Virus record (IMG/VR): IMGVR_UViG_3300042566_000075
Location: 1 to 61,397 of that record
Reading direction: 5' to 3' (one strand)
DNA length: 61,397 bases
Source of the DNA: a virus
The stretch's first letter is position 1. Each line of letters begins with the position of its first letter. Below, in pieces: positions 1-61,397 of the stretch. The position numbers and the translations under genes are program-made. The notes below the pieces were generated by a model. The model ran no database searches. It was given only the letters and a program-made list of their open reading frames with translations, and had not been told where the DNA came from.

Positions 1-127
1 CTAAGAGCATACCTAAAAGCGTAATCATCGAAACCGGCGAAGTGGCCGTCAAGTGGGGGCTAAAAGAAGCCCAGACGCTGGCGTCCCTTGGCTTTGCCGA
101 TGTCCCATCACCTATTAAGCGCGACTA
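1..127. repeat. Contig-end direct repeat, left copy
   Basis: Identical base for base to 61271-61397. It lies inside the helicase reading frame, which continues through it in phase from the right end. The length of 127 bp equals a common assembler k-mer, so I read it as the overlap of a closed circular contig. A true 127-bp terminal repeat cannot be excluded from sequence alone. Confidence 0.97.
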
Positions 128-1493
128 CACGTGGACCGGTAAGTTCAAGCCGTTCGCCCACCAAGAGGCAACTGCGTCGTTCCTCACCCTGCACAAACGC
201 GCCTTCTGCTTTAACGAGCAAGGCACAGGTAAGACCGCATCTGTCATCTGGGCCGCCGACTACCTGCTAAACCTAGGTAAAATTAAGCGCGTCCTCGTAC
301 TTGGGCCTCTTTCGATCATGAAGTCGGCATGGCAGCGCGACCTCTTCACCTTCGCTATGCACCGGTCTTGCTCCGTCGCCCACGGTGACGCCAAGCAACG
401 CAAAAAGATTATCGCCGCTGGCGCTGAGTTCGTCATCATAAACTTCGACGGGGTAGCTGTCGTTAAGGACGAGATTATAGCTGGTGGTTTCGACCTCATC
501 GTGGTGGACGAGGCGAACGCCTATAAGAACCCACAGACAAACCGCTGGAAAGTACTAGCGCAAATCTTACAAAGCACCGACGCGGCTCTATGGATGCTTA
601 CTGGTACGCCAGCAGCACAAAGCCCTGTCGATGCGTTTGGTTTGGCGAAGCTCGTAAATCCTGACGGTTGCCCTAAATACTTCGGCCAGTTCCGCGACTC
701 GGTTATGATGAAGGTAACCCAGTTCAAGTGGTCACCTCGACCCGGCTCTGACCGTATTGTCCATCGCGTACTCCAGCCAGCCATCCGGTTCGAGAAGAAG
801 GACTGCCTCGACCTACCAGAAGTGACGTACACTGAACGCGAAGCGCCTCTCACCCCCCAGCAGCGTAAGTACTACAATGAGCTTAAGAACGAGATGCTCA
901 TCGAGGCGGCAGGTGAGGAGGTCAGTGCGGTCAACGCAGCGACCAAGATAAACAAACTCCTGCAAATCAGCGGGGGTGCGGTCTACACGGACACTAAGGA
1001 AGTCATCGAGTTCGACGTATCGAACCGCCTGAATGTGGTCACGGAAGTTATTGAAGAAGCTACTAGTAAGGTACTGGTATTCATACCGTTCACGCACACC
1101 ATCGAATTGTTGCAAGCCCACCTCACCAAACACAAGATTAGCTGCGCGGTCATCAACGGCAAAGTGTCAATGAACAAGCGCAGTGAGATTGTCGAGGAGT
1201 TCCAGTCGCGGAAAGACCCACACGTGCTACTCATACAACCACAGGCTGCATCGCACGGGCTTACGCTTACGGCAGCAGACACAATCATCTGGTATGCACC
1301 AGTGACCAGTGTGGAGACCTACCTACAGGCAAATGCCCGTATCAATCGCCCCGGCCAGAAGAACGCTATGACCATTGTGCACATCAAGGGAAGCCCAGTG
1401 GAGGAGCGGCTGTACGGCATGCTCCGTGGCAACATCGAAAACCATGAAAAAATTATCGACCTATACCGAGAAATGGTAAGCGATACTGCTTGA
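1..1493 (+). CDS. SNF2/DEAD-like helicase, 3' part (gene begins at 61213)
   Basis: Superfamily 2 helicase of the SNF2-like phage type, expected to remodel or unwind DNA during replication or recombination. Joined across the contig end, the protein is 516 residues. In full-length numbering, Walker A GTGKT lies at about 94-98, motif II reads VVDEAN near 187 (DEAN in place of DEAH), and motif III LTGTP lies near 218. A C-terminal helicase domain carries motif V (QPQAASHGLTL) and motif VI (QANARINRPGQ), so both RecA-like lobes are present. A GTG at position 42 is an internal codon; the ATG at 61213 is in frame and adds 33 residues. The gene follows the HNH-like gene and precedes the coiled-coil and ssDNA-binding-like genes, inside the replication block. 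Confidence 0.93.
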   Translation, partial: KSIPKSVIIETGEVAVKWGLKEAQTLASLGFADVPSPIKRDYTWTGKFKPFAHQEATASFLTLHKRAFCFNEQGTGKTASVIWAADYLLNLGKIKRVLVLGPLSIMKSAWQRDLFTFAMHRSCSVAHGDAKQRKKIIAAGAEFVIINFDGVAVVKDEIIAGGFDLIVVDEANAYKNPQTNRWKVLAQILQSTDAALWMLTGTPAAQSPVDAFGLAKLVNPDGCPKYFGQFRDSVMMKVTQFKWSPRPGSDRIVHRVLQPAIRFEKKDCLDLPEVTYTEREAPLTPQQRKYYNELKNEMLIEAAGEEVSAVNAATKINKLLQISGGAVYTDTKEVIEFDVSNRLNVVTEVIEEATSKVLVFIPFTHTIELLQAHLTKHKISCAVINGKVSMNKRSEIVEEFQSRKDPHVLLIQPQAASHGLTLTAADTIIWYAPVTSVETYLQANARINRPGQKNAMTIVHIKGSPVEERLYGMLRGNIENHEKIIDLYREMVSDTA

Positions 1494-1517
1494 CAATGTC
1501 AAAGGGTAGTATATGTA
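1490..1517 (+). promoter_or_regulatory. Candidate sigma70 promoter upstream of the coiled-coil/SSB-like genes
   Basis: A perfect -35 TTGACA at 1490-1495, overlapping the end of the helicase gene, is followed after 16 nt by the weak -10 TATGTA at 1512-1517. The same arrangement (TTGACAATGT, then TATG after 16 nt) occurs at 53876, so the two may form a promoter class. The -10 is poor, so this is tentative. Confidence 0.45.
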
Positions 1518-1557
1518 GGGTTTGGGGTGCGCCAACCCCAACACGAAGGAGCAAATG

Positions 1558-1962
1558 ATGAATAACGAACAGTCAGTAGAAGAAATGGTGACCGCATACC
1601 GGAAAATCCGTGATGCCATCCGTGACAAAGAGGAGGAGTTCAAGGAAGAACTTGCCTCCCTGAAAGAACAATTAGACCTTGTTGCCGGAGGCTTACTCGA
1701 CATCTGCAATACGCTGGATGTAGATAGCTTACGCACCAACGCAGGAACGGTCTCTCGTCGGGTTAACACTCGGTACTGGACGAGCGATTGGGATGCGATG
1801 TATCAGTTCATTAAAGAACACGATGCACCCTTCCTGTTAGAACAACGCATCCATAATGGTAACTTGAAGCAGTTCTTGGCAGACAACCCAGAGGTTCTTC
1901 CTGTTGGCCTACAAGCCGATAACAAGTACGTCGTACAAGTCCGTAAACCTACATCTAAATAA
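1558..1962 (+). CDS. Conserved phage protein with N-terminal coiled coil
   Basis: A 134-residue protein. I chose the second of two adjacent ATGs (1558) because it lies 6 nt after AAGGAG, the spacing used by neighbouring genes; the ATG at 1555 would leave only 3 nt. Residues 1-45 are charged and rich in Glu, Lys and Leu and look like a coiled coil. The C-terminal half has a compact pattern (RRVNTRYWTSDWDAMYQF, then NGNLKQFLADNP) that I know from uncharacterised proteins next to phage helicases and ssDNA-binding proteins. No catalytic motif is visible. Its position between the helicase and a probable ssDNA-binding protein suggests an accessory role in replication or recombination, which is inference. 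Confidence 0.8.
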   Translation: MNNEQSVEEMVTAYRKIRDAIRDKEEEFKEELASLKEQLDLVAGGLLDICNTLDVDSLRTNAGTVSRRVNTRYWTSDWDAMYQFIKEHDAPFLLEQRIHNGNLKQFLADNPEVLPVGLQADNKYVVQVRKPTSK

Positions 1963-1974
1963 GGGGATATACCC

Positions 1975-2901
1975 ATGTCCAATGAAGTTTCTATTTTCAA
2001 ACAGCCCGGTGCAATCTCGACTTCGGCTAACCGTGGTCAACTCAGTGAACTCGCCAAAAGTTTCGCTGCTAGCGTAGGGGGTGGCACTAACCGCCGTATC
2101 CAGACCAACACCAACGGGACGTTTAAGCGCCTTGTAAACGGTGAGCAGATTGGCGATGCGGTACGTGGCGACATTGATGTCATTATCGTCCATGCGCTGC
2201 CCAAGGTTAGCCGTGTGTTCTATGCTGGGGCTTACGACCCTAACGCTAAGCCAACTCTACCAGATTGCTGGTCGAACAACGGCGACGCCCCAGAAGCTGC
2301 TGCGGGTAACAAGCAGTCAGCAAACTGCGTAAGCTGCCCTAAGAACGTGGTCGGCTCAGGCAGTAACGGTAAGGGCCGCGCATGCCGCTATCAGCGTCGT
2401 ATCGCAGTCATCCTACCTAACGACCCCACAGGGGAAGTGTACCAGTTCAACGTCCCAGCCAAGTCGCTCTTTGGTAAGGGTGTGGGCAATGTGCATCCCT
2501 TCGAAAGCTATGTGCGCTACCTGCTAGCTAACCACGAGTCGCCAGATACAGTGGTAACCAACATTAGCTACGACCTCAACGCCGATAGCATGGAGCTTCT
2601 CTTTACTCCTGTGCGCGGTACCAGCGACGAAGAGCGGGAACTCGTTAAACGTGCGCAGAGTGATGCAGCTACAAAGCGTATGTGCGAACTAACCGTAGCC
2701 CAGCAGGATGGTGCAAAGAAGGAGCCATCCGCTCCTGCACCCGCACCTAAAATTGCTAGGTCGGATGAGCCGGACGAAGAAGCTTCCGCTGTTATAGCGG
2801 AGCCTACGAAGCGCCCTGCTGCTAAGAGTGACGCTACCGCAGAACCTAAAGCCAACCTAGCTGCTGTCATTAGCAACTGGGGTAGTGATGAGGACGATTA
2901 A
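1975..2901 (+). CDS. Probable single-stranded DNA-binding protein
   Basis: A 308-residue protein. The centre has four cysteines at 98, 118, 121 and 137, a plausible zinc site. A central domain of about 240 residues is followed by a low-complexity Ala/Pro/Glu linker and a very acidic tail ending WGSDEDD. A zinc-bearing core plus an acidic C-terminal tail is the layout of T4 gp32-type proteins, and an acidic tail is also seen in bacterial SSB and T7 gp2.5, where it recruits partners. The gene sits between the helicase and the primase-helicase. The assignment rests on architecture and context, as I see no diagnostic OB-fold motif. Confidence 0.55.
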   Translation: MSNEVSIFKQPGAISTSANRGQLSELAKSFAASVGGGTNRRIQTNTNGTFKRLVNGEQIGDAVRGDIDVIIVHALPKVSRVFYAGAYDPNAKPTLPDCWSNNGDAPEAAAGNKQSANCVSCPKNVVGSGSNGKGRACRYQRRIAVILPNDPTGEVYQFNVPAKSLFGKGVGNVHPFESYVRYLLANHESPDTVVTNISYDLNADSMELLFTPVRGTSDEERELVKRAQSDAATKRMCELTVAQQDGAKKEPSAPAPAPKIARSDEPDEEASAVIAEPTKRPAAKSDATAEPKANLAAVISNWGSDEDD

Positions 2902-3134
2902 TGACCTACGGCTATAGCCTCAAAACCATTGAAGCTAATAGCGAAGCTGACGATGGGCATCTGGGTGTGCAGCTAGGGAGGACGTGCATTAAGCATGGAG
3001 TCTCTGTGAGCAAAGTTGCACGTGACCTTGGTGCCACACGGCAGTCTGTATACAACTGGTTCTGCGGGGTTAGCGCCCCGCAGGGCGAGTTTATCGGGCT
3101 TATCCGTAAATACATCACCAACTTCCCTGTTTAA
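2901..3134 (+). CDS. Small helix-turn-helix protein
   Basis: A 77-residue protein whose ATG shares a base with the upstream TAA stop (TAATG), so it is translationally coupled to the SSB-like gene. Residues about 34-56 (VSVSKVARDLGATRQSVYNWF) are a clear Cro/CI-type helix-turn-helix with a recognition helix ending in the common VYNWF pattern. It lacks room for a separate oligomerisation domain. It could be a regulator and is one candidate ligand for the dispersed palindromes at 45.5-55.4 kb, although it lies far from them on the linear map. Confidence 0.75.
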   Translation: MTYGYSLKTIEANSEADDGHLGVQLGRTCIKHGVSVSKVARDLGATRQSVYNWFCGVSAPQGEFIGLIRKYITNFPV

Positions 3135-3188
3135 GTTTCATCCCCCACAAGCAGTAAGCAGGTTAACCTGCAGTGACGAGTGTGCCCA

Positions 3189-6035
3189 ATGGAAGAGTTT
3201 GACCTCCTATCGACAGTACAGCCATCTGAAGGGTGGTTTGCGATTTTCGGTATCAAAGGCAAAGACGATGTAAGACAGACGCTGGTTGAGACGCGTGAGG
3301 AAGCAGATAGGGTAGCCACTCTGTACCTCTCCCAAGAGCGTAATGTTTTCTTCGGTGTTGCTAAATATAAGACAGACGCAGGGCGTACCAAGGACAACGT
3401 ACAGGCGCTCCGTGCCTTATGGCTAGACATCGACTGCGGCGAAAGCAAAGCCGCAATCAGCGAAAAAACTGGCCGCCCTGACGGTTATATAGACCAAGAG
3501 ACAGGTCTTGCCGCGCTACGGGACTTCTGTGGACTCACAGGGTTACCCAAACCTACCCTTGTTAATTCAGGGCGCGGTATACACGCATACTGGACGCTTG
3601 ACCGAGACGTAACCCGCGAAGAGTGGGAGCCTGTCGCCCTCCGCCTCCGTGACTTGTGCTACACCCATAACTTCTTTGTGGACCCAGCAGTGTTTGAGGC
3701 GGCGCGCATACTGCGCATACCGGGCACGTTGAACTTCAAAGACGACCCCCCAAAACCGGTCGAAGTAATGCTCGTCGGGAAGCCGGTTAATTTTGACTGG
3801 CTTATACAGACGTTAGGTGTGAAGCACCTAGCAGCGCAGCCCAAGTGGGAGCCTACCGAACTCGGTAAGGCTATGAACAAAAGCGTCCAGTTCAACTTCG
3901 GCAAGATTATGCGCCGCAGTGAAAAGGGTGAAGGGTGCGCACAGCTTCTCCACGCGTACAGGAACCGTGATACCATAGACTATTACGATTGGTTCCACGC
4001 TATCTCGGTCGCTGCCATGTGCGAAGATGCGCCCGAGGCGGTACATATGATGTCCGAAGGGCACCCAGAATACGACCCTGCCACGGTGGAAAACAAGGTA
4101 GCCACCATCAAAGGTGCAACTAGCTGCGCTAAGTTTGAAGGGAAGAACCCAGCTTTATGTCAAGGATGCAAATGGAAGGGGGAAATCCTCGGCCCTAAGT
4201 ATCTTGGGCGTAAGATAAACGAAGCTAAGAGCAACAAAGTCGAAGAGGTCATAGATACACCCACAGGACCTAAGTCAGAAACATTCTATATACCAGAATA
4301 CCCGTTCCCGTTTTTCCGTGGGGAAGGCGGGGGTATATGGCGTAAGCCACCAAAGGGCGACGGCGACGAAGCGGAGCCTATCCTAGTATACCACAACGAC
4401 ATCTACATCGTGAAGCGTATGAAGGACAGGAAGATGGGAGAAGTCCTAGTCTTCCGCCGCCACCTACCGCTCGATGGAGTAGAAGATTTTTCGGTGCCCC
4501 TTAACGAGGTGTCCTCGAAAGACCTACTTCGCAAAGCTATATCAACATACAGCGTAGCTATTCACCCTAAGAAGTTCGACATGTTCATGGACTACGTGAT
4601 GCTGTCGGTGAACGCTACGCAGAACACAGGAAAGTTAGAAATCATGCGTAATCAATTTGGATGGGCAGACAACAACAGCCGCTTTGTCATCGGCGATCAA
4701 GAAGTTACTCGGGAGGGTATGCTCTATAGCCCACCTTCGGCAGTCACAGCGCCACTAGCACGGTATATGGGGCCGGTAGGCTCACTGGATAAATGGAAAG
4801 AAGTGTGGTCGCTGTACGGACGCCCCGGGTTGGAAGGCCATGCCTTCGCCGCGCTTAGCGCCTTTGGTGCTCCACTCTTGAAGTTCCTTAAGCAGTCCGG
4901 TGCTGCCATCAACCTCGTAAGTCCTGAGTCCGGCACGGGTAAGACAACCATCGCTCGTATGGCTATGAGTGTCTATGGGCACCCCACCGAACTTATTGCT
5001 AAGAAGTCAGACACGCTGAACGCAAAGATGCAGTGGTTGGCCATCATGTGCAACCTGCCATATTGTGTGGACGAAATCACCAATATGAGCGCTGATGATT
5101 TCTCTGAGTTGGTTTACGGTATGTCCCAAGGTAAGGGCAAAGAACGTATGACCGCGGGTGGCAACGAGCTACGTATCAACGAGACCACGTGGCAGACTAT
5201 CTCGATATGTACGTCGAACGCATCGTTCTATGAAAAGCTGTCTATCCGCAAGGATAGCCCTGACGGGGAGATGATGCGCCTGATCGAGTACCGTATTAGT
5301 CAGACGGATGCCATTAGCACCGAAGAAGGCAAGCAGATGTTCGACCAGCAGCTGATGGATAACTACGGCCACGCTGGGCCCATCTTCATGGCCTATGTGC
5401 TAGATAATATGGAGGAGGTTCTCGAAGCATGTAAGAACATCCAGTCTCGGCTTGACCTGCAGCTACGTCTAACACAGCGTGAACGCTTCTGGTCCGCTGG
5501 CGTTGCCGCTAACATCACGGCAGGTTTTATCGCCAAGATGCTGGACCTAATCGACTGGAATATGAACGATATATACCAGTGGGCATGCAACATGATTATC
5601 ACGCTGAGACAAGAGATTGAGCCGCCAGCGACGGACACAAGCCAAATCATCGGGGACTTTGTGAACCGCCACATCCAGAACACGCTCGTCGTAGACGACC
5701 AAGTGGACAGCCGTTCTAACATGGAGGTTAAACCGAAGATGGAACCGAAGGGCGAGCTAATCATTCGGTATGAACCTGACACCAAGATGCTGTTCTTTGC
5801 AGCTAAGAAGTTCAAGGAGTACTGCGTCCAGTTCCAGATTAACTACAAGGAAACCCTGCGTAGGCTAAAGAACGACGGTGTATACATAAGGAGCGACACT
5901 AAGCGGATGTCGAAGGGCATGAGGATTAACACCCTCGGCGTACAAGCACTATTCTTCGACACGTCGGTCAACGGCTTCATGGATGTAGAGGGCTTATTGC
6001 CTGTGGAGATCAGGGATGAAACTGGAGGGAGTTAG
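3189..6035 (+). CDS. Primase-helicase (AEP-like primase plus AAA/SF3-like ATPase)
   Basis: A 948-residue fusion that likely primes and unwinds DNA at the phage fork. The N-terminal 220 residues resemble the archaeo-eukaryotic primase/RepB-like family, with an acidic pair in LWLDIDCG and the basic motif SGRGIHAYWTLDRD. Residues about 250-330 form a PriCT-like helical region ending in a cysteine cluster (CAKFEGKNPALCQGCKW). From about 480 a DUF927-like ATPase follows, with Walker A ESGTGKTT near 580 and acidic motif CVDEITN near 626, then a sensor-like CTSNAS. I prefer ATG 3189 to the in-frame GTG 3180; neither has a strong ribosome site. With the polymerase at 56460 it supplies the core replication machinery. 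Confidence 0.85.
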   Translation: MEEFDLLSTVQPSEGWFAIFGIKGKDDVRQTLVETREEADRVATLYLSQERNVFFGVAKYKTDAGRTKDNVQALRALWLDIDCGESKAAISEKTGRPDGYIDQETGLAALRDFCGLTGLPKPTLVNSGRGIHAYWTLDRDVTREEWEPVALRLRDLCYTHNFFVDPAVFEAARILRIPGTLNFKDDPPKPVEVMLVGKPVNFDWLIQTLGVKHLAAQPKWEPTELGKAMNKSVQFNFGKIMRRSEKGEGCAQLLHAYRNRDTIDYYDWFHAISVAAMCEDAPEAVHMMSEGHPEYDPATVENKVATIKGATSCAKFEGKNPALCQGCKWKGEILGPKYLGRKINEAKSNKVEEVIDTPTGPKSETFYIPEYPFPFFRGEGGGIWRKPPKGDGDEAEPILVYHNDIYIVKRMKDRKMGEVLVFRRHLPLDGVEDFSVPLNEVSSKDLLRKAISTYSVAIHPKKFDMFMDYVMLSVNATQNTGKLEIMRNQFGWADNNSRFVIGDQEVTREGMLYSPPSAVTAPLARYMGPVGSLDKWKEVWSLYGRPGLEGHAFAALSAFGAPLLKFLKQSGAAINLVSPESGTGKTTIARMAMSVYGHPTELIAKKSDTLNAKMQWLAIMCNLPYCVDEITNMSADDFSELVYGMSQGKGKERMTAGGNELRINETTWQTISICTSNASFYEKLSIRKDSPDGEMMRLIEYRISQTDAISTEEGKQMFDQQLMDNYGHAGPIFMAYVLDNMEEVLEACKNIQSRLDLQLRLTQRERFWSAGVAANITAGFIAKMLDLIDWNMNDIYQWACNMIITLRQEIEPPATDTSQIIGDFVNRHIQNTLVVDDQVDSRSNMEVKPKMEPKGELIIRYEPDTKMLFFAAKKFKEYCVQFQINYKETLRRLKNDGVYIRSDTKRMSKGMRINTLGVQALFFDTSVNGFMDVEGLLPVEIRDETGGS

Positions 6036-6210
6036 CTACGAGGTTAACTGGAGAAAGTTCAAACGAGGGACATCTATATTCTTCCCCTGCCTAGACCCCA
6101 AACGCGCTAAGGCACAAGTCCTAGTGGTTACCAAGCGCCTGAAGCTCAAGGTGTTGATAAAAGCGGTGATCGAAGACGGTATTAGGGGTTTACGCGTCTG
6201 GAGAATATGA
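6016..6210 (+). CDS. Small basic protein, unknown function
   Basis: A 64-residue, lysine- and arginine-rich protein whose ATG lies 20 nt inside the end of the primase-helicase gene in another frame, behind a GGAG-like sequence. It has no recognisable motif. Its start overlap and its place just before the terminator make it the last gene of the plus-strand replication operon. A nucleic-acid-binding role would fit the charge but is not shown. Confidence 0.6.
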   Translation: MKLEGVSYEVNWRKFKRGTSIFFPCLDPKRAKAQVLVVTKRLKLKVLIKAVIEDGIRGLRVWRI

Positions 6211-6255
6211 GTATATACACCCTTGGAAGTTTGCTCCTTCCGTTAGGCACACTTT

Positions 6256-6293
6256 AACCCCCGGTTGCTCACTCAGCCGGGGGTTTTTATTTT
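6256..6293 (+). terminator. Rho-independent terminator of the plus-strand block
   Basis: A 9-bp perfect stem (AACCCCCGG at 6256-6264 with CCGGGGGTT at 6277-6285, 12-nt loop) is followed by TTTTTATTTTT. It sits between convergent transcription units. The T-run is on the plus side only, so it mainly stops replication transcripts before they enter the late genes. The stop codon of the opposing 2075-residue gene (6287-6289) lies inside it. Confidence 0.9.
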
Positions 6294-9200
6294 TCCGGTG
6301 CGGCTGCTTGAATACCCGGCAGTGCAAACGGCGCTTCCTTCTTAGTGAAGGTTGAACCGCGCATCTGGAGGTCCCGCTCACGCTTGAACGCGTCGTAGGA
6401 GTTCTGAACAGTTTCTTCCGTAACAACCAGTGGCTCGACGGGGTGCTTTTTGTTGTATTCCACGAGCTTACGCCCTGCCGCGTCCATGTCGGTACGGTCT
6501 CGACTACCGTTTGTTTCGAAGTTGTACATCGCTTCGTTGAGGTCCCGTAGAAGCGACGTGCGTTGTTTTTCCGCGGTAGCGAATAGTTTGTTCCGCGCAG
6601 CGCGCTCCTTCTGGATTTGCGCTAGTTTTGTGGAGCCGAAGCCGGAAAGCTGAGCACCCAGTTGCGAAGAGGTTATCTCTGACTTAGCCAGCATCGGTAG
6701 TTCGCCGCGTGTTTCCGCGCCTTCTTCGGACAAACGGTACGTAGTAGCTACACCCTTAAATGCAGCGGGGAGAACTTTCTCCAGACCGCGAACTACGTCA
6801 CCTTTATACATGTCGGTGAGACCTTCACCGATGCCGGTAATTAGCGAGAGTCCCGGCACGTTAGCTTCGAGTGTCCGGAAAATAGTTTCACTAGTGGTAT
6901 CCGCCGGTTTACCTTCACGGAACCAGAGACCATCAAAAGTAGTACGTGATCCGATGTTAATGTCGGATAGCTCGGATATTGGGCCATTTACCAATATGTC
7001 GCTCAAGCGGTGCTGCAAGCCATCTATACCCGGAATGGTAATTTCCCCGAACTTACTAGGCATAAACTCGTACCGGAACCTGTAGTCAGAGTCGTTAGCG
7101 GTATAAGGGTTGCGCAGACGGCGAAGCTGCGCCTCCTCGTCATCATCGTCAGCCTCAAGCATATCTATGATAGTAGCAATAGTGCTATACAGCGGGAAAC
7201 CAGTTATGCCGTGGAACAAACCACCCATAAGCAAGACGCCCGTCAGTTCGTTCATGGCCTTTAGCCGGTCTTCGACAGACAGAAAGCCTGTCTTGCCACC
7301 CGTCAAAATGCGACGGAAGTTGTTATAGAAGAACGTAGTGGTGTTAACGGCGTACTGCTTAAAGAGAAACAACGCACGGCCAACGTCAGTACCCATCAAA
7401 CGAGGGCGGTTGAAGTCGCTGTAGTTACCCAACGTATCGTTTACGACCCCCACTGCCTTATCAACAGCAGCGTCGAAGTCTTTAGATTTGTTGTACTCCA
7501 ACTCGAAAGCCATCATAAAAGCTATTTCGCGGGTGATACGCTCCGAGGTGTTAAACAACACGGACATGCCGTTTATCGTGGACTCAGCAAGCTGTCCCGG
7601 AGTATACTTAGAAGCTCGGTCGGGCGTAGCTCGACTATCGAGAATACCCGCTACCTGAGTTTCAAAGACAGAACGCTCGTCACGAGCCATGGCAAAAGCC
7701 CGCTTTAGTACCGGGTTGGACCGCACAAACTGAGACTCACCGACAGTAGGTCCAGTATAGGATAGCTCCCCGTCGTCTTCCTCGACGATACCTATAGAGT
7801 CCCATATCTTGGAATACTTAGCCAGCATGATCGAAGACTTGGCGTAGCCGTAATCAGTCCATAGGCGCGGCATCACGCGGACAGGTATACCCGTTGTTTG
7901 CGCTACTGCGGTAGCAGCAGAGGTAAGGAACCAAACAAACGCAGCGCGGTTCAGTCTCGTGACAACGCGACCCGGTTCCTCTGGATTTATCTGCTCTAGT
8001 GCACGCTCTCCGATTTCCACGACGAAGGACTCAAGGCGCGCAGCTTCATCTAGCGGGAAGCCATCAAGGGAAGCCTTCGCTTCTTCGATAGTGTTTTTAA
8101 TACGCTGAGTGTACCGTAGACTGGTAAGCTGGTTAGCGTACTGAAAAGCAGTGGTTTTAAAGTTGCGGAACACATCTGCGCTAAAACCCGTCACGTTATC
8201 AGCGTGTAGGAATTGCTTGCGGATGCTCCGCTCAGGCAGTGTCATCAGGTAAACTTGGTATATCTGGTCTTTAATAGCGCTTACATCGACCTTGCCTTGG
8301 GTAGACGCTTTGTTGATGACCGAGAATATCTCCTGCAACATCCCGCTCTCTTCTTGGAAATTTTCCCGCAGAGAAGTGATGTCGTTACCAATCCGGAATA
8401 TACCATCGGTCCGAGGTACCTTTAGCTCGCGGGCGCGTTTGCGCAGAAAATTGTTACGTGCCCGCGCGCTTTCAAAAGCATAGAACTCACGCCCAGCATC
8501 CCCCTTGCCGACACGTAGCCAGTAGTCGCCGTAACGCTTAAAGGGAAAGTACTGCTCAGGAAAAATCGCTGGGTCAACATCAGGAAACTCGTCGTCGGAC
8601 GACTCTAGCTTACTTACGCGTTCTTTCTCCCGCTCAAGGCGCACGGCCTTCAAAAGAGCTTTCTTAGAAGCGGGGTCGATATCCAGCTTTTTGATTTGCT
8701 CGTCGAGCAGTGTGCGTGTGGTGCTGAGCATATCTTTGTAGTAGTCACGTATCTCTACGTATTGCTTATGCCCATTTTCTTGCTTACCTAGCTCTTCCCA
8801 CAGGTCGTACACCTCTTCGATCTGCGTCCGACGTTGGGTCAACTTGCCTTTAAAAGCAGCTTTTTGTTTAGGTGTAGCGGCTTTGTCCGCAATCAAAGCT
8901 TCATATCGCCGTACAACAGGGTCGTTAACAAGGGCGTCCGCCACTGTGTCATGGGCAGTCGGGTCCACACGATTTAGACGCGCAAGATGCATAGTGCTGC
9001 CCAGCACCTTTTGGCCGTTCTTACCCACGAACTTGGCGAAGCGCTGTGATATCTTAGCGAACCCACTGAGGTAAGCATTACGTTCTGCTCGCGCTTCATC
9101 TTCGAGAGTGGCTATACGCCGCAGGGCGGGCACTTCGCCTTCTTTCCATGCAATAATCCCGTCGGAGGGTAGCGCGTACAAGATACGTTTGAGCATAGTA

Positions 9201-12200
9201 TCGCCAATAGCGTTGTAGCGATCCTTCAGGCCGCCGAGGAAATCAGCAGCAGTGTGCCCTTCGATGGTGGTGCCAATACCTTCATCCAATATGCTCTTTG
9301 TCTCCGCACGGACGTCTCCATCGGGAAAGTCTTGGGCGGCGTTTGACAGCTGCACTTTACGCAAGCCCCGACTAATTTTCTTGTCGGATTTCTCAGCCTT
9401 CTTAGCTATTTTCTCAGCTTTAGCTGCCTTACGTTTTTGGAACCGTGTGCTTGCCGGTCCGGCTTTATTACCTTCGCGCACGGCACGGTCATGGGCCATC
9501 GCAAGAATAGTGGTAATCTCCGCGTCAGAAAAAGCTGCCTTGATGCGCATACGACGAGCAAAGTCTTTTACGATAGCAGCTAACTTAGCAAACATACTCG
9601 CTTCGATCCGCCCTGCTTCAGACCGCTGTGCAAGTACTTCCTCGACTGCACGGGCAAGTGGGTCTGTATCTCCGCTATAAGCGTTTGGGTTTTGCGCACG
9701 CCAAGCGTCGGTCTCGGCCCGTAGGTTACGGTTGGTATCATACATACCCCGCATCATCTTATCCAGACGCTGCCGAAACTGCTTCGCAAGACCGATATGA
9801 CCCAGCGTTTCATGGAAAAGAGTAGCTATGGCTTCTTCAGCAGTGTTGAGGTTATCAGCCACGATATAGACGTTACCGTCAGTATCCACTACGCCAGAAG
9901 GACTTAGCGCCTCTCCGCTAGTGATAGCCCCTTGAACTGAAGCAGGTAAGTCAGCCACCGACTGGACAACACTTGGTGCTTGCACGCCTGTGCGTTGCGC
10001 TACAGCTGCTACAATGGGAGTAACTTGGTCTACCGTGATATTACCGGGTTCACCGGGACGGAAGCGTTCGCCACTTATGGCCCGTTCAGCATATCGGGTC
10101 TTAGCCCCTTCGAGGACCGCACGAATTTCTTCGACTGGTTTACGACGGCTTTCAGTGGCAGTGGCAAGGAGGTTGTATGCCTTATCGTCTATCTGTTGCC
10201 CAACCTCTTCGTCCCAACGTGCAGTTTCAATCTCCTCAAGGAGAACGTCATAAGGGTCGGTTTCCGGCGCTACTTCCTCAACGGGTGCAACAGCTACCTC
10301 AGGTGCGATCTCTTCGGCTACTGGTGCGGGCTCAAGTGCGACCTCTTCGGTTACTGGCGCAACTTCTTCGGTTGCTAGCTCACGCGCTGCAATCTCTTGC
10401 CGCAGGGTTGCCTCGGCTTCAGCGTCCGCAGCTTCTTGTGCTGCTAGTTCTTGACGTCGCGTATCGACATAACCTTGTACATCTTCCTGTACAGCTACAT
10501 CGGGCGCAGCCACTATCTCAGGCGCAGCCGCTATCTCAGGCGCAGCCGCTATCTCAGGCGCAGCCGCTATCTCAGGCGCAGCCGCTATCTCAGGCGCAGC
10601 CGCTATCTCAGGCGCAGCCGCTATCTCAGGCGTAGGTGCAGGCGCAATGCCCACTTCACGCGCGCTTGCTTGGGCTATCGTTGGGATGGAGTCAGGGGCG
10701 GGGGCAGTGACTGATTTAATCGCAGCAGCAACAGGAGCTGCAGCTTGCACATCTAGTGGAGGAGCTGCAGGTGCAGCCTCAACAGTAGCCGCAGGAGGCG
10801 GAGGTGGGGCAGCAAACTTCTTGCCAGTAACCGCTTCCAGCGCAACCACGGGGTCACCACCATGCTTACCATTCGCAAGCTGGTTCTTAGCCATATCAAA
10901 CTGCTTTTGGTCAACGTCGTTCACATTGACGAGGGGATTATTGAGTATCGTGTCGTTCAGTAGCTGCCTAGCCGTGTCAACGCGTGTAGTCAGCTTGACT
11001 TTCTTATCCGCAAGGATGTTCTTAGCTTCGTCTAGTGCACCGACTCCCGCGTCCGTGCCAGTTGTAGGAACTGATACGCCAGAAACAGACTGCTCCAGTC
11101 CTCCTCCGACAGTCTCTCCAACGTCTGCAGCACCCGGTGCGGATGATGCGGTTCCGATATCAGCAGCAGCGCCTGCTCCACTTCCTCCGAGGTCATCCAC
11201 TCCGGTATCAGCATCAGCGACATCTATAGCTCCTTCCGCAGCTTCAAGGTTACGACGTGCAACCGCTTCAGCGACTTCTTGCTTCATGTTATATGCGGTG
11301 CGTAGGCGAGCGACCTCTGCTTCAAACGCAGCTTCTTCCGCTGGCATGCCCGCACGAAGCGCGGCAGTCTCAACCCGCTTAGCTACATTTTCTTCCTGAC
11401 GCGTTAACCGTCGGTCACCAAAGCCTTCAGTCGCACCTGCCACTGCACCTAGACCCGCGCCAGCAATACCTTCAAGCGTACCGGAACTAACCACGCCGCG
11501 CATGGTGTCAACGTCAAAGCCTTCGCGTTGAAGAGCGAGGTTCGTGGCAAGTTGTTCTTGTGCTCCCTGAACAAACTCAGGGACACCTTCCTTAGCTGCG
11601 ACACCCAATGCACGGCGACCTACGCCTTTAGCAGCTGCCTCTCCAGCTTCCGCTGCGGCAAGACGCCCAAACACACGCTGGCCTACCACCCTAGATAGAG
11701 CGCCTTCAATACCAGAAACACCTGATACCGCGCCTAAGCCGCCGCTAAGTAGGATTTGACCAAGGTTTTTCCCACTATATGCTTGCGCTGCGTCGGCAAG
11801 TGCTTCGGCCTTAGCTTCTGGTACACCTGCTTTTATATATTCTTCGCGCACTGCGTCATATATAGCGTTCTTAGCGGTACCTAGCCCCATGACGCCGCCG
11901 ACGAGAGCACCTGTACCCCCAACAACAGCGGCAGGAGCACCCGCATAAGTAGCAGCGGCAGTAGCCCCTATGGGTGCCGCCGCCGTACCAAAAGCCTGTG
12001 TAAGTGTATCAATCGGAGCTACAGCAAAGGCATTAATACCTGCGGCCACCTGCTGAAGAACGCCTTTGTTTTCGGCTTCTTTTAAGATTTTAGACTGCTT
12101 TTGTGCATCCTCTTTAGAGGACGCAGACATATATTCGTCAACCATCCCCTGCACATCTTTGATTGCTTTACGGACTTTTGTCCCTGCACCCGCAGCACCA

Positions 12201-12514
12201 GCGATAGCCTCAATACCGGCCCCGGTGCCTTTCATAATCCCCATGGGTATATCAGCTAAAAAGGCAAGTGGTTTACCTACAAAAGGTATTTTCTCTAACG
12301 CTGTCTCTTTTACGGGTGTTGGCTGCGCAGCTTGGGTTTGAACCTTTTTCTTTGGTCGGCCTTTAGCCAGATGGTCTGCAATCTGCTCAAAGGAGTAGCC
12401 AGCAGCCTGCGCACCTTGGACATCGAATTTATGCTCGCCCGCAAGGAAATAGGCTATTTGCGCGTCAGAGTATCCGGCCCTACGCGCAGCATCTATATCA
12501 AAAGTGCGGGGCAT
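6287..12514 (-). CDS. Giant virion polyprotein / ejection protein with metallopeptidase-like motif
   Basis: At 2075 residues this is the largest gene and the last of the late block. The start ATG lies 8 nt after AGGAG. The N-terminus has two tandem copies of a short motif (RRAGYSDAQIAYFLAGEH; QAAGYSFEQIADHLAKG). Hydrophobic Gly/Ala-rich helices follow at about 140-290. A low-complexity region at about 629-670 contains PEIAAA repeats. Near residue 900 is FHETLGHIGLAKQF, an HExxH-type zinc-peptidase signature known from phage polyvalent proteins. The C-terminal third resembles the PLxRFG-type region of such proteins, with hydrophobic segments around RALFLFKQYAVN. Proteins of this size and composition in podovirus-like phages are carried in the capsid and ejected into the cell; that role is inferred here. 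Confidence 0.75.
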   Translation of the reverse strand: MPRTFDIDAARRAGYSDAQIAYFLAGEHKFDVQGAQAAGYSFEQIADHLAKGRPKKKVQTQAAQPTPVKETALEKIPFVGKPLAFLADIPMGIMKGTGAGIEAIAGAAGAGTKVRKAIKDVQGMVDEYMSASSKEDAQKQSKILKEAENKGVLQQVAAGINAFAVAPIDTLTQAFGTAAAPIGATAAATYAGAPAAVVGGTGALVGGVMGLGTAKNAIYDAVREEYIKAGVPEAKAEALADAAQAYSGKNLGQILLSGGLGAVSGVSGIEGALSRVVGQRVFGRLAAAEAGEAAAKGVGRRALGVAAKEGVPEFVQGAQEQLATNLALQREGFDVDTMRGVVSSGTLEGIAGAGLGAVAGATEGFGDRRLTRQEENVAKRVETAALRAGMPAEEAAFEAEVARLRTAYNMKQEVAEAVARRNLEAAEGAIDVADADTGVDDLGGSGAGAAADIGTASSAPGAADVGETVGGGLEQSVSGVSVPTTGTDAGVGALDEAKNILADKKVKLTTRVDTARQLLNDTILNNPLVNVNDVDQKQFDMAKNQLANGKHGGDPVVALEAVTGKKFAAPPPPPAATVEAAPAAPPLDVQAAAPVAAAIKSVTAPAPDSIPTIAQASAREVGIAPAPTPEIAAAPEIAAAPEIAAAPEIAAAPEIAAAPEIAAAPEIVAAPDVAVQEDVQGYVDTRRQELAAQEAADAEAEATLRQEIAARELATEEVAPVTEEVALEPAPVAEEIAPEVAVAPVEEVAPETDPYDVLLEEIETARWDEEVGQQIDDKAYNLLATATESRRKPVEEIRAVLEGAKTRYAERAISGERFRPGEPGNITVDQVTPIVAAVAQRTGVQAPSVVQSVADLPASVQGAITSGEALSPSGVVDTDGNVYIVADNLNTAEEAIATLFHETLGHIGLAKQFRQRLDKMMRGMYDTNRNLRAETDAWRAQNPNAYSGDTDPLARAVEEVLAQRSEAGRIEASMFAKLAAIVKDFARRMRIKAAFSDAEITTILAMAHDRAVREGNKAGPASTRFQKRKAAKAEKIAKKAEKSDKKISRGLRKVQLSNAAQDFPDGDVRAETKSILDEGIGTTIEGHTAADFLGGLKDRYNAIGDTMLKRILYALPSDGIIAWKEGEVPALRRIATLEDEARAERNAYLSGFAKISQRFAKFVGKNGQKVLGSTMHLARLNRVDPTAHDTVADALVNDPVVRRYEALIADKAATPKQKAAFKGKLTQRRTQIEEVYDLWEELGKQENGHKQYVEIRDYYKDMLSTTRTLLDEQIKKLDIDPASKKALLKAVRLEREKERVSKLESSDDEFPDVDPAIFPEQYFPFKRYGDYWLRVGKGDAGREFYAFESARARNNFLRKRARELKVPRTDGIFRIGNDITSLRENFQEESGMLQEIFSVINKASTQGKVDVSAIKDQIYQVYLMTLPERSIRKQFLHADNVTGFSADVFRNFKTTAFQYANQLTSLRYTQRIKNTIEEAKASLDGFPLDEAARLESFVVEIGERALEQINPEEPGRVVTRLNRAAFVWFLTSAATAVAQTTGIPVRVMPRLWTDYGYAKSSIMLAKYSKIWDSIGIVEEDDGELSYTGPTVGESQFVRSNPVLKRAFAMARDERSVFETQVAGILDSRATPDRASKYTPGQLAESTINGMSVLFNTSERITREIAFMMAFELEYNKSKDFDAAVDKAVGVVNDTLGNYSDFNRPRLMGTDVGRALFLFKQYAVNTTTFFYNNFRRILTGGKTGFLSVEDRLKAMNELTGVLLMGGLFHGITGFPLYSTIATIIDMLEADDDDEEAQLRRLRNPYTANDSDYRFRYEFMPSKFGEITIPGIDGLQHRLSDILVNGPISELSDINIGSRTTFDGLWFREGKPADTTSETIFRTLEANVPGLSLITGIGEGLTDMYKGDVVRGLEKVLPAAFKGVATTYRLSEEGAETRGELPMLAKSEITSSQLGAQLSGFGSTKLAQIQKERAARNKLFATAEKQRTSLLRDLNEAMYNFETNGSRDRTDMDAAGRKLVEYNKKHPVEPLVVTEETVQNSYDAFKRERDLQMRGSTFTKKEAPFALPGIQAAAPEK
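10503..10628. repeat. 18-bp tandem repeat, seven copies
   Basis: The unit GGCGCAGCCGCTATCTCA is repeated six times perfectly (10521-10628) after one copy with a single mismatch (10503-10520). On the minus strand it encodes a run of PEIAAA hexapeptides in the giant virion protein. It keeps frame, so copy-number change by slippage would lengthen or shorten a linker without breaking the gene. Confidence 0.97.
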
Positions 12515-12548
12515 TTAGTAAACTCCTGCAAACTTACTCAGACTATTA

Positions 12549-13913
12549 TTAGCCTTCTTCACCGTAGAACGTCTCTATGGGTACCAACGACTGCCCGGTA
12601 AGTAGAGGTGCTGGTGTCTTGCTGGATGCCCTACCCTCTGTAAAGGTTGTATACCCAGCCCCAAAATCACCCTTACCTAACCGATCAATAATACGCTCTG
12701 TGCTGGATGGAGCGTATGCCGCCACTTTTGCGGCCTGCAGTGACACTAGCTGACCTGCCCTCTGCGTAGCATTTGACATCTTAGCGATAAGTAATTGGAC
12801 GGCATCACTCCGCTTCGCAAGCTCTATCTGAACAGCACGGTCTTTCATAGCTTCGGCTAGCGTACCATATTTCATGGTCATTTCCATAGCCAAATTCGCA
12901 GCTTCACGAGCGGACTTGTTGCTTATTCCTTCCTGTTCAGCCAACGACTTAACCGCATCACGCACTTCAGCACGCTGCTCCTTGACCCCAGCCTCAAAAC
13001 CGGGCAGCGCCGCACCGAGACCTGCGGTAGCAGATTGCAGTATAGAGCCCGGTGCATTTGCCATCGCAACCCCTGCCCTAATCATCGCCATATTAATATT
13101 TTCTTTGCGGCGCTTCTTTTGCTCTCCCTCGTCGAGGGACTTTTCAAGCTCCTTAGTCAGTCGGTCGCTGTACTTGGTCTGCTGGTTAGCCATCGCTTTA
13201 ATCGCTGCCAAGTTATCCTTGGGCGCTCCTGACACACCATACATAGATGCCGGGATGCCTTCAAAGGTTGGGAGTTTAATCGGTATCGGGGCTTTAGCAG
13301 CTCCCTGACCAGATACGACAATCTCATTAGTTGCGCTCGCAGGTGGGACATATTCGCTGTCTAGCTGAGCTAGATATGCCTTTTCTGCTTCTTCTGCTGC
13401 TATTTCTTCCGGTGTTTTTTCCTTAACAGGGCCACCCTCAAAAAACGCAACCATGCCGCCACCTGCGTAGCCGTCGTCGAAGCCACCGTTGGTAGGCTCA
13501 TCAAACATAGTGTCAGGTACGGGTAAAGTAGCTAAACCACCTTCGGCCATACCTTGAGGAGGCGGAGCCATACCCATATCTTGAGGAGGCGGAGCCATAC
13601 CCTGCGGTGGAGGGGCCATAGGAGGCGGAGCACCCATACCTTGCGCCGGAGCGGGCGGAGCACCCATAGGCGGAGGGGCTCCCATAGGAGCCATTTGTGG
13701 TTGGCCACCACCTAGAACTTGTTGCGCAACAGACGGTGCCTGCCCAGCTTCCATAACCTGTGCGGAACGCATACGGTCAATAAACATACCGGCAAGTACG
13801 GCAGCAGTAGGGTCAACGACGCCCATTTGCGCAGCTTGCGCAATACGCTGCTTGTTACCAGCATACTCTTTAGCGATGTCTTCTGGTGCTTGAATGCTGA
13901 ACGGCTTAGCCAA
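12549..13913 (-). CDS. Internal virion/ejection-type protein, Pro-Met-Gly rich
   Basis: A 454-residue protein that starts at TTG, supported by a perfect AAGGAG 7 nt upstream; no ATG occurs nearby. Residues 1-60 are helical. About 60-125 is a low-complexity repeat of MAPPPQGM/MGAPP units. Next come GMAEGGLATLP and YAGGGMVAFFEGGPV, instances of an A-x-G-G motif shared with other virion proteins here. From about 230 the chain is Ala/Lys-rich and predicted helical. It lies directly upstream of the giant protein and probably belongs to the same internal-core or ejection set. Confidence 0.6.
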   Translation of the reverse strand: MAKPFSIQAPEDIAKEYAGNKQRIAQAAQMGVVDPTAAVLAGMFIDRMRSAQVMEAGQAPSVAQQVLGGGQPQMAPMGAPPPMGAPPAPAQGMGAPPPMAPPPQGMAPPPQDMGMAPPPQGMAEGGLATLPVPDTMFDEPTNGGFDDGYAGGGMVAFFEGGPVKEKTPEEIAAEEAEKAYLAQLDSEYVPPASATNEIVVSGQGAAKAPIPIKLPTFEGIPASMYGVSGAPKDNLAAIKAMANQQTKYSDRLTKELEKSLDEGEQKKRRKENINMAMIRAGVAMANAPGSILQSATAGLGAALPGFEAGVKEQRAEVRDAVKSLAEQEGISNKSAREAANLAMEMTMKYGTLAEAMKDRAVQIELAKRSDAVQLLIAKMSNATQRAGQLVSLQAAKVAAYAPSSTERIIDRLGKGDFGAGYTTFTEGRASSKTPAPLLTGQSLVPIETFYGEEG

Positions 13914-13924
13914 CTTATATCTCC

Positions 13925-15346
13925 TTAACCGGATAACGACCTATACGCACCGAGCGCACCTAAGCCGGTACCAAGTACCTGAGAAGCCATAGATGGGTTC
14001 TGGCCATACGTAATGTTGGTCGTGTTAAGACCTACAGGCAGACCGCGTAGCAGATTGCTCATATACCCCAACTGCTCGATAGGATAGTCACGTTGACGCA
14101 GGAAGTCAGCATAATACTGGTCGAGCCGCTGCTGTTCCATAGCCTGTGCTTGTGATGCCGCCGTAGTCTGCGCGCCAAGCCGCTGCAAGTCAGCCTGCTG
14201 CTGGTACTGCCCAAGGTTACCAAGGGTCTGCGCCATCTGCCCAGTCTGCCCGAAGGCAGCCAGTTGGTTCTGTGCACCAAACTGGTTCGACTGTTCCGCG
14301 AGGCGCTGCGCTTCAAGCGCCGCCTGCTGGTTAGCAAGCAAGCCCTGCATACCTGTCTGAGTGCCCAACTGCTGTGTACCAAGAGCCGCCTGTAGATTGC
14401 TTTGGCCCACTTGTAACCGTGATTGTTGGTTAGCGAGGGCTGCACGAAGTGCTTGGTCGGCGTTCATACCCTGTGTCTGCAGCTGTGCTGCAAGGTTCTG
14501 TACGTTGGCTTGGCTAGATGCGTCCAAGTTAGCAAGGGCTGCGCGTAGTCCGGTCTCAGTACCCAACTGTTGCGTGCTAAGTTTAGACTGCAGGTTAGCC
14601 TGTTCCGCAGCCTGCCGAGCTTGTTGCTCAGTGTTAAACTGCTGCATAGCTGCGCCATATGCACTCTGCATGCCTTGCGCTTCGATATCGCCCATCTGTT
14701 GTCCAAGGGCACGTTCACGCTCTGTGGCAGCGAGAAGTTGGCGGGCACCGCCATAAGTACCCTGACGCGCAGCGCCGAGGTCTTGAGCTAACTGCCCCTT
14801 GCGGGCATCAGTAACCGCTTCGCGCTTCTGTACGTCGAGCACGTTGCGCATATATGGCGACATATACCGCTCAGTCATACCCTGTTGGGTTACGCTGTCT
14901 GGGGCAGCCATCTGATATGCAGTGAGTTCTGGTTTAAACTGCGTCTGGGCAGCCTGCATCTGCGGAGCATTATATTTACCCGCTACGACATCCCCAGCGT
15001 CTTGCATCCGGTACTGCTGCAGTTCAGGCAACCCGACTTGTTGCGCAGTAAACTGAGCAGGTGTGTAATTAGCAGCGCGAAGCGAACCCTGACCGGCAAG
15101 TGCAGCAAGCCCCGAAGCGTCTGCAAACTGCTTGGGCGCTGTCATGTCGAGGTAGTTCTGCTGGATTTGTTCCTGAGCAGGCGTAAAGCCAGCGATCCGC
15201 TCGTACTTATACGGGGAATAGCCTTCGTTAGACCACGCCTGCGTACGCTGCATCACATTCTCAAAATACGGTCTTGCGTATTCCGGTATGGTGTTTGTAG
15301 TCGTGTTTACAGTCTGTTGAGTTGGTGTACTAGAACCGCCAGCCAT
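13925..15346 (-). CDS. Gln/Ala-rich internal virion protein
   Basis: A 473-residue protein with ATG 6 nt after AGGAG. After a short N-terminal segment (TNTIPEYARPYFENVMQRTQ) the protein is dominated by Gln and Ala, with repeated units such as LQAALGTQQLGTQTGMQ that predict long helices. It has no cysteine-rich or catalytic motif. Its place among ejection-type genes and its composition resemble internal core proteins of podovirus-like phages. Function is inferred from context only. Confidence 0.6.
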   Translation of the reverse strand: MAGGSSTPTQQTVNTTTNTIPEYARPYFENVMQRTQAWSNEGYSPYKYERIAGFTPAQEQIQQNYLDMTAPKQFADASGLAALAGQGSLRAANYTPAQFTAQQVGLPELQQYRMQDAGDVVAGKYNAPQMQAAQTQFKPELTAYQMAAPDSVTQQGMTERYMSPYMRNVLDVQKREAVTDARKGQLAQDLGAARQGTYGGARQLLAATERERALGQQMGDIEAQGMQSAYGAAMQQFNTEQQARQAAEQANLQSKLSTQQLGTETGLRAALANLDASSQANVQNLAAQLQTQGMNADQALRAALANQQSRLQVGQSNLQAALGTQQLGTQTGMQGLLANQQAALEAQRLAEQSNQFGAQNQLAAFGQTGQMAQTLGNLGQYQQQADLQRLGAQTTAASQAQAMEQQRLDQYYADFLRQRDYPIEQLGYMSNLLRGLPVGLNTTNITYGQNPSMASQVLGTGLGALGAYRSLSG

Positions 15347-15349
15347 AAC

Positions 15350-15781
15350 TTACTCCTGTATATCCAATGGTAGCTCGAATGACTGTAGGGCAGACTTGTA
15401 CCCCTCATCCCGAAACACCCGTTCCCAACCTACACGCCCATGCGCTTCTATCGCGTCACACTTATTGTCCTTAGCCCATTTACGGAGCATGTCCAACATA
15501 GGCTTTTTCCATGTTGGGCTTTCCTTACCGCCGCACATCTCTAAGGAGAGGTAACGCTTACGCGGATAGTCTATGAACCGAGTTATTACGGCGCCCTTTA
15601 TATCATCACCGTCAAAAGCAATCCATAGCGGATAATCATATTCTAGTATGAGACCTAGTACGTCTTCGGTCTCATATTTACCTCGGCTGTGGGCAACGGC
15701 ATCTCGCACATACTGCTCTACCTGTGGCCATATGTTAGGCACAAGCTCTTTGGGCACAGCAGATATCAGGACTTCACTCAT
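15350..15781 (-). CDS. GNAT-like protein (T7 gp13-type neighbour of core proteins)
   Basis: A 143-residue protein whose ATG overlaps the stop of the 806-residue gene (ATGA), so the two are coupled. The pattern DYPLWIAFDGDDIKGAVITR, then a strand (RYLSLEMCGGKE) and a helix (MLDMLRKWAKDNKC), then WERVFRDEGYKSA resembles the GNAT acetyltransferase fold. Similar small GNAT-like proteins sit among the internal virion genes of T7-like phages (gp13 family). A clear acetyl-CoA binding RxxGxG/A loop is not visible, so enzymatic activity is doubtful. Confidence 0.55.
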   Translation of the reverse strand: MSEVLISAVPKELVPNIWPQVEQYVRDAVAHSRGKYETEDVLGLILEYDYPLWIAFDGDDIKGAVITRFIDYPRKRYLSLEMCGGKESPTWKKPMLDMLRKWAKDNKCDAIEAHGRVGWERVFRDEGYKSALQSFELPLDIQE

Positions 15782-18198
15782 GCTAGCCCCTTAGCAAGCT
15801 TCGTGTCTTGTCCACGCCCAGCGCGTTTGCGTGCTTTGTGGGCCTTTTCCATCATGGCATAGAGCTTCTGCGTACCGCGCTTCGCACTACCACCGCCAAG
15901 GCGCTTTACAGCTTTGGGTTGGAAGATAACTTCGTCGCGGGCTACGCGTGCTTCTTGTTTGCCACCGATCCGTGCAGGGACAGAGTCGCTTACCCCATCA
16001 CCGCGACCGCGCACTGGCTGGCCGCCTAGCCGTTGAAGGAGTTCAATACCAGCGTTGCTGCTACCGTTACCGAGTTCTGAAACTGTGCGGGCGTCAACTA
16101 CAAAGGCTCCGTTATGCATGTTTACCGGTCCCCCTGCAGCAAGTTCTGGGTTGTTAGGCATACCAAACTCTGCATTGCCGCCACCGCCACCGCCATATTG
16201 CTTAGCGAGCGCATCAAAGAACGCATCTGTGCCGATAAGTGATGCTAGGTTAGCATTTGGGTTAGTCTGCACTGCACCTGCGGAAGGCCCAAAGCCGAAG
16301 TCCATCTCGCCGCCTACGTTTCCGGTATCCATAACGGTACCTGCATTCGGGTTAGGTTGCCGGTTAGCCTGCTGGTTATAGATGTTCATGTACGGACTGT
16401 TTAGGTCAAAGCCTGCAAGGCCATCAAAACCTGTATAACCCCTATTGCTGGCAGGTCCCGCTGTGTTGGCGGGTCCTGCTGTGCTGGTAGTTTTAGGTAG
16501 ACCAAAATCTAATTCCCCACCAGTACCGGTAGTTGTTGAGGCAGGTGTCGTAGTAGAAGGCGTGGTGGTACCAGCGGCAGCGGCAGCGGCAGCGGCGCGG
16601 GCCGCAGCATTAGCTTGTGCGGCAGCACGGATACGCTCAGAAGGCGAACCACCAACATAAGTACGTGAAGCAGTGATTGCTCCGGGTGATGTTTGGTAAC
16701 GTGCAGTAGCTTCTGGTAGCTTTGCAAACAGTTCCGAACCCATGGTATATGGGTCGCGCTTATCAGTGACGAAGTCATCCTTCTGCGTGAACTTCGGCGT
16801 GTACAGGTCTTTAAGCGTCTGTACACCGGGGCTATCGTATGTAGCACCGGGTATATCTGGACGGTCGGTAAGCGTCGCACCTGTACCGGTACCCGGAGTT
16901 ACACCGCCTCCGCCTCCGCCGCCGCCTCCGCCGCCGCCTCCATCCGTAACTGTGGAGGGTTTATATACTTGAGGTTTATCGTCTATAGCAGGTGCAGCAG
17001 GGGGTTTAGCCCGCGCAATCAGGTCATCAAGCGCTGCTATATCATTGCTAAACAACGTCTGAAACTGACCACGGTGTAGCTTTTGGTTACCGAGAGCACT
17101 TTGCAGCCCACTTGTTATCGTCTTTGCAAAATCAGTATCAGCCGCTCCCGCTGCCTTCAGCGCTGCTAGCTTCGCATCAAACGTCTTCGCATAGTCGCTA
17201 CGGTCAAACCCAAGGTCGTCAAGTGGGTTATCGGGGTTATCAATAGGACCACCCTCTGCGTAGCCACGGCGCTCACCGGACGCAGTCAGGTAGCCGATTG
17301 GGTTGACTTCATCGAAGAACTGGATTTCGCCCTCGCCTTCAACCCTAGGGTCAAACTTGCGCGGTATTGTGCGGTACGGACCTTCGTACTTGAACTGATA
17401 ACCCTCTTCGTCGGGATTGAAAGGTTTGTATGTAGGCTGCGAGGCATCCGAAATACCACTTAGTACACCCATACCCGCGATCATCGGAGCGTTCTTAGCA
17501 ATGATACCGGGAGTACCAGCAGGGAGGCCAGCACGTGCAGCAGCACCGAAGTTTTGAGCCAGACCAGCAAGACCCGTTTTAGCTGCTGTAGTACCAGCAG
17601 TGTTGGCCAGCATACTGTCCGCCGCAAGGTCACGCGCAAAGTTAGCAGATGATCCAAAACCCCCAGCGGTCGATCCCGCTGCTGTTGACGCTAGTTTAGT
17701 TCCAGTAGCCGCAGGTGCGAGACCACCAGCAAGCGAAGCGCCGCCATATGCTTGGAGACCGGCCATCAGACCTTTCGAGAGGCTACCTGTTTTAGCGACA
17801 GAGCCAGCAGCAACAAGGCCAGCAGCAGCAAGGGGGCCGACACCGGGTATAAAGTTAAGTCCGATACCAAGGAGTGTAGGTAACAGCTTCTTGAGGAAGC
17901 CAGCTTCAGGAAGGCCAGTCTCTGGGTTAATAGTAAGTGAGCCACCATGCGCCATAGCTAGGCCTTGGAGGCTGTTAACCTCGCCGGGTGTCATATGGAC
18001 AAGCATGGAGTCATCGCCACGACCGTAGCTCTGAAGCTCCTTTGCCATAGGATTAGCAGTCACAGAGAGACCACCCTGCGCAGGGAGGCCACCAGACATA
18101 CCCGGAACTTGCTGACCAAGCACGGGAGGATTACCCATAGTAGGCCTCATGCCACCTACCGGTGTATATGTTGGCGGAGCCGTTTGTACGTCCATCAT
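15778..18198 (-). CDS. Large virion-associated protein with poly-Gly linker
   Basis: An 806-residue protein. The first of two ATGs is preceded by AGGA at 6 nt. The N-terminal part has DSMLVHMTPGEVNSLQGLA followed by a Gly/Ala-rich hydrophobic stretch (about 85-160) that could insert in a membrane. In the middle are a run of 13 glycines (about 16900-16940) and an Ala tract; the C-terminal part has HNGAFVVDARTVSELG and a basic tail. Copies of the A-x-G-G motif occur (MAHGGSL, YAEGGPI, LAAGGPV). It starts the four-gene group of large internal proteins. A role in ejection or the inner channel is inferred. Confidence 0.6.
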   Translation of the reverse strand: MMDVQTAPPTYTPVGGMRPTMGNPPVLGQQVPGMSGGLPAQGGLSVTANPMAKELQSYGRGDDSMLVHMTPGEVNSLQGLAMAHGGSLTINPETGLPEAGFLKKLLPTLLGIGLNFIPGVGPLAAAGLVAAGSVAKTGSLSKGLMAGLQAYGGASLAGGLAPAATGTKLASTAAGSTAGGFGSSANFARDLAADSMLANTAGTTAAKTGLAGLAQNFGAAARAGLPAGTPGIIAKNAPMIAGMGVLSGISDASQPTYKPFNPDEEGYQFKYEGPYRTIPRKFDPRVEGEGEIQFFDEVNPIGYLTASGERRGYAEGGPIDNPDNPLDDLGFDRSDYAKTFDAKLAALKAAGAADTDFAKTITSGLQSALGNQKLHRGQFQTLFSNDIAALDDLIARAKPPAAPAIDDKPQVYKPSTVTDGGGGGGGGGGGGGVTPGTGTGATLTDRPDIPGATYDSPGVQTLKDLYTPKFTQKDDFVTDKRDPYTMGSELFAKLPEATARYQTSPGAITASRTYVGGSPSERIRAAAQANAAARAAAAAAAAGTTTPSTTTPASTTTGTGGELDFGLPKTTSTAGPANTAGPASNRGYTGFDGLAGFDLNSPYMNIYNQQANRQPNPNAGTVMDTGNVGGEMDFGFGPSAGAVQTNPNANLASLIGTDAFFDALAKQYGGGGGGNAEFGMPNNPELAAGGPVNMHNGAFVVDARTVSELGNGSSNAGIELLQRLGGQPVRGRGDGVSDSVPARIGGKQEARVARDEVIFQPKAVKRLGGGSAKRGTQKLYAMMEKAHKARKRAGRGQDTKLAKGLA

Positions 18199-18236
18199 GC
18201 TAATTCCTACCTTATCCCGTCGCTTATAGCATCAAC

Positions 18237-18542
18237 TCAAACAGAAGTCACGGTCTGCCATGCAGACCCATTATAAACACATAACTTACCTAATGTCGTA
18301 TCAAATACCACCCACCCAGCGCTAGGGGTAAGCGCATTTTTTTCAGTGGTAGTTACGTTCTTTGTAGCAAATATCCCACCTACAAACTCATCGGCTGTGT
18401 ATTTTTGCGCGTTGTTCGGTGTGCGTGAGTCCAACTGCGAGAAATAAGTTTCGATTACGCGGATAACCTGCCGTATATATTGCGCATCATATTCCGCTGG
18501 GGGGTTGGGCAGCGGGGCAGCGCGGAACCTGTCGAGTGCCAT
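18237..18542 (-). CDS. Small conserved tail-associated protein
   Basis: A 101-residue protein whose ATG overlaps the TAA of the tail hub gene. The N-terminal half (AEYDAQYIRQVIRVIETYFS) is a predicted helix; the C-terminal half (SAGWVVFDTTLGKLCVYNGS) is the short beta motif common in tail-fibre proteins, where W and N-G-S residues alternate. It may be a minor tail component that links hub and fibre. Confidence 0.6.
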   Translation of the reverse strand: MALDRFRAAPLPNPPAEYDAQYIRQVIRVIETYFSQLDSRTPNNAQKYTADEFVGGIFATKNVTTTEKNALTPSAGWVVFDTTLGKLCVYNGSAWQTVTSV

Positions 18543-20449
18543 TAGCGACGTCCATCAGGGCGAGCATCCAAGCGCGGTGCGCCTAACTGCCACTGTACCC
18601 CAAGTTGATCGGAACTAATTTTTAGCGCCATCTGACGCGCACGTGCGCGAACAAAGACCTGATCTGTATACTGGTTTACCGACGATGTTATTACGCGCTG
18701 GGCATCCGCAGGGTCGATAGAAACCGGAGCACCGGGGAAATTACGTGGACGTACAGTAAGTGTTACTTCAGCAGCCGTAGCGGTAGAAGTCGCAAAGCTA
18801 ATGTCTGGTAGTATACGCCGAGTAAGCATGAACTGATCGCCGTCATCGAGGTCAAAGTCAGACGACTGGATGTAGCTAACCATTGCGATGTCGTCGTCAT
18901 TAATGCCGTTCTCATGGTCATAGAGAGACCCAACCGAAGTACCGCCCGGAGTATTTGCACCTTGTGGGTAGTAGCGTACAGCGGTGTCGAGCCATGCCGT
19001 ACGGTCAATCGTGCCGTAATACCAGATACGCTCCAGATGGTTATAAACCACATAGGCATTATTGTAGTCCGAGTCTGCGGTGGGGTAGAACCACCAGACT
19101 TCGTTCCACTGCTCATTGGTGCCGCATACTACTTGGTCGGACTGGTTGAGGTTGAAGTTATTAAACACGTGGTTACGCAAGGTGCAGGGTAGCGTCTCGA
19201 CGCGACCGGTATAGGCATAGAACTTATCCTGCCCCATCCAGTAGGTAATGTTAGCCGCTGTAGTCACCGCCCGTGACGACATGATGGAGATATTATCCGC
19301 GTACTCCTGCAGACCAAACACGTCGGTCGTACCTAGAAACTGCAGGGTGTACAGGTGGCTGTCTGTCCAGACTAAGATTTCCTGCCGTGTAGGTAGAGCG
19401 CGCACGATGCGTGAACCACGAGAGACACGTAGGAAGCCAGCGGTATTAGTAACTGTAGGGGTCCAGTCACCCGGCGTATCTTGGTCAGCCCAGCGGATCA
19501 ACAACGGGTCAAAATCATCTGGGTCGGTAGACCCGAACGGCACAGCACCAAAGGCAATGATGTGCTTATCCTGCTGGGATACCAGCAACTGCATAATCTT
19601 AACGGGAACCGACGCTGCCGTAAATCCTTTAGCAGTCGCATAAGCTGACAGGCTAATAGCCCGAGTACCCAATGCATTCTGTGGGTCAGTTGTTACGCCG
19701 CGCTCCCACCAGTAACCTTCACCGTTACGGATATTCATCACGAGGTCGTTGTCGAAGTTGTCAAACCACCAGTCGCGCTGCGGCAATACTATCGGTTGGT
19801 CAGCACCTAGACCCCAAGCGTTACGACCCCATGTGCCCACACCCCAACCATAACCGTATACGGTAATTGCGTTACCGGGGTTAATCTCCATCTGCACGAC
19901 AATAGCAGTGCCGCCCCCACCAGTAACAGTAGATGTCGCAGCGGTAGCTACTTCGATAGTGAACGAGAAACCGCTGATAACTGAGGTGATGCGATGGTTG
20001 GCATTAAGTTCCGAAGCGGGGATACCGCCTACGGCCCCCGAAACACCTGAAATCTGCACGTAAGCACCAGCTACAGCATTGGTTGCAGTAACCGTAGTAA
20101 TCGTAACCGTGCGTGAACCATTGGTCGTATATACGCAGTTGTCCGAGTTTGTGGTACTAACTGTCGTACGGATGGGCGTGATATCGTAGAAATAACCCCC
20201 AACCTCAATGTAGACCTTCTCATCGGTACCTACAGCAAGGAAGTCATCTGTGAACGTAGTGACCCAGTTCCACATCTGACGGCAAGTACCAATAAACGTA
20301 CGGGGGGTAGCCTTAACCCACCCGCCTAGCTTCTCAGGGTAACCTGAGCGGAACCTGATCTTGTCGCACTCATACCAGCCGCCCTCGTTGGAGTAGTCGG
20401 TCTGATCGCGGTTTACACCGGGTTTGAACTGGAGCTTGATAAAGGCCAT
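18542..20449 (-). CDS. Tail hub / DNA-stabilisation-like protein (P22 gp10-like role)
   Basis: A 635-residue protein, beta-rich, with ATG 5 nt after GGAG. The N-terminus (FKPGVNRDQTDYSNEGGWYECDKIRFR) and the following WNWVTTFTDDFLAVGTDEKVYI resemble tail proteins of podovirus-like phages that plug the portal and act like P22 gp10. Repeated W/Y/G motifs (EQWNEVWWFYPTADSDYNNAYV; HLERIWYYGTIDRTAW) suggest a propeller-like fold. Position between the ejection proteins and the fibre cassette supports a tail-hub role. Homology to gp10 itself is weak by eye. Confidence 0.55.
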   Translation of the reverse strand: MAFIKLQFKPGVNRDQTDYSNEGGWYECDKIRFRSGYPEKLGGWVKATPRTFIGTCRQMWNWVTTFTDDFLAVGTDEKVYIEVGGYFYDITPIRTTVSTTNSDNCVYTTNGSRTVTITTVTATNAVAGAYVQISGVSGAVGGIPASELNANHRITSVISGFSFTIEVATAATSTVTGGGGTAIVVQMEINPGNAITVYGYGWGVGTWGRNAWGLGADQPIVLPQRDWWFDNFDNDLVMNIRNGEGYWWERGVTTDPQNALGTRAISLSAYATAKGFTAASVPVKIMQLLVSQQDKHIIAFGAVPFGSTDPDDFDPLLIRWADQDTPGDWTPTVTNTAGFLRVSRGSRIVRALPTRQEILVWTDSHLYTLQFLGTTDVFGLQEYADNISIMSSRAVTTAANITYWMGQDKFYAYTGRVETLPCTLRNHVFNNFNLNQSDQVVCGTNEQWNEVWWFYPTADSDYNNAYVVYNHLERIWYYGTIDRTAWLDTAVRYYPQGANTPGGTSVGSLYDHENGINDDDIAMVSYIQSSDFDLDDGDQFMLTRRILPDISFATSTATAAEVTLTVRPRNFPGAPVSIDPADAQRVITSSVNQYTDQVFVRARARQMALKISSDQLGVQWQLGAPRLDARPDGRR

Positions 20450-20459
20450 GAGCGCTCCG

Positions 20460-21134
20460 CTATACGAGATATGTTATAGTTAATGAACCGCCGGGAGGGA
20501 CGTTTATTGTGTATGTAGTTCCGGGGATTACGGTTATATTGGTATACGTTGTGGTAGCGGGGGCGACCGCTGTACGGTAGGGTACGCTGCCTGTAAGTGT
20601 ACCCCCAGCAAAACTTAAACTGAAAGCACTTGCGCTACTGCCGTTATTCCCAAGTACCCGGTAAGTAGCAACAACGTACCAACCGAAATCACCCCCAGAC
20701 GTAAGCTGAGAATACAAAATATTCCCCGACGAAGGGTGACTACCACGTTGCACTTTTATAGCCGTGTTACCTACAATCCAGAATGCTGGCCCGTAAGTTA
20801 TGCTACTATACCTATCGGCGGAGTCCACAAAATACTGCGGGCTTGGAAGCGATATATAGTTAGTTCCTACGTTACCCGAGATAATAGACTCAATATTATT
20901 TGCTGCTGCATCGAGCGTGCCCCACTGCGCATAAGGTGCCGTAGGTTGTGGAACTCCCGCAAAAGAAGCGTAAGCGTATCCCGTTTCACCGAACGTCTCG
21001 GAGTCAGCTGTAGCAGCGCCTCCATACCCAGATGCAACCTCTATACGCGAAGTAGGCGAGACCCACGACGTGGTAGAAGTGAACGTCTCACTAACGGATT
21101 TACGCGCTCCGGCACCTTTTGTAGCCGCAAACAC
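20460..21134 (-). CDS. Tail fibre / receptor-binding-like protein
   Basis: A 224-residue, Ser/Thr/Gly/Ala-rich beta protein. It starts at GTG, overlapping the upstream TAG stop, with no strong ribosome site, so translation is probably coupled. The N-terminal TFTSTTSWVSPTSRIEV pattern matches the opening strand of the glycine-rich domain found in phage fibres (compare the protein at 24832-25677), but the Gly arrays are missing. It ends PPGGSLTITYLV. It is likely a distal fibre or base-plate decoration; the receptor is unknown. Confidence 0.5.
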   Translation of the reverse strand: MFAATKGAGARKSVSETFTSTTSWVSPTSRIEVASGYGGAATADSETFGETGYAYASFAGVPQPTAPYAQWGTLDAAANNIESIISGNVGTNYISLPSPQYFVDSADRYSSITYGPAFWIVGNTAIKVQRGSHPSSGNILYSQLTSGGDFGWYVVATYRVLGNNGSSASAFSLSFAGGTLTGSVPYRTAVAPATTTYTNITVIPGTTYTINVPPGGSLTITYLV

Positions 21135-21910
21135 TAGAAGTTCTGCCCGAAGATAGCTCCGTAGGTGTTGGTGCCGTCTTGAATAAAAGTGAAAATGTCA
21201 ATCTTATTGTTAGTACTTGTAGGTGTCGGAGTTAGGTTTGAACTCCACTTAAGCGTCGATCCGCCCGCCCATGTCAGAGTGTGAGTGCCGCCATACTGCA
21301 CCATGATGACAAACGACTTACCCGCAACTGAGGCAGGTAATGTGATGGTGGTATTAGCATTAGTCGTGAAGCGCTGCACGGTGCCATTAGCTAGTGAAAC
21401 AGTGAACGAAGAACCCGCCGCAGGCGCAAACAGCGTCTCGACGTAGTTAGTCACCGTAGGGTTAGTCAGCGCTTGATCGACGATGGGCGAAGCAACAGTA
21501 AGGGACGTCAGGTGAGTAGTCGTGGCTACTACGTTTGTGCCGTCGTTGTAGACCCACAGTGTCTTACCCGCTGGAACTGCGATACCTGTGCCGGTAGCAT
21601 TCTTAATTGTAATTGCATCAGCACAGTCGTTCTGTACGATGTAGACCTTTTCGATAGCAGGCACGATGAGGTTGCGAGCGCCACCAGTGGTCCCTGTGCA
21701 GCGTAGGCGCACGTTGCGCGCCGTCTGCGAAGCATTTGTATTAGTTAGCGCCAGCGTTACGTTACCACTGGAGAAGGTCACATCAGCAGAGCCAACGATA
21801 GCTTCCTCGATAGCCACACCAAGGTTGTCGTTCGTGACGTTACCCCACGTGGTATTGTTCTCACCTGTGGCCATTAGCTGAATTTTAAGATTGCTATAGG
21901 TACTTGGCAT
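21134..21910 (-). CDS. Tail fibre protein
   Basis: A 258-residue protein with ATG 6 nt after AAGGA. The N-terminus STYSNLKIQLMATGENNTTWG is the conserved base seen in many fibre proteins of uncultured podovirus-like phages. The remainder is beta-rich (LPASVAGKSFVIMVQYGG; IDIFTFIQDGTNTYGAIFGQN). The C-terminal block is shared in style with the fibre at 25682-26254 (NRIQLFTFVTDNGGTVWLG). It probably forms a trimeric fibre segment. Confidence 0.7.
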   Translation of the reverse strand: MPSTYSNLKIQLMATGENNTTWGNVTNDNLGVAIEEAIVGSADVTFSSGNVTLALTNTNASQTARNVRLRCTGTTGGARNLIVPAIEKVYIVQNDCADAITIKNATGTGIAVPAGKTLWVYNDGTNVVATTTHLTSLTVASPIVDQALTNPTVTNYVETLFAPAAGSSFTVSLANGTVQRFTTNANTTITLPASVAGKSFVIMVQYGGTHTLTWAGGSTLKWSSNLTPTPTSTNNKIDIFTFIQDGTNTYGAIFGQNF

Positions 21911-21919
21911 GTTCAGTCC

Positions 21920-22558
21920 TTACGTGGGGATTTGCACCCAATTCGGTGTTTGGTTATCATTGATAATGCTCCACACTAAAGTGCTTTTAACTCGTGCTGC
22001 GGCTTGTACACCAACAACGTCTACATTACAAATACCCCCTGCAATAGGGGTTCCTACCTGACCGGTAGCGGTAACGCCCGACACAAATACGCGTTTAAAC
22101 ACCCCAGTGGAAACCGAGTTGAGTAGAGCGGAAGCTTGTAGGCCAGTTACGCTGGTAAGTACGCTACTCGAAACAATCACCGAACCTACCGCACCTGACG
22201 CAACCACACCAGAAACCGGCACAGGCTTATTTACCGCTACATTAGCGGTACCTATAACACCTTCAGCAGATACTGAGGTAAGTGCAGTGGAAGCTAGCGC
22301 CCTTATGGACACAGAACCAACAAGACCTTCTGCCGATACAGAAGATGCCACGGCGCTGTTATCGGCTACAACTGATACGGTACCGATAAGACCAGTACCA
22401 ACGTCGTCGTTAGGGTCTACTGATATACCGCCGTCAGCAGCTACGCCTACACCATCGTCGATTACATTAAGCTCAAATCCGACTAACGTAACGACTACCG
22501 ACTGCTTACCTGCAGCATCGGAAAAAGCCGTAGTGGCGAAAGGAGAGAAACCGAACAT
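21920..22558 (-). CDS. Repeat-rich virion protein (G-V-x-A-x-G-x-V-G repeats)
   Basis: A 212-residue protein with ATG 7 nt after GGAGG. It contains several degenerate copies of a V-S-G-V-x-A-x-G-x-V-G-x-V unit (SVSAEGLVGSVSI; SVSAEGVIGTANVAV; GVVASGAVGSVIV; GVTATGQVGTPI), each likely a beta hairpin, and ends in NDNQTPNWVQIPT. The N-terminal FGFSPFATTAFSDA is seen in structural proteins of aquatic phages. A tail or fibre accessory function is probable. Confidence 0.6.
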   Translation of the reverse strand: MFGFSPFATTAFSDAAGKQSVVVTLVGFELNVIDDGVGVAADGGISVDPNDDVGTGLIGTVSVVADNSAVASSVSAEGLVGSVSIRALASTALTSVSAEGVIGTANVAVNKPVPVSGVVASGAVGSVIVSSSVLTSVTGLQASALLNSVSTGVFKRVFVSGVTATGQVGTPIAGGICNVDVVGVQAAARVKSTLVWSIINDNQTPNWVQIPT

Positions 22559-22602
22559 TATTTAGCCTCCCTCCTTCCTATAGTTAAGGGTTTAGGTTAG
22601 TC

Positions 22603-22782
22603 TTAGTTGCCTAGGTATTGCGAAGCAGCGGCAGCGACAGTAGCGATGGTGGCGAGGATACCAGCCAACTTAACTTTCCAACCCATCTTTGGCTTTTCGC
22701 CGTCCATAGGAAGTATCTTACCTGCGGCTTTCTTGAGGATCGCCTTTTCAACTTCTTTCTTCAGTGTGCTCTTAAAATCCAT
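22603..22782 (-). CDS. Candidate holin (single membrane segment)
   Basis: A 59-residue protein. I start it at the ATG 7 nt after AAGGAG (22782), shorter than the longest open frame. The N-terminal half is basic and amphipathic (STLKKEVEKAILKKAAGKIL); the C-terminal half has one hydrophobic segment (VKLAGILATIATVAAAASQYL). It is immediately downstream of the endolysin gene. Small size, one membrane helix and location make a holin or pinholin plausible, but other membrane genes in this cassette are equally good candidates. Confidence 0.55.
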   Translation of the reverse strand: MDFKSTLKKEVEKAILKKAAGKILPMDGEKPKMGWKVKLAGILATIATVAAAASQYLGN

Positions 22783-22793
22783 CGTCGTTCTCC

Positions 22794-23408
22794 TTAGAGC
22801 CAAGTAGCGTACTTCTTAGTCTTCAGTTTGCGGTCGTCGAGGCCATGTGTACCACCATTAATACGCTTTGTCAGCGCAAGAATTGCAGCGTCATTGATGC
22901 CTTGGTCGCAGATGGACCACAGCTTGTTTGCGTCAAAGAACCACAGGGCGCTTTCAAAGCCGAGTTCGGTAGCCACAAGGTCTGGATTGTCTAGCACCTC
23001 TTGTTCGCGGCCAATGTACCGACCGAATGCGCGGTAGTTGTTCTTGCCCGTGAGTTGGAGGGGGCCTCGTCCTTTGTACAGCCACCCTTCGCCTGACGCT
23101 TCGTCGCCGTTGCCCATGCGGTTGGCATAGACACGGTTAGCAATCTTTGCCGGCTTGCGCTCGTAAGCGCGCGCCAGTGCGTCGGTCGGGAAGTACTTGC
23201 GGAAGATGCTGCGTAGACCTTTCGCGCCGTAGTTCAGGTTCTCGCTGAACGCTTTGAAGTTGCCCGACTCATGCGCCGTTTGAGCAAAAAAATGTGCAGC
23301 CCGATCAGGTGATAGTTTATAAAAAGCCGCAGCCGCCTTAAATGTACCCGGACCAAATGCGCCATCTGCGGTCACTCCGATTTTCTTTTGAAGATTTACA
23401 AGGCTCAT
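22794..23408 (-). CDS. Endolysin, GH19 chitinase-like with short peptidoglycan-binding N-terminus
   Basis: A 204-residue protein that should cleave the glycan strands of the cell wall at lysis. I use the ATG at 23408, which overlaps the upstream TGA (ATGA). Residues 4-30 (VNLQKKIGVTADGAFGPGTF) match a short PG_binding_1-like repeat. The catalytic domain shows the GH19 signatures AHESGNF (candidate catalytic Glu47), FSENLNY and KGRGPLQLTGKNNY (about 112-125). No signal peptide is seen, so it needs a holin. It lies in a cassette with three membrane or lipoprotein genes. Confidence 0.9.
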   Translation of the reverse strand: MSLVNLQKKIGVTADGAFGPGTFKAAAAFYKLSPDRAAHFFAQTAHESGNFKAFSENLNYGAKGLRSIFRKYFPTDALARAYERKPAKIANRVYANRMGNGDEASGEGWLYKGRGPLQLTGKNNYRAFGRYIGREQEVLDNPDLVATELGFESALWFFDANKLWSICDQGINDAAILALTKRINGGTHGLDDRKLKTKKYATWL

Positions 23409-23896
23409 TGTCCGGCACTCCGCCAATCAGGAAAGTCGTTTTCGTCAACCACGCCGTCGCCGTTGGCATCATAGCGCAGATCGTTGCGGTACTTCTCCCA
23501 AGGCTCCATGTCGTCATCATCGTCATCTTCAGGCTCGTCGATGAAGACCGTGCCTTGAGGGTCGCTATATGGCTTGGGTGCTTCTGGTTCTGGCGCAGGC
23601 GTGTCCAGTTCAAGCGGCGCTTCTGGCTCAGGCTCTTTGTCCCGCGCATTGGCGTTGAGGCTCAGGCCACCAAGTAACCCTACAAACGCACCGATGATGG
23701 TCTGGAAGGCGGGGTTGACCATCTCAAGGATGGCGGTGCTTTCTATAACGTCATTAGGCATAAACAGGCCAACGGCTAGTGTCAGCACAACGACAAGGAT
23801 AACTGCCGCCAGCGTGACGATTGCCACACGCACGACAAACTCAACGGTGTCGTTAACGCCTTCACCCTTGCTCTCAAAACTATTTAGGAAGCTCAT
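23405..23896 (-). CDS. Membrane protein with dockerin/EF-hand-like calcium loop (lysis cassette)
   Basis: A 163-residue protein; ATG 6 nt after AAGGAG. Two hydrophobic segments, about 20-46 (VVRVAIVTLAAVILVVVLTL) and about 62-80 (FQTIIGAFVGLLGGLSL), are followed by a long Pro/Glu/Asp-rich region and a C-terminal DANGDGVVDEND (about 143-154). That matches the 12-residue EF-hand loop with Asp at 1, 5, 9 and 12 and Asn at 3. The stop overlaps the endolysin start. A holin-like role with calcium-responsive tail is possible but unproven. Confidence 0.65.
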   Translation of the reverse strand: MSFLNSFESKGEGVNDTVEFVVRVAIVTLAAVILVVVLTLAVGLFMPNDVIESTAILEMVNPAFQTIIGAFVGLLGGLSLNANARDKEPEPEAPLELDTPAPEPEAPKPYSDPQGTVFIDEPEDDDDDDMEPWEKYRNDLRYDANGDGVVDENDFPDWRSAGQ

Positions 23897-24173
23897 CTTC
23901 TTCTCCTTCAATCTTCTCTGGGGGCTTCGACGTCATTGAGCCGTTGCCCTGACCCGCCATCAATCCTGCCAACGCCCCGACGATGAACGTCGCTATCGGG
24001 TTAATCAGCTTAAAAAACTCAGCGTCATTCGGGGACTGCCCCTCCATCGGCTGCGACACAAACACCAGCGAGTATAACACTGTAGCCACAATAAACGTCA
24101 GTGTTAGCGACAGGACAATGCCGACGATGAACCGCAGCATTTCCTCTGGCGACCATTCACTTCTCGGCTTCAT
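23880..24173 (-). CDS. Two-helix membrane protein, holin candidate
   Basis: A 97-residue protein starting at ATG 24173, which lies inside the end of the upstream lipoprotein gene. Hydrophobic segments at about 14-40 (FIVGIVLSLTLTFIVATVLY) and about 57-78 (INPIATFIVGALAGLMAG) bracket a short polar loop, and the tail is acidic. It resembles the N-terminal half of its downstream neighbour (similar NPIATFIVGALAGL and NPAFQTIIGAFVGL), so the two may be paralogues. A two-membrane-segment layout fits class II holins. Confidence 0.6.
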   Translation of the reverse strand: MKPRSEWSPEEMLRFIVGIVLSLTLTFIVATVLYSLVFVSQPMEGQSPNDAEFFKLINPIATFIVGALAGLMAGQGNGSMTSKPPEKIEGEEDELPK

Positions 24174-24357
24174 GCTCTTTCTCTTCACCCGTATCAATTA
24201 GCCATTCGGTGCAATAGCCCATAGCGATGCACTTGGGCTTCTTGCAGATTTCCTCCTGCCAGTTTTCTGGGTCTTGGCAGTCATAGCGATAGCGGTCTTC
24301 GCAGCCCATGAGGGCCAGCAAAGCTAGAAACAGTGCATATGGTTTGACGTTAACCAC
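24157..24357 (-). CDS. Small Cys-rich lipoprotein, spanin-like
   Basis: A 66-residue protein starting at GTG 24357, just after AAGGA at 7 nt; the longer open frame upstream overlaps another gene and is not used. Residues 5-19 are a basic-then-hydrophobic signal (VKPYALFLALLALMGC) ending in a lipobox-like L-M-G-C with Cys19. The mature part is rich in Cys, Asp and Trp (YDCQDPENWQEEICKKP). Location beside the endolysin suggests an outer-membrane spanin or other surface lipoprotein. Confidence 0.65.
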   Translation of the reverse strand: MVNVKPYALFLALLALMGCEDRYRYDCQDPENWQEEICKKPKCIAMGYCTEWLIDTGEEKEHEAEK

Positions 24358-24367
24358 GTTAGTTTCC

Positions 24368-24832
24368 TTATACGCGGCTAGGGACGACAGGCCAAACAAT
24401 GTTGAATGGGTCACTTTGAGTTGTGATGTCGCGCAGTTCTTGGCGGTATATGGCCCAAGTTGCGGCGTCTGCCGAAGCGTCAGGAAGCTGTGTCCAATCA
24501 CAGGTCGATAAACGGCGGTTGCGATCTCCACGAATAAACGCCCACTGCGCTTGTGTACGGGCAGCAAGTTCGCTTTCAGTGAGTTCTACAATCTCATAGG
24601 TCTGGCGGTAGATACCGTCCTCACCCTTCCGAGGAGCAACTTCAACCACCTTCTGCGTTGGCTCACATTCAGGCTGCGATGCAAAGTCGTAACAGCCAAA
24701 ACCAAAACTCTCAACAGCCTCAGTCGTAAGCGGGTTAGGAAAAGATACTGTTGGAAACAGCATCCGAAAATTGTCTGCGAGAACTGGATAGCCATAAGCC
24801 ACGCCGTTTTCGTCAATCTGAATTACGTTCAT
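24368..24832 (-). CDS. Tail-fibre assembly chaperone (Phage_tail_APC-like), copy 1
   Basis: A 154-residue protein whose start overlaps the stop of the glycine-rich fibre (TAATG). The C-terminal region RNRRLSTCDWTQLPDASAD, YRQELRDIT and FNIVWPVVP is the conserved signature of phage tail assembly chaperones. It likely helps fold or trimerise the adjacent fibre. A second copy at 26256-26735 follows another fibre, so each may be dedicated to its partner. Confidence 0.8.
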   Translation of the reverse strand: MNVIQIDENGVAYGYPVLADNFRMLFPTVSFPNPLTTEAVESFGFGCYDFASQPECEPTQKVVEVAPRKGEDGIYRQTYEIVELTESELAARTQAQWAFIRGDRNRRLSTCDWTQLPDASADAATWAIYRQELRDITTQSDPFNIVWPVVPSRV

Positions 24833-25677
24833 TATAAGTTTCCTGTGTTAGTTGACGGGAAAGCGCGTCCTGCGCCCCAAATAATGCGGACTGCGCCACC
24901 AGCGCCGTTGCCGCCGACGCTGGGGGAAAAATCGCCAGTCTCGTAGTTATAGTAGTAGCCCCAGCCACCTCCGCCTCCGCCATAATTTCCACCGCTTTGG
25001 CCAGAGTAATAACCACCAGCAGTCCCCGCATTCCCACCGGAACCACCACCGCCCCCTGCGCTAAGGGTATCCCCACCCGCCCCTGATGCGCCTTGACCGA
25101 GTATACCAACACCGCCGCCGCCACCGCCGCCTGCCTGAAGGTAATCGGGGTATGCATATATATTGGAGCCAACCGCACCGCCGCCGCCGCCGCCGCCAGC
25201 CCCGGAACTCCCTACATTACTAGTCCCCCCCGCTCCTCCAGCGCCAGTATAGCCTCCCGCTCCCCCACCGCCGCGACTATCACTTGTAGCGCTATTACCG
25301 CCGTTGCCGCCGCCATCTCCAACATATGTACCTCCCACTCCCCCCGGAGTCCCATTACCGCCGCTTACCGTCCCTGTGTTAATGAAAGAACTAGTGCCGC
25401 CGAGGGAGCCCGTTGACTCATAGCCGTAAGCACCCCCAGCACCAACTTGCACTGTGTAGGATGTGCCGGGAGTTACCGTAATATTATTTTTCCAACCAAG
25501 GCCGCCGCCTGCTCCGCCCGATCCACCTGTTCCGCCGCCCACGCAAACAACACAAACGCTTGTTACTCCCGCAGGAGCTACCCACGAGAAAGTCCCAGCT
25601 GTGGTGTAAGCCTGTTGTCCCGGAGGTGGCCCACTTGCGCCGCCAACCATCAGCAATGCGCGAGATACGCTATCCAT
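24832..25677 (-). CDS. Glycine-rich tail fibre / adhesin
   Basis: A 281-residue protein. I use ATG 25677, 4 nt after the upstream stop. The AYTTAGTFSWVAPAGVTSV strand opens a glycine-rich domain. From about residue 60 it has dense runs of Gly (GGGGGGAVG, GGGGGGGVG, GGGGGW) between short polar segments, typical of polyglycine-II-sandwich adhesins at the tips of phage fibres. The tip loops are hypervariable in such proteins and determine the host receptor. It is followed by a dedicated chaperone. Confidence 0.75.
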   Translation of the reverse strand: MDSVSRALLMVGGASGPPPGQQAYTTAGTFSWVAPAGVTSVCVVCVGGGTGGSGGAGGGLGWKNNITVTPGTSYTVQVGAGGAYGYESTGSLGGTSSFINTGTVSGGNGTPGGVGGTYVGDGGGNGGNSATSDSRGGGGAGGYTGAGGAGGTSNVGSSGAGGGGGGGAVGSNIYAYPDYLQAGGGGGGGVGILGQGASGAGGDTLSAGGGGGSGGNAGTAGGYYSGQSGGNYGGGGGGWGYYYNYETGDFSPSVGGNGAGGAVRIIWGAGRAFPSTNTGNL

Positions 25678-25681
25678 CGCC

Positions 25682-26254
25682 TTACGCCGTGTAGTTCGTC
25701 TGAGATGCACCGAGCCAGACAGTGCCGCCGTTGTCAGTGACAAAAGTGAACAACTGAATGCGGTTAGTAGTGAGCGAGGGGGCAGTTCCCCCGGGCCAAC
25801 GCACGGCTGCAGGCCATGTTACAGTGCCGCTAGTCTGCGTTAGTTCGAGCGTGAAAGCAAAAGCACGGCTGGCTGGTACGTTGCTAAACGTGAACGTGCT
25901 GTTCGCGCTGATGGTCTTAGTAAAGAAGTTACCCAAGGAACAGTTAATATCAAGCGCTGCGACTGCGACTATGTTCTGCGATATGTTGCCGGATACGTCA
26001 AATTTAGTAGCGGGTGAACCTGTGCCTACCCCGACGTTAGTCCCGCTGTCGTACACCACAGACGCAGAGACCGCAGATGTACCATTACCCTTAACTAGAT
26101 AACCTGAAGTAAGCGTAGTCGCACCTGTGCCGCCGCTGGTAACAGGTGTTACATTACCGCCAACCCATACCGTGCCGTCCCATATCCATGATCCGCCATT
26201 GGCACTGTATACTTGGCCTATCGTGGGACTAGTAGGGAAATCAAGTGCTGCCAT
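25682..26254 (-). CDS. Tail fibre protein
   Basis: A 190-residue beta-rich protein. The N-terminal LDFPTSPTIGQVYSANGGSWIW followed by DGTVWVGG is a standard fibre attachment segment. Then comes a G-G-T-G-A-T-T-L linker and a C-terminal beta domain (NRIQLFTFVTDNGGTVWLGAS) shared with the fibre at 21134. It sits just upstream of the glycine-rich fibre and shares its transcript. Confidence 0.75.
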   Translation of the reverse strand: MAALDFPTSPTIGQVYSANGGSWIWDGTVWVGGNVTPVTSGGTGATTLTSGYLVKGNGTSAVSASVVYDSGTNVGVGTGSPATKFDVSGNISQNIVAVAALDINCSLGNFFTKTISANSTFTFSNVPASRAFAFTLELTQTSGTVTWPAAVRWPGGTAPSLTTNRIQLFTFVTDNGGTVWLGASQTNYTA

Positions 26255-26255
26255 C

Positions 26256-26735
26256 TTACTCTCCGATAAGTGGCAACGCAGGCCACTGGATGCTGAAAGG
26301 ATCAGCCTGCTTTGTTATATCACGCAAAGTTTTACGGTAAACGAGTTGTTCTAGACTGATAGCCGCACCTACTTCTGAGGCTTTCGTAACCCACCAATCC
26401 GTGCTGGATAACAGTTTGTTACGTTCCGCACGAACAACGGCCCACTGAGTTTCAGCCTTTTCAGCAGCATCTTCTGGGTCGAGTTCTGACACGATGTAGT
26501 TCTGCGTCCACACGCCATTGATTAACAGTGCAGGGGCATGCTCGCGGGTCTGCGTCGCAGGGTCGTAATATGGAGGCGTAACCAGCTTAAGCTGATGCAC
26601 GCCAAACTGTTCAAGCTGCTCAGGCGTCAGATTAGCTACGCGGCAGTAATTGTCTTCATCCCAACGAGTTGGCTCAACATCATGGATGTGCCGGACGAAC
26701 GTGTCGCCATCAGCCTGAACATAAAACAGGTTCAT
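26256..26735 (-). CDS. Tail-fibre assembly chaperone (Phage_tail_APC-like), copy 2
   Basis: A 159-residue protein; the ATG overlaps the TGA of the upstream gene. The C-terminus RAERNKLLSSTDWWVTKA, YRKTLRDITKQADP and FSIQWPALP shows the same signature as the chaperone at 24368. The N-terminal half (NLFYVQADGDTFVRHIHDVE) differs, consistent with a different fibre partner. Confidence 0.8.
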   Translation of the reverse strand: MNLFYVQADGDTFVRHIHDVEPTRWDEDNYCRVANLTPEQLEQFGVHQLKLVTPPYYDPATQTREHAPALLINGVWTQNYIVSELDPEDAAEKAETQWAVVRAERNKLLSSTDWWVTKASEVGAAISLEQLVYRKTLRDITKQADPFSIQWPALPLIGE

Positions 26736-27037
26736 CCCTCTGCTTCCTTTGCTTTGCGTTTTGCTGTTACGCGCTCAACAGCCGCAGCGTATGCGTCGGT
26801 GTCGTCAATCTGTGCCTTCAAAGCGTTTACAACGCCCATGACGTTACCCATTTGCTTGCGGGTGGCTTCAAGGCGTTCAGCTACGTTAGCGGCAAACTCG
26901 TTGTCTGTAGCGTTTGCCAACAAATGCTCAAAGTTCTTGCGGTCAAAGTCATAATGAAAATACTCAACCTCACGGGCATACATAGCCTCCGCAAGTACGT
27001 CGTATTTATATTCGGTTGGAAGTTGTTCGTACTGCAT
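26732..27037 (-). CDS. Conserved tail-region protein, helical
   Basis: A 101-residue, strongly helical protein (AEAMYAREVEYFHYDFDRKNF; VAERLEATRKQMGNVMGVV) with a Lys/Glu-rich tail. Genes with this pattern accompany fibre chaperones in related aquatic phages. It has no known function that I can name. It lies between the propeller fibre and chaperone copy 2. Confidence 0.6.
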   Translation of the reverse strand: MQYEQLPTEYKYDVLAEAMYAREVEYFHYDFDRKNFEHLLANATDNEFAANVAERLEATRKQMGNVMGVVNALKAQIDDTDAYAAAVERVTAKRKAKEAEG

Positions 27038-27048
27038 AGTGTTCTTTT

Positions 27049-29208
27049 CTATGGGTTGATTGTGAAGGCTACTTCTTGGCCACCGCCTGTAGGTAGTGTT
27101 GCTGGGTTGGCGTATTTAGTACCAAAGCCTGAGCCACTCCAAGGGTAAGCAGTGATATAAGGTGAAGACTCGTGCGCCACGGCAATCGCATCATTCGCTG
27201 GACTGAACGCTACGCCGCGGCCAGTACTCGCAGGTAATGTTGCTGGGTTTGCGTACTTAGTTCCGAAGCCCGCGCCACTCCAAGGGTATACCGTGACGAA
27301 TGGTGTTGTAAAGTGCGCTACGGCAATCGCATCGCCTATTGGGTTAAACGCTACACCGTTACATTGACTCGCAGGCAGCGTGGCTGGGTCAGCAAACTTT
27401 GTTCCGAAGCCCGCGCCACTCCAAGGGTATGCTGTGACGAATGGCGAATTGGAGTGCGCCACGGCAATCGCATTATTCGATGGACTGAACGCCACGCTAA
27501 GGGCAAGACCTGTAGGTAGTGTTGCTGGGTCAGCAAACTTTGTTCCGAAGCCCGCGCCACTCCAAGCATAAACAAAGATGAAGGGAGAACTAGATGTCAC
27601 CGTGGCAATCGCATTTCCAGCAGGGCTAAAAGCGACGCCACCGGAGCTATTAGGCAGCGTGGCTGGGTCAGCAAACTTAGTTCCGAAGCCAGAACTAGAC
27701 CAAGGATAGACAGAGATGAAGGGCGAAGAGTCATGGTTTACAGCAATCGCATCATTCGATGGACTGAATGCTACTCCATAGCAAGTACCAGTAGGCAGCG
27801 TAGCAGGATTTGCAAATTTAGTACCGAAGCCAGAACCGCTCCATGGGTATGCTGTGATGAAGGGTGTTGTCTGGTGCGCTACAGCAATAGCATTGCCAGA
27901 AGGGCTGAAGGCTACCGCATTCGGATTGTTTGCGGGTAACGTTGCTGGATTGGAGTATTTAGCACCAAAACCAACACCCCTCCAATCGTAGACATCCACG
28001 TATGGACTTCCATTTGCCGCCACAGCGATAGATTGAGATCCTGTATTGTTTGTTTGATACAGGTAGTTTGCCATCCACTTTGTCGCAGTCACTTTAATAC
28101 ACATTAGGGTGTTGTTCGGCGGGACACGGATGGTTCCGGTAGTCCCATTACCAAATACCAATGTATCACTAGTGATTGCTACGTTTACAAAAATTCCAAC
28201 ATTCTCAACCGTAAACAGAACAACAGTACCAATTGGGAACGCAACGCTGGCGTTTGCAGGTATAGTGTATGTTCGCGTAGCCGCGTCACTCGAAGGGTGA
28301 AATATCTGCTTACCAGCATCACTCAGAACAAGCGTGTAGTTTGCTGACTGGATGTTCTGCGGGTAGCTGATCGTCCCCGTTGGGCCGGTTGGCCCTGTCG
28401 CCCCTGTCGGCCCTGTGGCTCCGGTTGCCCCTGTCGCCCCTGTTGGGCCCATAGCGAACGTCACCCATTGTGCTGTAGTGCCGTCGTTATAGTATATGTA
28501 GGGTATACCCGTCTCGCTGTTCCACCAAACATCGCCCGCCGCTGGTGATACTGGTGCGGTTGCGCTGATGACAGCCCTTGGCGGCGCTACGCTAGATACC
28601 CAGCTTGTGCCGTTGCTAGTAAGGATATTACCAGAAGTACTCGGCGCAACAACTTGAAGTGCGTCAGTGCCGTTGCCCAAGAGGACATTATTTGCAGTCA
28701 GGGTCGCGGCACCAGTACCGCCATTGGCGACAGGCAGTGTGCCTGTTACGTTTGTTGTAAGGTTAACCGTCGAGAGGTAGCCGCTCGGATTAGCTGCCGG
28801 ATACGCACCTAGAGACGTCAGAGCATTAGCAGCGGTCGTGGCGTTTGTACCGCCATTGGCGATGGGGAGTACTGCAGAGCCTGCGGCGAGGGTCGAGCCG
28901 TCTTGATACACCGCCCTTTCTGCAGGATATGTAAGAAACACATCCTTGGCACCCGCGGCAAAGTCCACGAGCGCACCAGCATTACTGGACTCCAATACGG
29001 TATCACGAGAAAGCGTAGGACCAGCACCGAGGTACGTACCAATACCGACTTCCCACTGGTTATCCAGATTGATCGTGTAGTATGTCGTATTACCGTTGCC
29101 GATTACACTGAAAGACTGGTAGCCAATTACAGCGCCAGCAAGGGTTATGGTCCCTGTACCAGTGGTAGTGGTAGTCTCTCGGACGCGATCAGCAACGACT
29201 AAAGGCAT
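27049..29208 (-). CDS. Tail fibre with collagen-like stalk and seven-bladed propeller head
   Basis: A 719-residue fibre; ATG 6 nt after AAGGA. The N-terminal 250 residues contain two G-G-T-G/G-G-T-N-A fibre modules. Residues about 254-280 are a collagen-like G-x-x stretch (GPTGATGATG and onward). A short beta domain follows. From about 390 to the end there are seven repeats of about 47 residues with pattern SPFITAYPWSGSGFGTKF, ADPATLP, VAFSPSNDAIAVAH. The strand SIAVAA before repeat 1 supplies the piece that repeat 7 lacks, which would close a WD40-like ring. The propeller is the likely receptor-binding head. Confidence 0.85.
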   Translation of the reverse strand: MPLVVADRVRETTTTTGTGTITLAGAVIGYQSFSVIGNGNTTYYTINLDNQWEVGIGTYLGAGPTLSRDTVLESSNAGALVDFAAGAKDVFLTYPAERAVYQDGSTLAAGSAVLPIANGGTNATTAANALTSLGAYPAANPSGYLSTVNLTTNVTGTLPVANGGTGAATLTANNVLLGNGTDALQVVAPSTSGNILTSNGTSWVSSVAPPRAVISATAPVSPAAGDVWWNSETGIPYIYYNDGTTAQWVTFAMGPTGATGATGATGPTGATGPTGPTGTISYPQNIQSANYTLVLSDAGKQIFHPSSDAATRTYTIPANASVAFPIGTVVLFTVENVGIFVNVAITSDTLVFGNGTTGTIRVPPNNTLMCIKVTATKWMANYLYQTNNTGSQSIAVAANGSPYVDVYDWRGVGFGAKYSNPATLPANNPNAVAFSPSGNAIAVAHQTTPFITAYPWSGSGFGTKFANPATLPTGTCYGVAFSPSNDAIAVNHDSSPFISVYPWSSSGFGTKFADPATLPNSSGGVAFSPAGNAIATVTSSSPFIFVYAWSGAGFGTKFADPATLPTGLALSVAFSPSNNAIAVAHSNSPFVTAYPWSGAGFGTKFADPATLPASQCNGVAFNPIGDAIAVAHFTTPFVTVYPWSGAGFGTKYANPATLPASTGRGVAFSPANDAIAVAHESSPYITAYPWSGSGFGTKYANPATLPTGGGQEVAFTINP

Positions 29209-29217
29209 TGGTTTTCC

Positions 29218-29688
29218 TTATACGATACGGATAATAGCGGTGGTATTAGAAGCCGTTGGGAAGATGATGGTGAAGTCACCGTCCGTCGAGCTCTTATCCG
29301 AGCCGAAGTCCAAAGCAGCTACTGCAGCGTTAGTCAGCGTAGTGTTTGCGTTTGAGTTAGCCGAAGGCGTCGTGTTGTAGATAAGCGCGCCGCGAGCCGT
29401 GATCGTTGCATTGGAGAAGGTCAGGTCGGAAAAGTCCGTGAAGCCTGTCCCTGTAGACGCGCTGTTGTTGGATGTAACCACACCAAGATTGACGAGCGTG
29501 CCGCCACCAGCAGTGTAGTTAGTACCCACAACTTCATTCGACGCAGTATATGCGGTGGTGTTGGCGTCAATCGAAGCGGACGAAGTGTATAGCGCCAGCT
29601 TGAAAGTATCACCGCTTACGCGGAAATCGTGTACGGCCAGCATAAGCTCGGCCTTAAACGACGTGGACATTGCTTGAGTAATTGGCAT
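29218..29688 (-). CDS. Conserved virion structural protein
   Basis: A 156-residue, Thr/Ser/Ala-rich beta protein; ATG 7 nt after GGAGG. The pattern DTFKLALYTSSASI ... GGTLVNLG ... FSDLTFSNATITARGALIYN is common in predicted structural proteins of aquatic podovirus-like phages. It is placed between head-tail adaptors and the fibre, so it is probably part of the tail. Confidence 0.7.
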   Translation of the reverse strand: MPITQAMSTSFKAELMLAVHDFRVSGDTFKLALYTSSASIDANTTAYTASNEVVGTNYTAGGGTLVNLGVVTSNNSASTGTGFTDFSDLTFSNATITARGALIYNTTPSANSNANTTLTNAAVAALDFGSDKSSTDGDFTIIFPTASNTTAIIRIV

Positions 29689-29700
29689 CTTAAGGCCTCC

Positions 29701-29985
29701 TTATGTATCGAGTATAGCGGTTAGCTCTGGATGCCCCGCCTGCTTAAATTTGTTCACCAGAGTTACGTTATGAGACCGCACGGCCTCGTGCATATAGTGC
29801 ACCAAGACAGCACGGATGCTATCTTTAAAAGCTTCGGCTTGGTCGCGGATAGCTGGGTGTGATGCACTACCCACATAGATAATTTTGTCTAACGCCCGTT
29901 CGGCAACTTCCTCCGGCGTGGACCCACGACCTTGGGTCGCCATAACCATGACGTTACCAATAGTGCCTGAAACGGGATCAAACAT
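29701..29985 (-). CDS. Small conserved helical protein
   Basis: A 94-residue protein; ATG 6 nt after AGGAG. The sequence (TPEEVAERALDKIIYVG; AEAFKDSIRAVLVHYMHEA) is helical with no motif I can name. Its place within the adaptor region suggests a minor virion or assembly role. Confidence 0.6.
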   Translation of the reverse strand: MFDPVSGTIGNVMVMATQGRGSTPEEVAERALDKIIYVGSASHPAIRDQAEAFKDSIRAVLVHYMHEAVRSHNVTLVNKFKQAGHPELTAILDT

Positions 29986-29994
29986 CTATATCTC

Positions 29995-30675
29995 CTACCT
30001 AACCGGATACCGAACTTGCGGCGTCCGGTACATATCCTGCCTGTTTTTACCTTCACCAAGCTGTTTGAGCATACCTAACGCTTCGTCGTACCGCTTCTGG
30101 TACTCAGCGTTAATATCCTGCTCGCCCTTCATAAAGATATACGCCTCAATTAGCGCACCGTAAAGCAAAGCGCTATCGAAATTATCACCTAACCAAGAAG
30201 TGCCAGCCGTTACGATTGACTCTGGGTAGTAGAAGTAATGTAGCTCGACTACGTAATCTTCATCTGGTGTTGGCCCAAGAATGTACGAGTTCTCATCAAA
30301 GTAGGCGTAGTGTGTAGGTATACCTGTAACAGTTGGGTTCGGAAACGACTGCCGGATATAGCTTACATCCTTGTTGAGCATATACTCATAACGTCCATCA
30401 GCGTCGATGACAGCTATAGAGAAGTTGGCCAGCCAGTCTGAAGGCACCGACAGGTATTTGTTACCTGCCGTCATGTTACCCGTCACGTTCTTACGCAGAT
30501 CAAGCAACTGCACCGTGTTAAAGATGCGCTGCTCGGCCTGTTCAATAAACGTGTTGATCTGTTCGGTAGACGTGAACGTCACCGGAGTGGAGCCGTCAGA
30601 GCCGGTCCATGAGGTGTTGGGGAAGTCGTTTTCGACGTACCCCTTGATTGTCTCGAACAGTTCAGCGTAATTCAT
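29995..30675 (-). CDS. Head-tail adaptor-like protein
   Basis: A 226-residue protein. Its ATG overlaps the stop of a 46-residue gene (TAATG) and no strong ribosome site is seen, so it is coupled. The N-terminal helices (YAELFETIKGYVEN; TEQINTFIEQAEQRIFNTVQLLDLR), central strands (LPTHY-type, LHYFYYPESI) and C-terminal helical hairpin (YGALIEAYIFMKGEQDI) fit the phage adaptor/T7 gp11-like family that joins portal to tail. It is the downstream partner of the adaptor at 31407. Confidence 0.65.
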   Translation of the reverse strand: MNYAELFETIKGYVENDFPNTSWTGSDGSTPVTFTSTEQINTFIEQAEQRIFNTVQLLDLRKNVTGNMTAGNKYLSVPSDWLANFSIAVIDADGRYEYMLNKDVSYIRQSFPNPTVTGIPTHYAYFDENSYILGPTPDEDYVVELHYFYYPESIVTAGTSWLGDNFDSALLYGALIEAYIFMKGEQDINAEYQKRYDEALGMLKQLGEGKNRQDMYRTPQVRYPVR

Positions 30676-30815
30676 TATGCCAACTTCTTGCTGCTATGCG
30701 TGCCCTTAGTCGCCGCACCCGTACCGCGAGTTTTCACAGTCTGAGTGTTGGGGATGTTGTTCGGGTAGCCTGAGTTGTTCTTCACAATCGGCACCGTTTT
30801 TGGCTTGTAGTCCAT
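30675..30815 (-). CDS. 46-residue basic protein
   Basis: A small gene below the usual length cut. Its ATG at 30815 follows the TAA stop of the upstream gene after one base, and its TAA overlaps the next ATG, so it fits the tightly coupled chain. The product is rich in Asn, Thr, Gly and Lys (KTVPIVKNNSGYPNNIPNTQ, then TRGTGAATKGTHSSKK). The perfect gene packing supports it being real; function unknown. Confidence 0.6.
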   Translation of the reverse strand: MDYKPKTVPIVKNNSGYPNNIPNTQTVKTRGTGAATKGTHSSKKLA

Positions 30816-30816
30816 A

Positions 30817-31008
30817 TTATTTACCCCGCGAAGATTTCTTCTGGTTGGCGACCTTGGCTAAGTTACGGCCCATAGCACCCATTTGTGCGTTGGTCTTGCC
30901 GCCCTTGGCCATCTTAGTCAGGGGTTTGCCCTTGTGCATTGCGCGCTCGTGCTTGTGCACGGCCTTCGCTGCAGTGGCTTTATCCTGCTTCATATCTTTC
31001 TTATCCAT
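30817..31008 (-). CDS. Small Lys-rich protein with A-K-G-G-K motif
   Basis: A 63-residue protein from ATG 31008, 8 nt after GGAG; an in-frame GTG at 31011 is less likely. It is very basic (KATAAKAVHKHERAMHKGK) and carries LTKMAKGGKT, an instance of the motif shared by several small proteins in this cluster. Nucleic-acid binding or capsid packaging could be guessed from the charge; nothing more is visible. Confidence 0.6.
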   Translation of the reverse strand: MDKKDMKQDKATAAKAVHKHERAMHKGKPLTKMAKGGKTNAQMGAMGRNLAKVANQKKSSRGK

Positions 31009-31010
31009 CA

Positions 31011-31403
31011 CTAATTCTCCGTCTCAATTGTTACGGTCCCTACTTGACCAGTGCCTAATAGCGTATTTGGAAGACCAAATAAACCCAAAGGATCATTTAG
31101 TCCTACAGGGTTCCAACCCCACTGGATTATGCGACTACCGTCACTTGGGTTATTGTTCGGGTTAAGGCCCGATTGGTAGTAGCTGTTGTCTGGGCGTGGG
31201 TCTCGCAACGCCTGTGGGTCATCCACTGGATACATACCCAACTGAAGCTGGGGCTGATCTGGTTCCCAGCAAGTGGGGCACACAAGGATGTTGACATTCT
31301 TGGTCTTAATGACAAGCCGTTTGAGTTCCTTCAGCTTGTACCGAAAGTTACAGCGGTCGCACTGGGCGATTGCCCATTTACCAGATGCAAACCGATTAGG
31401 CAC
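31011..31403 (-). CDS. Zinc-ribbon virion-cluster protein
   Basis: A 130-residue protein with a four-cysteine zinc ribbon (C15-x2-C18 and C42-x2-C45, in FASGKWAIAQCDRCNFRYKL and VCPTCWEPDQPQLQ). A Pro/Asn-rich linker and a beta segment (GTVTIETEN) follow. This protein is widely conserved next to the adaptor genes of aquatic phages. Its role is unknown; zinc binding is a safe inference. Confidence 0.75.
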   Translation of the reverse strand: MPNRFASGKWAIAQCDRCNFRYKLKELKRLVIKTKNVNILVCPTCWEPDQPQLQLGMYPVDDPQALRDPRPDNSYYQSGLNPNNNPSDGSRIIQWGWNPVGLNDPLGLFGLPNTLLGTGQVGTVTIETEN

Positions 31404-31406
31404 AAA

Positions 31407-32117
31407 TCACCGGAAATACTGACGAGGTGCGATGCGCAATGGCGCTTTCTCGCGGTCCTCATCAGCAGCCTGTTGCCAGAGTTCTTCGTACTGCATCTTC
31501 AACCCAGCAGAGCGCTCAAGCGCACCGGGCACCTTCAAGGATAGGTGATACGCGAGACCAGCCACCAAACAAGGGAGGAACCTAAACGGTATATCTTGCG
31601 TAGTAACACCATCACCAGCATCCTGTAAGCGGCGCAAGCGCCAGTAAACAAAGGTATAATAGTTGCTCTGGTCTGGGGCTGGCCACACATTAATCTGCGG
31701 TTCTTTCACACCAGTAACCGGATAGTCTGCACCTGACTGGCGGTTGATCCACACTTGGATAGGCCGACCCTGCGCGTTCTTATTTGGAATTGTTGAGTAT
31801 GTGTCGATACTAATCCGGTTGATGGTGATGTCGGTCTGCTGCTCCCCAGTCTGGGTGCGCACGACATGCTCAAGTAGGTCTATGGTATCTACAGGTAGGT
31901 CATAGACAATCTGCCCCTGAACCATAGGGATCGAACCTTGCTCGATGGTCCACAGGTTAATACCACGGTTAGCCCACTCAATGGTAAGCAGGTTCAAACT
32001 ACGACGTGCGGTGCGCAGATCATAACCCGTGCGAAGCTCAGCCCCGCAACGCTCAAAAGCCTCTTCGACTAAATCGTTGAGGTTAAGGTTAAATGTGCTG
32101 GTGCCCGAGGTAGTCAT
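31407..32117 (-). CDS. Head completion / tail adaptor protein (P22 gp4-like)
   Basis: A 236-residue protein; its ATG overlaps the upstream TGA. The N-terminal helices LNDLVEEAFERCGAELRTGY and DLRTARRSLNLLTIEWANRG are the hallmark of the P22 gp4-like head completion factor, followed by beta strands (IEQGSIPMVQGQIVYDLP) and the C-terminal YHLSLKVPGA helix. It should bind below the portal and prevent DNA loss after packaging. Confidence 0.75.
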   Translation of the reverse strand: MTTSGTSTFNLNLNDLVEEAFERCGAELRTGYDLRTARRSLNLLTIEWANRGINLWTIEQGSIPMVQGQIVYDLPVDTIDLLEHVVRTQTGEQQTDITINRISIDTYSTIPNKNAQGRPIQVWINRQSGADYPVTGVKEPQINVWPAPDQSNYYTFVYWRLRRLQDAGDGVTTQDIPFRFLPCLVAGLAYHLSLKVPGALERSAGLKMQYEELWQQAADEDREKAPLRIAPRQYFR

Positions 32118-32509
32118 CTGTATTTCGCTGCCTTCTTCGCTATGGCCTTCGGCTGCTTAACAAACTGTTTGCCTGCCTTAATACCTGCGCGCTTCGCCTT
32201 GCTTGTAGCAGAGTATTCCTGCGAACTCAAAGCCTCACGTGCTTTCTTAGGTAAGTAGCGCTCACCCGTAGCTTTCTTGCCCTGCGTAGACGGCTTGCCC
32301 GACTTGGTTCCCCAGTCTTCCTTGGTCCATTTGGTCAAGGATTTCTGTGCTTCTGTCTTTGGGCCGCTATAGCCACCGCCAGACTTCTTGTACCGCTGCG
32401 TAGCAAGCTGAGCTTTTCTCGCGGACCATTGCCCCGGATTGCCGCCTTTGTCGCCAGCTTTTACACTAGCGACAATGCGTTTCCACTTGGGTTCGTCCGA
32501 CCGGGCCAT
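32114..32509 (-). CDS. DUF5872-like basic protein
   Basis: A 131-residue, highly basic protein. The pattern PKWKRIVASVKAGDKGGNPG, QWSARKAQLAT and RYLPKKAREALSS matches the DUF5872 family found in giant algal viruses and aquatic phages. Its ATG overlaps the neighbour's stop. Function is unknown; DNA association in the virion is a reasonable guess from charge and location. Confidence 0.75.
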   Translation of the reverse strand: MARSDEPKWKRIVASVKAGDKGGNPGQWSARKAQLATQRYKKSGGGYSGPKTEAQKSLTKWTKEDWGTKSGKPSTQGKKATGERYLPKKAREALSSQEYSATSKAKRAGIKAGKQFVKQPKAIAKKAAKYR

Positions 32510-32799
32510 TACTTCTTCTTGAAGCCCTTAAGCATCTGCGCAAACCGTGCACGTTGACCTAGCTTACCGGGGGCCTTGGCGGCTTTTGCAAGTTTCCCTG
32601 CTGGGATTTTCTTTCCCTTAGGAGTGCCAAGCTGCGCACGGAGTGCGCCCGGTTTCTTGATCGCTTTGGAGATGTCAAGCTTCGCCTTACCGCCCTTAGC
32701 ATACACAGCCACCTCGTCGGGGTTATCCTTACGACGGATTGTCTTTTTACCCGGCATTTTGGAAGGGTTTATATCCCCCATACCCCGACAAGCGCGCAT
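32509..32799 (-). CDS. Conserved Lys-rich protein with Y-A-K-G-G-K motif
   Basis: A 96-residue protein (RACRGMGDINPSKMPGKK, then RRKDNPDEVAVYAKGGKAK). The N-terminal CRGMGDINPSKMP block is strongly conserved in the small-protein cluster of aquatic phages. The rest is Lys/Ala-rich. The start ATG overlaps the stop of the preceding gene (TAATG). Function is unknown. Confidence 0.7.
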   Translation of the reverse strand: MRACRGMGDINPSKMPGKKTIRRKDNPDEVAVYAKGGKAKLDISKAIKKPGALRAQLGTPKGKKIPAGKLAKAAKAPGKLGQRARFAQMLKGFKKK

Positions 32800-33728
32800 T
32801 AGCAGGTTTTCCCGCCACGAGCCAGCATCTTGCCCTTGGTCTTACCCTTTACAGCGCAACCATCAGCACGCTTAGAGGCAGAGGAGACTGAGCCACCTGA
32901 AGCGTAGCACTTACCGCCACCGGCCTTCTTCATCATTGCACGGCCCTTAGTGTCAGCAGACTTCTTGACGAGAGCCTTACCGAACTTAGTTGCCTTACCG
33001 CCTTTTGCCATACCCGTGGTGTTACCCCGCGCAGCTTTAGCCGCAGTGTTTGCTGCCTTCCGTGCTGCAAGGTTCTCTCGGGTAATTGGTCCTAGTTTCG
33101 GAGCAGCAGCCGCCGCAGCAGTTCCCGTTATGTTGCCCCGCGCCGCTTTAGCCGCAGTGTTTGCTGCCTTCCGTGCTGCAAGGTTTTCGCGGGTAATTGG
33201 CCCTGAGCTTGAAACAGCGGGTTTTGCCGCAGTAGTTGTTGGCCTTGCGGTCGTAGTAGCGGATGCGCCAGCGGGCATACCACCCATAGCCATTTTCTTT
33301 ACGTTGCCGCCTTTTGCGTGCCCCATATTCAGCCGCCCAATATTTGTCGGTGTCCGTGCTGGAGCAGAAGCAGTGGAGCTTGCCTGTGCCGCTTTTGCGG
33401 CGGCTCCCTGCTGCAACTTATCGCTATTCGCTATGGCGTTAGCTTTGTTGGCAGAGGGACCTATTATAGCTGGAGTCCGCGGCTTAAGAGTTTTGTTTAG
33501 ACTACTTGCAACTCTCGACGGGAGGGACGTACCACCAAAGGCCATCTTCTTTACCTTACCGCCTTTTGCGTAGCCGCTCGAACGGTTTGCACGACCGATA
33601 GCTGCGGCCTGTTCTGGTGTAGGCTTGAGGTTTTTTATAGACTTACGGAACTTAGCATCCGCTGCCCGCTCGGCAGCAGTTGGTTGTGGGGGTTTTGGAG
33701 GTGTTGAACCACCGGAACGATATTTCAT
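32799..33728 (-). CDS. Ala/Lys-rich repeat protein with multiple A-K-G-G motifs
   Basis: A 309-residue basic protein. It contains YAKGGKVKKMAFGG, HAKGGNVKKMAMGG and MAKGGKATKFGKAL, plus two tandem copies of a 24-residue block starting GPITRENLAARKAAN. The C-terminus SSASKRADGCAVKGKTKGKM is a near copy of the C-terminus of the protein at 34229. The low complexity suggests an extended chain. It could coat or condense DNA, or be a scaffold for capsid contents; both are guesses. Confidence 0.65.
   Translation of the reverse strand: MKYRSGGSTPPKPPQPTAAERAADAKFRKSIKNLKPTPEQAAAIGRANRSSGYAKGGKVKKMAFGGTSLPSRVASSLNKTLKPRTPAIIGPSANKANAIANSDKLQQGAAAKAAQASSTASAPARTPTNIGRLNMGHAKGGNVKKMAMGGMPAGASATTTARPTTTAAKPAVSSSGPITRENLAARKAANTAAKAARGNITGTAAAAAAPKLGPITRENLAARKAANTAAKAARGNTTGMAKGGKATKFGKALVKKSADTKGRAMMKKAGGGKCYASGGSVSSASKRADGCAVKGKTKGKMLARGGKTC
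33016..33207. repeat. Duplicated 24-codon block
   Basis: Two copies of about 73 bp (starting at about 33016 and 33134) differ at only a few bases and encode the GPITRENLAARKAAN block of the repeat protein on the minus strand. The high DNA identity points to recent duplication. Confidence 0.85.
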
Positions 33729-33973
33729 AGCTTTGTCCTTCCTATCTCTTCTACTTTAGCTTCAAGGCGTTCAAATGCCTTATCAAACCGGTCACCCAGC
33801 CTATCGACCATTATGTTTACTTCTGACCGAGTGACATGGTCGCGTGCCACTTCTTCACGGGTTTTGTTGAGTAGGATGCCGAGACGATCCAATTCGTCGA
33901 TCTTGCCTTTAAACAAGAAGCCCATGATTGCCACCGTTGCGCTTAGTGCGATGTTCCATATCATCATCTCCAT
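33725..33973 (-). CDS. Small membrane-anchored coiled-coil protein
   Basis: An 82-residue protein. I use ATG 33973, 7 nt after GGAAG and 1 nt past the upstream stop. One N-terminal hydrophobic segment (MMIWNIALSATVAIMGFLF) is followed by a charged coiled coil (FDKAFERLEAKVEEIGRT). This layout resembles XhlA-type or Rz-like phage membrane proteins. Its distance from the lysis genes makes the role uncertain. Confidence 0.55.
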   Translation of the reverse strand: MEMMIWNIALSATVAIMGFLFKGKIDELDRLGILLNKTREEVARDHVTRSEVNIMVDRLGDRFDKAFERLEAKVEEIGRTKL

Positions 33974-33974
33974 G

Positions 33975-34229
33975 TCAACACTTCCAAGCCCGGAGTGACT
34001 TGTTGATGCGGCTGTTAGGATCATTCGCAGTCTTCTTACTTGTGAGTTTCTTCTTCATCCCGGACATCCGAGCGCAGAATGACTTCTTACGCGGACCACC
34101 TTCGGGCTGCGGTGCCTTGAGACCGGGCTTACCCGGATTGGCTTTATTGTAAGACGCACGACCCTTGGCGTTCAGCCCGCCAGACTTCGCTTTGCCTTCT
34201 TTGCGTGTCCAAGCCGGAGTCTTAGCCAT
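33975..34229 (-). CDS. DUF6321-like basic protein
   Basis: An 84-residue basic protein. The pattern PAWTRKEGKAKSGGLNAKGR, then NPGKPGLKAPQPEGG, then KKKLTSKKTANDPNSRINKS matches the DUF6321 family of aquatic phages. It carries two cysteines, including the last residue. Function is unknown. Confidence 0.75.
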   Translation of the reverse strand: MAKTPAWTRKEGKAKSGGLNAKGRASYNKANPGKPGLKAPQPEGGPRKKSFCARMSGMKKKLTSKKTANDPNSRINKSLRAWKC

Positions 34230-34555
34230 CAGACAAAACGTCCTTTCGTCTTACCCTTGGTAGCGCAGCCGTCGGCACGCTTGGAAGCAGTTGAGCCACC
34301 CTTGGCCATTTTCTTGACCTTGCCGCCCTTACGCATCGTAGGCTCGTTTTCTTCGCCTACCATGGGACGGGTGCCTTTTTTCTCTTTCTCTTTCTCTTTC
34401 TCTTCGTCTTTGTCGCGGGCGCTTTTAGCGAGGTACGACATAGGAAGAAGCATACCCATACCCGAGTCGGCCAGCTTGGCCATACCTTTACCGAACATGC
34501 CCTTACCGGTTAGCGCCCCTGCGAGCGGCGAAATGTCACCTAACTTGATACCCAT
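34229..34555 (-). CDS. Small protein with K-G-G-K motif and C-terminal basic tail
   Basis: A 108-residue protein. A Gly/Met-rich N-terminus (ALTGKGMFGKGMAKLADSGM) is followed by a Lys/Glu run and RKGGKVKKMAKGGSTASKRA, ending DGCATKGKTKGRFV. Its last 20 residues are nearly the same as those of the 309-residue protein at 32799. The ATG overlaps the stop of the glycosyltransferase gene (TAATG). Confidence 0.65.
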   Translation of the reverse strand: MGIKLGDISPLAGALTGKGMFGKGMAKLADSGMGMLLPMSYLAKSARDKDEEKEKEKEKKGTRPMVGEENEPTMRKGGKVKKMAKGGSTASKRADGCATKGKTKGRFV

Positions 34556-35292
34556 TATGCTGCATCCTTCTGTGCGGGGACAACCATCGGATAGAGGATG
34601 TCTTGTCCGTAGTTACCGGTATATTCCTGTACGCCCATGTGACCTAACGAGATTGATGGGTCGATCCAGACGTCGAAACCGAGTTCACGTGCACGGTCGC
34701 AGAAGAGGAAGTCTTCCCCCATGTAACCTTCCGACGTAACTTCGAAATCAAACATCGCAGTGAGCATACGATCCGTGCGTGTGTCATAATATTTCCACTC
34801 CGGATGGGCGGCTTCCATCTGTTCAAAGACTTCACGACGCACCAACATAAAGGCAGTCGCCACGCGCTTCGCACGTACGAGACCCATGCCATTCATGGTG
34901 AGTTCGCCATTTTCGTCATGGTCAAGCGTAGCGATGTAGGTTTTGGTTTCGCTGCGGGTGCGCGGGACACCAGCGACGATGCCCTTTTTGGGGTCTGTGC
35001 CCCACGCCATAAGGCGGAAAATATCGTCGGCCTCGAAGTTAATGTCCGAGTCGATGAACATTAGGTAGTCGCAGTTCGACTCCAGCAAGTCCTGCGCCAG
35101 CAGGTTGCGCGCACGAGAAACAACAGAGCAACCACAAATGCTGCCGATCTGAATATCAATCCCATGCTGCGCAGCCTGTTGCGCAAAGCGAGCAAGAGAA
35201 ACAGCTAGCTTCAAGGATACCTTGAAGTCGTACGCTGGAAGAGCAATGAAGATGCTCTTACCAGCTAAGTCGTAGCTTTTTTCCTGCTGCAT
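34555..35292 (-). CDS. Glycosyltransferase-like protein, GT-A fold (late copy)
   Basis: A 245-residue protein. The pattern SVVSRARNLLAQDLLESNCD, YLMFIDSDINFEADDI (DxD metal-binding motif), then GEDFLFCDRARELGFDVWID resembles GT2-like transferases that use nucleotide sugars. It likely glycosylates virion protein, DNA or host polysaccharide. It is encoded in the head module, whereas a distant paralogue at 58924 is in the early block. The acceptor is unknown. Confidence 0.75.
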   Translation of the reverse strand: MQQEKSYDLAGKSIFIALPAYDFKVSLKLAVSLARFAQQAAQHGIDIQIGSICGCSVVSRARNLLAQDLLESNCDYLMFIDSDINFEADDIFRLMAWGTDPKKGIVAGVPRTRSETKTYIATLDHDENGELTMNGMGLVRAKRVATAFMLVRREVFEQMEAAHPEWKYYDTRTDRMLTAMFDFEVTSEGYMGEDFLFCDRARELGFDVWIDPSISLGHMGVQEYTGNYGQDILYPMVVPAQKDAA

Positions 35293-35295
35293 ATA

Positions 35296-35769
35296 TCACC
35301 CGTAGAAAATGGTGCAGTGGATATTCGCACCGAGGAACACCCGGATACCGTTTTCCGCCAAAATACCTTCGCCGGGAATAACTACGCTATAGGCTGTTTG
35401 GTCCGAAGCGTCTGCTTGCGTTAATACCTCACCCCACACCGTGACGTTACCGCTGGTCGCGCCGCTGTTAGTCACAGTTACAGTGAACGTGTTGGTACCA
35501 GTTACAGTGACTTGATACGGGTTATCCGTTAAATCCCAATCGAGGTAGACCCATTGACCGGTACGTAGCCCATGGTTGGCTACGGTAATCGTCGCCGTTG
35601 TAGTGGACCGAGCATAAGTACCCGACATAGACACATCGTTCACAAACGTAGAATAACCGGTTGCGTTGGTGAACGGAAAAATAACCGCACCTTTTAAACG
35701 CGTACGGTACCCGACCATAAGGCCGTCATCGGCGGCATGAGTGGATTTGACATCAAATTGCATACCCAT
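35296..35769 (-). CDS. Conserved virion structural protein
   Basis: A 157-residue beta protein; ATG 7 nt after GGAG. It has the pattern STTTATITVANHGLRTGQWVY and VTVTGTNTFTVTVTNSGA, an immunoglobulin-like or fibre-like repeat, ending in GIRVFLGANIHCTIFYG. It may decorate the capsid or tail. No specific homologue is recalled. Confidence 0.6.
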   Translation of the reverse strand: MGMQFDVKSTHAADDGLMVGYRTRLKGAVIFPFTNATGYSTFVNDVSMSGTYARSTTTATITVANHGLRTGQWVYLDWDLTDNPYQVTVTGTNTFTVTVTNSGATSGNVTVWGEVLTQADASDQTAYSVVIPGEGILAENGIRVFLGANIHCTIFYG

Positions 35770-35800
35770 CAGTATTCTCCTTCTTAGAGGTTGTTACCGA

Positions 35801-36181
35801 TTACGATGCAGTAGTTACGGCAATCCAAGTGGTGCTGCCGTCCGAAACGTACAAGCGAGTCGAAGTCGAGCTACCGTCGCTACGCAGGTAAATCGAACCC
35901 TTAGCAGCCGCAATAGTTGGAGCGCCTGAACCGATGTACATACCCATACCAGCAGCGACGTTGGTTGCAATGAATGCAGAAGCACCACCAGCGACAAGCC
36001 CAGTAGCGCTGTCAGCCGTGATGTTGCCGGTTGCCGTTATTGTGGTTGCTGCCAAAGAAGTTACCGAAGTAGCAGCGCCAAAAGTGCCGGTAACAGTAAC
36101 CGCGCCAGTCGTGCCATTGATCGAAATTGTTTGGAAGCCGTTCTCAGAACGAACTGGACCGTTAAATGTGGTATTAGCCAT
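35801..36181 (-). CDS. Small Thr/Ala-rich structural protein
   Basis: A 126-residue protein; ATG 7 nt after AGGAG. It is rich in Thr, Ala, Ser and Gly, with a C-terminal GSIYLRSDGSSTSTRLYVSD block as seen in fibre and decoration proteins. It follows the capsid gene after a terminator and so may be transcribed from readthrough or its own start. Confidence 0.65.
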   Translation of the reverse strand: MANTTFNGPVRSENGFQTISINGTTGAVTVTGTFGAATSVTSLAATTITATGNITADSATGLVAGGASAFIATNVAAGMGMYIGSGAPTIAAAKGSIYLRSDGSSTSTRLYVSDGSTTWIAVTTAS

Positions 36182-36284
36182 GATTTATCTCCTGTGTAGT
36201 AGCACTCGTACGTACCGTCTCTACTAAGTCCGCTGGGCCGGTCGGTACGAATAATATCCCTAGTAACGCAGATATAGCATATAT

Positions 36285-36318
36285 AAAAAAGAAGGGAAGA
36301 GATTTCTCTCCTCCCTTC
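36285..36318 (-). terminator. Rho-independent terminator after the capsid gene
   Basis: On the minus strand an interrupted stem, GAAGGGA with GGAGAG pairing to CTCT and TCCCTTC (36291-36318, two bulged bases), is followed by TTTTTT (36285-36290). It lies in the 173-bp gap after the capsid gene, so it would lower expression of the genes downstream relative to the head genes. Confidence 0.85.
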
Positions 36319-36354
36319 CCCCCGTTCCCTTGAGCTACGCTCTCGGGGAAACTA

Positions 36355-37266
36355 TTAGGCTGCGCCTTCGCTGCCGTACATACCCAGAGGGTCTGACCAG
36401 CCGAACGAATAACGCTCACGAGCCTTGTAACGTACGTTACCAGTATCGAAGTCACCGTCCATGCCCGTGCTCATTGGAGTACGAACAAAGTGCTTCAGAC
36501 CGTTTGGCACGTCTGTGGTCAAGAACCATGCATCCGTGTCGGTCAAGAAGTGGTTTACAGCGTATCCTTCTGGGATCGAGCCGTTCGACTTGATTGCGTT
36601 GATGTCGTTGTCCGCAGTCGAAACGCGAAGTTCGGTTTCGAGCAAGCGAGTAGCAACAAACATCAGGCTTGGCGGTACGACGAGCTTACGCGGTTTAGCC
36701 GCGATGAGCAGGCCACGTTCATCCGTCCACGCTGCGATCTGAATTACAGCCGCTTCAAGCGACGTTTCGTTCAAATCAGCAGGAGTGCTTGGGATGTTCG
36801 AGTTCGTGCCACCAGAAACCAATGGGTGCGAAGCCGAGAACAATGGTTGGCCGTCACCACCGGTGTAGTCGGTGTCGAAGCCGTTGTTCAAGACTGCGGC
36901 AGCCTTAGTTTGCTTGGTGTAGGACATGGCGCGAGCCAAGGCCTTTGTGTAACGCGACGACAAGGAGTCATACAAGTTATCTTCAATCGCTTCTTCCGTG
37001 AGCGAGAACCCGAGGGCAATCGTTTCGTGGTTGTAGCGAGCAGTGAAGACTTCCTGTGCGTTGTCATACGCGATGGCCGAACCTTCGTTCTTGACTGGAG
37101 CAGCCGAGAAACCAGAAAGCTTTGTTTCTTCTTCGAACGAACGCTCAGAAGTTTCCGTTTCGTAGATTTCTTTGTGCTCTTCGCCGTAACGTGCATACTC
37201 GAGGCCGAACAAAGCGTTCAGTCCGGGCAACAGTTCTTTAAGAAGTTGTGCGCGTGAAATTGCCAT
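36355..37266 (-). CDS. Major capsid protein (HK97-fold)
   Basis: A 303-residue protein; ATG 8 nt after GGAG. The helical N-terminus (AQLLKELLPGLNALFGLEYA), the FTARYNHETIALGFSLTEEA segment and the C-terminal DTDAWFLTTDVPNGLKHFVR with YKARERYSFGWSDPLG are typical of HK97-type capsid proteins. It should form the icosahedral shell around the scaffold encoded upstream. There is no evident protease domain, so shell maturation may rely on scaffold exit. Confidence 0.85.
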   Translation of the reverse strand: MAISRAQLLKELLPGLNALFGLEYARYGEEHKEIYETETSERSFEEETKLSGFSAAPVKNEGSAIAYDNAQEVFTARYNHETIALGFSLTEEAIEDNLYDSLSSRYTKALARAMSYTKQTKAAAVLNNGFDTDYTGGDGQPLFSASHPLVSGGTNSNIPSTPADLNETSLEAAVIQIAAWTDERGLLIAAKPRKLVVPPSLMFVATRLLETELRVSTADNDINAIKSNGSIPEGYAVNHFLTDTDAWFLTTDVPNGLKHFVRTPMSTGMDGDFDTGNVRYKARERYSFGWSDPLGMYGSEGAA

Positions 37267-37278
37267 TGTTCAGTCTCC

Positions 37279-37896
37279 TTATGCCAGACCGGTTGGGTTG
37301 AGGTAGCTGTGGGTGCCTTGGTTCCACTTGACGATAACTTCGGTGTAAGAACCGGGGTTACCTGCAATAGCGGTCTCAGGAACAACGTCCACAACGCGGA
37401 TAGGCCACGTCGAAGTAGTACCTTCAGTCGAGTCTACACCGACCTTAGAGTTACCATTCGAAGTTGAACCTACGTTGTTCGCACCGTTAGCGAGCTTGAG
37501 GTTCGAACCAACAGCAGCCTGAGTGACATAGCTGACAGTGTTCGAGTTGGTACCAGCGCATACAGCAACCTTGAACAACGCATCAGGGTCTTCCTGAATG
37601 TACGCTGTGACGTCGCTGATGTTTGTGGTGCCGGGGTAGTACTGACGGAATGTCAGACCAAAGGTTGGGTCCGTGTAGGTGCAACCGAGGAAAACACCAA
37701 CAGGGGTGGCCGAGTCTGTACCAGTGTCCTTGCCAACAGTACCGCCTGCGAGCAACTTAACGACGTCACCATAGAAGATGGCAGTCGAAGAGTTGGTTGC
37801 GATTGGAAGTTGACGAGTTGCACCAGCAAAAACCTGTCCGCCGATCAAATTGATCGGGATTAGCCCGTAAGGGCTGGTAACAGAAGGGTATGCCAT
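37279..37896 (-). CDS. Capsid-associated structural (decoration-like) protein
   Basis: A 205-residue protein; ATG 7 nt after AAGGAG. Residues YGLIPINLIGGQVFAGATR, IFYGDVVKLLAGGTV and GVFLGCTYTDP are the core of a conserved family placed beside the capsid gene in many aquatic phages. It is likely an abundant virion protein. It could be a decoration or minor capsid protein. Confidence 0.7.
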   Translation of the reverse strand: MAYPSVTSPYGLIPINLIGGQVFAGATRQLPIATNSSTAIFYGDVVKLLAGGTVGKDTGTDSATPVGVFLGCTYTDPTFGLTFRQYYPGTTNISDVTAYIQEDPDALFKVAVCAGTNSNTVSYVTQAAVGSNLKLANGANNVGSTSNGNSKVGVDSTEGTTSTWPIRVVDVVPETAIAGNPGSYTEVIVKWNQGTHSYLNPTGLA

Positions 37897-37912
37897 TTTA
37901 TAGCTCCTTTAG

Positions 37913-38389
37913 CTATTTGCCTTTGCCAAATGACGTCGTAGACCGTTTTTCCCTGAAGAGGGGCATACGAGCGTCGTTCTCACGCATGAAGTTATTGTCC
38001 ACGGAGTCCATCTGAGCCTGATTTTTACTAGCGAAGTATTCCTTACGCTGCTGCATCAGTTCTTCCGGTGCCTTGCACAACAACAGTCCTGCGACTTCGA
38101 TGTTGTCTTTGAAACGGCTGTCAGGGTCTACCAACATACGGAACTGAGGTTGTTCACTAATGCTAACTGGCTCCCAGCCTTCCCGTAGTTTGGACGAGAT
38201 GTTGCGGGGGTCGTTCTGACCCATTGAAGCTACACGTACCCAACGGTACGCATAACCCGGCTGTTTATCCGGTTCTGGCAGGGTCGAAGCCGGTTGCCAT
38301 ACTTTCGGACGTTCAGCCTCTGCACGAGTTTCACGAGGAGCGCGGGTTGCGTCTGCCTTGCCTTCAATTGCGTCAAGTAAATTAGCCAT
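37913..38389 (-). CDS. Conserved head-module protein
   Basis: A 158-residue protein; ATG 7 nt after GGAG. The pattern YAYRWVRVASMGQNDPRNIS, then REGWEPVSISEQPQF, then LLLCKAPEELMQQRKEYF is conserved between scaffold and capsid in related phages. It has a charged C-terminal tail. A role in head assembly is inferred. Confidence 0.7.
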   Translation of the reverse strand: MANLLDAIEGKADATRAPRETRAEAERPKVWQPASTLPEPDKQPGYAYRWVRVASMGQNDPRNISSKLREGWEPVSISEQPQFRMLVDPDSRFKDNIEVAGLLLCKAPEELMQQRKEYFASKNQAQMDSVDNNFMRENDARMPLFREKRSTTSFGKGK

Positions 38390-38390
38390 C

Positions 38391-39335
38391 TTATTTCTCC
38401 ATCTTCATTACTTCGCGGGCATACTGCTCAGGCGTTACGCCTAGACGTTTTGCAACCGCAATTTGGGTACGATTTAACACAATCTTTTTGGGGGACCGTG
38501 TACGTGAAGCTGGAGCAACGACAGATGACGCTTTTTGTTCGCGTGCAGTGGGTCTGGTGCCACCATTATCCATTTCATCCCCGAAGTAATCGGAGAAGCG
38601 ACGGCGCATAGTTTTGTCTACAACGCCCCAATATTCGTCGGTGCCTGCAAATTGCGGGCCACGTTCATTTATGAGCCTCTGGTGAAGCCCAAGAGCAGTT
38701 GCAGTCATTTCCGGGTCCGTACCATACCACGTATTGCGCTCTTGCCACGCCATAGTTTTCTGGTCAGGTTGCGGAATTTGCACCTGCTGTTGCGGTATTT
38801 CTACCTCATTATATTCCTCCTGTAAAGAAGGACGATAATTATTTATTTGCTGTACTCGATAGTTAACTTGAGCAAGCTTCTCTTGAGCGTCTGCTAGACG
38901 ATCTGCATCACCTGACTCGTAAGCTTCTTTAAACTCACGTTTGGCTGCTGCAGCCTCAAATTCCGCAGTTTGTTTATAGCTACCAAGTAAGGACTGTTCG
39001 CCTTGTGCTAGCGTATTCTTTAGCCTGCGGTTCTCTTCAAGAATACGTTGCGCAACAGAAAGAGCTTCTGTCTTCTCGCGCATCTCGCGTTCTTTTTCAC
39101 GGCGTTCGTCGTGCCAGACTTTCTTCATCTGCTTCAGACGTGTCTTTACCTTGTCGGAGTAATCTTCAAGCTCATCAGCTTCTAATTCTTCAACAAGTTC
39201 CTTCGGCATTGGCTCGCGGCCACGGTCTGCTTCAGGGGTATCATCTTCGATTTCAATTTCCGGCTTATCAGCCTCAGAAACGGGGGTTTCGTCTTCGATC
39301 TCGAACGAAAAATCGTCGTTATCATCCATACTCAT
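38391..39335 (-). CDS. Scaffolding protein
   Basis: A 314-residue protein. I start it at ATG 39335, 6 nt after AAGGAG, rather than at the 336-residue frame. The acidic N-terminus (FEIEDETPVSEADKPEIEIE), the long charged helix (RREKEREMREKTEALSVAQR) and a basic C-terminal patch (SRTRSPKKIVLNRTQIAVAK) match scaffolding proteins, which template the procapsid and leave. It sits between the co-chaperonin and capsid genes. Confidence 0.8.
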   Translation of the reverse strand: MSMDDNDDFSFEIEDETPVSEADKPEIEIEDDTPEADRGREPMPKELVEELEADELEDYSDKVKTRLKQMKKVWHDERREKEREMREKTEALSVAQRILEENRRLKNTLAQGEQSLLGSYKQTAEFEAAAAKREFKEAYESGDADRLADAQEKLAQVNYRVQQINNYRPSLQEEYNEVEIPQQQVQIPQPDQKTMAWQERNTWYGTDPEMTATALGLHQRLINERGPQFAGTDEYWGVVDKTMRRRFSDYFGDEMDNGGTRPTAREQKASSVVAPASRTRSPKKIVLNRTQIAVAKRLGVTPEQYAREVMKMEK

Positions 39336-39363
39336 GTCATTCTCCTTGTACGGGTTACGTCCG

Positions 39364-39804
39364 TTAAGCGCGGGAAATGCCCCGGGGGTCTTCAACAACA
39401 CCTTCTACACTGTCGTCGTTGATGATGCGGAACTCACGACCGTGGATTTTCACACGGCTGCCTGCCATTGGGCGGGTCAGAATGAAGTCACCTTCTTGGC
39501 ACCATGGGCCAGACGGGAAGCGTTTCTCGTCCTTGTAGCAATCTGGACCCATCTTCAGCACCATAAGCACTGGAGTAGTGAGTTCTTCGTATTGCTTGGT
39601 AGCGTCGGCCTTAAAGATACCACCAGCGGTCTTCTCTTCGACTTCAGGGAGCGCGCACAGAATGCGGTATCCTGATGGGTCTGGAAGCTGCTTTGCACGG
39701 TCTTCTACCGGAACTTCGGGTTCTTTGTCCGCTGCCACAATGGGTTTGCCATTAAGGCCCACTAACGAGGGGGTGGTGACCCCAACAATATCAGTCATCG
39801 TCAT
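39364..39804 (-). CDS. GroES-like co-chaperonin
   Basis: A 146-residue protein with a GroES/Cpn10-type core after a 35-residue extension. SGYRILCALPEVEEKTAGG (loop at about 55-67) matches the mobile loop, followed by VLMVLKMGPDCYKDEKRF, then GDFILTRPMAGSRVKIHG and RIINDDSVEGVV. In the mobile loop IFK replaces the usual IVL. By analogy with T4 gp31 it probably directs host GroEL to fold the capsid protein. The start could be 39804 or the ATG at 39798; both lie inside the preceding gene. Confidence 0.85.
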   Translation of the reverse strand: MTMTDIVGVTTPSLVGLNGKPIVAADKEPEVPVEDRAKQLPDPSGYRILCALPEVEEKTAGGIFKADATKQYEELTTPVLMVLKMGPDCYKDEKRFPSGPWCQEGDFILTRPMAGSRVKIHGREFRIINDDSVEGVVEDPRGISRA

Positions 39805-39985
39805 GTTCCATTCTTTGTGCGGTTTCAGCGATGAAACCGTTTGACATCATAAGTCCGCGAATAATTCCGCAGGCGTATTTATATTCCCCATGGTCCTTTG
39901 CAGTTCCACGGGCGAGATCACCGCTAATCACGTCAATCTCATCTTGTACCTTTTTTGACAGGTACATCAGTACTTCATTCGTCAT
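39791..39985 (-). CDS. Small conserved head-module protein
   Basis: A 64-residue protein; its ATG overlaps the portal stop and follows AAGGAG at 5 nt. MYLSKKVQDEIDVISGDLARG and the HGEYKYACGIIRGLMMSN block are conserved in this position in aquatic phages. It is helical with no known function. Confidence 0.7.
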   Translation of the reverse strand: MTNEVLMYLSKKVQDEIDVISGDLARGTAKDHGEYKYACGIIRGLMMSNGFIAETAQRMEHDDD

Positions 39986-42471
39986 TCATTCTCCTTAGGC
40001 ATTGCTTGGTTGGGAACGGGTTGTTCGCTTCGTAGGGCTTCACGGGACATCTCAATGCCCATGCGGAACCCTTCTGCTTCCTGCTTAGCTTCCATTTCAC
40101 TCTTGGAAGCGGCAAGTTTTGCGCCGACTTGTAGGCCAGCAATCTCTTCTTGCGACTCGATACGCTTTTGTTCGAGTTCAAGTCTGTCGTTCTTTTCAGC
40201 GGCGTCAATCTGCATCTTCTGCCGTTTAAGCTCGAGTTCGCCCTTCTTAATCTCCAGCTCTTGCATCTGCATCTGCACGATGGGGTCTTGTGCCATCTGC
40301 TGCGCCTGCTGCTGCTGGGCTTCGGCTTGGTTCTTCTGGAGCAACTGTTGTGCTGCGGCTGCAGCCAGACGGGAAACAGCCAGTTCAGTTGTTTCGTCCA
40401 TCTCAGCGTTAGGCTCTGGGAGTGGTACGCCCGCCTGCTCTTCGATTTGTTTACGATACGCGAACGCAAGGTGTTCTTGTATATGTGCGGATGCTGCAGC
40501 CATCATCGACTGTGCGTTAGGGTTCTGGCCCATAAGCTGCGCAATCTTGGGGTCTTGCATAGCAGCCATATGGACTGCGATATGGGCTTCGTGATCTTGG
40601 TAGATAAACGCCTTGACAGGCTTACCGTTAAGAACATCCATATTTTCAGACACAGGGTCACGCGGCTTCATGTCGTCGCCATCTTGAAGCGGGACGAGCT
40701 TCTGCGCGTTCTTGATACCTAGCACCTCAAGCATTTGACGGTGTAGATAGGGCAAGTCGTAGATTTGCGGCGCGCCCTGTGCCAACTGAATAACAGCCTG
40801 ATATTGTACGATCTTCTGCGCCATGGTAGCGGCGTTGGGGTCAGATACAGGGATAACATCGACGTTATCATAGTCAGACTTCTTAGCCCTGCGACCGCCT
40901 TCTTCTGGCTCAAATGAGTACTCGTCGGGTGTGTAGTCGCGGATGATGCCCTTAAGAAGCTGAAACTCCCGCTTCATTGCATAGTGGACGCGTGCCTGCA
41001 CGGCACTCATCATCTTCAACGTACGCTCGAGAATAGCCAGTGTGGTGCCCACAGGAGCCTGTGCAGACATGTCAGACACCTTCATGTCCGCCATACCCGC
41101 GAAGCGACGACCTTCGTCTACGATGGTCCCTAGGAGGCTGTAGAGCACTTGGCTTGGCTCTTTGTATGGCAGTGGCATGATATTATCACGCATCGTACCT
41201 GACGCTACGTCTACATCGCGCCATTCGGCAGGGCTTATCGGGGTGTCGTCACCCTTGACGCGCAAGCCCTTAGTTTTAAATCCGCCCGGTAGATTAGATA
41301 GAGTACCAGCATCAACAAGCTGACGAATAAGGCTGGTACCAGACTTAGCAAAAGCACCGATAAGGTGAATAAGGCCAAAAGCGTAGAAGCCAAAGCCCGG
41401 AACATACGAATAATGTACGAAGTGGTTGCGCTTAAGCTTCTTTTTGTCATCTGGGTTCCAGTTTCGGCGGATAGATAGGACCGTTTCGGTCTCTTTGTCT
41501 ATGGTCACGACGTATGGGAGCGCGATTTCAAGGTCATTTTCTTCCTTGTCGCGGTAGTCATCGTCCTCAATGACCAAATCCACGTGCATTTCGAGCAATT
41601 TGTACCGGTCATCGGTCTCTGCACGGAAGCCAAGCTGTTCTGAAATCTTCTGCTCGACCTCATCCATCGAATTGACGGGGTCTGGCAGGTCTACATCACG
41701 GTAAAACCCATTAGCTTGGAGCTTTCTTAGCTCGTTCGGGGTTTTCCGCATCACATGGGTGACGCGTTCAGCGACTTCCAAGCTGGACGCGCCATAAGGT
41801 ACGACTACATCTTCTGCTGCGACGTACATAGCGACTTGACGACCGAGTGATGGGTCGAAATACACCTTCTTGAACGCATTACCTGCGAGGCCCAACCCCC
41901 ACAGCATCCGCTCATGTTCAGGGCGATACTCGACCATCACATCGGTCAACTGATAATTCATATCTTCTTGGACGCGAGCAGCGGCGTCCTTCTTCTCTGG
42001 GGTCTCTTTACCGATTAACTGCGTGCGCACCGGCCCTTGGGCTGGGAATGTCTCGCTCATAGTCTCGGCTTGGAACTTAACTACCGCCTCAGACAGCAGT
42101 GGGTGATGTACACCACAGGCTCCGGGCCAAGGTTCCGTGCGGTCCTCGACCTTCATACCCAGCAGCTCAAGACCGTCTACATAAGTCTGTATCCAGTCCT
42201 TGCGGCTGCTAATATCTTCGTCAAACTCACCCAGCAGGTCGCCAGCAAGCTCTGTAAGCACGCCTTCGTCCAAGTCTTCGGCTAGGTTATCGTTAAAGTC
42301 GCCCTCGTCCTCACTCGGGTCAATCTCGATCTCCACGCCATCAATGTCGATCTCGACACTCTCAGGGTCTTCGATCTCAATCTCGATGTCAGAACCCTCG
42401 TCCATCTCCATCTCGGATTGGTCGAAGTCTAGGCCCATAGGGGCTTGGTTGAGCGACTTGTCGATATCCAT
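39982..42471 (-). CDS. Portal protein (P22-like size)
   Basis: An 829-residue protein. After an acidic N-terminus with alternating E/I/D, the core holds RKDWIQTYVDGLELLGMKVE, PWPGACGVHHPLLSEAVVKF and KEPSQVLYSLLGTIVDEGRR, which are portal signatures. A long Gln/Ala/Glu-rich C-terminal coiled coil (QAEAQQQQAQQMAQDP) corresponds to the P22-type barrel. The protein should form the dodecameric vertex ring for DNA packaging and tail attachment. The coiled-coil barrel favours a podovirus-like morphology. Confidence 0.85.
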   Translation of the reverse strand: MDIDKSLNQAPMGLDFDQSEMEMDEGSDIEIEIEDPESVEIDIDGVEIEIDPSEDEGDFNDNLAEDLDEGVLTELAGDLLGEFDEDISSRKDWIQTYVDGLELLGMKVEDRTEPWPGACGVHHPLLSEAVVKFQAETMSETFPAQGPVRTQLIGKETPEKKDAAARVQEDMNYQLTDVMVEYRPEHERMLWGLGLAGNAFKKVYFDPSLGRQVAMYVAAEDVVVPYGASSLEVAERVTHVMRKTPNELRKLQANGFYRDVDLPDPVNSMDEVEQKISEQLGFRAETDDRYKLLEMHVDLVIEDDDYRDKEENDLEIALPYVVTIDKETETVLSIRRNWNPDDKKKLKRNHFVHYSYVPGFGFYAFGLIHLIGAFAKSGTSLIRQLVDAGTLSNLPGGFKTKGLRVKGDDTPISPAEWRDVDVASGTMRDNIMPLPYKEPSQVLYSLLGTIVDEGRRFAGMADMKVSDMSAQAPVGTTLAILERTLKMMSAVQARVHYAMKREFQLLKGIIRDYTPDEYSFEPEEGGRRAKKSDYDNVDVIPVSDPNAATMAQKIVQYQAVIQLAQGAPQIYDLPYLHRQMLEVLGIKNAQKLVPLQDGDDMKPRDPVSENMDVLNGKPVKAFIYQDHEAHIAVHMAAMQDPKIAQLMGQNPNAQSMMAAASAHIQEHLAFAYRKQIEEQAGVPLPEPNAEMDETTELAVSRLAAAAAQQLLQKNQAEAQQQQAQQMAQDPIVQMQMQELEIKKGELELKRQKMQIDAAEKNDRLELEQKRIESQEEIAGLQVGAKLAASKSEMEAKQEAEGFRMGIEMSREALRSEQPVPNQAMPKENE

Positions 42472-42738
42472 TTATTTAACCTTTTTAACCAAAGTCTTAG
42501 CCACTGCGAGTGCCGGAGAAGCAGATGCCGCCACTTCACCTACGCGAACTGCGGTTTCCGCTACGTCTCCGAGGATGTCGAATACGCTCTTTTTCTTTTT
42601 AGTCTGCGTCTCGTTCGCACCTGCTACGGCATCGGCGTATTCTACGCCTGCTGCACGTGCTTCGTTGAAGGCTGTGCGCTGGTCATCAGACCATTTTGAC
42701 CATTGTGTCTTACCGATTGGGAATAAAGCCTTGACCAT
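42472..42738 (-). CDS. Small Lys/Ala-rich protein between terminase and portal
   Basis: An 88-residue protein whose start and stop abut its neighbours. It has a charged N-terminus (IGKTQWSKWSDDQRTAFNEA), a Lys run, and a hydrophobic helix (AASASPALAVAKTLVKKVK). Function is unknown; position suggests an accessory in packaging. Confidence 0.6.
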   Translation of the reverse strand: MVKALFPIGKTQWSKWSDDQRTAFNEARAAGVEYADAVAGANETQTKKKKSVFDILGDVAETAVRVGEVAASASPALAVAKTLVKKVK

Positions 42739-44285
42739 TAGTAATATCCTTGATTGCGGTTCGACTTGAAATACTGGATTTCGTCCGGTTCGTCTAGCGT
42801 AGTAGTGATATAACCTCCACGCCTGAACCTATGTAGTGCCATAGACACCGTATCGACATAGTCATCGTTGGAACCTGCGGGAAATTCTGCAACTTCATCA
42901 ATGACTTCCTCGGCCCAGCGCGTCGCTGGTGCCCATACTCTACCAGACGCAAAGATATCAGCGATCCCGTTGAGTCGGCTTATCTTGTCATTACCCCGTG
43001 TCGGGGTGAACTCCTGCACCGGTATGCCCATGGCCCGCATCTCGTAGATGAGCGGCGCGCCTGACGCCTTTTTCTCGATGATAACCCCGTCTGGCTGCCA
43101 CTCTTTATACTCATCTATGGCCACACGCTTAAGCTCGGGGAACTCCATGCGGTCTCTGAAGGCATTCAGGAGGATAATGTTAGCCTGCGTCTCACCATTG
43201 TCGTCAGGGTGGTAGAACACACCCCACGTAGTACACGCCGAATAGTCGGCACGTTGTGTCTTCTCGAAGGCCGTATCCCAGCTTTGTAAGATAAAGTCAC
43301 AGCTTGGCGGGTCATCCCCTTCCCACTCCATCCACCACTCACGCTTGACGATAGCGGCCGACTCGGAGATGGGGTTCTGCTGATACTGCGCCATCCACTT
43401 GGAGTTAGGGACGTCGCGCTTAACTTTCTCAAGCTCGCTTAATTCCCAGAACTCAGGCCACAGTGGCTTCTCAGACGGAAGAATTGCTGGAAATTCAATG
43501 ACTTCCCACTCACCGATGGACTCGTTGGCAACGGCGTCTTTAATTATCTGCCCTGTCAGGTCACGCTTCGACCACCGCGTCATCACCACGACGATGGCCC
43601 CACCGGGCTGGAGACGCTGACGCGGCCCTGAGGTGTACCACTCGTAGGTCTTGTCGTAGATATCTGGGTTAACTTCTGCGATAGCAGCTTCCTGCTCGGA
43701 GTGCGGATCGTCGATGATGAGCACGTCAGCACCTTTACCAGTCACAGCACCGCCAATACCAATAGCGAAATAGTCTCCACCTTTGCTCGTATTCCAGCGT
43801 CCAGCTGCCTTAGAGTCCGAGGCCAGAACAAGGTCGGGGAAAATGTTGTGGTAAACCTCTGTATCTACAAGGTTTCTTACCTTACGACCGAAGCCTACGG
43901 CTAGCTCTGCTGTGTGCGAGCACTGAATGATCTTCTTATGGGGGAACTTGCCGAGGAACCATGCAGGTAACAAGTAAGAGGCGAACTCCGACTTTGTGTG
44001 TCGCGGTGGCATATTAATAATGAGCCGTTTGCACTCACCACGAGCAACCCGTTCAAACGCGTCTGCCATTTTTGCATGGTGTCGTCCCCCTATGAATGAC
44101 GGCCACACTTCCTTGACGAAGCCAAGGAACTTATCCTGTGCAACCTTCTTGGACTTCAGCTCGTGTAGCTTCTCCAACTCCGCAAGCAGTTTCTCCTGCT
44201 CCGGCAAGCTCAGCTTCGGCAGGATTTTGGGTATATCTTTGAGCGATATCGTCACGTGATATCCACCACTTCCCCGCGCAGCCAC
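42738..44285 (-). CDS. terL: Terminase large subunit
   Basis: A 515-residue packaging motor. The ATPase domain has Walker A PPRHTKS at 93-99 (Thr replaces the more common Gly) and Walker B VLIIDDP at about 189-194. The nuclease domain has Asp337 in SWDTAF, GVIIEKKASGAPLIYE near 407 and DDYVDTVSMALHRF near 480, which supply the expected acidic ligands. It cuts and pumps phage DNA into the procapsid. It follows the terminase small subunit and precedes the portal gene. Confidence 0.93.
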   Translation of the reverse strand: MAARGSGGYHVTISLKDIPKILPKLSLPEQEKLLAELEKLHELKSKKVAQDKFLGFVKEVWPSFIGGRHHAKMADAFERVARGECKRLIINMPPRHTKSEFASYLLPAWFLGKFPHKKIIQCSHTAELAVGFGRKVRNLVDTEVYHNIFPDLVLASDSKAAGRWNTSKGGDYFAIGIGGAVTGKGADVLIIDDPHSEQEAAIAEVNPDIYDKTYEWYTSGPRQRLQPGGAIVVVMTRWSKRDLTGQIIKDAVANESIGEWEVIEFPAILPSEKPLWPEFWELSELEKVKRDVPNSKWMAQYQQNPISESAAIVKREWWMEWEGDDPPSCDFILQSWDTAFEKTQRADYSACTTWGVFYHPDDNGETQANIILLNAFRDRMEFPELKRVAIDEYKEWQPDGVIIEKKASGAPLIYEMRAMGIPVQEFTPTRGNDKISRLNGIADIFASGRVWAPATRWAEEVIDEVAEFPAGSNDDYVDTVSMALHRFRRGGYITTTLDEPDEIQYFKSNRNQGYY

Positions 44286-44512
44286 TGACCCAGCATCAGC
44301 TGCATCTGACGCACATTCTCTTCGCCTATGGTAGTCTCGCCCTTGTCCGTGATTATCTTAGTGTCGTCGGTCGTCCAGCCTGCGTACATATCGCGCTTGG
44401 TGAAGGTCAGAACAGTCTCATCCCCTTCCATCAGCAGCGCAGTACCCGGAAGCTCTGCATCTTTAGGCGTGCCGGGACAAAACCCACGAAGTGCAGCGAT
44501 ACTAATCCTCAT
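44252..44512 (-). CDS. Small conserved protein between terminase subunits
   Basis: An 86-residue protein overlapping both neighbours by a few bases. Pattern ISIAALRGFCPGTPKDAELP ... GDETVLTFTKRDMYAGW suggests a beta-rich fold. I do not recognise it. Gene packing and codon frame support expression. Confidence 0.6.
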   Translation of the reverse strand: MRISIAALRGFCPGTPKDAELPGTALLMEGDETVLTFTKRDMYAGWTTDDTKIITDKGETTIGEENVRQMQLMLGQWLRGEVVDIT

Positions 44513-45155
44513 CTTTTTTACCCATGTCAGCTAGCTGAGCTTCTTCCATCTCGTCTAGCTCGCCAAACCCTGTATCCAGTATCTCTTCGATCTCGTTGTG
44601 GTCGAAGTGCGCTAGTTCTTCCTCGATAGTCTGCCCGAGGGGTGTGATGTCGATGATGTCTGCGTTCAGTAACCGCTTGACGCGCTCCTTAATCGCATTC
44701 TCCAGCTCTGTCGGGTCTTTGTAGTTGATCGTAATCTCGGACTTGGAAGTGAACAGGCCAATATCGCTGTGCTTACCTAGTAGCTCAAGCGCCTTCAGTT
44801 CTACCTTAGGATCACCGTAGTTCGCTAGCTCCATGAGCTTGAACGTAATTGCAGCCCGCACTTGGTTTGCATCTAGTGCCAACTGTTGGCCATAGGCACG
44901 CAGGAACTGGGCCGCACCAAATGCAGTTGTGACCTGATTGAGGTTCTTGGTTTCCCGCTTCTGCACCATGTCGGCAAGCTTCTTAGCTTCCTTAGCGGTG
45001 TTCTCATCCAACTCTAGCGGCGCACCCATGTTAACAAGGAGTTCTGCAGTGTTCCCCGCTAACGCAATCTCTTCAAGAAGCGACGTGGGTTTCTCTTCGA
45101 CGGTGTCGTAAGGCACCGGATATGCGTTGGAAGGTTCTACTTTGATAACGGGCAT
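44502..45155 (-). CDS. terS: Terminase small subunit
   Basis: A 217-residue protein from ATG 45155, preceded by the moderate GGATG at 8 nt. The open frame extends about 390 nt upstream, but that part is low-complexity and lies over the regulatory region. The segment YGDPKVELKALELLGKHSDI and EITINYKDPTELENAIKERV is typical of DNA-binding small terminases, followed by an acidic helical tail. It should recognise the packaging site and start the late operon. Confidence 0.7.
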   Translation of the reverse strand: MPVIKVEPSNAYPVPYDTVEEKPTSLLEEIALAGNTAELLVNMGAPLELDENTAKEAKKLADMVQKRETKNLNQVTTAFGAAQFLRAYGQQLALDANQVRAAITFKLMELANYGDPKVELKALELLGKHSDIGLFTSKSEITINYKDPTELENAIKERVKRLLNADIIDITPLGQTIEEELAHFDHNEIEEILDTGFGELDEMEEAQLADMGKKDED

Positions 45156-45301
45156 GTGTGCAGCATCCGGTTTGAGGGAAGCAGTGAAGCCGTGCGTGTA
45201 ACAGGCTAGGTACAACAATGTAAAGGGGAAAAGGGGGGTGACGCAAACTGAGGGAAGCACCACCCCACCCAAGGGCATCGCATGGCAAAATGCGATGACG
45301 A

Positions 45302-45329
45302 ATACTACCGCACGGGTTTTGCATGTCAA
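45302..45329 (-). promoter_or_regulatory. Candidate sigma70 promoter for the late operon
   Basis: On the minus strand, -35 TTGACA (45324-45329) and, after 16 nt, -10 TAGTAT (45302-45307, 4 of 6 matches). It points toward the small terminase gene, leaving a leader of roughly 140 nt. Confidence 0.5.
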
Positions 45330-45341
45330 GGTACCATAGAC

Positions 45342-45354
45342 GGGGGGTGTTTCT
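45342..45354 (+). repeat. 13-bp G-run repeat, copy 1
   Basis: GGGGGGTGTTTCT, identical to 45423-45435. Part of the G-run cluster in the divergent regulatory region. Confidence 0.9.
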
Positions 45355-45416
45355 ATGTGCGGGCAAGACGGATACTGGCTAGAAAAAATAGGGGGTGGGG
45401 GGTCTTGATTTGACAT

Positions 45417-45428
45417 TGTATAGGGGGG
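45417..45428 (+). repeat. 12-bp G-run repeat, copy 1
   Basis: TGTATAGGGGGG, identical to 45467-45478, and overlapping the second 13-bp repeat. It is suggestive of a short iterated binding site. Confidence 0.9.
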
Positions 45429-45435
45429 TGTTTCT
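45423..45435 (+). repeat. 13-bp G-run repeat, copy 2
   Basis: GGGGGGTGTTTCT, identical to 45342-45354. Confidence 0.9.
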
Positions 45436-45444
45436 GGGATGTGC

Positions 45445-45453
45445 TGATATAAT
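45445..45453 (+). promoter_or_regulatory. Candidate extended -10 promoter for early genes
   Basis: TGATATAAT is a perfect extended -10 (TGn plus TATAAT at 45448-45453). No good -35 lies at the expected spacing, which extended -10 promoters tolerate. It would start transcription near 45460, reading into the first early gene. Confidence 0.55.
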
Positions 45454-45466
45454 GTGCAAAATAGTA

Positions 45467-45478
45467 TGTATAGGGGGG
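45467..45478 (+). repeat. 12-bp G-run repeat, copy 2
   Basis: TGTATAGGGGGG, identical to 45417-45428, just downstream of the extended -10. Confidence 0.9.
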
Positions 45479-45493
45479 CGGCACCTTGTCTGT

Positions 45494-45522
45494 GGGGCGA
45501 GGGGGGTCGGGGGGCGGTGGGG
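45494..45522 (+). other. G-quadruplex motif
   Basis: Four tracts of 4, 6, 6 and 4 guanines at 45494-45497, 45501-45506, 45509-45514 and 45519-45522 are separated by loops of 3, 2 and 4 nt. This is a strong canonical quadruplex pattern on the plus strand, and it would lie in the early leader RNA. Confidence 0.8.
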
Positions 45523-45577
45523 TAAACAGAACAAAGAACGAACAACCCTGCACCCCCACCGGAACAAAACGTGAAAC

Positions 45578-45590
45578 CTCACTTTGTTAG
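45578..45590. promoter_or_regulatory. Dispersed palindrome site 1 (one mismatch)
   Basis: CTCACTTTGTTAG, one change from CTAAC-N3-GTTAG. It lies in the leader of the first early gene. Confidence 0.6.
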
Positions 45591-45697
45591 GTAGTTTCGT
45601 GCGATTTTTCTTGTGTTATCCCTCAAATTGTGGGACAAACAAATCATCGAGAGAGCAACAACGCTACTCGATACCACACACAATAGGAGCAAACATT

Positions 45698-46180
45698 ATG
45701 ACTAACACAGTATCAGTAACAGCAGCACGCAATGCCTACATGAAGGCTACCGAGTCTACATATGGTAAGCTGCGCGAATATGCCGAGAGCCTTACCGAGC
45801 AGCTAGGCGAAGGTTGGTGGCTTATCCCAATGAAAGGCCCGCTGTCTGGTAATGAAGCCAAGGTGCGGGAAGCTATCCGAGCAGAGAAGGCTCTAGTGCT
45901 TGAGCTAGCCAAGGAGAAGAAGGCCAAGAACCCTAAGTATAATGAGTATAAGCCTTGGTCTGACGTGCTTAAGTATGTGAAGCCTGAAGTCAAGAAGGGT
46001 GCTGGTGCTAATGCGCCACGGGATATCCACGACCGCTTTGTCACCGAGCTTACCAAGCTCTATAAGGCAGGCAAGGCAGATGAGAACCCGACCGAGGCAA
46101 CACTCGACGCTACGTTCTTTATCGGCAAGGGCCTCGAAATACTCGGCATCGACCTGACACAATTCAACCTAATGGACTAA
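45698..46180 (+). CDS. First early protein, unknown function
   Basis: A 160-residue protein. I use ATG 45698, 8 nt after AGGAG, not the longer frame from 45584. It is mostly helical (SVTAARNAYMKATESTYGKL; AKVREAIRAEKALVLELAKE) with a Lys-rich middle and ends in FFIGKGLEILGIDLTQF. No domain is recognised. It is followed by two hairpins, so it may be transcribed alone at high level. Confidence 0.75.
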   Translation: MTNTVSVTAARNAYMKATESTYGKLREYAESLTEQLGEGWWLIPMKGPLSGNEAKVREAIRAEKALVLELAKEKKAKNPKYNEYKPWSDVLKYVKPEVKKGAGANAPRDIHDRFVTELTKLYKAGKADENPTEATLDATFFIGKGLEILGIDLTQFNLMD

Positions 46181-46187
46181 TCGGGAA

Positions 46188-46207
46188 GGGGAGGCGCAAG
46201 CCTCCCC
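46188..46207 (+). other. Perfect GNRA-loop hairpin after early gene 1
   Basis: GGGGAGGC (46188-46195), GCAA tetraloop, GCCTCCCC (46200-46207). There is no T-run, so it is not a normal terminator; it may protect the mRNA 3' end. Confidence 0.7.
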
Positions 46208-46210
46208 GAC

Positions 46211-46223
46211 CTAACTAAGTTAC
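46211..46223. promoter_or_regulatory. Dispersed palindrome site 2
   Basis: CTAACTAAGTTAC (core intact, outer base differs), between two hairpins. Confidence 0.7.
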
Positions 46224-46237
46224 AACCCCTCACCGAA

Positions 46238-46264
46238 CCCTCATGCGCAAGCATGGGGGTTTTT
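46238..46264 (+). terminator. Rho-independent terminator with GCAA loop
   Basis: CCCTCATGC pairs with GCATGGGGG (one G-T pair) across a GCAA loop and is followed by TTTTT. It ends the transcript of the first early gene. Confidence 0.85.
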
Positions 46265-46295
46265 GTTTGCACCTCGCACAGCAGGGTGAACGCGT

Positions 46296-46308
46296 CTAAC
46301 TTAGTTAG
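46296..46308. promoter_or_regulatory. Dispersed palindrome site 3
   Basis: CTAACTTAGTTAG, both half-sites perfect, in non-coding DNA. Confidence 0.75.
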
Positions 46309-46363
46309 GTGTCGCCATGATAGTAGTCCTGCGGATGAGGCGACCAAGTGGGTAGGTGAAAAC

Positions 46364-46787
46364 CTTACAATACATAAACCTTACGTTACTAGCCCTAACT
46401 AAGTTAGACCCCCATGATAGTAAGCATGAGGATGAGGCGACCGAGGTATTGTAAGGAAAGTTGGGTAACGTAAGAAAAGTAAGCCCTATTGTAAGAAAAT
46501 GACCCACGCATTTCTGCGCTTTGTAAGGGTCGTAAGGGTTGTAAGGTTTTTTTCAGGGTTCGCTCCGGAAAGACGCCCTCTCGCAGATGCACCGCGTAAC
46601 CCGTAAGAAAAATCGCCCCAGCCCTTATTATTATTATTTTTACCTTACTTTCTTACATTACAACCAATTTCCTTACTGAAACCCGCAGGCTTCTGCCATT
46701 TTCTATTGTAAGTTTTTCTCTCTCACTTTTCTTACATTACCCCAATTTTCCTTACAAAGCGCAGTTTTCCGTCACCCATTTCCTTAC
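46364..46787. other. Candidate replication origin: GTAAG/CTTAC array with AT-rich core
   Basis: Eighteen copies of GTAAG or its complement. Nine GTAAG run at 46420, 46451, 46470, 46479, 46491, 46523, 46532, 46541 and 46603. An AT-rich TTATTATTATTATTTTT core (46624-46640) follows. Then come mostly CTTAC at 46644, 46652, 46672, 46731, 46751 and 46783, with one GTAAG at 46708. Two more CTTAC lie at 46364 and 46380. The extended consensus is about TGTAAGRAAA. Inverted iterons around a melting region resemble an initiator-bound origin; this is inference. Confidence 0.55.
46395..46407. promoter_or_regulatory. Dispersed palindrome site 4
   Basis: CTAACTAAGTTAG, perfect half-sites, at the left edge of the GTAAG array. 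Confidence 0.75.
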
Positions 46788-46792
46788 ACTGC

Positions 46793-46805
46793 CTAACCTT
46801 GTTAG
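46793..46805. promoter_or_regulatory. Dispersed palindrome site 5
   Basis: CTAACCTTGTTAG, 5 nt before the 19-bp promoter block of promoter A and 27 nt before its -35. Confidence 0.8.
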
Positions 46806-46810
46806 ACGTG

Positions 46811-46861
46811 CCCGACCTCGTGCCCACATGACTTGACATAAGAGGGACTTTGTGTTACATT
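46811..46861 (+). promoter_or_regulatory. Promoter A with 19-bp upstream block
   Basis: CCCGACCTCGTGCCCACAT (46811-46829), then -35 TTGACA (46833-46838), a 17-nt spacer and -10 TACATT (46856-46861). Block and spacing are shared with promoter B at 49167. The start of the transcript (AAAAAGAAAAA) is also shared. The block may bind an activator. Confidence 0.8.
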
Positions 46862-46903
46862 AAAAAGAAAAACAAAAGGCCAGACAGGTTCGACCCAACG
46901 GAC

Positions 46904-46916
46904 CTAACAAAGTTAG
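46904..46916. promoter_or_regulatory. Dispersed palindrome site 6
   Basis: CTAACAAAGTTAG, 2 nt before AAGGAG of the zinc-finger gene, downstream of promoter A. Confidence 0.8.
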
Positions 46917-46930
46917 AGAAGGAGCAAAAT

Positions 46931-47122
46931 ATGCACTGCAATTGTGGCGATGAAATAAATCCGAGACGCGTAGCCCTTGGCTACCGAACATGTCCTGTGT
47001 GTGGGGACCGAGAGGCACGGCAGGTAAAGTTTACCACTGTGCCTCTCAACAAGTCCAACTACGTTGTGGTCTCCGACTACCGCGAACTGGCATGGCTCAA
47101 CCCTAAGAACGTCAACATCTAA
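46931..47122 (+). CDS. Small zinc-finger protein
   Basis: A 63-residue protein from ATG 46931, 6 nt after AAGGAG. Cysteines 3, 5, 21 and 24 (MHCNCGDEIN, TCPVCGDRE) form a likely zinc finger, similar in size and pattern to DksA/TraR-like fingers, although the coiled coil of that family is absent. First gene after promoter A; may be a regulator or an RNA/DNA adaptor. Confidence 0.7.
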   Translation: MHCNCGDEINPRRVALGYRTCPVCGDREARQVKFTTVPLNKSNYVVVSDYRELAWLNPKNVNI

Positions 47123-47131
47123 CAAAGTGAG
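47119..47131. promoter_or_regulatory. Dispersed palindrome site 7 (one mismatch)
   Basis: CTAACAAAGTGAG. It overlaps the TAA stop of the zinc-finger gene and the ribosome site (GTGAGG) of the next gene. Confidence 0.6.
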
Positions 47132-47139
47132 GAATGAAA

Positions 47140-47379
47140 ATGGTTAGTGACTTAAGCATTAAGATGAAAGCGGCTGTCCTGCTACGCAGATATGACCAGC
47201 TACGCAGAGAGCTACGAGAGACAGAGTATGAGTTAGGCCCAGCCGTGGCCGAATACGGCATACAGACTGGACGCCGAGGCCTATCGAAAGACCACTTCCG
47301 TAGCGAACTTGAACGTGAGGAACTTATCCGACTGGAGATAGCAGCCGAGCGTGACGCATGGGAGAAAGCAAATGGATGA
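47140..47379 (+). CDS. Small helical early protein
   Basis: A 79-residue protein; ATG 47140 lies 7 nt after GTGAGG. It is almost wholly helical and charged (LLRRYDQLRRELRETEYELG), likely a coiled-coil dimer. Function is unknown. Confidence 0.6.
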   Translation: MVSDLSIKMKAAVLLRRYDQLRRELRETEYELGPAVAEYGIQTGRRGLSKDHFRSELEREELIRLEIAAERDAWEKANG

Positions 47380-47521
47380 GCTGAACGATTGGGACAAGGT
47401 AGCACTGGCCTTCGACATACTGGAGAACGCCGAGGTGATGCAGGAGTTTGACACAACACTATGGATACAGGTGGACCGCGACTTGTGGGAAGCCTTTTGC
47501 GAAGAAGGATATAACGGATGA
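47372..47521 (+). CDS. Small acidic early protein
   Basis: A 49-residue protein whose ATG lies inside the end of the previous gene and whose TGA overlaps the next ATG. The product is acidic (LAFDILENAEVMQEFDTTLW). It is supported by packing only. Confidence 0.5.
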   Translation: MDELNDWDKVALAFDILENAEVMQEFDTTLWIQVDRDLWEAFCEEGYNG

Positions 47522-47676
47522 CCGAACAACCAACCAAAGACCGCAACTACTACCGCATGCTCACCAACAACGAGCTTATCGCCACCGCCAAGGAACGCTT
47601 ACACCTAACAGAGTTAGAGCAGGTGCTAACCGAGCGGTTACTAAAAGCCGAGCGCGAGAGGAAGAACAATGACTAA
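47518..47676 (+). CDS. Small helical early protein carrying a palindrome site
   Basis: A 52-residue charged helical protein (NNELIATAKERLHLTELEQV). Start overlaps the upstream stop. The palindrome at 47605-47617 encodes the L-T-E-L codons of this gene. Confidence 0.5.
   Translation: MTEQPTKDRNYYRMLTNNELIATAKERLHLTELEQVLTERLLKAERERKNND
47605..47617. promoter_or_regulatory. Dispersed palindrome site 8 (in coding sequence)
   Basis: CTAACAGAGTTAG read as CTA ACA GAG TTA in the gene at 47518. Confidence 0.75.
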
Positions 47677-47767
47677 CACACTACTACATATAGCAGCCGA
47701 GATATTCTTCGTAAGCGCAGGTATCTTCGCAGTGTGGGCCATCCACACAACCATCAAGGGGAAATGA
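47669..47767 (+). CDS. Tiny membrane peptide
   Basis: A 32-residue peptide with one hydrophobic segment (IAAEIFFVSAGIFAVWAI). Its start overlaps the previous gene and it ends 1 nt before the next ATG. Such packing suggests real expression; function unknown. Confidence 0.45.
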   Translation: MTNTLLHIAAEIFFVSAGIFAVWAIHTTIKGK

Positions 47768-47768
47768 C

Positions 47769-48185
47769 ATGGGTTATCGGTCAGAAGTAGATGTAGTTAT
47801 CTACGCACCAGTGGACAGCGGCACATCATACCCGTTGCTCAAGCTGTGGTTCGACGAGAACTACCCCGTCAAGGAAGCCAAGGACGAATGGGAAGCGAGG
47901 ATTACCTACGACCCAGAGAGCCGAGGCATCTCCGTCTACTACAATGACGTGAAGTGGTATGACACCTACGAACATCCGCAAGCGGTGGAGAGAGTGTTCG
48001 ATGCCATCGACCGACTGCTAGACGAGCAAGCAGTGTTGGGCGACCCCACGGCGTTCAACATAGCATGGGAGTTTGTGCGCCTTGGCGAGGAAGACCAAGA
48101 CACCGAGATAAGGATGAGCGCCAACGCAGATGCGGTAATCGCAGTGAACCGCTCAACAGAGATATCGTTTCAATCACAAGCCTAA
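47769..48185 (+). CDS. Conserved early phage protein
   Basis: A 138-residue protein beginning GYRSEVDVVIYAPVDSG. The strand-helix pattern (ISVYYNDVKWYDTYEHPQAV; RVFDAIDRLLDE) is familiar from small proteins of uncharacterised family in phage early regions. ATG follows AAGGGGAAATGAC. No catalytic residues can be named. Confidence 0.65.
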   Translation: MGYRSEVDVVIYAPVDSGTSYPLLKLWFDENYPVKEAKDEWEARITYDPESRGISVYYNDVKWYDTYEHPQAVERVFDAIDRLLDEQAVLGDPTAFNIAWEFVRLGEEDQDTEIRMSANADAVIAVNRSTEISFQSQA

Positions 48186-48194
48186 CAAAGTTAG
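48182..48194. promoter_or_regulatory. Dispersed palindrome site 9
   Basis: CTAACAAAGTTAG. It overlaps the stop of the upstream gene and abuts the AAGGAG of the next. Confidence 0.8.
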
Positions 48195-48207
48195 AAGGAG
48201 CAAACAC

Positions 48208-49152
48208 ATGGGCTGGAATAATCACTACCGCAACTGGGACATACCCAGACTTGCATCATACAACGACGCAGTGAAGCGCGAGGCGACAGTCAAACCTATT
48301 CGCGGCGATGCTAACGGAACTAAGCCGCTGGGTGCGCGCAACAAGAAATACTACAACATACGCAAGGAGGGTAATGACATCGTGGTGCGGATGCATGCCA
48401 CGGACATCGTGCGTTACCATCCAGATAATACGCTAACCATACAGAATGGTGGCTGGGTATCGCCCTCGACGCACGACATGTTCAACATGTTACTTGGGCT
48501 ACATATGCGCACCTTCCACTACAGGGCTTGGGTTACTTGCTACATGCGCAGGGCCATAGGGTCAAACGCGCCTGAGATTGTGCATGGCGAGTGGCGGCTA
48601 CCTAACAACGTGCCAGTGAGGATTGTCCCGCACGAAGGCCACTGGCTACTCGACGACATGGAAGAGAACGTGACGCATGCGGTCAACCGCAAGGCAGCTA
48701 ACAAAGTTAGGAAGGAATACGCAGGGTTTCGGACATACCTCTCCGCAATGACCAAGCTGCGCACCGAGTATGTATCGCAGCCGCGCTGGAATGGGCCTGA
48801 TGTGACCCTACCCGTGGTGAAGGTAAGCCGCAGTGAGCTTGAGGCGCACAACCTCATAGACTACACCGCTGTGGTGGAAGCTAACCGCAAGTGCGCGTCA
48901 CAAGGAGACAACCTCAAGGGACTGATACGTAGCGACAAGCCGGAGGATAACTACCGAGCCTTGCTTACTATCATGAGAAGTGCCCACGAGGGACGGTATT
49001 GGATTAGCTCCGAGGGTATATCCATCGCACCAGAGCGCATAACCAAAACGTTCGAAGAACTAGTCATGTTCATGCACCGCTATGAGGTGCTGGAGCGCAA
49101 GCCAGCGAAGCGGGGTGTGCCGACACGGGACCGCTATATAAATTGGTTCTAA
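48208..49152 (+). CDS. Conserved early protein, unknown function
   Basis: A 314-residue protein; ATG 7 nt after AAGGAG. Its N-terminal half (KPLGARNKKYYNIRKEGNDI, VVRMHATDIVRYHPDNTLTI, GGWVSPSTHDMFNMLLGL) is a block shared by many phage proteins of unknown role. The C-terminal half is helical and basic and includes AANKVRKEY, encoded by a palindrome site. It ends at palindrome 11, which overlaps its TAA. Confidence 0.7.
   Translation: MGWNNHYRNWDIPRLASYNDAVKREATVKPIRGDANGTKPLGARNKKYYNIRKEGNDIVVRMHATDIVRYHPDNTLTIQNGGWVSPSTHDMFNMLLGLHMRTFHYRAWVTCYMRRAIGSNAPEIVHGEWRLPNNVPVRIVPHEGHWLLDDMEENVTHAVNRKAANKVRKEYAGFRTYLSAMTKLRTEYVSQPRWNGPDVTLPVVKVSRSELEAHNLIDYTAVVEANRKCASQGDNLKGLIRSDKPEDNYRALLTIMRSAHEGRYWISSEGISIAPERITKTFEELVMFMHRYEVLERKPAKRGVPTRDRYINWF
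48698..48710. promoter_or_regulatory. Dispersed palindrome site 10 (in coding sequence)
   Basis: CTAACAAAGTTAG, read as GCT AAC AAA GTT AGG. Confidence 0.75.
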
Positions 49153-49161
49153 CAAAGTTAG
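49149..49161. promoter_or_regulatory. Dispersed palindrome site 11
   Basis: CTAACAAAGTTAG, 5 nt before the block of promoter B. Same geometry as site 5 with promoter A. Confidence 0.85.
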
Positions 49162-49166
49162 AGGTC

Positions 49167-49217
49167 CCCGACCTCGTGCCCACATCACTTGACTTGGGTA
49201 TATTATTGTGCTACAAT
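49167..49217 (+). promoter_or_regulatory. Promoter B with 19-bp upstream block
   Basis: The same 19-bp block as promoter A (49167-49185), -35 TTGACT (49189-49194), 17-nt spacer, -10 TACAAT (49212-49217). The downstream palindrome is site 12. It drives the AAA+/VWA operon. Confidence 0.85.
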
Positions 49218-49260
49218 AAAAAGAAAAAGCTGGGAAATCAGCCACCTAGAGTAAACAAAC

Positions 49261-49273
49261 CTAACAAAGTTAC
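49261..49273. promoter_or_regulatory. Dispersed palindrome site 12
   Basis: CTAACAAAGTTAC between promoter B and the ribosome site of the AAA+ gene. Confidence 0.8.
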
Positions 49274-49291
49274 ACACGAAGGAGCAATATA

Positions 49292-50359
49292 ATGTCTATT
49301 GATTTTGGTTCAAACATCTCGCTTGCCGAAGCCGCAGAGCTTATCGCAGCTATCCCCGACAATCGGTTCCTACTTGAGGGTGAGCCTGGGATTGGCAAGT
49401 CCAGTATCATGAAGTCGCTCAAGGCCAAGCTAGGTGACCGCTACGTCTATGCCTACTTTGACTGCGCTCAGAAAGACCTTGGCGACATCGCCATGCCGAG
49501 CGTGAACCGCGAGCTACGGGTAACAGAGTATTTCCCCAATGCTGCGCTCCAGTTGCAGCATGGCAAGCCAGCAGTCATCATGCTTGACGAGTTTGCTAAG
49601 GCTCCGCCGCCTGTGCAGAATATGCTTCACCCGCTACTCGAAGAACACAACCCACGGCTAGGCGACATTGAGCTACATCCAGACTCAATCGTGTTCCTTA
49701 CGTCTAACTTGTCAAGCGATGGTGTTGGCGATGTTATCAAGGGCCATACTCTTAACAGAGTATCCAGAGTGCGCGTAGCCAAACCAGACAGCGACCAGTG
49801 GCTTGAGTGGGCTATCAACAACGACATCGAGCCTGTTGTCATGGCTTGGGTAAAGCAGTTCCCTCATGCGCTGGCTTCATACACTGACGGCACGCAGAAC
49901 GAGAACGCATATATCTACAACCCCAAGGCTATGCAAAAGTCGTATGTCAGCCCACGCTCTTTGTCTCGTGCTTCTAACATAGTTAGGCGTCGTGAGCAGG
50001 TATCATCCAACGCTCTTACCGCTGCGCTATCAGGCACAATCGGTGAGGCAGCAGCGCGGGATATGCAAGCCTACATCACATACCAAGACCAGCTACCGAC
50101 ATGGGAACACATCACATCCAAGCCCAATGATGCGGCTATCCCTGCGTCAGCAGGTGCATGTGCGGTGCTTATCTTCGGTGCAATCATGAAGGTGACCAAA
50201 GAGACAATGGCTCCGTTCATGACCTACCTGTCTCGCTTCGAACCAGAGTGGCAAGCATGCTTCGCTATTAACATTGCGAAGAACCCACAGCGTCAGTCGG
50301 TTGCGTTTTCATCCGCTGCGTTCGCTAACTGGGTGCGGGACAATGAGGACTTACTCTAA
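49292..50359 (+). CDS. MoxR-type AAA+ ATPase
   Basis: A 355-residue protein; ATG 7 nt after AAGGAG. Walker A GEPGIGKSS at about 30-38, Walker B VIMLDEFAKAP near 97, sensor FLTSN near 145. Overall it matches the MoxR/CobS clade that works with a VWA partner as a remodelling chaperone, for example in metal insertion. The next gene encodes such a partner, and promoter B drives both. Confidence 0.85.
   Translation: MSIDFGSNISLAEAAELIAAIPDNRFLLEGEPGIGKSSIMKSLKAKLGDRYVYAYFDCAQKDLGDIAMPSVNRELRVTEYFPNAALQLQHGKPAVIMLDEFAKAPPPVQNMLHPLLEEHNPRLGDIELHPDSIVFLTSNLSSDGVGDVIKGHTLNRVSRVRVAKPDSDQWLEWAINNDIEPVVMAWVKQFPHALASYTDGTQNENAYIYNPKAMQKSYVSPRSLSRASNIVRRREQVSSNALTAALSGTIGEAAARDMQAYITYQDQLPTWEHITSKPNDAAIPASAGACAVLIFGAIMKVTKETMAPFMTYLSRFEPEWQACFAINIAKNPQRQSVAFSSAAFANWVRDNEDLL
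49974..49986. promoter_or_regulatory. Dispersed palindrome site 13 (in coding sequence)
   Basis: CTAACATAGTTAG, read as TCT AAC ATA GTT AGG in the AAA+ gene. Confidence 0.75.
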
Positions 50360-50381
50360 TACCAACACAAGGAGCAAACTA

Positions 50382-51578
50382 ATGGATATGCAGAAAGCAG
50401 AGCGTAAGCTCAAGAAAGTCAAGATTAACCTCATGCGCAACCCCATGTTCGCATTGTGGTCTGGCATCATGATGGTCGGTAAGACTAGCGTAGCAGAGGA
50501 CGTGCCAACGGCATGCACCAATGGCCGCGACGAGATATACGGCTTGGAGTTCATAACAAAGTTAGACGAGAAGCAGCTAGGGTTCGTCGTGCTACACGAG
50601 AACATGCACAAGGGCTTACGCCACATGACAACATGGCAGAAGCTCCGAGCAGAGAACCCACGCCTAGCTAACATCGCAATGGACCATGTAATCAACCTTA
50701 TGATTATGGAGATGGACCCGAACGAGCAAGTCATCGCCATGCCTCGCCTTGATGATGGCACACCGATGGCGTGTTACGATACCAAATACAAAGGCATGAA
50801 CACCAAGCAAGTCTTCGACCTACTGAAGCAGGACAATCCAGATGGCGAAGGTGGCGAAGGCTTCGACGAGCATGACTGGGATGGGGCCAAGGAGATGACC
50901 GCCGAGGACCGCAAGGAACTAGAGCGCGAGGTGGACCAAGCCCTACGCCAAGGCCAGATAGCAGCTATGAAAGCTACGGGTAAAGGTGGGCTAAGTGTCA
51001 ACCGAGAGCTAGGCGACATGCTCCAGCCACAGATAGACTGGCGCGAAGCACTGCGTGAGTTTGTGTCCGCTACCTGCAATGCCAAGGATGCGTCATCATG
51101 GCGCAGGGTCAACAGGCGCATGCTGGGCCAAGATGTGTATCTTCCTACGCTAGTAGGGGAGAAGGTCGGACATATCGCTATCGGCATAGACACAAGTGGC
51201 TCTATCGGTGCGGACGAACTCAATGTGTTCCTGTCCGAGGTCAAGGCTATCGTCGAGGAGGTGCATCCCGACAAGCTAGACCTCATCTATTGGGATGGCA
51301 ACGTAGCGGGGCATGAGGTCTACGACATGGCAACTATGTCTAACCTTGTTAGCTCTACTAAGCCAGTAGGTGGAGGCGGCACTGACCCAACCTGTATGAT
51401 GCGCTACCTCAAGGAACAGAACATCAAGCCAGAGTGCATCATCCAGCTGACTGACGGGTATGTCTGTGACTGGGGTGACGAGTGGGATGCGCCCATCATG
51501 TGGGTAATCTCAGAGTCGCGCTACACATCGGGACGTATCGTAGCGCCAGTGGGTAAGACTGTGCATATCAAGGGGTAA
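50382..51578 (+). CDS. VWA-like protein with metallopeptidase motif (DUF2201-like)
   Basis: A 398-residue protein from ATG 50382, 7 nt after AAGGAG. VVLHENMHKGLRH (about 71-75) is an HExxH zinc motif. A C-terminal VWA domain has the MIDAS DTSGSIG (about 269), GGGGTDP and TDG (about 356) elements. The DUF2201-type metallopeptidase-VWA fusion is usually paired with MoxR AAA+ proteins, as here. The pair may form a RavA-ViaA or CobS-CobT-like remodelling machine; its phage client is unknown. Confidence 0.8.
   Translation: MDMQKAERKLKKVKINLMRNPMFALWSGIMMVGKTSVAEDVPTACTNGRDEIYGLEFITKLDEKQLGFVVLHENMHKGLRHMTTWQKLRAENPRLANIAMDHVINLMIMEMDPNEQVIAMPRLDDGTPMACYDTKYKGMNTKQVFDLLKQDNPDGEGGEGFDEHDWDGAKEMTAEDRKELEREVDQALRQGQIAAMKATGKGGLSVNRELGDMLQPQIDWREALREFVSATCNAKDASSWRRVNRRMLGQDVYLPTLVGEKVGHIAIGIDTSGSIGADELNVFLSEVKAIVEEVHPDKLDLIYWDGNVAGHEVYDMATMSNLVSSTKPVGGGGTDPTCMMRYLKEQNIKPECIIQLTDGYVCDWGDEWDAPIMWVISESRYTSGRIVAPVGKTVHIKG
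50553..50565. promoter_or_regulatory. Dispersed palindrome site 14 (in coding sequence)
   Basis: ATAACAAAGTTAG, read as ATA ACA AAG TTA GAC in the VWA gene (core intact). Confidence 0.65.
51340..51352. promoter_or_regulatory. Dispersed palindrome site 15 (in coding sequence)
   Basis: CTAACCTTGTTAG, read as TCT AAC CTT GTT AGC in the VWA gene. Confidence 0.75.
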
Positions 51579-51588
51579 GGAGCAAACA

Positions 51589-51834
51589 ATGACTAAAGCA
51601 ATCATACGTTACGGCTACGACAACTATATCGTGGAGGCAGAGGATGCGCTGCGCATACATGAAATCCTAGCCAAGGCTGAACACTACCATAGGAACTACC
51701 GCTCAACAGCAGATGGCGGCACTACCTACCATGTCTGGGAGCAGGACATGAGCAGTGAGATGCGTGACATAACGCTTATGCCCGATGGCCTTTACCGCAT
51801 GGCAAAGCTGGCGGGTAAACCAGAAGATAAATAA
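51589..51834 (+). CDS. Small early protein, unknown function
   Basis: An 81-residue protein; ATG 6 nt after AAGGAG. It is mixed alpha/beta (KAIIRYGYDNYIVEAEDALR; TTYHVWEQDMSSEMRD). It lies between the VWA and DUF3150-like genes, so may belong to that complex. No domain recognised. Confidence 0.65.
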   Translation: MTKAIIRYGYDNYIVEAEDALRIHEILAKAEHYHRNYRSTADGGTTYHVWEQDMSSEMRDITLMPDGLYRMAKLAGKPEDK

Positions 51835-51859
51835 AATACCGGATAGCAAACCGGACGAC

Positions 51860-51872
51860 CTAACTAGGTTAC
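51860..51872. promoter_or_regulatory. Dispersed palindrome site 16
   Basis: CTAACTAGGTTAC in the gap before the DUF3150-like gene, about 12 nt upstream of AGGAG. Confidence 0.65.
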
Positions 51873-51896
51873 ATATAACACAATAGGAGCAAACTA

Positions 51897-52739
51897 ATGA
51901 GCATTACATCTTCGTCGGTTCTTGTCGAACTGAACATCTCCGTCTGGACAGCCAACAAGCTGGACAAGGACACCACCACCAAGCTGACCGCTGACAGCAA
52001 CGCGACTAGCGACGCAGCCCAAGTGCGTAAGAACCTCATGGCTGGCACAACCTTACGCAAGGACATAGCGGACTTCGCTGCGCTGTGCCGCACATGGCAC
52101 AACAGCCAGACCCTACCTTGGGCAGACCGAGGTTCTAGGCTACTACCCACAAGCCTCTTCATGGCATACAAGACCGAGGTTAACGCACGACGCGCTACGT
52201 TCACGCAGTTGGTAGATAAGTTTCGCCTCGAATACCCGAAGCTGATGACCACTGCGGCACAGCACATGGGCGACCTACATGACCCTGCAGATTATCCGAG
52301 CGTGGATGAGGTGATGGACAAGTTTGGCTTCCGCCTTGTGTTCTCTCCTGTGCCAGAGGCGGGTGACTTCCGTGTGGACATACCCAACCAAGAACTCGAC
52401 GCCATACGCAAGGAATATGATGCTAACTTTGTTAGCCGTGTTGACGAAGCCATGCGCACCCCGTGGGAGCAACTGCACAAGATGCTGACCACTATGTCTA
52501 ACAAGCTAGGGCTAGAGGAGAAGACCCGCTGGCACGACACCTTCCTCACGAACGCACAGGAGATGTGCGGGATGCTTACTCACCTCAACCTCACTGGCGA
52601 CCCCAAGCTAGAGGATGCGCGGCGCAAGCTGGAGTCGGCGTTGATTGGCTTGGATATTGATGACCTCAAGGAAAGCGAAGACATCCGCACCAACGTCAAG
52701 GGCAAGCTCGATACAATCCTTTCGGGATTTGATTGGTAA
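51897..52739 (+). CDS. DUF3150-like protein of the AAA+/VWA cluster
   Basis: A 280-residue protein; ATG 8 nt after AGGAG. The N-terminal VLVELNISVWTANKLDKDTT and LPWADRGSRLLPTSLFMAY blocks resemble DUF3150-type proteins that I associate with MoxR/VWA loci in phages. It is helical throughout with a charged C-terminus. It is a probable third component of the AAA+/VWA module. Family assignment is from memory and moderately certain. Confidence 0.6.
   Translation: MSITSSSVLVELNISVWTANKLDKDTTTKLTADSNATSDAAQVRKNLMAGTTLRKDIADFAALCRTWHNSQTLPWADRGSRLLPTSLFMAYKTEVNARRATFTQLVDKFRLEYPKLMTTAAQHMGDLHDPADYPSVDEVMDKFGFRLVFSPVPEAGDFRVDIPNQELDAIRKEYDANFVSRVDEAMRTPWEQLHKMLTTMSNKLGLEEKTRWHDTFLTNAQEMCGMLTHLNLTGDPKLEDARRKLESALIGLDIDDLKESEDIRTNVKGKLDTILSGFDW
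52433..52445. promoter_or_regulatory. Dispersed palindrome site 17 (in coding sequence)
   Basis: CTAACTTTGTTAG inside an extended 15-bp palindrome GCTAACTTTGTTAGC, read as GCT AAC TTT GTT AGC. Confidence 0.75.
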
Positions 52740-52762
52740 GGCACAGGTAAGGAGTAACAACA

Positions 52763-53632
52763 ATGACTAAGCAACTATACCCATGCGAGGGTTTCCCGAA
52801 CGTATATATCAACCGCAACCCCGCCTTCGTAGACCGTACTACGCGGTTTGTGGTCCACGACAGGATGCTACCTCTAATAGAGGAGCTGTGTAAGCACCGC
52901 CCACAATGGACGTTTAAATCCCTTAACGCATCAATAAACACAGATGTAGTGGCGGCACATCACTTTGATGTTTATGAGAACGGCCAGTCGCTAGGCGAAA
53001 TCTCCGTTGAGTCAGGCTATCGCGCTGATACAGGGTCGATAACCTATTACCGGTTCGACAACCCAAGGTTGTCCGGTAAGCGCCAGCGCGGTATTTGGAA
53101 TAAAACCAGTAAGCTCGACCTAGCAGTGAAGAACATACTTAAAGCCTTTCACGCTAAGACGTTAGCCGAGACCATTGTAGAGGTCGAGCGACAGATAGAG
53201 GTTAAGCTGAACGAGAATACTAGGACTGCTAATGCAGATTTTGACAGCGGCTTCAGACGCATGGGCGCGTTCCTCACGGGATATGTAATGAGAAACTGGG
53301 ATGCGGTAGCACCTGCGCTAAAGGCAGCGGGCGCACCAGTGCCAGACGACCTGCCTGAGCGTCTTGCCGTTAGGAACGAAGCAGAGGGTGTAGAACTGGC
53401 CTACCGCAACCAAGGAGGGTTTACTATAATCACGCGAGGCAGCGACTACATCATGGTGCGCGGCTTCGGGGACGAGCGAGAGACAGAGGTCAAGTCCAGC
53501 GAACAGCTGACAGACAACATCCGCCGTAACCTTGGCTTCCTCAAACTGACCGAGGGCAGTGCGATTATACCCAACGTAGGTGTGCGACTTAACGAGAGCA
53601 CCTTCTTTGTTATTGATAAGGAACTTGTATGA
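52763..53632 (+). CDS. Early protein, unknown function
   Basis: A 289-residue protein; ATG 7 nt after AAGGAG-like sequence (AAGGAGTAACAACA). N-terminal half mixed alpha/beta (FDVYENGQSLGEISVESGYR), then a charged helix (IVEVERQIEVKLNENTRTA) and a C-terminal strand-rich region. I do not recognise it. Confidence 0.65.
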   Translation: MTKQLYPCEGFPNVYINRNPAFVDRTTRFVVHDRMLPLIEELCKHRPQWTFKSLNASINTDVVAAHHFDVYENGQSLGEISVESGYRADTGSITYYRFDNPRLSGKRQRGIWNKTSKLDLAVKNILKAFHAKTLAETIVEVERQIEVKLNENTRTANADFDSGFRRMGAFLTGYVMRNWDAVAPALKAAGAPVPDDLPERLAVRNEAEGVELAYRNQGGFTIITRGSDYIMVRGFGDERETEVKSSEQLTDNIRRNLGFLKLTEGSAIIPNVGVRLNESTFFVIDKELV

Positions 53633-53805
53633 CCGAGGAACTAAAACGCAAACGCGGACAGCGTGGGCTGGGCAAGCGTCCGGCCTTGGGAGGTCACGTT
53701 ACCATACGCCTATCGAGCGAAGCTATGGACTTCTATAGGAGCTTCCCTAGCTTCACAGCTAAGATGCGTGAAGTCTTAACAGACTACGCTGATACACACA
53801 GATAA
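53629..53805 (+). CDS. Ribbon-helix-helix-like small DNA-binding protein
   Basis: A 58-residue protein overlapping the previous stop (ATGA). The basic N-terminus (KRKRGQRGLGKRPALGG) is followed by HVTIRLSSEAMDFYRSF and AKMREVLTDYAD, the strand-helix-helix pattern of RHH proteins, close to the C-terminal part of BrnA-type antitoxins. RHH dimers bind short inverted repeats. Palindrome site 18 lies 14 nt downstream. It is a leading candidate ligand for the palindromes; binding is unproven. Confidence 0.6.
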   Translation: MTEELKRKRGQRGLGKRPALGGHVTIRLSSEAMDFYRSFPSFTAKMREVLTDYADTHR

Positions 53806-53818
53806 CATATAGTTGCTC

Positions 53819-53831
53819 CTAACTATGTTAG
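53819..53831. promoter_or_regulatory. Dispersed palindrome site 18
   Basis: CTAACTATGTTAG immediately before the terminator hairpin. Confidence 0.75.
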
Positions 53832-53835
53832 ACTA

Positions 53836-53866
53836 GGCCGCCTTTCGGGGCGGTCTTTTTTTTCTT
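53836..53866 (+). terminator. Rho-independent terminator
   Basis: A 7-bp stem GGCCGCC with GGCGGTC (one G-T pair) around TTTCGG, followed by a run of eight T. It ends the promoter-B operon. Confidence 0.88.
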
Positions 53867-53875
53867 CATTAGCGT

Positions 53876-53903
53876 TTGACAATGTAAATTGAGGGTGTAT
53901 GGT
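53876..53903 (+). promoter_or_regulatory. Candidate promoter for the second early operon
   Basis: TTGACA (53876-53881), 16 nt, TATGGT (53898-53903). It is followed 24 nt later by ATG 53930 via AAGGAG. It resembles the promoter at 1490. Confidence 0.55.
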
Positions 53904-53929
53904 GAGGAGCCAAACAAGGAGTAAACAAG

Positions 53930-54130
53930 ATGAATAATACAAGAGAACTTCGCGCATTCCTAGTCGAACAGATGCAGGGTGTAGCTTCGGGTAAGGTCAA
54001 CAGTGAGAAGGCCAAGTCCATTTCCAACCTGTCACAGCAAATCTACAACACCATTAACATCGAAGTGAAGATGGCGTTGTCGAAGGCAAAGCTGAATGGG
54101 CAAAGCCTAGATGCTGTCGAGTTCAATTGA
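53930..54130 (+). CDS. Small conserved early protein
   Basis: A 66-residue helical protein; ATG 9 nt after AAGGAG. RELRAFLVEQMQGVASGKVN and AKSISNLSQQIYNTINIEVK is a pattern I know from small proteins upstream of phage replication genes. Function unknown. Confidence 0.7.
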   Translation: MNNTRELRAFLVEQMQGVASGKVNSEKAKSISNLSQQIYNTINIEVKMALSKAKLNGQSLDAVEFN

Positions 54131-54812
54131 CCTAACAGCACTTCCTGATGACCTCGTCCGTCAACTGGAACGCACCGTCACAGACTACGAGCGTAAGCAG
54201 AATAAGCTACGCTCATGGCAAGAGGTGCTTGACCACGGGACGGACGAGGAAATCATGGAGAAAGCGCAGGAGGAGTGCGACAAGGGCGCACCCATTACCT
54301 TTGCACGGAACTACCCTAGGATTGGCTGGCCGTTAATGACAGACCTAGCCCGTGAGATTGTCCCGTACAATATGCGAGACCATCCGCGCAGACCCGTCAT
54401 CATGAAGGGTGCAATAGAAATCTGCTACAGGAGGTTTTCGCTATCAGAGGGCCGCAACGCACCAAACGGCTGGGTAATCCGTGTCTTTGAACGGGCAATG
54501 CGTATGAGCAAGAAGACGCTCATCGAGTGGCAGGAAATATCAGACTTCGCTAGTGAGCTAGCAACTAAGATTGCTAACCGGCATTACGGAGTAACCTACC
54601 ACTTTTGGGACTATACCAGACCCCGAAGGTATGAAGCCCGTCGAGATGAACAATTAGTTTTGATGAGCGGACGCTGGGTTAGCCTACCGCACGAACAATA
54701 TAGAAACGTGCAGATGTTCCAAAAGGTAATCCGCAAGACAGAGAAGCTGGAAGACCGACTGGCACTACTACGCGCAGCAAGGAAAGAACGAGCCGATGGC
54801 AGCAACACCTGA
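54111..54812 (+). CDS. Early protein, unknown function
   Basis: A 233-residue protein whose ATG overlaps the end of the previous gene by 20 nt. It is mostly helical and charged (LVRQLERTVTDYERKQNKLR; VIRKTEKLEDRLALLRAARK). No domain recognised. It may act in DNA replication since it precedes a nuclease, but that is guesswork. Confidence 0.6.
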   Translation: MLSSSIDLTALPDDLVRQLERTVTDYERKQNKLRSWQEVLDHGTDEEIMEKAQEECDKGAPITFARNYPRIGWPLMTDLAREIVPYNMRDHPRRPVIMKGAIEICYRRFSLSEGRNAPNGWVIRVFERAMRMSKKTLIEWQEISDFASELATKIANRHYGVTYHFWDYTRPRRYEARRDEQLVLMSGRWVSLPHEQYRNVQMFQKVIRKTEKLEDRLALLRAARKERADGSNT

Positions 54813-55101
54813 GAAGAAAGTGAAGGATAAGGTTAAGTCCATCCTCACTGCACACGAGACATATTTTTTTCTACCCGCAACCCACGGCTTTGGCCGTAGC
54901 GGTGTCCCCGACATTGTAGCCTGTGTGAACGGTTGGTTCCTTGCGATTGAGTGCAAGGCAAACGGTGGTAAGACTACTGCCCTACAGGTGCGCGAGATTG
55001 AAGCGATACGCAGGTCTAACGGCGTAGCCGTAGTAGTAGACGAGACGAACTACGACATGCTCCCTGACCTCATCAAAAAACTGAAAGGGGAAACACGGTG
55101 A
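54796..55101 (+). CDS. VRR-NUC nuclease
   Basis: A 101-residue PD-(D/E)xK nuclease. Asp39 in GVPDIVA, Glu52 and Lys54 in IECKA, then GKTTALQ are the VRR-NUC signature. These small stand-alone domains cut DNA structures such as flaps or Holliday junctions in phages. It overlaps both neighbours, so it is co-translated. Confidence 0.85.
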   Translation: MAATPEKKVKDKVKSILTAHETYFFLPATHGFGRSGVPDIVACVNGWFLAIECKANGGKTTALQVREIEAIRRSNGVAVVVDETNYDMLPDLIKKLKGETR

Positions 55102-55394
55102 ACCAAGGTGTAGAGCTTTTACTCCAGCGGATGGATAGCCACCCTGAAGAGTTTAACACACACAACCCAGACAAGCGCGTCCGCGAGAAGTGGCACTGGG
55201 TGACGGGGCCGATTAAGACGCGGATGGACTTTATGAATAGGAACCCAGACGACGACCCAGTGATGCACTTCGAGTCCCTTGGGTTCCTGACAGACCGCGA
55301 AATCCTCATGCTTCATGATAAGTATATGAGCATCCAAGGAGACAGCTTCAGTCGCAGGGTTATGGCTACGCTACTAACAGATGGCGAAGCCTAA
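55098..55394 (+). CDS. Small early protein
   Basis: A 98-residue protein that starts at GTG overlapping the stop of the nuclease (GTGA). Its C-terminus (DREILMLHDKYMSIQGDSF) is helical. No domain recognised. Its gene ends at palindrome 19. Confidence 0.6.
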   Translation: MNQGVELLLQRMDSHPEEFNTHNPDKRVREKWHWVTGPIKTRMDFMNRNPDDDPVMHFESLGFLTDREILMLHDKYMSIQGDSFSRRVMATLLTDGEA

Positions 55395-55403
55395 CAGAGT
55401 TAG
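55391..55403. promoter_or_regulatory. Dispersed palindrome site 19
   Basis: CTAACAGAGTTAG, overlapping the stop of the upstream gene and about 18 nt before the AAGGAG of the HTH gene. This is the last copy seen. Confidence 0.75.
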
Positions 55404-55436
55404 GTGTGGATACTATCATAGGAAGGAGCAGAGGCG

Positions 55437-55712
55437 ATGAACGAGGAATATATTGAAGTCCTTAAGGCTATCAAAGGTGTAGGGGCAACGCTGGCCCGCC
55501 GTATACCGAAGGAGCTAGAGCGGCAGGGGCTGACCATCTACAAGAAGAAAGTTTTTGTGAACGGTCGCCGTCCCAACAGCAGCCAGCCTATGACCCCAGA
55601 GCTACGCGCTGCTATACTTGAATATTTTGAAGGTGACCCTGAGGTTACGCAGCAGGAGATAGCCAACATGTTTAACGTGAACATTGGGCGCGTGAACGAG
55701 GTGCTCTCGTGA
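55437..55712 (+). CDS. Helix-turn-helix protein 1
   Basis: A 91-residue protein. The C-terminal TQQEIANMFNVNIGRVNEVL is a canonical helix-turn-helix. The N-terminal IKGVGATLARRIPKELERQG looks like a second small helical domain. It follows palindrome 19 and AAGGAG (leader GCAGAGGCG). Candidate regulator. Confidence 0.7.
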   Translation: MNEEYIEVLKAIKGVGATLARRIPKELERQGLTIYKKKVFVNGRRPNSSQPMTPELRAAILEYFEGDPEVTQQEIANMFNVNIGRVNEVLS

Positions 55713-56035
55713 CAAGATACAAAGGCATAACCCAAGGCGACCAAGATATCATCAAGACTATCGGCTACATAACGGACGATAGATACATCGCGTCTTATCA
55801 TGGTGTGGATGTGCGGCGCGTCACCGCCCTACGCAAGCAGGTAGACGAACACAAAGCCAAGGAGGCGAAGGCAATACACGTTAGCCAGAAGAACGCACCT
55901 TCAGGTTTGCACAGCGACTCCGAGCGCAAGTGGAATGCCGATGCCAAGGAAGGCTCGACTAAACTACGCGACGCACTGTTTGCGTTCTTTGAGAAGCGGA
56001 TGCTGGAGAAAGCAGGATTGGAGAAGGGGCAATGA
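55709..56035 (+). CDS. Helix-turn-helix protein 2
   Basis: A 108-residue protein from GTG overlapping the previous TGA. RYIASYHGVDVRRVTALRKQ is a likely helix-turn-helix; the rest is charged. Translationally coupled to the gene before it. Confidence 0.6.
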   Translation: MTRYKGITQGDQDIIKTIGYITDDRYIASYHGVDVRRVTALRKQVDEHKAKEAKAIHVSQKNAPSGLHSDSERKWNADAKEGSTKLRDALFAFFEKRMLEKAGLEKGQ

Positions 56036-56190
56036 ATAACCTAAAGTCTGTAGTGCATTTGCATTTACCGAAAGTGTTTTCGTTTCGGATAATGACGAAG
56101 CTCTTTGACAACGGCGATGCGGCAATCGTGTTCTCACTACAGGTGTGGCGGGGCGGTGTGTCGTTAACGATGATGCTGCAAGCGAAATAG
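56032..56190 (+). CDS. Small basic early protein
   Basis: A 52-residue peptide (VVHLHLPKVFSFRIMTKLFD), overlapping the previous stop and preceded by GAAGGGGC. Supported by packing only. Confidence 0.45.
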   Translation: MNNLKSVVHLHLPKVFSFRIMTKLFDNGDAAIVFSLQVWRGGVSLTMMLQAK

Positions 56191-56198
56191 GAAAGAAA

Positions 56199-56276
56199 AT
56201 GACCCTGCGCCAATTCCTGTTCGATAATTTCGGCTGGGATATTTATGATTGGAGTGAAGATGACATTCGGTTCTAA
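56199..56276 (+). CDS. Tiny acidic peptide
   Basis: A 25-residue peptide (FLFDNFGWDIYDWSEDDIRF) after GAAAG. It overlaps the next gene. It may be real, or merely a leader to the next gene. Confidence 0.35.
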   Translation: MTLRQFLFDNFGWDIYDWSEDDIRF

Positions 56277-56460
56277 CGTGCGCAAGTCGAAGTACGGCCT
56301 CAACGCGATGGCGGTGGGCGAGGTTAAGATATTCGATACACCAGCGAAGCGGGACAGAGACCTAATCCGCCGCGCTGCGCATAACCAAAACATACGGTCA
56401 GAGCGCTACTACATAACCCGCGCTGTGGGCGACACCATTCATGTAACAAGGGTACGCTAA
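56260..56460 (+). CDS. Small basic early protein
   Basis: A 66-residue protein; ATG 5 nt after GGAG. It is basic and beta-rich (GLNAMAVGEVKIFDTPAKRD; YYITRAVGDTIHVTRVR). Its stop overlaps the polymerase start (TAATG). Function unknown. Confidence 0.6.
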   Translation: MTFGSNVRKSKYGLNAMAVGEVKIFDTPAKRDRDLIRRAAHNQNIRSERYYITRAVGDTIHVTRVR

Positions 56461-58277
56461 TGACGATACTGACAATCGACTTCGAGACCTATTACGACCG
56501 GACCTACTCGCTCTCCAAGGTAACAACGGAGGAGTATATCCGTGATGAGTTGTTTGAGGTTATCGGCGTATCAGTAAAGACAGACGATGGACCAGCGCAA
56601 TGGTTCTCCGGCCCGAAGGAAGCTACAAAGAAGTGGCTTTCGCAATTTGCGTGGGACGAGGCGACCGCCGTAGCGCACAACGCTGTGTTCGACATGGCTA
56701 TTCTTAACTGGATATTCAACATCCGACCCAAGCGCATAGTGGATACGCTGTCTATGGCCCGTGCCAAACATGGCACATCTGTGGGTGGCAGCCTAAAAGC
56801 TTTAGCCGAGCATTATAAGCTAGGGGTGAAGGGCAACGAGGTCATAAACGCCCTTGGTAAAGGCCGACTGGACTTCACGTCAGACGAGCTATCCCGTTAT
56901 GCAGAGTATTGTGTGAACGACACGGAGCTTACCTATAAGCTTTTCGAGTGCCTTGCGGTGGACTTCCCTGTGACTGAACTGCGGCTCATAGACTTGACGC
57001 TACGCATGTTCACTGAACCCACGTTAGGGGTAGCTTACTACCCACTGGTCGAGCATCTTAGTAGGGTGCGTGAAGCCAAAGTACAGCTGATGGAGCAGAT
57101 AAACGCTGACCGCGAACAGTTGATGAGCAATCCAAAGTTTGCAGAAATATTGACCGAACTAGGTGTAGCGCCACCGATGAAGATTAGCCCCGCTACAGGT
57201 AAAGAAACCTATGCCTTTGCTAAGAGTGACGAGGAGTTCAAGGCTCTACTTGAGCATGAAGACCCACGAGTTCAGGCGCTTGTTGCTGCGCGGCTAGGTG
57301 TAAAGTCTACGCTGGAAGAGACAAGGACCGAACGGTTCATGGGCATCTCGACACGGGGGCCGCTACCCATCCCCCTGCGCTACTATGCAGCACACACTGG
57401 ACGCTGGGGTGGGGACGATAAGGTGAACATGCAGAACCTGCCCCGCAGCTCGCCCCTCAAAGACTGCATCTACGCACCTCCAAACCACCTGCTTGTTGAT
57501 AGCGACTCCTCGCAGATTGAAGCGCGTACACTTGCGTGGTTGGCAGGGCAGAACGACCTTGTTGACGCCTTCGAAAAAGGCGAGGACGTTTATAAGATTA
57601 TGGCCTCCTCCATATATGGCGTTGACCGCGAGGCTGTGACCAAGGACCAGCGGTTCGTAGGTAAGACAACCATTCTTGGTGCAGGGTACGGCATGGGGCC
57701 TAAAAAGTTCCGCATCCAGCTTAAGGCAATGGGTGTGGACCTACCGCAAAGTGAATGCGACCGCATCATCAGAGTTTATCGGGAGACTTACCCTAAAATC
57801 CCAGAGTTATGGCGTGAGGCTGGCGAGGCGCTCGACGCCATTGCTAACAACCAGACAGCCCCACTTGGGCTTGACGGAGTTGTGCAGGTTGAAGGGTACA
57901 AAGGCATCCGGCTACCCAACGGACTACACCTCAAGTACCCGAACCTTCGGTGGGTGTTTACCGATGGTAAGCAAGAGATGGTTTACGACCAGAAGAGGGG
58001 CAAAGCGCTAATACCTAACCGCATATACGGTGGGAAGCTCATCGAGAACGTGTGTCAGGCTCTCGCCCGTATCGTGATTGGCGAACAGATGTTGATGATT
58101 GCGCGTAAGTATCGTGTGGTCATGACGGTGCACGACGCTGTGGGCTGTATTGTCCCGACAGCAGAAGCAGAACGCGCTCAGGAGTTCGTAGAAATCTGCA
58201 TGCGCATACGCCCTAAGTGGGCACTGGGATTACCCTTGAATTGCGAGAGTAAGATAGGAGAAACGTATGGAGATTAA
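56460..58277 (+). CDS. polA: Family A DNA polymerase with proofreading domain
   Basis: A 605-residue replicative polymerase. The 3'-5' exonuclease domain has DFET (7-10), HNAVFD near 76 and YCVNDTELT near 150. The polymerase domain has AHTGRWGGDDKVNMQNL, motif A DSDSSQIEAR near 347, motif B from Arg398 and Lys402 with Leu406 at the position of E. coli Pol I Phe762, and motif C VHDAVG (His558, Asp559, Ala560; Ala replaces the usual Glu). It lacks the 5'-3' nuclease domain. It starts with coupling to the gene before it. Confidence 0.93.
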   Translation: MTILTIDFETYYDRTYSLSKVTTEEYIRDELFEVIGVSVKTDDGPAQWFSGPKEATKKWLSQFAWDEATAVAHNAVFDMAILNWIFNIRPKRIVDTLSMARAKHGTSVGGSLKALAEHYKLGVKGNEVINALGKGRLDFTSDELSRYAEYCVNDTELTYKLFECLAVDFPVTELRLIDLTLRMFTEPTLGVAYYPLVEHLSRVREAKVQLMEQINADREQLMSNPKFAEILTELGVAPPMKISPATGKETYAFAKSDEEFKALLEHEDPRVQALVAARLGVKSTLEETRTERFMGISTRGPLPIPLRYYAAHTGRWGGDDKVNMQNLPRSSPLKDCIYAPPNHLLVDSDSSQIEARTLAWLAGQNDLVDAFEKGEDVYKIMASSIYGVDREAVTKDQRFVGKTTILGAGYGMGPKKFRIQLKAMGVDLPQSECDRIIRVYRETYPKIPELWREAGEALDAIANNQTAPLGLDGVVQVEGYKGIRLPNGLHLKYPNLRWVFTDGKQEMVYDQKRGKALIPNRIYGGKLIENVCQALARIVIGEQMLMIARKYRVVMTVHDAVGCIVPTAEAERAQEFVEICMRIRPKWALGLPLNCESKIGETYGD

Positions 58278-58551
58278 AGGTATAAAAGGATACCGCGACA
58301 TGCACATGACGCCCAGCGCTGTGCCATCCGCTGAAGACTACCAAGAATGGTTAGACAGGCCGACAAACCGTAGGCGACCAAAGTTTGGCATTACACACCA
58401 AAAGGAAATGACTGGGGTTAAGTTACGCAGGGCGGCAATCATGCGTAAGCAAGGTGAAAGCTGGCAAGACTGTGCCAACGCTGTTGGGTTGTCTTCCGGT
58501 AGCAGCGTCAGGGCGTACTTCGAGTTTATGCCTCAACATTTACAACCGTAG
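58267..58551 (+). CDS. Small HTH-like protein
   Basis: A 94-residue protein overlapping the end of polA. The C-terminal half RRAAIMRKQGESWQDCANAV, then GLSSGSSVRAYF is a helix-turn-helix pattern. The N-terminus is basic (RPTNRRRPKFG). Likely DNA-binding. Confidence 0.6.
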   Translation: MEIKGIKGYRDMHMTPSAVPSAEDYQEWLDRPTNRRRPKFGITHQKEMTGVKLRRAAIMRKQGESWQDCANAVGLSSGSSVRAYFEFMPQHLQP

Positions 58552-58569
58552 GAAAGAAGGAGAATAGAA

Positions 58570-58758
58570 ATGGACCAGTTAGTAGCATTGATAACAATAG
58601 CAGCAATATTTGTACTGGTTTATGCCAGTTATCAGCTTGGTAAGGGGAGCGCGAACGGCGAGATACTCACCATCAAACGTGAGAACGAGCGGCTGAACAA
58701 GGAATTACACAGGCTGACTGACCGCGACGAGCGTGGTCGGTTTAAAAGGAGTAAGTAG
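58570..58758 (+). CDS. Small membrane-anchored protein
   Basis: A 62-residue protein; ATG 6 nt after AAGGAG. One N-terminal membrane segment (LVALITIAAIFVLVYASYQL) is followed by a charged helix (RENERLNKELHRLTDRDE). Possibly an anchor or lysis accessory. Confidence 0.6.
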   Translation: MDQLVALITIAAIFVLVYASYQLGKGSANGEILTIKRENERLNKELHRLTDRDERGRFKRSK

Positions 58759-58931
58759 TGCCAATAGTAAAACGGTCTAGACGAACATGGACGCCAGATA
58801 TGGATGCCGAATTGCTAAAGTATTACGAGCATGGCCTGAGGGCGGCGTACATAGCCGAACGAATGGGGCTTACGATTGCCTCCGTAGAGGGCCGCTACCA
58901 CAAACTAAAGAGAGCGAAAGCAAATGACTGA
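58758..58931 (+). CDS. GcrA-like helix-turn-helix protein
   Basis: A 57-residue protein starting at GTG 58758, 7 nt after AGGAG. RTWTPDMDAELLKYYEHGLR and AAYIAERMGLTIASVEGRYH resemble the GcrA/SANT-type HTH of alphaproteobacterial regulators and phages. It may modulate host or phage transcription. The start overlaps the previous stop. Confidence 0.65.
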   Translation: MPIVKRSRRTWTPDMDAELLKYYEHGLRAAYIAERMGLTIASVEGRYHKLKRAKAND

Positions 58932-59685
58932 AGAGAAACGACCAAGCATTATGATTGCCACCCCGATGTACGGTGGCATGTGCACAGGACACTATGTGCA
59001 GGGCCTGCTTATGACCATGGCTAAGATGCGTGAGATTGGTGTTAATATAGCGTGGTGTCAGATTATGAACGAGAGCCTTATCACACGGGCACGTAACGAA
59101 CTGGCACGAGTATTCCTTGAGAGTGACCATGACTACCTGATGTTCATCGACGCTGACATTGGCTTTGACCAAGAGGCCATCGCGCACTTGCTGCTGGCCG
59201 ACAAGGATATCGTATGCGGTATCTACCCTAAGAAAGAAGTGAACTGGGATAGCGTGGAACGCGCTGCCAGCCTTGAAATCACCTCTAACCTTAAGGACTA
59301 TGCCGGAGCCTTTGTGTTCAACATGGTCGGGGGTGAAGACGTGCACAGCGACGAGACAGGCTGCATTGAAGTCCGCCATGGTGGCACAGGCTTCATGCTA
59401 ATCAAGCGGGGTGTGTTCGAGCATCTTATGCCCCACGTGCCGACTTATCGTACATCGTCGTTCCAAGACCCAGTGACCGGCGAGTATGACAAACCTTTGA
59501 CCCATGAGTTCTTCGCTACGTCAATCGACGAGAGCGGGGCACTGCTGTCGGAGGATTACCATTTTTGTGAACTGTGGCGCACCCACGGTGGCAAAATACA
59601 CGCCCATCCGTTCATCCAGTTGTACCATGTAGGCACATATGTGTTTGGTGGTGACATCCTAAAGAGCGGTGGCAATCTTAAATAA
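58924..59685 (+). CDS. Glycosyltransferase-like protein, GT-A fold (early copy)
   Basis: A 253-residue protein. PSIMIATPMYGGMCTGHYVQ, ITRARNELARVFLESDHDYL, FIDADIGFDQEAI (DxD), HGGTGFMLIKRGVFEHL and SEDYHFCELWRTHGGKIHA form a GT2-like transferase. It is paralogous to the late copy at 34555. An early transferase could modify phage DNA or host polysaccharide; no base-modification enzyme is seen nearby. Confidence 0.75.
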   Translation: MTEEKRPSIMIATPMYGGMCTGHYVQGLLMTMAKMREIGVNIAWCQIMNESLITRARNELARVFLESDHDYLMFIDADIGFDQEAIAHLLLADKDIVCGIYPKKEVNWDSVERAASLEITSNLKDYAGAFVFNMVGGEDVHSDETGCIEVRHGGTGFMLIKRGVFEHLMPHVPTYRTSSFQDPVTGEYDKPLTHEFFATSIDESGALLSEDYHFCELWRTHGGKIHAHPFIQLYHVGTYVFGGDILKSGGNLK

Positions 59686-59697
59686 GGAGCAAATGAA

Positions 59698-60231
59698 ATG
59701 AGTACGAGAAAGAAAGTCATAGGAGACAACGTTATAAAGTTGTTGAAAAAGGGTTACTCGCCCAAGGAAGTCACCGAGCGTATAGCGGTAAGCTACAACT
59801 ACGTATGGAAACTGAAGAAGGGTTTGGAGAAAGCGGCGCAGGAAGCATTCTCGTCTGAGGAAGTAGGTCTCTCCGAGGAGGCGCTTATTGAAGTGGCACT
59901 CGCAGCCTCGCAAGGTAAGGGTAAGCCTATGCCCACACCGAAACCCGAACCGGAAGTCAGTGGAGTGGGTAAGGTGCTAGACGCAAGGGCGGAACAGTAC
60001 GGTTCGTTCATGCAGTCTGCGGATACGGTTGTCAGAATTAAGAGCATCATGCACAATGCGGTAGCTCGTAACGAAGTGCACCTGTACCCCGACCAGCTAC
60101 AGGCGTTGGATATGATTGCGACTAAGATAAGCCGTATCGTACATGGCAACCCAAACCACCTAGATAGCTGGATTGATATAGCTGGCTATGCTATGTTAGT
60201 AGCTGACCGTATCCAAGGGAAAATCAGATAG
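59698..60231 (+). CDS. HTH plus DUF6378-like protein
   Basis: A 177-residue protein; ATG 8 nt after AAGGAG. The N-terminus GYSPKEVTERIAVSYNYVWK is an HTH. The C-terminus VLDARAEQYGSFMQSADTVV and MIATKISRIVHGNPNHLDSW matches DUF6378, known from phages and typically of unknown function. A regulator fused to this domain is unusual enough to note. Confidence 0.7.
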   Translation: MSTRKKVIGDNVIKLLKKGYSPKEVTERIAVSYNYVWKLKKGLEKAAQEAFSSEEVGLSEEALIEVALAASQGKGKPMPTPKPEPEVSGVGKVLDARAEQYGSFMQSADTVVRIKSIMHNAVARNEVHLYPDQLQALDMIATKISRIVHGNPNHLDSWIDIAGYAMLVADRIQGKIR

Positions 60232-60232
60232 C

Positions 60233-60904
60233 ATGACAGCGTGGTCCTATAGCAGCATCAAGACCTTCGACCAGTGTCCGAAGAAGTACTTCCACCTCAA
60301 AGTGGTTAAGGACGTTAAGGATGAGCCGGGGGAAGCTGCTGACTATGGGACCGCCGTCCATGAAGCGGCAGAGCATTACGTCAAACACGGAATACCAATT
60401 CCGAACAAGTTTGCGTACATGAAGCCCATCGTAGAGTCGCTTGCGGAAATCAAAGGTGATAAGCACACAGAGTTAAAGCTCGGTGTCAGGAAGACGGATA
60501 CTGGCTACGAACCCTGCGGCTTCTTCGATAAGGATGTTTGGTGGAGGGGTATCGTTGACCTTGTTATCATCAACGGCGACAAGGCCCACATGGTTGACTA
60601 CAAAACCGGAAAGAACACCAAGTACGCAGACCCCAAGCAGCTTGACCTGATGGCTGGCGCGTTGTTCGTGCACTACCCAGAGCTTAAGACGGTTAAGTCT
60701 GCTCTAGCATATGTAGTAAGCAGTGAGTTTATACCAAAGGTTCACGTTGCTGAGCAGCGTGATGAATATCTAGCGACTTTCCGCGACGAGTTGGATAGAC
60801 TAGAACACGCCGAACTAAGTGGGGTCTGGAACCCCAAAAGTGGCCCTTTATGTGGCTGGTGCCCTGTGGTAGAATGCGAGCACCACCGCCCGAGGAGACG
60901 ATGA
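60233..60904 (+). CDS. RecB/Cas4-like nuclease with Fe-S cysteines
   Basis: A 223-residue PD-(D/E)xK nuclease. YSSIKTFDQCPKKYFHLK is motif I of RecB-type enzymes. VDLVIINGDKAHMVDYKTGK holds the catalytic Asp, Asp-x-Lys. Cys15, Cys207, Cys210 and Cys215 are spaced as in the Cas4/AddB iron-sulphur cluster. It likely acts as a DNA exonuclease for recombination or host DNA breakdown. Confidence 0.87.
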   Translation: MTAWSYSSIKTFDQCPKKYFHLKVVKDVKDEPGEAADYGTAVHEAAEHYVKHGIPIPNKFAYMKPIVESLAEIKGDKHTELKLGVRKTDTGYEPCGFFDKDVWWRGIVDLVIINGDKAHMVDYKTGKNTKYADPKQLDLMAGALFVHYPELKTVKSALAYVVSSEFIPKVHVAEQRDEYLATFRDELDRLEHAELSGVWNPKSGPLCGWCPVVECEHHRPRRR

Positions 60905-61188
60905 TGGCACGAGATTACAAACGCGAGTACGAGACGTACCAAGGCACTGAGCAGCAGAAGAAGAACCGTGCTTCTCGCAATGCAGCCCGTGCCAAGATGA
61001 TGAAGGCTGGCAAAGTCAGCAAGGGTGACGGGAAAGACGTTGCCCACGTAAAAGCATTTGACAAAGGCGGCAACAACAAGACAGGGCTGCGCGTTGAGAA
61101 CAAGTCGGCCAACCGCTCGTTCAAGCGGGACAGCAAGAAGAACCTAGTGTCTGAAACCAGTGCACGGGAACGCAAACGTAAGAAGTGA
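60904..61188 (+). CDS. HNH-like small protein
   Basis: A 94-residue basic protein. I use the second ATG (60904), which overlaps the upstream TGA and is 6 nt after GAGGAG. KDVAHVKAFDKGGNNKTGLR and KSANRSFKRD resemble the DVDH-x-GG-N-NRS pattern of phage HNH endonucleases, but the Asp before His is Ala. The His and Asn positions remain, so activity is uncertain. Confidence 0.55.
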   Translation: MARDYKREYETYQGTEQQKKNRASRNAARAKMMKAGKVSKGDGKDVAHVKAFDKGGNNKTGLRVENKSANRSFKRDSKKNLVSETSARERKRKK

Positions 61189-61212
61189 CTTTATTAAGGT
61201 GGAAATACACCC

Positions 61213-61397
61213 ATGCAAATCGTTGATAATCGTGCATTGGTCCTGACGACCAGTGACCCAAGCCTAATAACTAAGAGCATACCTAAAAGCGTAATCATCG
61301 AAACCGGCGAAGTGGCCGTCAAGTGGGGGCTAAAAGAAGCCCAGACGCTGGCGTCCCTTGGCTTTGCCGATGTCCCATCACCTATTAAGCGCGACTA
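61213..61397 (+). CDS. SNF2-like helicase, 5' part (continues at 1)
   Basis: ATG 61213 follows AAGGTGG and opens the frame that continues in phase into position 1 when the ends are joined. The unique N-terminal 33 residues include QIVDNRALVLTTSDPSLITK. Positions 61271-61397 duplicate 1-127. Confidence 0.9.
   Translation, partial: MQIVDNRALVLTTSDPSLITKSIPKSVIIETGEVAVKWGLKEAQTLASLGFADVPSPIKRD
61271..61397. repeat. Contig-end direct repeat, right copy
   Basis: Identical to 1-127. Confidence 0.97.

Follow-up and report, generated by a model that had tools for sequence, protein, structure and literature searches.

A dispersed palindrome in the early region of a phage genome: probable binding sites of a new phage regulator

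The window studied here, a stretch of 61,397 nucleotides, is a complete circular-mapped phage genome, the ends of which are identical over 127 bp. Its early region carries a dispersed 13-bp palindrome, CTAAC-N3-GTTAG, and this field of sites comes and goes with one small early gene, g45698 (positions 45698 to 46180, + strand), which makes it most likely that a new phage regulator binds there. We propose, with a probability of about 0.5, that they form the operator field of a dimeric phage protein, the likeliest being the g45698 product, which would repress early transcription by looping and by roadblocks.

A motif scan of the window showed 17 exact copies of TAAC-N3-GTTA, all within positions 46212 to 55402, and two copies with one core mismatch, at 45578 and 47119, as the initial annotation had counted. 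Thirteen of the 17 are perfect CTAAC-N3-GTTAG palindromes while the other four (46211, 49261, 50553 and 51860) deviate by a single outer base. The expectation by chance is 0.88 copies in the whole 61 kb and the maximum in 100 shuffles was 4, so that the claimed excess over chance held; the claim that no copy lies elsewhere was inexact, as one stray copy is found outside the early region at 24351 (TTAACCACGTTAG), a number compatible with chance. A spacer of three bases was the sole enriched length (17 copies inside the early region vs 1 outside), other spacers being at background, and the spacer AAA was found on both strands, the site being a perfect dyad. Copies with one core mismatch were not enriched inside the early region (2 vs about 4.9 predicted from the remaining genome) and the sites are therefore all-or-none. 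Only 6 of the 19 copies are entirely intragenic when coding density predicts 86% (P ~1e-7); copies are strongly enriched at gene borders, four of them (47120, 48183, 49150 and 55392) providing the TAA with which the preceding gene stops. Regular spacing of the sites was not significant (CV 0.72, P 0.13).

The leftmost palindrome (coordinates of palindromes are given without strand), CTCACTTTGTTAG at 45578-45590, has one core mismatch and is located upstream of g45698. This gene, which opens the rightward early region, adjoins the palindrome and lies between the first two copies. The second, CTAACTAAGTTAC (46211-46223), is just 3' of g45698 and ahead of a hairpin followed by a T run, read from the sequence as terminator-like (46236-46265, + strand), after which CTAACTTAGTTAG (46296-46308) and CTAACTAAGTTAG (46395-46407) are noncoding. 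The predicted promoter P1 (TTGACA-N17-TACATT, 46833-46861, + strand) is flanked by palindromes 111 bp apart, its putative upstream operator CTAACCTTGTTAG (46793-46805) and its putative downstream operator CTAACAAAGTTAG (46904-46916), the latter in the leader ahead of a ribosome site. Four copies follow: CTAACAAAGTGAG (47119-47131), with one core mismatch, at the stop codon of the gene at 46931-47122; CTAACAGAGTTAG (47605-47617), within the ORF at 47518-47676; CTAACAAAGTTAG (48182-48194), at the stop codon of the gene at 47769-48185 and preceding the ribosome site of the next gene; and CTAACAAAGTTAG (48698-48710), within g48208, a palindrome with its core unchanged in 5 relatives. The predicted promoter P2 (TTGACT-N17-TACAAT, 49189-49217, + strand) precedes the MoxR gene and is flanked by palindromes 112 bp apart, the putative upstream operator CTAACAAAGTTAG (49149-49161), at the stop codon of g48208, and the putative downstream operator CTAACAAAGTTAC (49261-49273). 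Further copies are located within the MoxR-type ATPase gene (CTAACATAGTTAG, 49974-49986) and within the vWA gene (ATAACAAAGTTAG, 50553-50565, and CTAACCTTGTTAG, 51340-51352, with core and spacer unchanged in 6 relatives), in an intergenic position (CTAACTAGGTTAC, 51860-51872), within g51897 (CTAACTTTGTTAG, 52423-52435), between a ribbon-helix-helix (RHH) gene and a terminator-like hairpin with a T run (53834-53865, + strand, a sequence reading; palindrome CTAACTATGTTAG, 53819-53831) and, for the rightmost, at the stop codon of the gene at 55098-55394 (CTAACAGAGTTAG, 55391-55403). Copies beside promoters, by ribosome sites, before terminators and inside genes, as first described, are recorded at these positions. 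Many copies directly precede ribosome sites.

Dozens of relatives, like the window phage, have 10-20 palindrome copies each in their early genes. The conservation asked of relatives was observed: close relatives keep 13-18 copies, nearly all in the early region, and in two complete relatives the early region holds 14/14 (G020) and 18/19 (G003) of them. Among codons for identical amino acids, third positions in the cores of in-gene sites were conserved in 13 of 13 cases compared with 550 of 934 elsewhere (P=0.001), which indicates that the sites are kept in place by selection. The site pairs of P1 and P2 are kept in relatives, and in L170 and L175 the g45698 homologue itself has a promoter flanked by two sites at a distance of 109-110 bp. 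Other relatives have dispersed palindromes of their own (CTAACA-N-TGTTAG, TAACA-N2-TGTTA, TACTGTC-N-GACAGTA, GTATGC-N5-GCATAC and more), and the dyad symmetry of sister lineages reaches the centre, with 1-2 nt between the arms. Nearly all sites of a field change together between lineages, as expected if one protein reads all of them. In L133, sites near the g45698 homologue are of the CTAAC type and most remaining sites are of the ATAAC type, as after import of the gene together with its own operators. Conservation in relatives and within genes, the bracketed promoters, the joint change of sites and their symmetry up to the centre in sister lineages all argue for dispersed sites of a regulator acting at the DNA level, as the initial annotation had suggested.

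The best candidate for the protein that reads the sites, judging from genome comparison, is the 160-aa orphan product of g45698. Of 28 testable loci with a field, 27 have a member of its family, and of 6 loci lacking a field none has (Fisher 5e-6), a co-occurrence that rests on 2-3 independent loss events; both losses of the field on the MoxR tree coincide with loss of the gene. In most loci no more than about 170 bp separate the leftmost palindrome from the start of the gene. Phages without sites have an alternative gene family in its place, phrog_1448, without known function, which is its exchange partner, and in the pair L022 and L023, which are 90-95% identical, L022 has the g45698 block replaced and the sites partly gone. 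Spacer class took 5 changes on the protein tree vs 6 on the MoxR tree, and so matched the former no more closely than the latter. The AF2 model is all-helical (pLDDT 86.7), and searches of Pfam, PHROG, PDB and BFVD gave no match. Several observations count against this candidate: no DNA-binding domain was recognised, by family or by fold, L153 pairs 14-bp sites with a protein from the 13-bp clade, and distant lineages have, next to their first palindrome, a gene without recognisable homology to g45698. The AF2 model of the first gene of one such lineage, L033, had a pLDDT of 46. Two other candidates were rejected: the HTH gene at 2901-3134 occurs also in genomes without a field in the region covered, and g52763, a conserved 290-aa protein, is found in L066 and L069 without sites and was undetected in some lineages with sites.

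We infer that the g45698 protein is a dimer that binds the sites and represses by binding. It would be made early in lytic infection and occupy 17-19 sites on the DNA, with the early promoters P1 and P2, and in relatives the promoter of the g45698 homologue, held in repression loops between paired sites some 110 bp from each other. Copies downstream and within genes would act as roadblocks, and early transcription would fall while the protein accumulates.

Binding by a dimeric phage protein could instead have its main role away from transcription, the early half of the genome being organised, segregated, protected or replicated through nucleoid-like or parS-like sites. Most copies are off promoters, six are within genes and three flank a candidate origin (46364-46790), but ParA was absent from the 11 genomes searched, the sites are limited to the early transcription unit with strong enrichment at gene borders, and promoters are bracketed at a fixed 110-bp spacing; we consider this role unlikely. 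Classical lysogeny, in which a temperate or plasmid-like phage would use the sites as stoperators for its immunity repressor, appears improbable. The distribution of sites is similar to that of Cluster A stoperators and the arrangement is autoregulatory, but neither integrase, resolvase nor ParA was found in the window, and a search of 11 genomes for PF00589, PF00239 and PF01656 (ParB being outside the search) gave no recombinase of the tyrosine or serine type and no ParA. No prophage was found among bacterial genomes, the matches being binned MAG contigs (beta-proteobacterial, Methylophilaceae and 'Bacillota' bins) and one MoxR/vWA island in Spiribacter, without palindromes. The exchange partner phrog_1448 is, moreover, typical of phiKMV-like phages, a group regarded as strictly lytic. 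From these genomes, the phages with the field show no sign of lysogeny.

The remaining alternatives replace the protein that binds or the molecule that is bound. The 58-aa RHH protein (53629-53805, + strand; weakly BrnA-like) belongs to a class of DNA-binding dimers on dyad sites and its gene has a palindrome immediately 3', but the gene is present without sites in L066, L069, L148 and L149 and absent with sites in L016, L022, L024, L068, L071, L155 and L156, it underwent 9 changes on the tree that were uncorrelated with the field, and, at a constant site sequence, the residues of its strand that face DNA differ (T, H, N). It was rejected as the main binder on the presence/absence pattern and the strand residues, and that it is the repressor reading the sites is very improbable. 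A host transcription factor, which the phage field would follow, is about as improbable: the site sequence differs between lineages, as do host factors, but presence of the field follows a single phage gene and near-identical phages differ in that gene. The least probable reading is the RNA-level regulation raised at the outset, in which a 5-bp stem and triloop in early transcripts would serve processing or protein binding. The stem can form and many copies are immediately 5' of ribosome sites, but its stability is about -1.1 kcal/mol and in context it is often unformed, arms separated by 1-2 nt in sister lineages make RNA pairing impossible, none of 6 imperfect copies has G-U compatible changes, and copies occur upstream of P1 and P2.

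We advance tentatively, at slightly less than even confidence, a broader reading: that an orphan, fast-evolving family of helical proteins, each with its own dispersed palindrome, serves lytic phages widely as a module for the control of early genes, in which the gene and its 10-20 sites are acquired, lost and swapped together at the phrog_1448 slot. If true, phages would have a genome-wide way of silencing early genes that is independent of lysogeny and comprises many orthogonal pairs of protein and site. With many motif variants, natural gene swaps and one co-occurring small early gene, the question of what reads such sites, and what use lytic phages have for them, is reduced to a simple binding test. 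No named phages related at the DNA level were found; the nearest by terminase are DSL-LC04, 023Pt_psg01 and the Pelagibacter phages HTVC027P/HTVC023P, in the scanned parts of which there was no field, and Planktothrix phage Pag-Yong1, which has a field of its own (GGTTC-N5-GAACC, 24 copies).

Among known systems, hairpin promoters of the N4 type were rejected, the 2075-aa protein being a member of the DarB-like/LPD39 large polyvalent family without vRNAP motifs. The stoperators of mycobacteriophage L5 and Cluster A, which belong to temperate phages and their immunity repressors, are asymmetric and oriented with transcription. The sites described here are, like them, dispersed between and inside early genes, mostly off promoters and suited to roadblock silencing, but they are symmetric, and integrase and ParA were absent from the 11 genomes (ParB outside the search), so that a reading as stoperators in the strict sense is not supported. 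Streptomyces phage phiC31 has about 18 dispersed palindromic operators, conserved inverted repeats, many at early promoters and bound by the phage repressor; the dispersed palindromic sites are alike, but phiC31 is temperate with a serine integrase and no integrase was found in the 11 genomes searched here. In Bacillus phage SPbeta, the 15-bp SPBRE element at prophage promoters is read by the repressor MrpR, which has a tyrosine-recombinase fold (PMC10516654). SPBRE is likewise repeated genome-wide and its sequence was known long before its binding protein, but it is located at promoters of a prophage, and g45698, unlike MrpR, has no known fold relative.

The closest known system is the 17-bp repeat of Cluster O mycobacteriophages, TGTTCGG-N3-CCGAACA, with 34 copies in Corndog, reported in 2015 as of unexplained function in phages without integrase or parAB (PMC4351075). 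Its authors deemed a role in transcription initiation unlikely (PMC4351075), a view that also favours a role outside transcription for the present sites. The initial annotation held that a palindromic version would be a different system from the asymmetric stoperators; such an array had already been described. Both arrays consist of many perfect dyads with a 3-bp A/T-rich spacer (mostly AAA/TTT in Cluster O), are partly intergenic and about one third intragenic, are dense among non-structural genes and occur where integrase and parAB are absent (here with ParB outside the search). The sequence and the phage group differ, and no cognate protein was pinned down in Cluster O, whereas the present sites have a candidate gene that accompanies them, the motifs differ among related lineages and the sites are limited to one early region. 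Unexplained palindromes in integrase-less phages were already known; what the present comparison adds is a small early gene, hitherto overlooked, that goes with them. The same anatomy is found in about a hundred metagenomic contigs of a phage group other than Cluster O, and the module reading, if true, would hint at the function of the Cluster O repeats.

A motif scan of the whole window recovered 17 exact copies of the TAAC-N3-GTTA core within 46212-55402, as claimed for the early region by the initial annotation, together with its two copies having one core mismatch, at 45578 and 47119. The confinement to that region which had also been described applies to these copies and not to an eighteenth exact one, at 24351. 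The chance expectation was 0.88 copies per whole window, with a maximum of four in any shuffle, and the full CTAAC-N3-GTTAG palindrome was perfect in 13 of the exact copies. No spacer length other than N3 was enriched in the window. Copies with exactly one core mismatch were not enriched in the region either (2 versus ~4.9 predicted from the remaining genome), and sites are therefore either exact or not retained. Thirteen of the 19 copies lie at gene borders or between genes, while six are fully intragenic, a placement expected for 86% of positions (P ~1e-7).

The record has identical 127-bp ends (1-127 and 61271-61397) and is thus circularly closed. It encodes a PolA-type DNA polymerase, a primase/helicase, a second helicase, a portal, a major head protein and a large polyvalent (DarB-like) protein. 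The nearest named phages by terminase (50-57% identity) are Phage DSL-LC04, phage 023Pt_psg01, Pelagibacter phages HTVC027P and HTVC023P, and Planktothrix phage Pag-Yong1. Relatives were gathered as contigs sharing the adjoining MoxR-type ATPase and vWA genes of the window; such a phage-related pair was also seen in a Spiribacter salilacus scaffold (L208), where it is chromosomal, near helicase-like genes and devoid of palindromes, perhaps in a defence island.

Comparison of these contigs showed that a palindrome field is general among them. Close relatives whose contigs span the early region, with vWA identities of 74-100%, retain 13-18 copies of TAAC-N3-GTTA, nearly all of them early. A wider ring carries CTAACA-N-TGTTAG, which keeps the 13-bp frame and fixes the centre, and another ring the 14-bp TAACA-N2-TGTTA. 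Farther lineages have unrelated palindromes (TACTGTC-N-GACAGTA, GTATGC-N5-GCATAC, GTCAC-N3-GTGAC, GTTAG-N8-CTAAC, TCCTAC-N-GTAGGA and others) in 5-19 dispersed copies each, when composition-matched simulated sequence gives 1-3 at most; Pag-Yong1 (L078/L079) has 24 dispersed GGTTC-N5-GAACC, 20 of them within the first 41 kb of its record. Nearly all sites switch together between lineages, the pattern that one reading protein would impose. The arms could also pair in RNA, as had been proposed, but RNA pairing cannot produce symmetry that extends to within one or two bases of the centre. Codon alignments with relatives for five in-gene sites showed cores 90-100% identical, versus a mean of 56-67% at third positions. 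Within codons whose amino acid is unchanged relative to L008, third positions were conserved in 13/13 cases inside cores and 550/934 outside (P = 0.001). The palindromes are a real, conserved, dispersed operator field, and we put at about 0.85 the probability that they are DNA sites for a putative dimeric regulator.

Both predicted early promoters, P1 (46833, +; TTGACA-17-TACATT) and P2 (49189, +; TTGACT-17-TACAAT), are sigma70-like and lie between palindromes, with a pair spacing of 111 bp at P1 and 112 bp at P2. L007 and L006 retain this distance at the P1 and P2 positions alike, though the promoter pattern itself has no match at the P1 place of L006; the pair at the P1 equivalent of L008 is 124 bp apart. 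A spacing of ~110 bp would nearly equal an integral number of helical turns, and such pairs may recall looping operators. A near-identical box, CCCGACCTCGTGCCCACAT, lies upstream of both promoters, between palindrome and -35 (46808-46837 and 49164-49193). By the leftmost sites, noncoding positions 46364-46790 hold ~14 TGTAAG/CGTAAG repeats, a rightward cluster followed by leftward ones, conserved in position in four relatives (L006, L007, L008 and L035); this is a candidate replication origin with iterons. Two 34-nt direct repeats (46315-46348 and 46412-46445; CCATGATAGTA..GATGAGGCGACC), 85% identical, each directly follow a palindrome.

The strong gene candidate for the field is g45698 (45698-46180, +), which adjoins the leftmost palindrome. 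In L170 and L175 the homologue has its own promoter enclosed by a palindrome pair, with a spacing of 110 and 109 bp, respectively. Its family is fast-evolving, with no relative in Pfam, PHROG or PDB; the AlphaFold2 model of its product is all-helical and confident (pLDDT 86.7, pTM 0.56), and a fold search against PDB and BFVD gave no match. When the loci around the window were restricted to contigs spanning the left early region, the gene was present in 27 of 28 with the field and in none of six without (Fisher 5e-6), a co-occurrence with few independent losses behind it, as the tree requires two field losses, the gene being lost in both. In field-less phages, where no alternative dispersed motif was seen, a different gene takes its place, apparently of phrog_1448 type in four of the loci examined, one of these four tested (L147:4577-5065); this family is common early in phiKMV-like phages and occurs in other podophages. 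The sole exception, L022, has a field and a replacement resembling the L147 gene by eye (4370-5014). It is 90-95% identical to L023 outside the replaced block, with one aligned site destroyed, another changed at its centre and others gone with the block. In L133, CTAAC-type sites surround the g45698-family gene and sites elsewhere are mostly ATAAC-type, as might be expected after import of the gene together with its own operators. The g45698 tree explains spacer class no better than the MoxR tree, and in L153 the spacer switched inside the 13-bp clade. A similar-sized gene comes after the first palindrome in distant lineages, and sequence comparison gave no demonstrable homology to g45698. The presence of the obvious rival reader, a 58-aa ribbon-helix-helix protein (53629-53805, +), does not follow the field. 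The g45698 product is probably the predicted dimeric regulator; that its main function would be repression of early transcription has roughly even odds.

The likeness to the stoperators of phage L5 raised by the initial annotation extends to their distribution, but L5 sites are asymmetric and linked to lysogeny, whereas searches for tyrosine integrase, serine recombinase and ParA were all negative in this phage and ten relatives. The nearest parallel in the literature comes from Cluster O mycobacteriophages, phages without integrase, in which an array of a 17-bp TGTTCGG-N3-CCGAACA with AAA/TTT spacer comprises 34 copies, about one third in genes, with no assigned function (PMC4351075). The SPBRE of SPbeta offers a precedent, having been known as a repeated element of a phage long before its binder was identified (PMC10516654).
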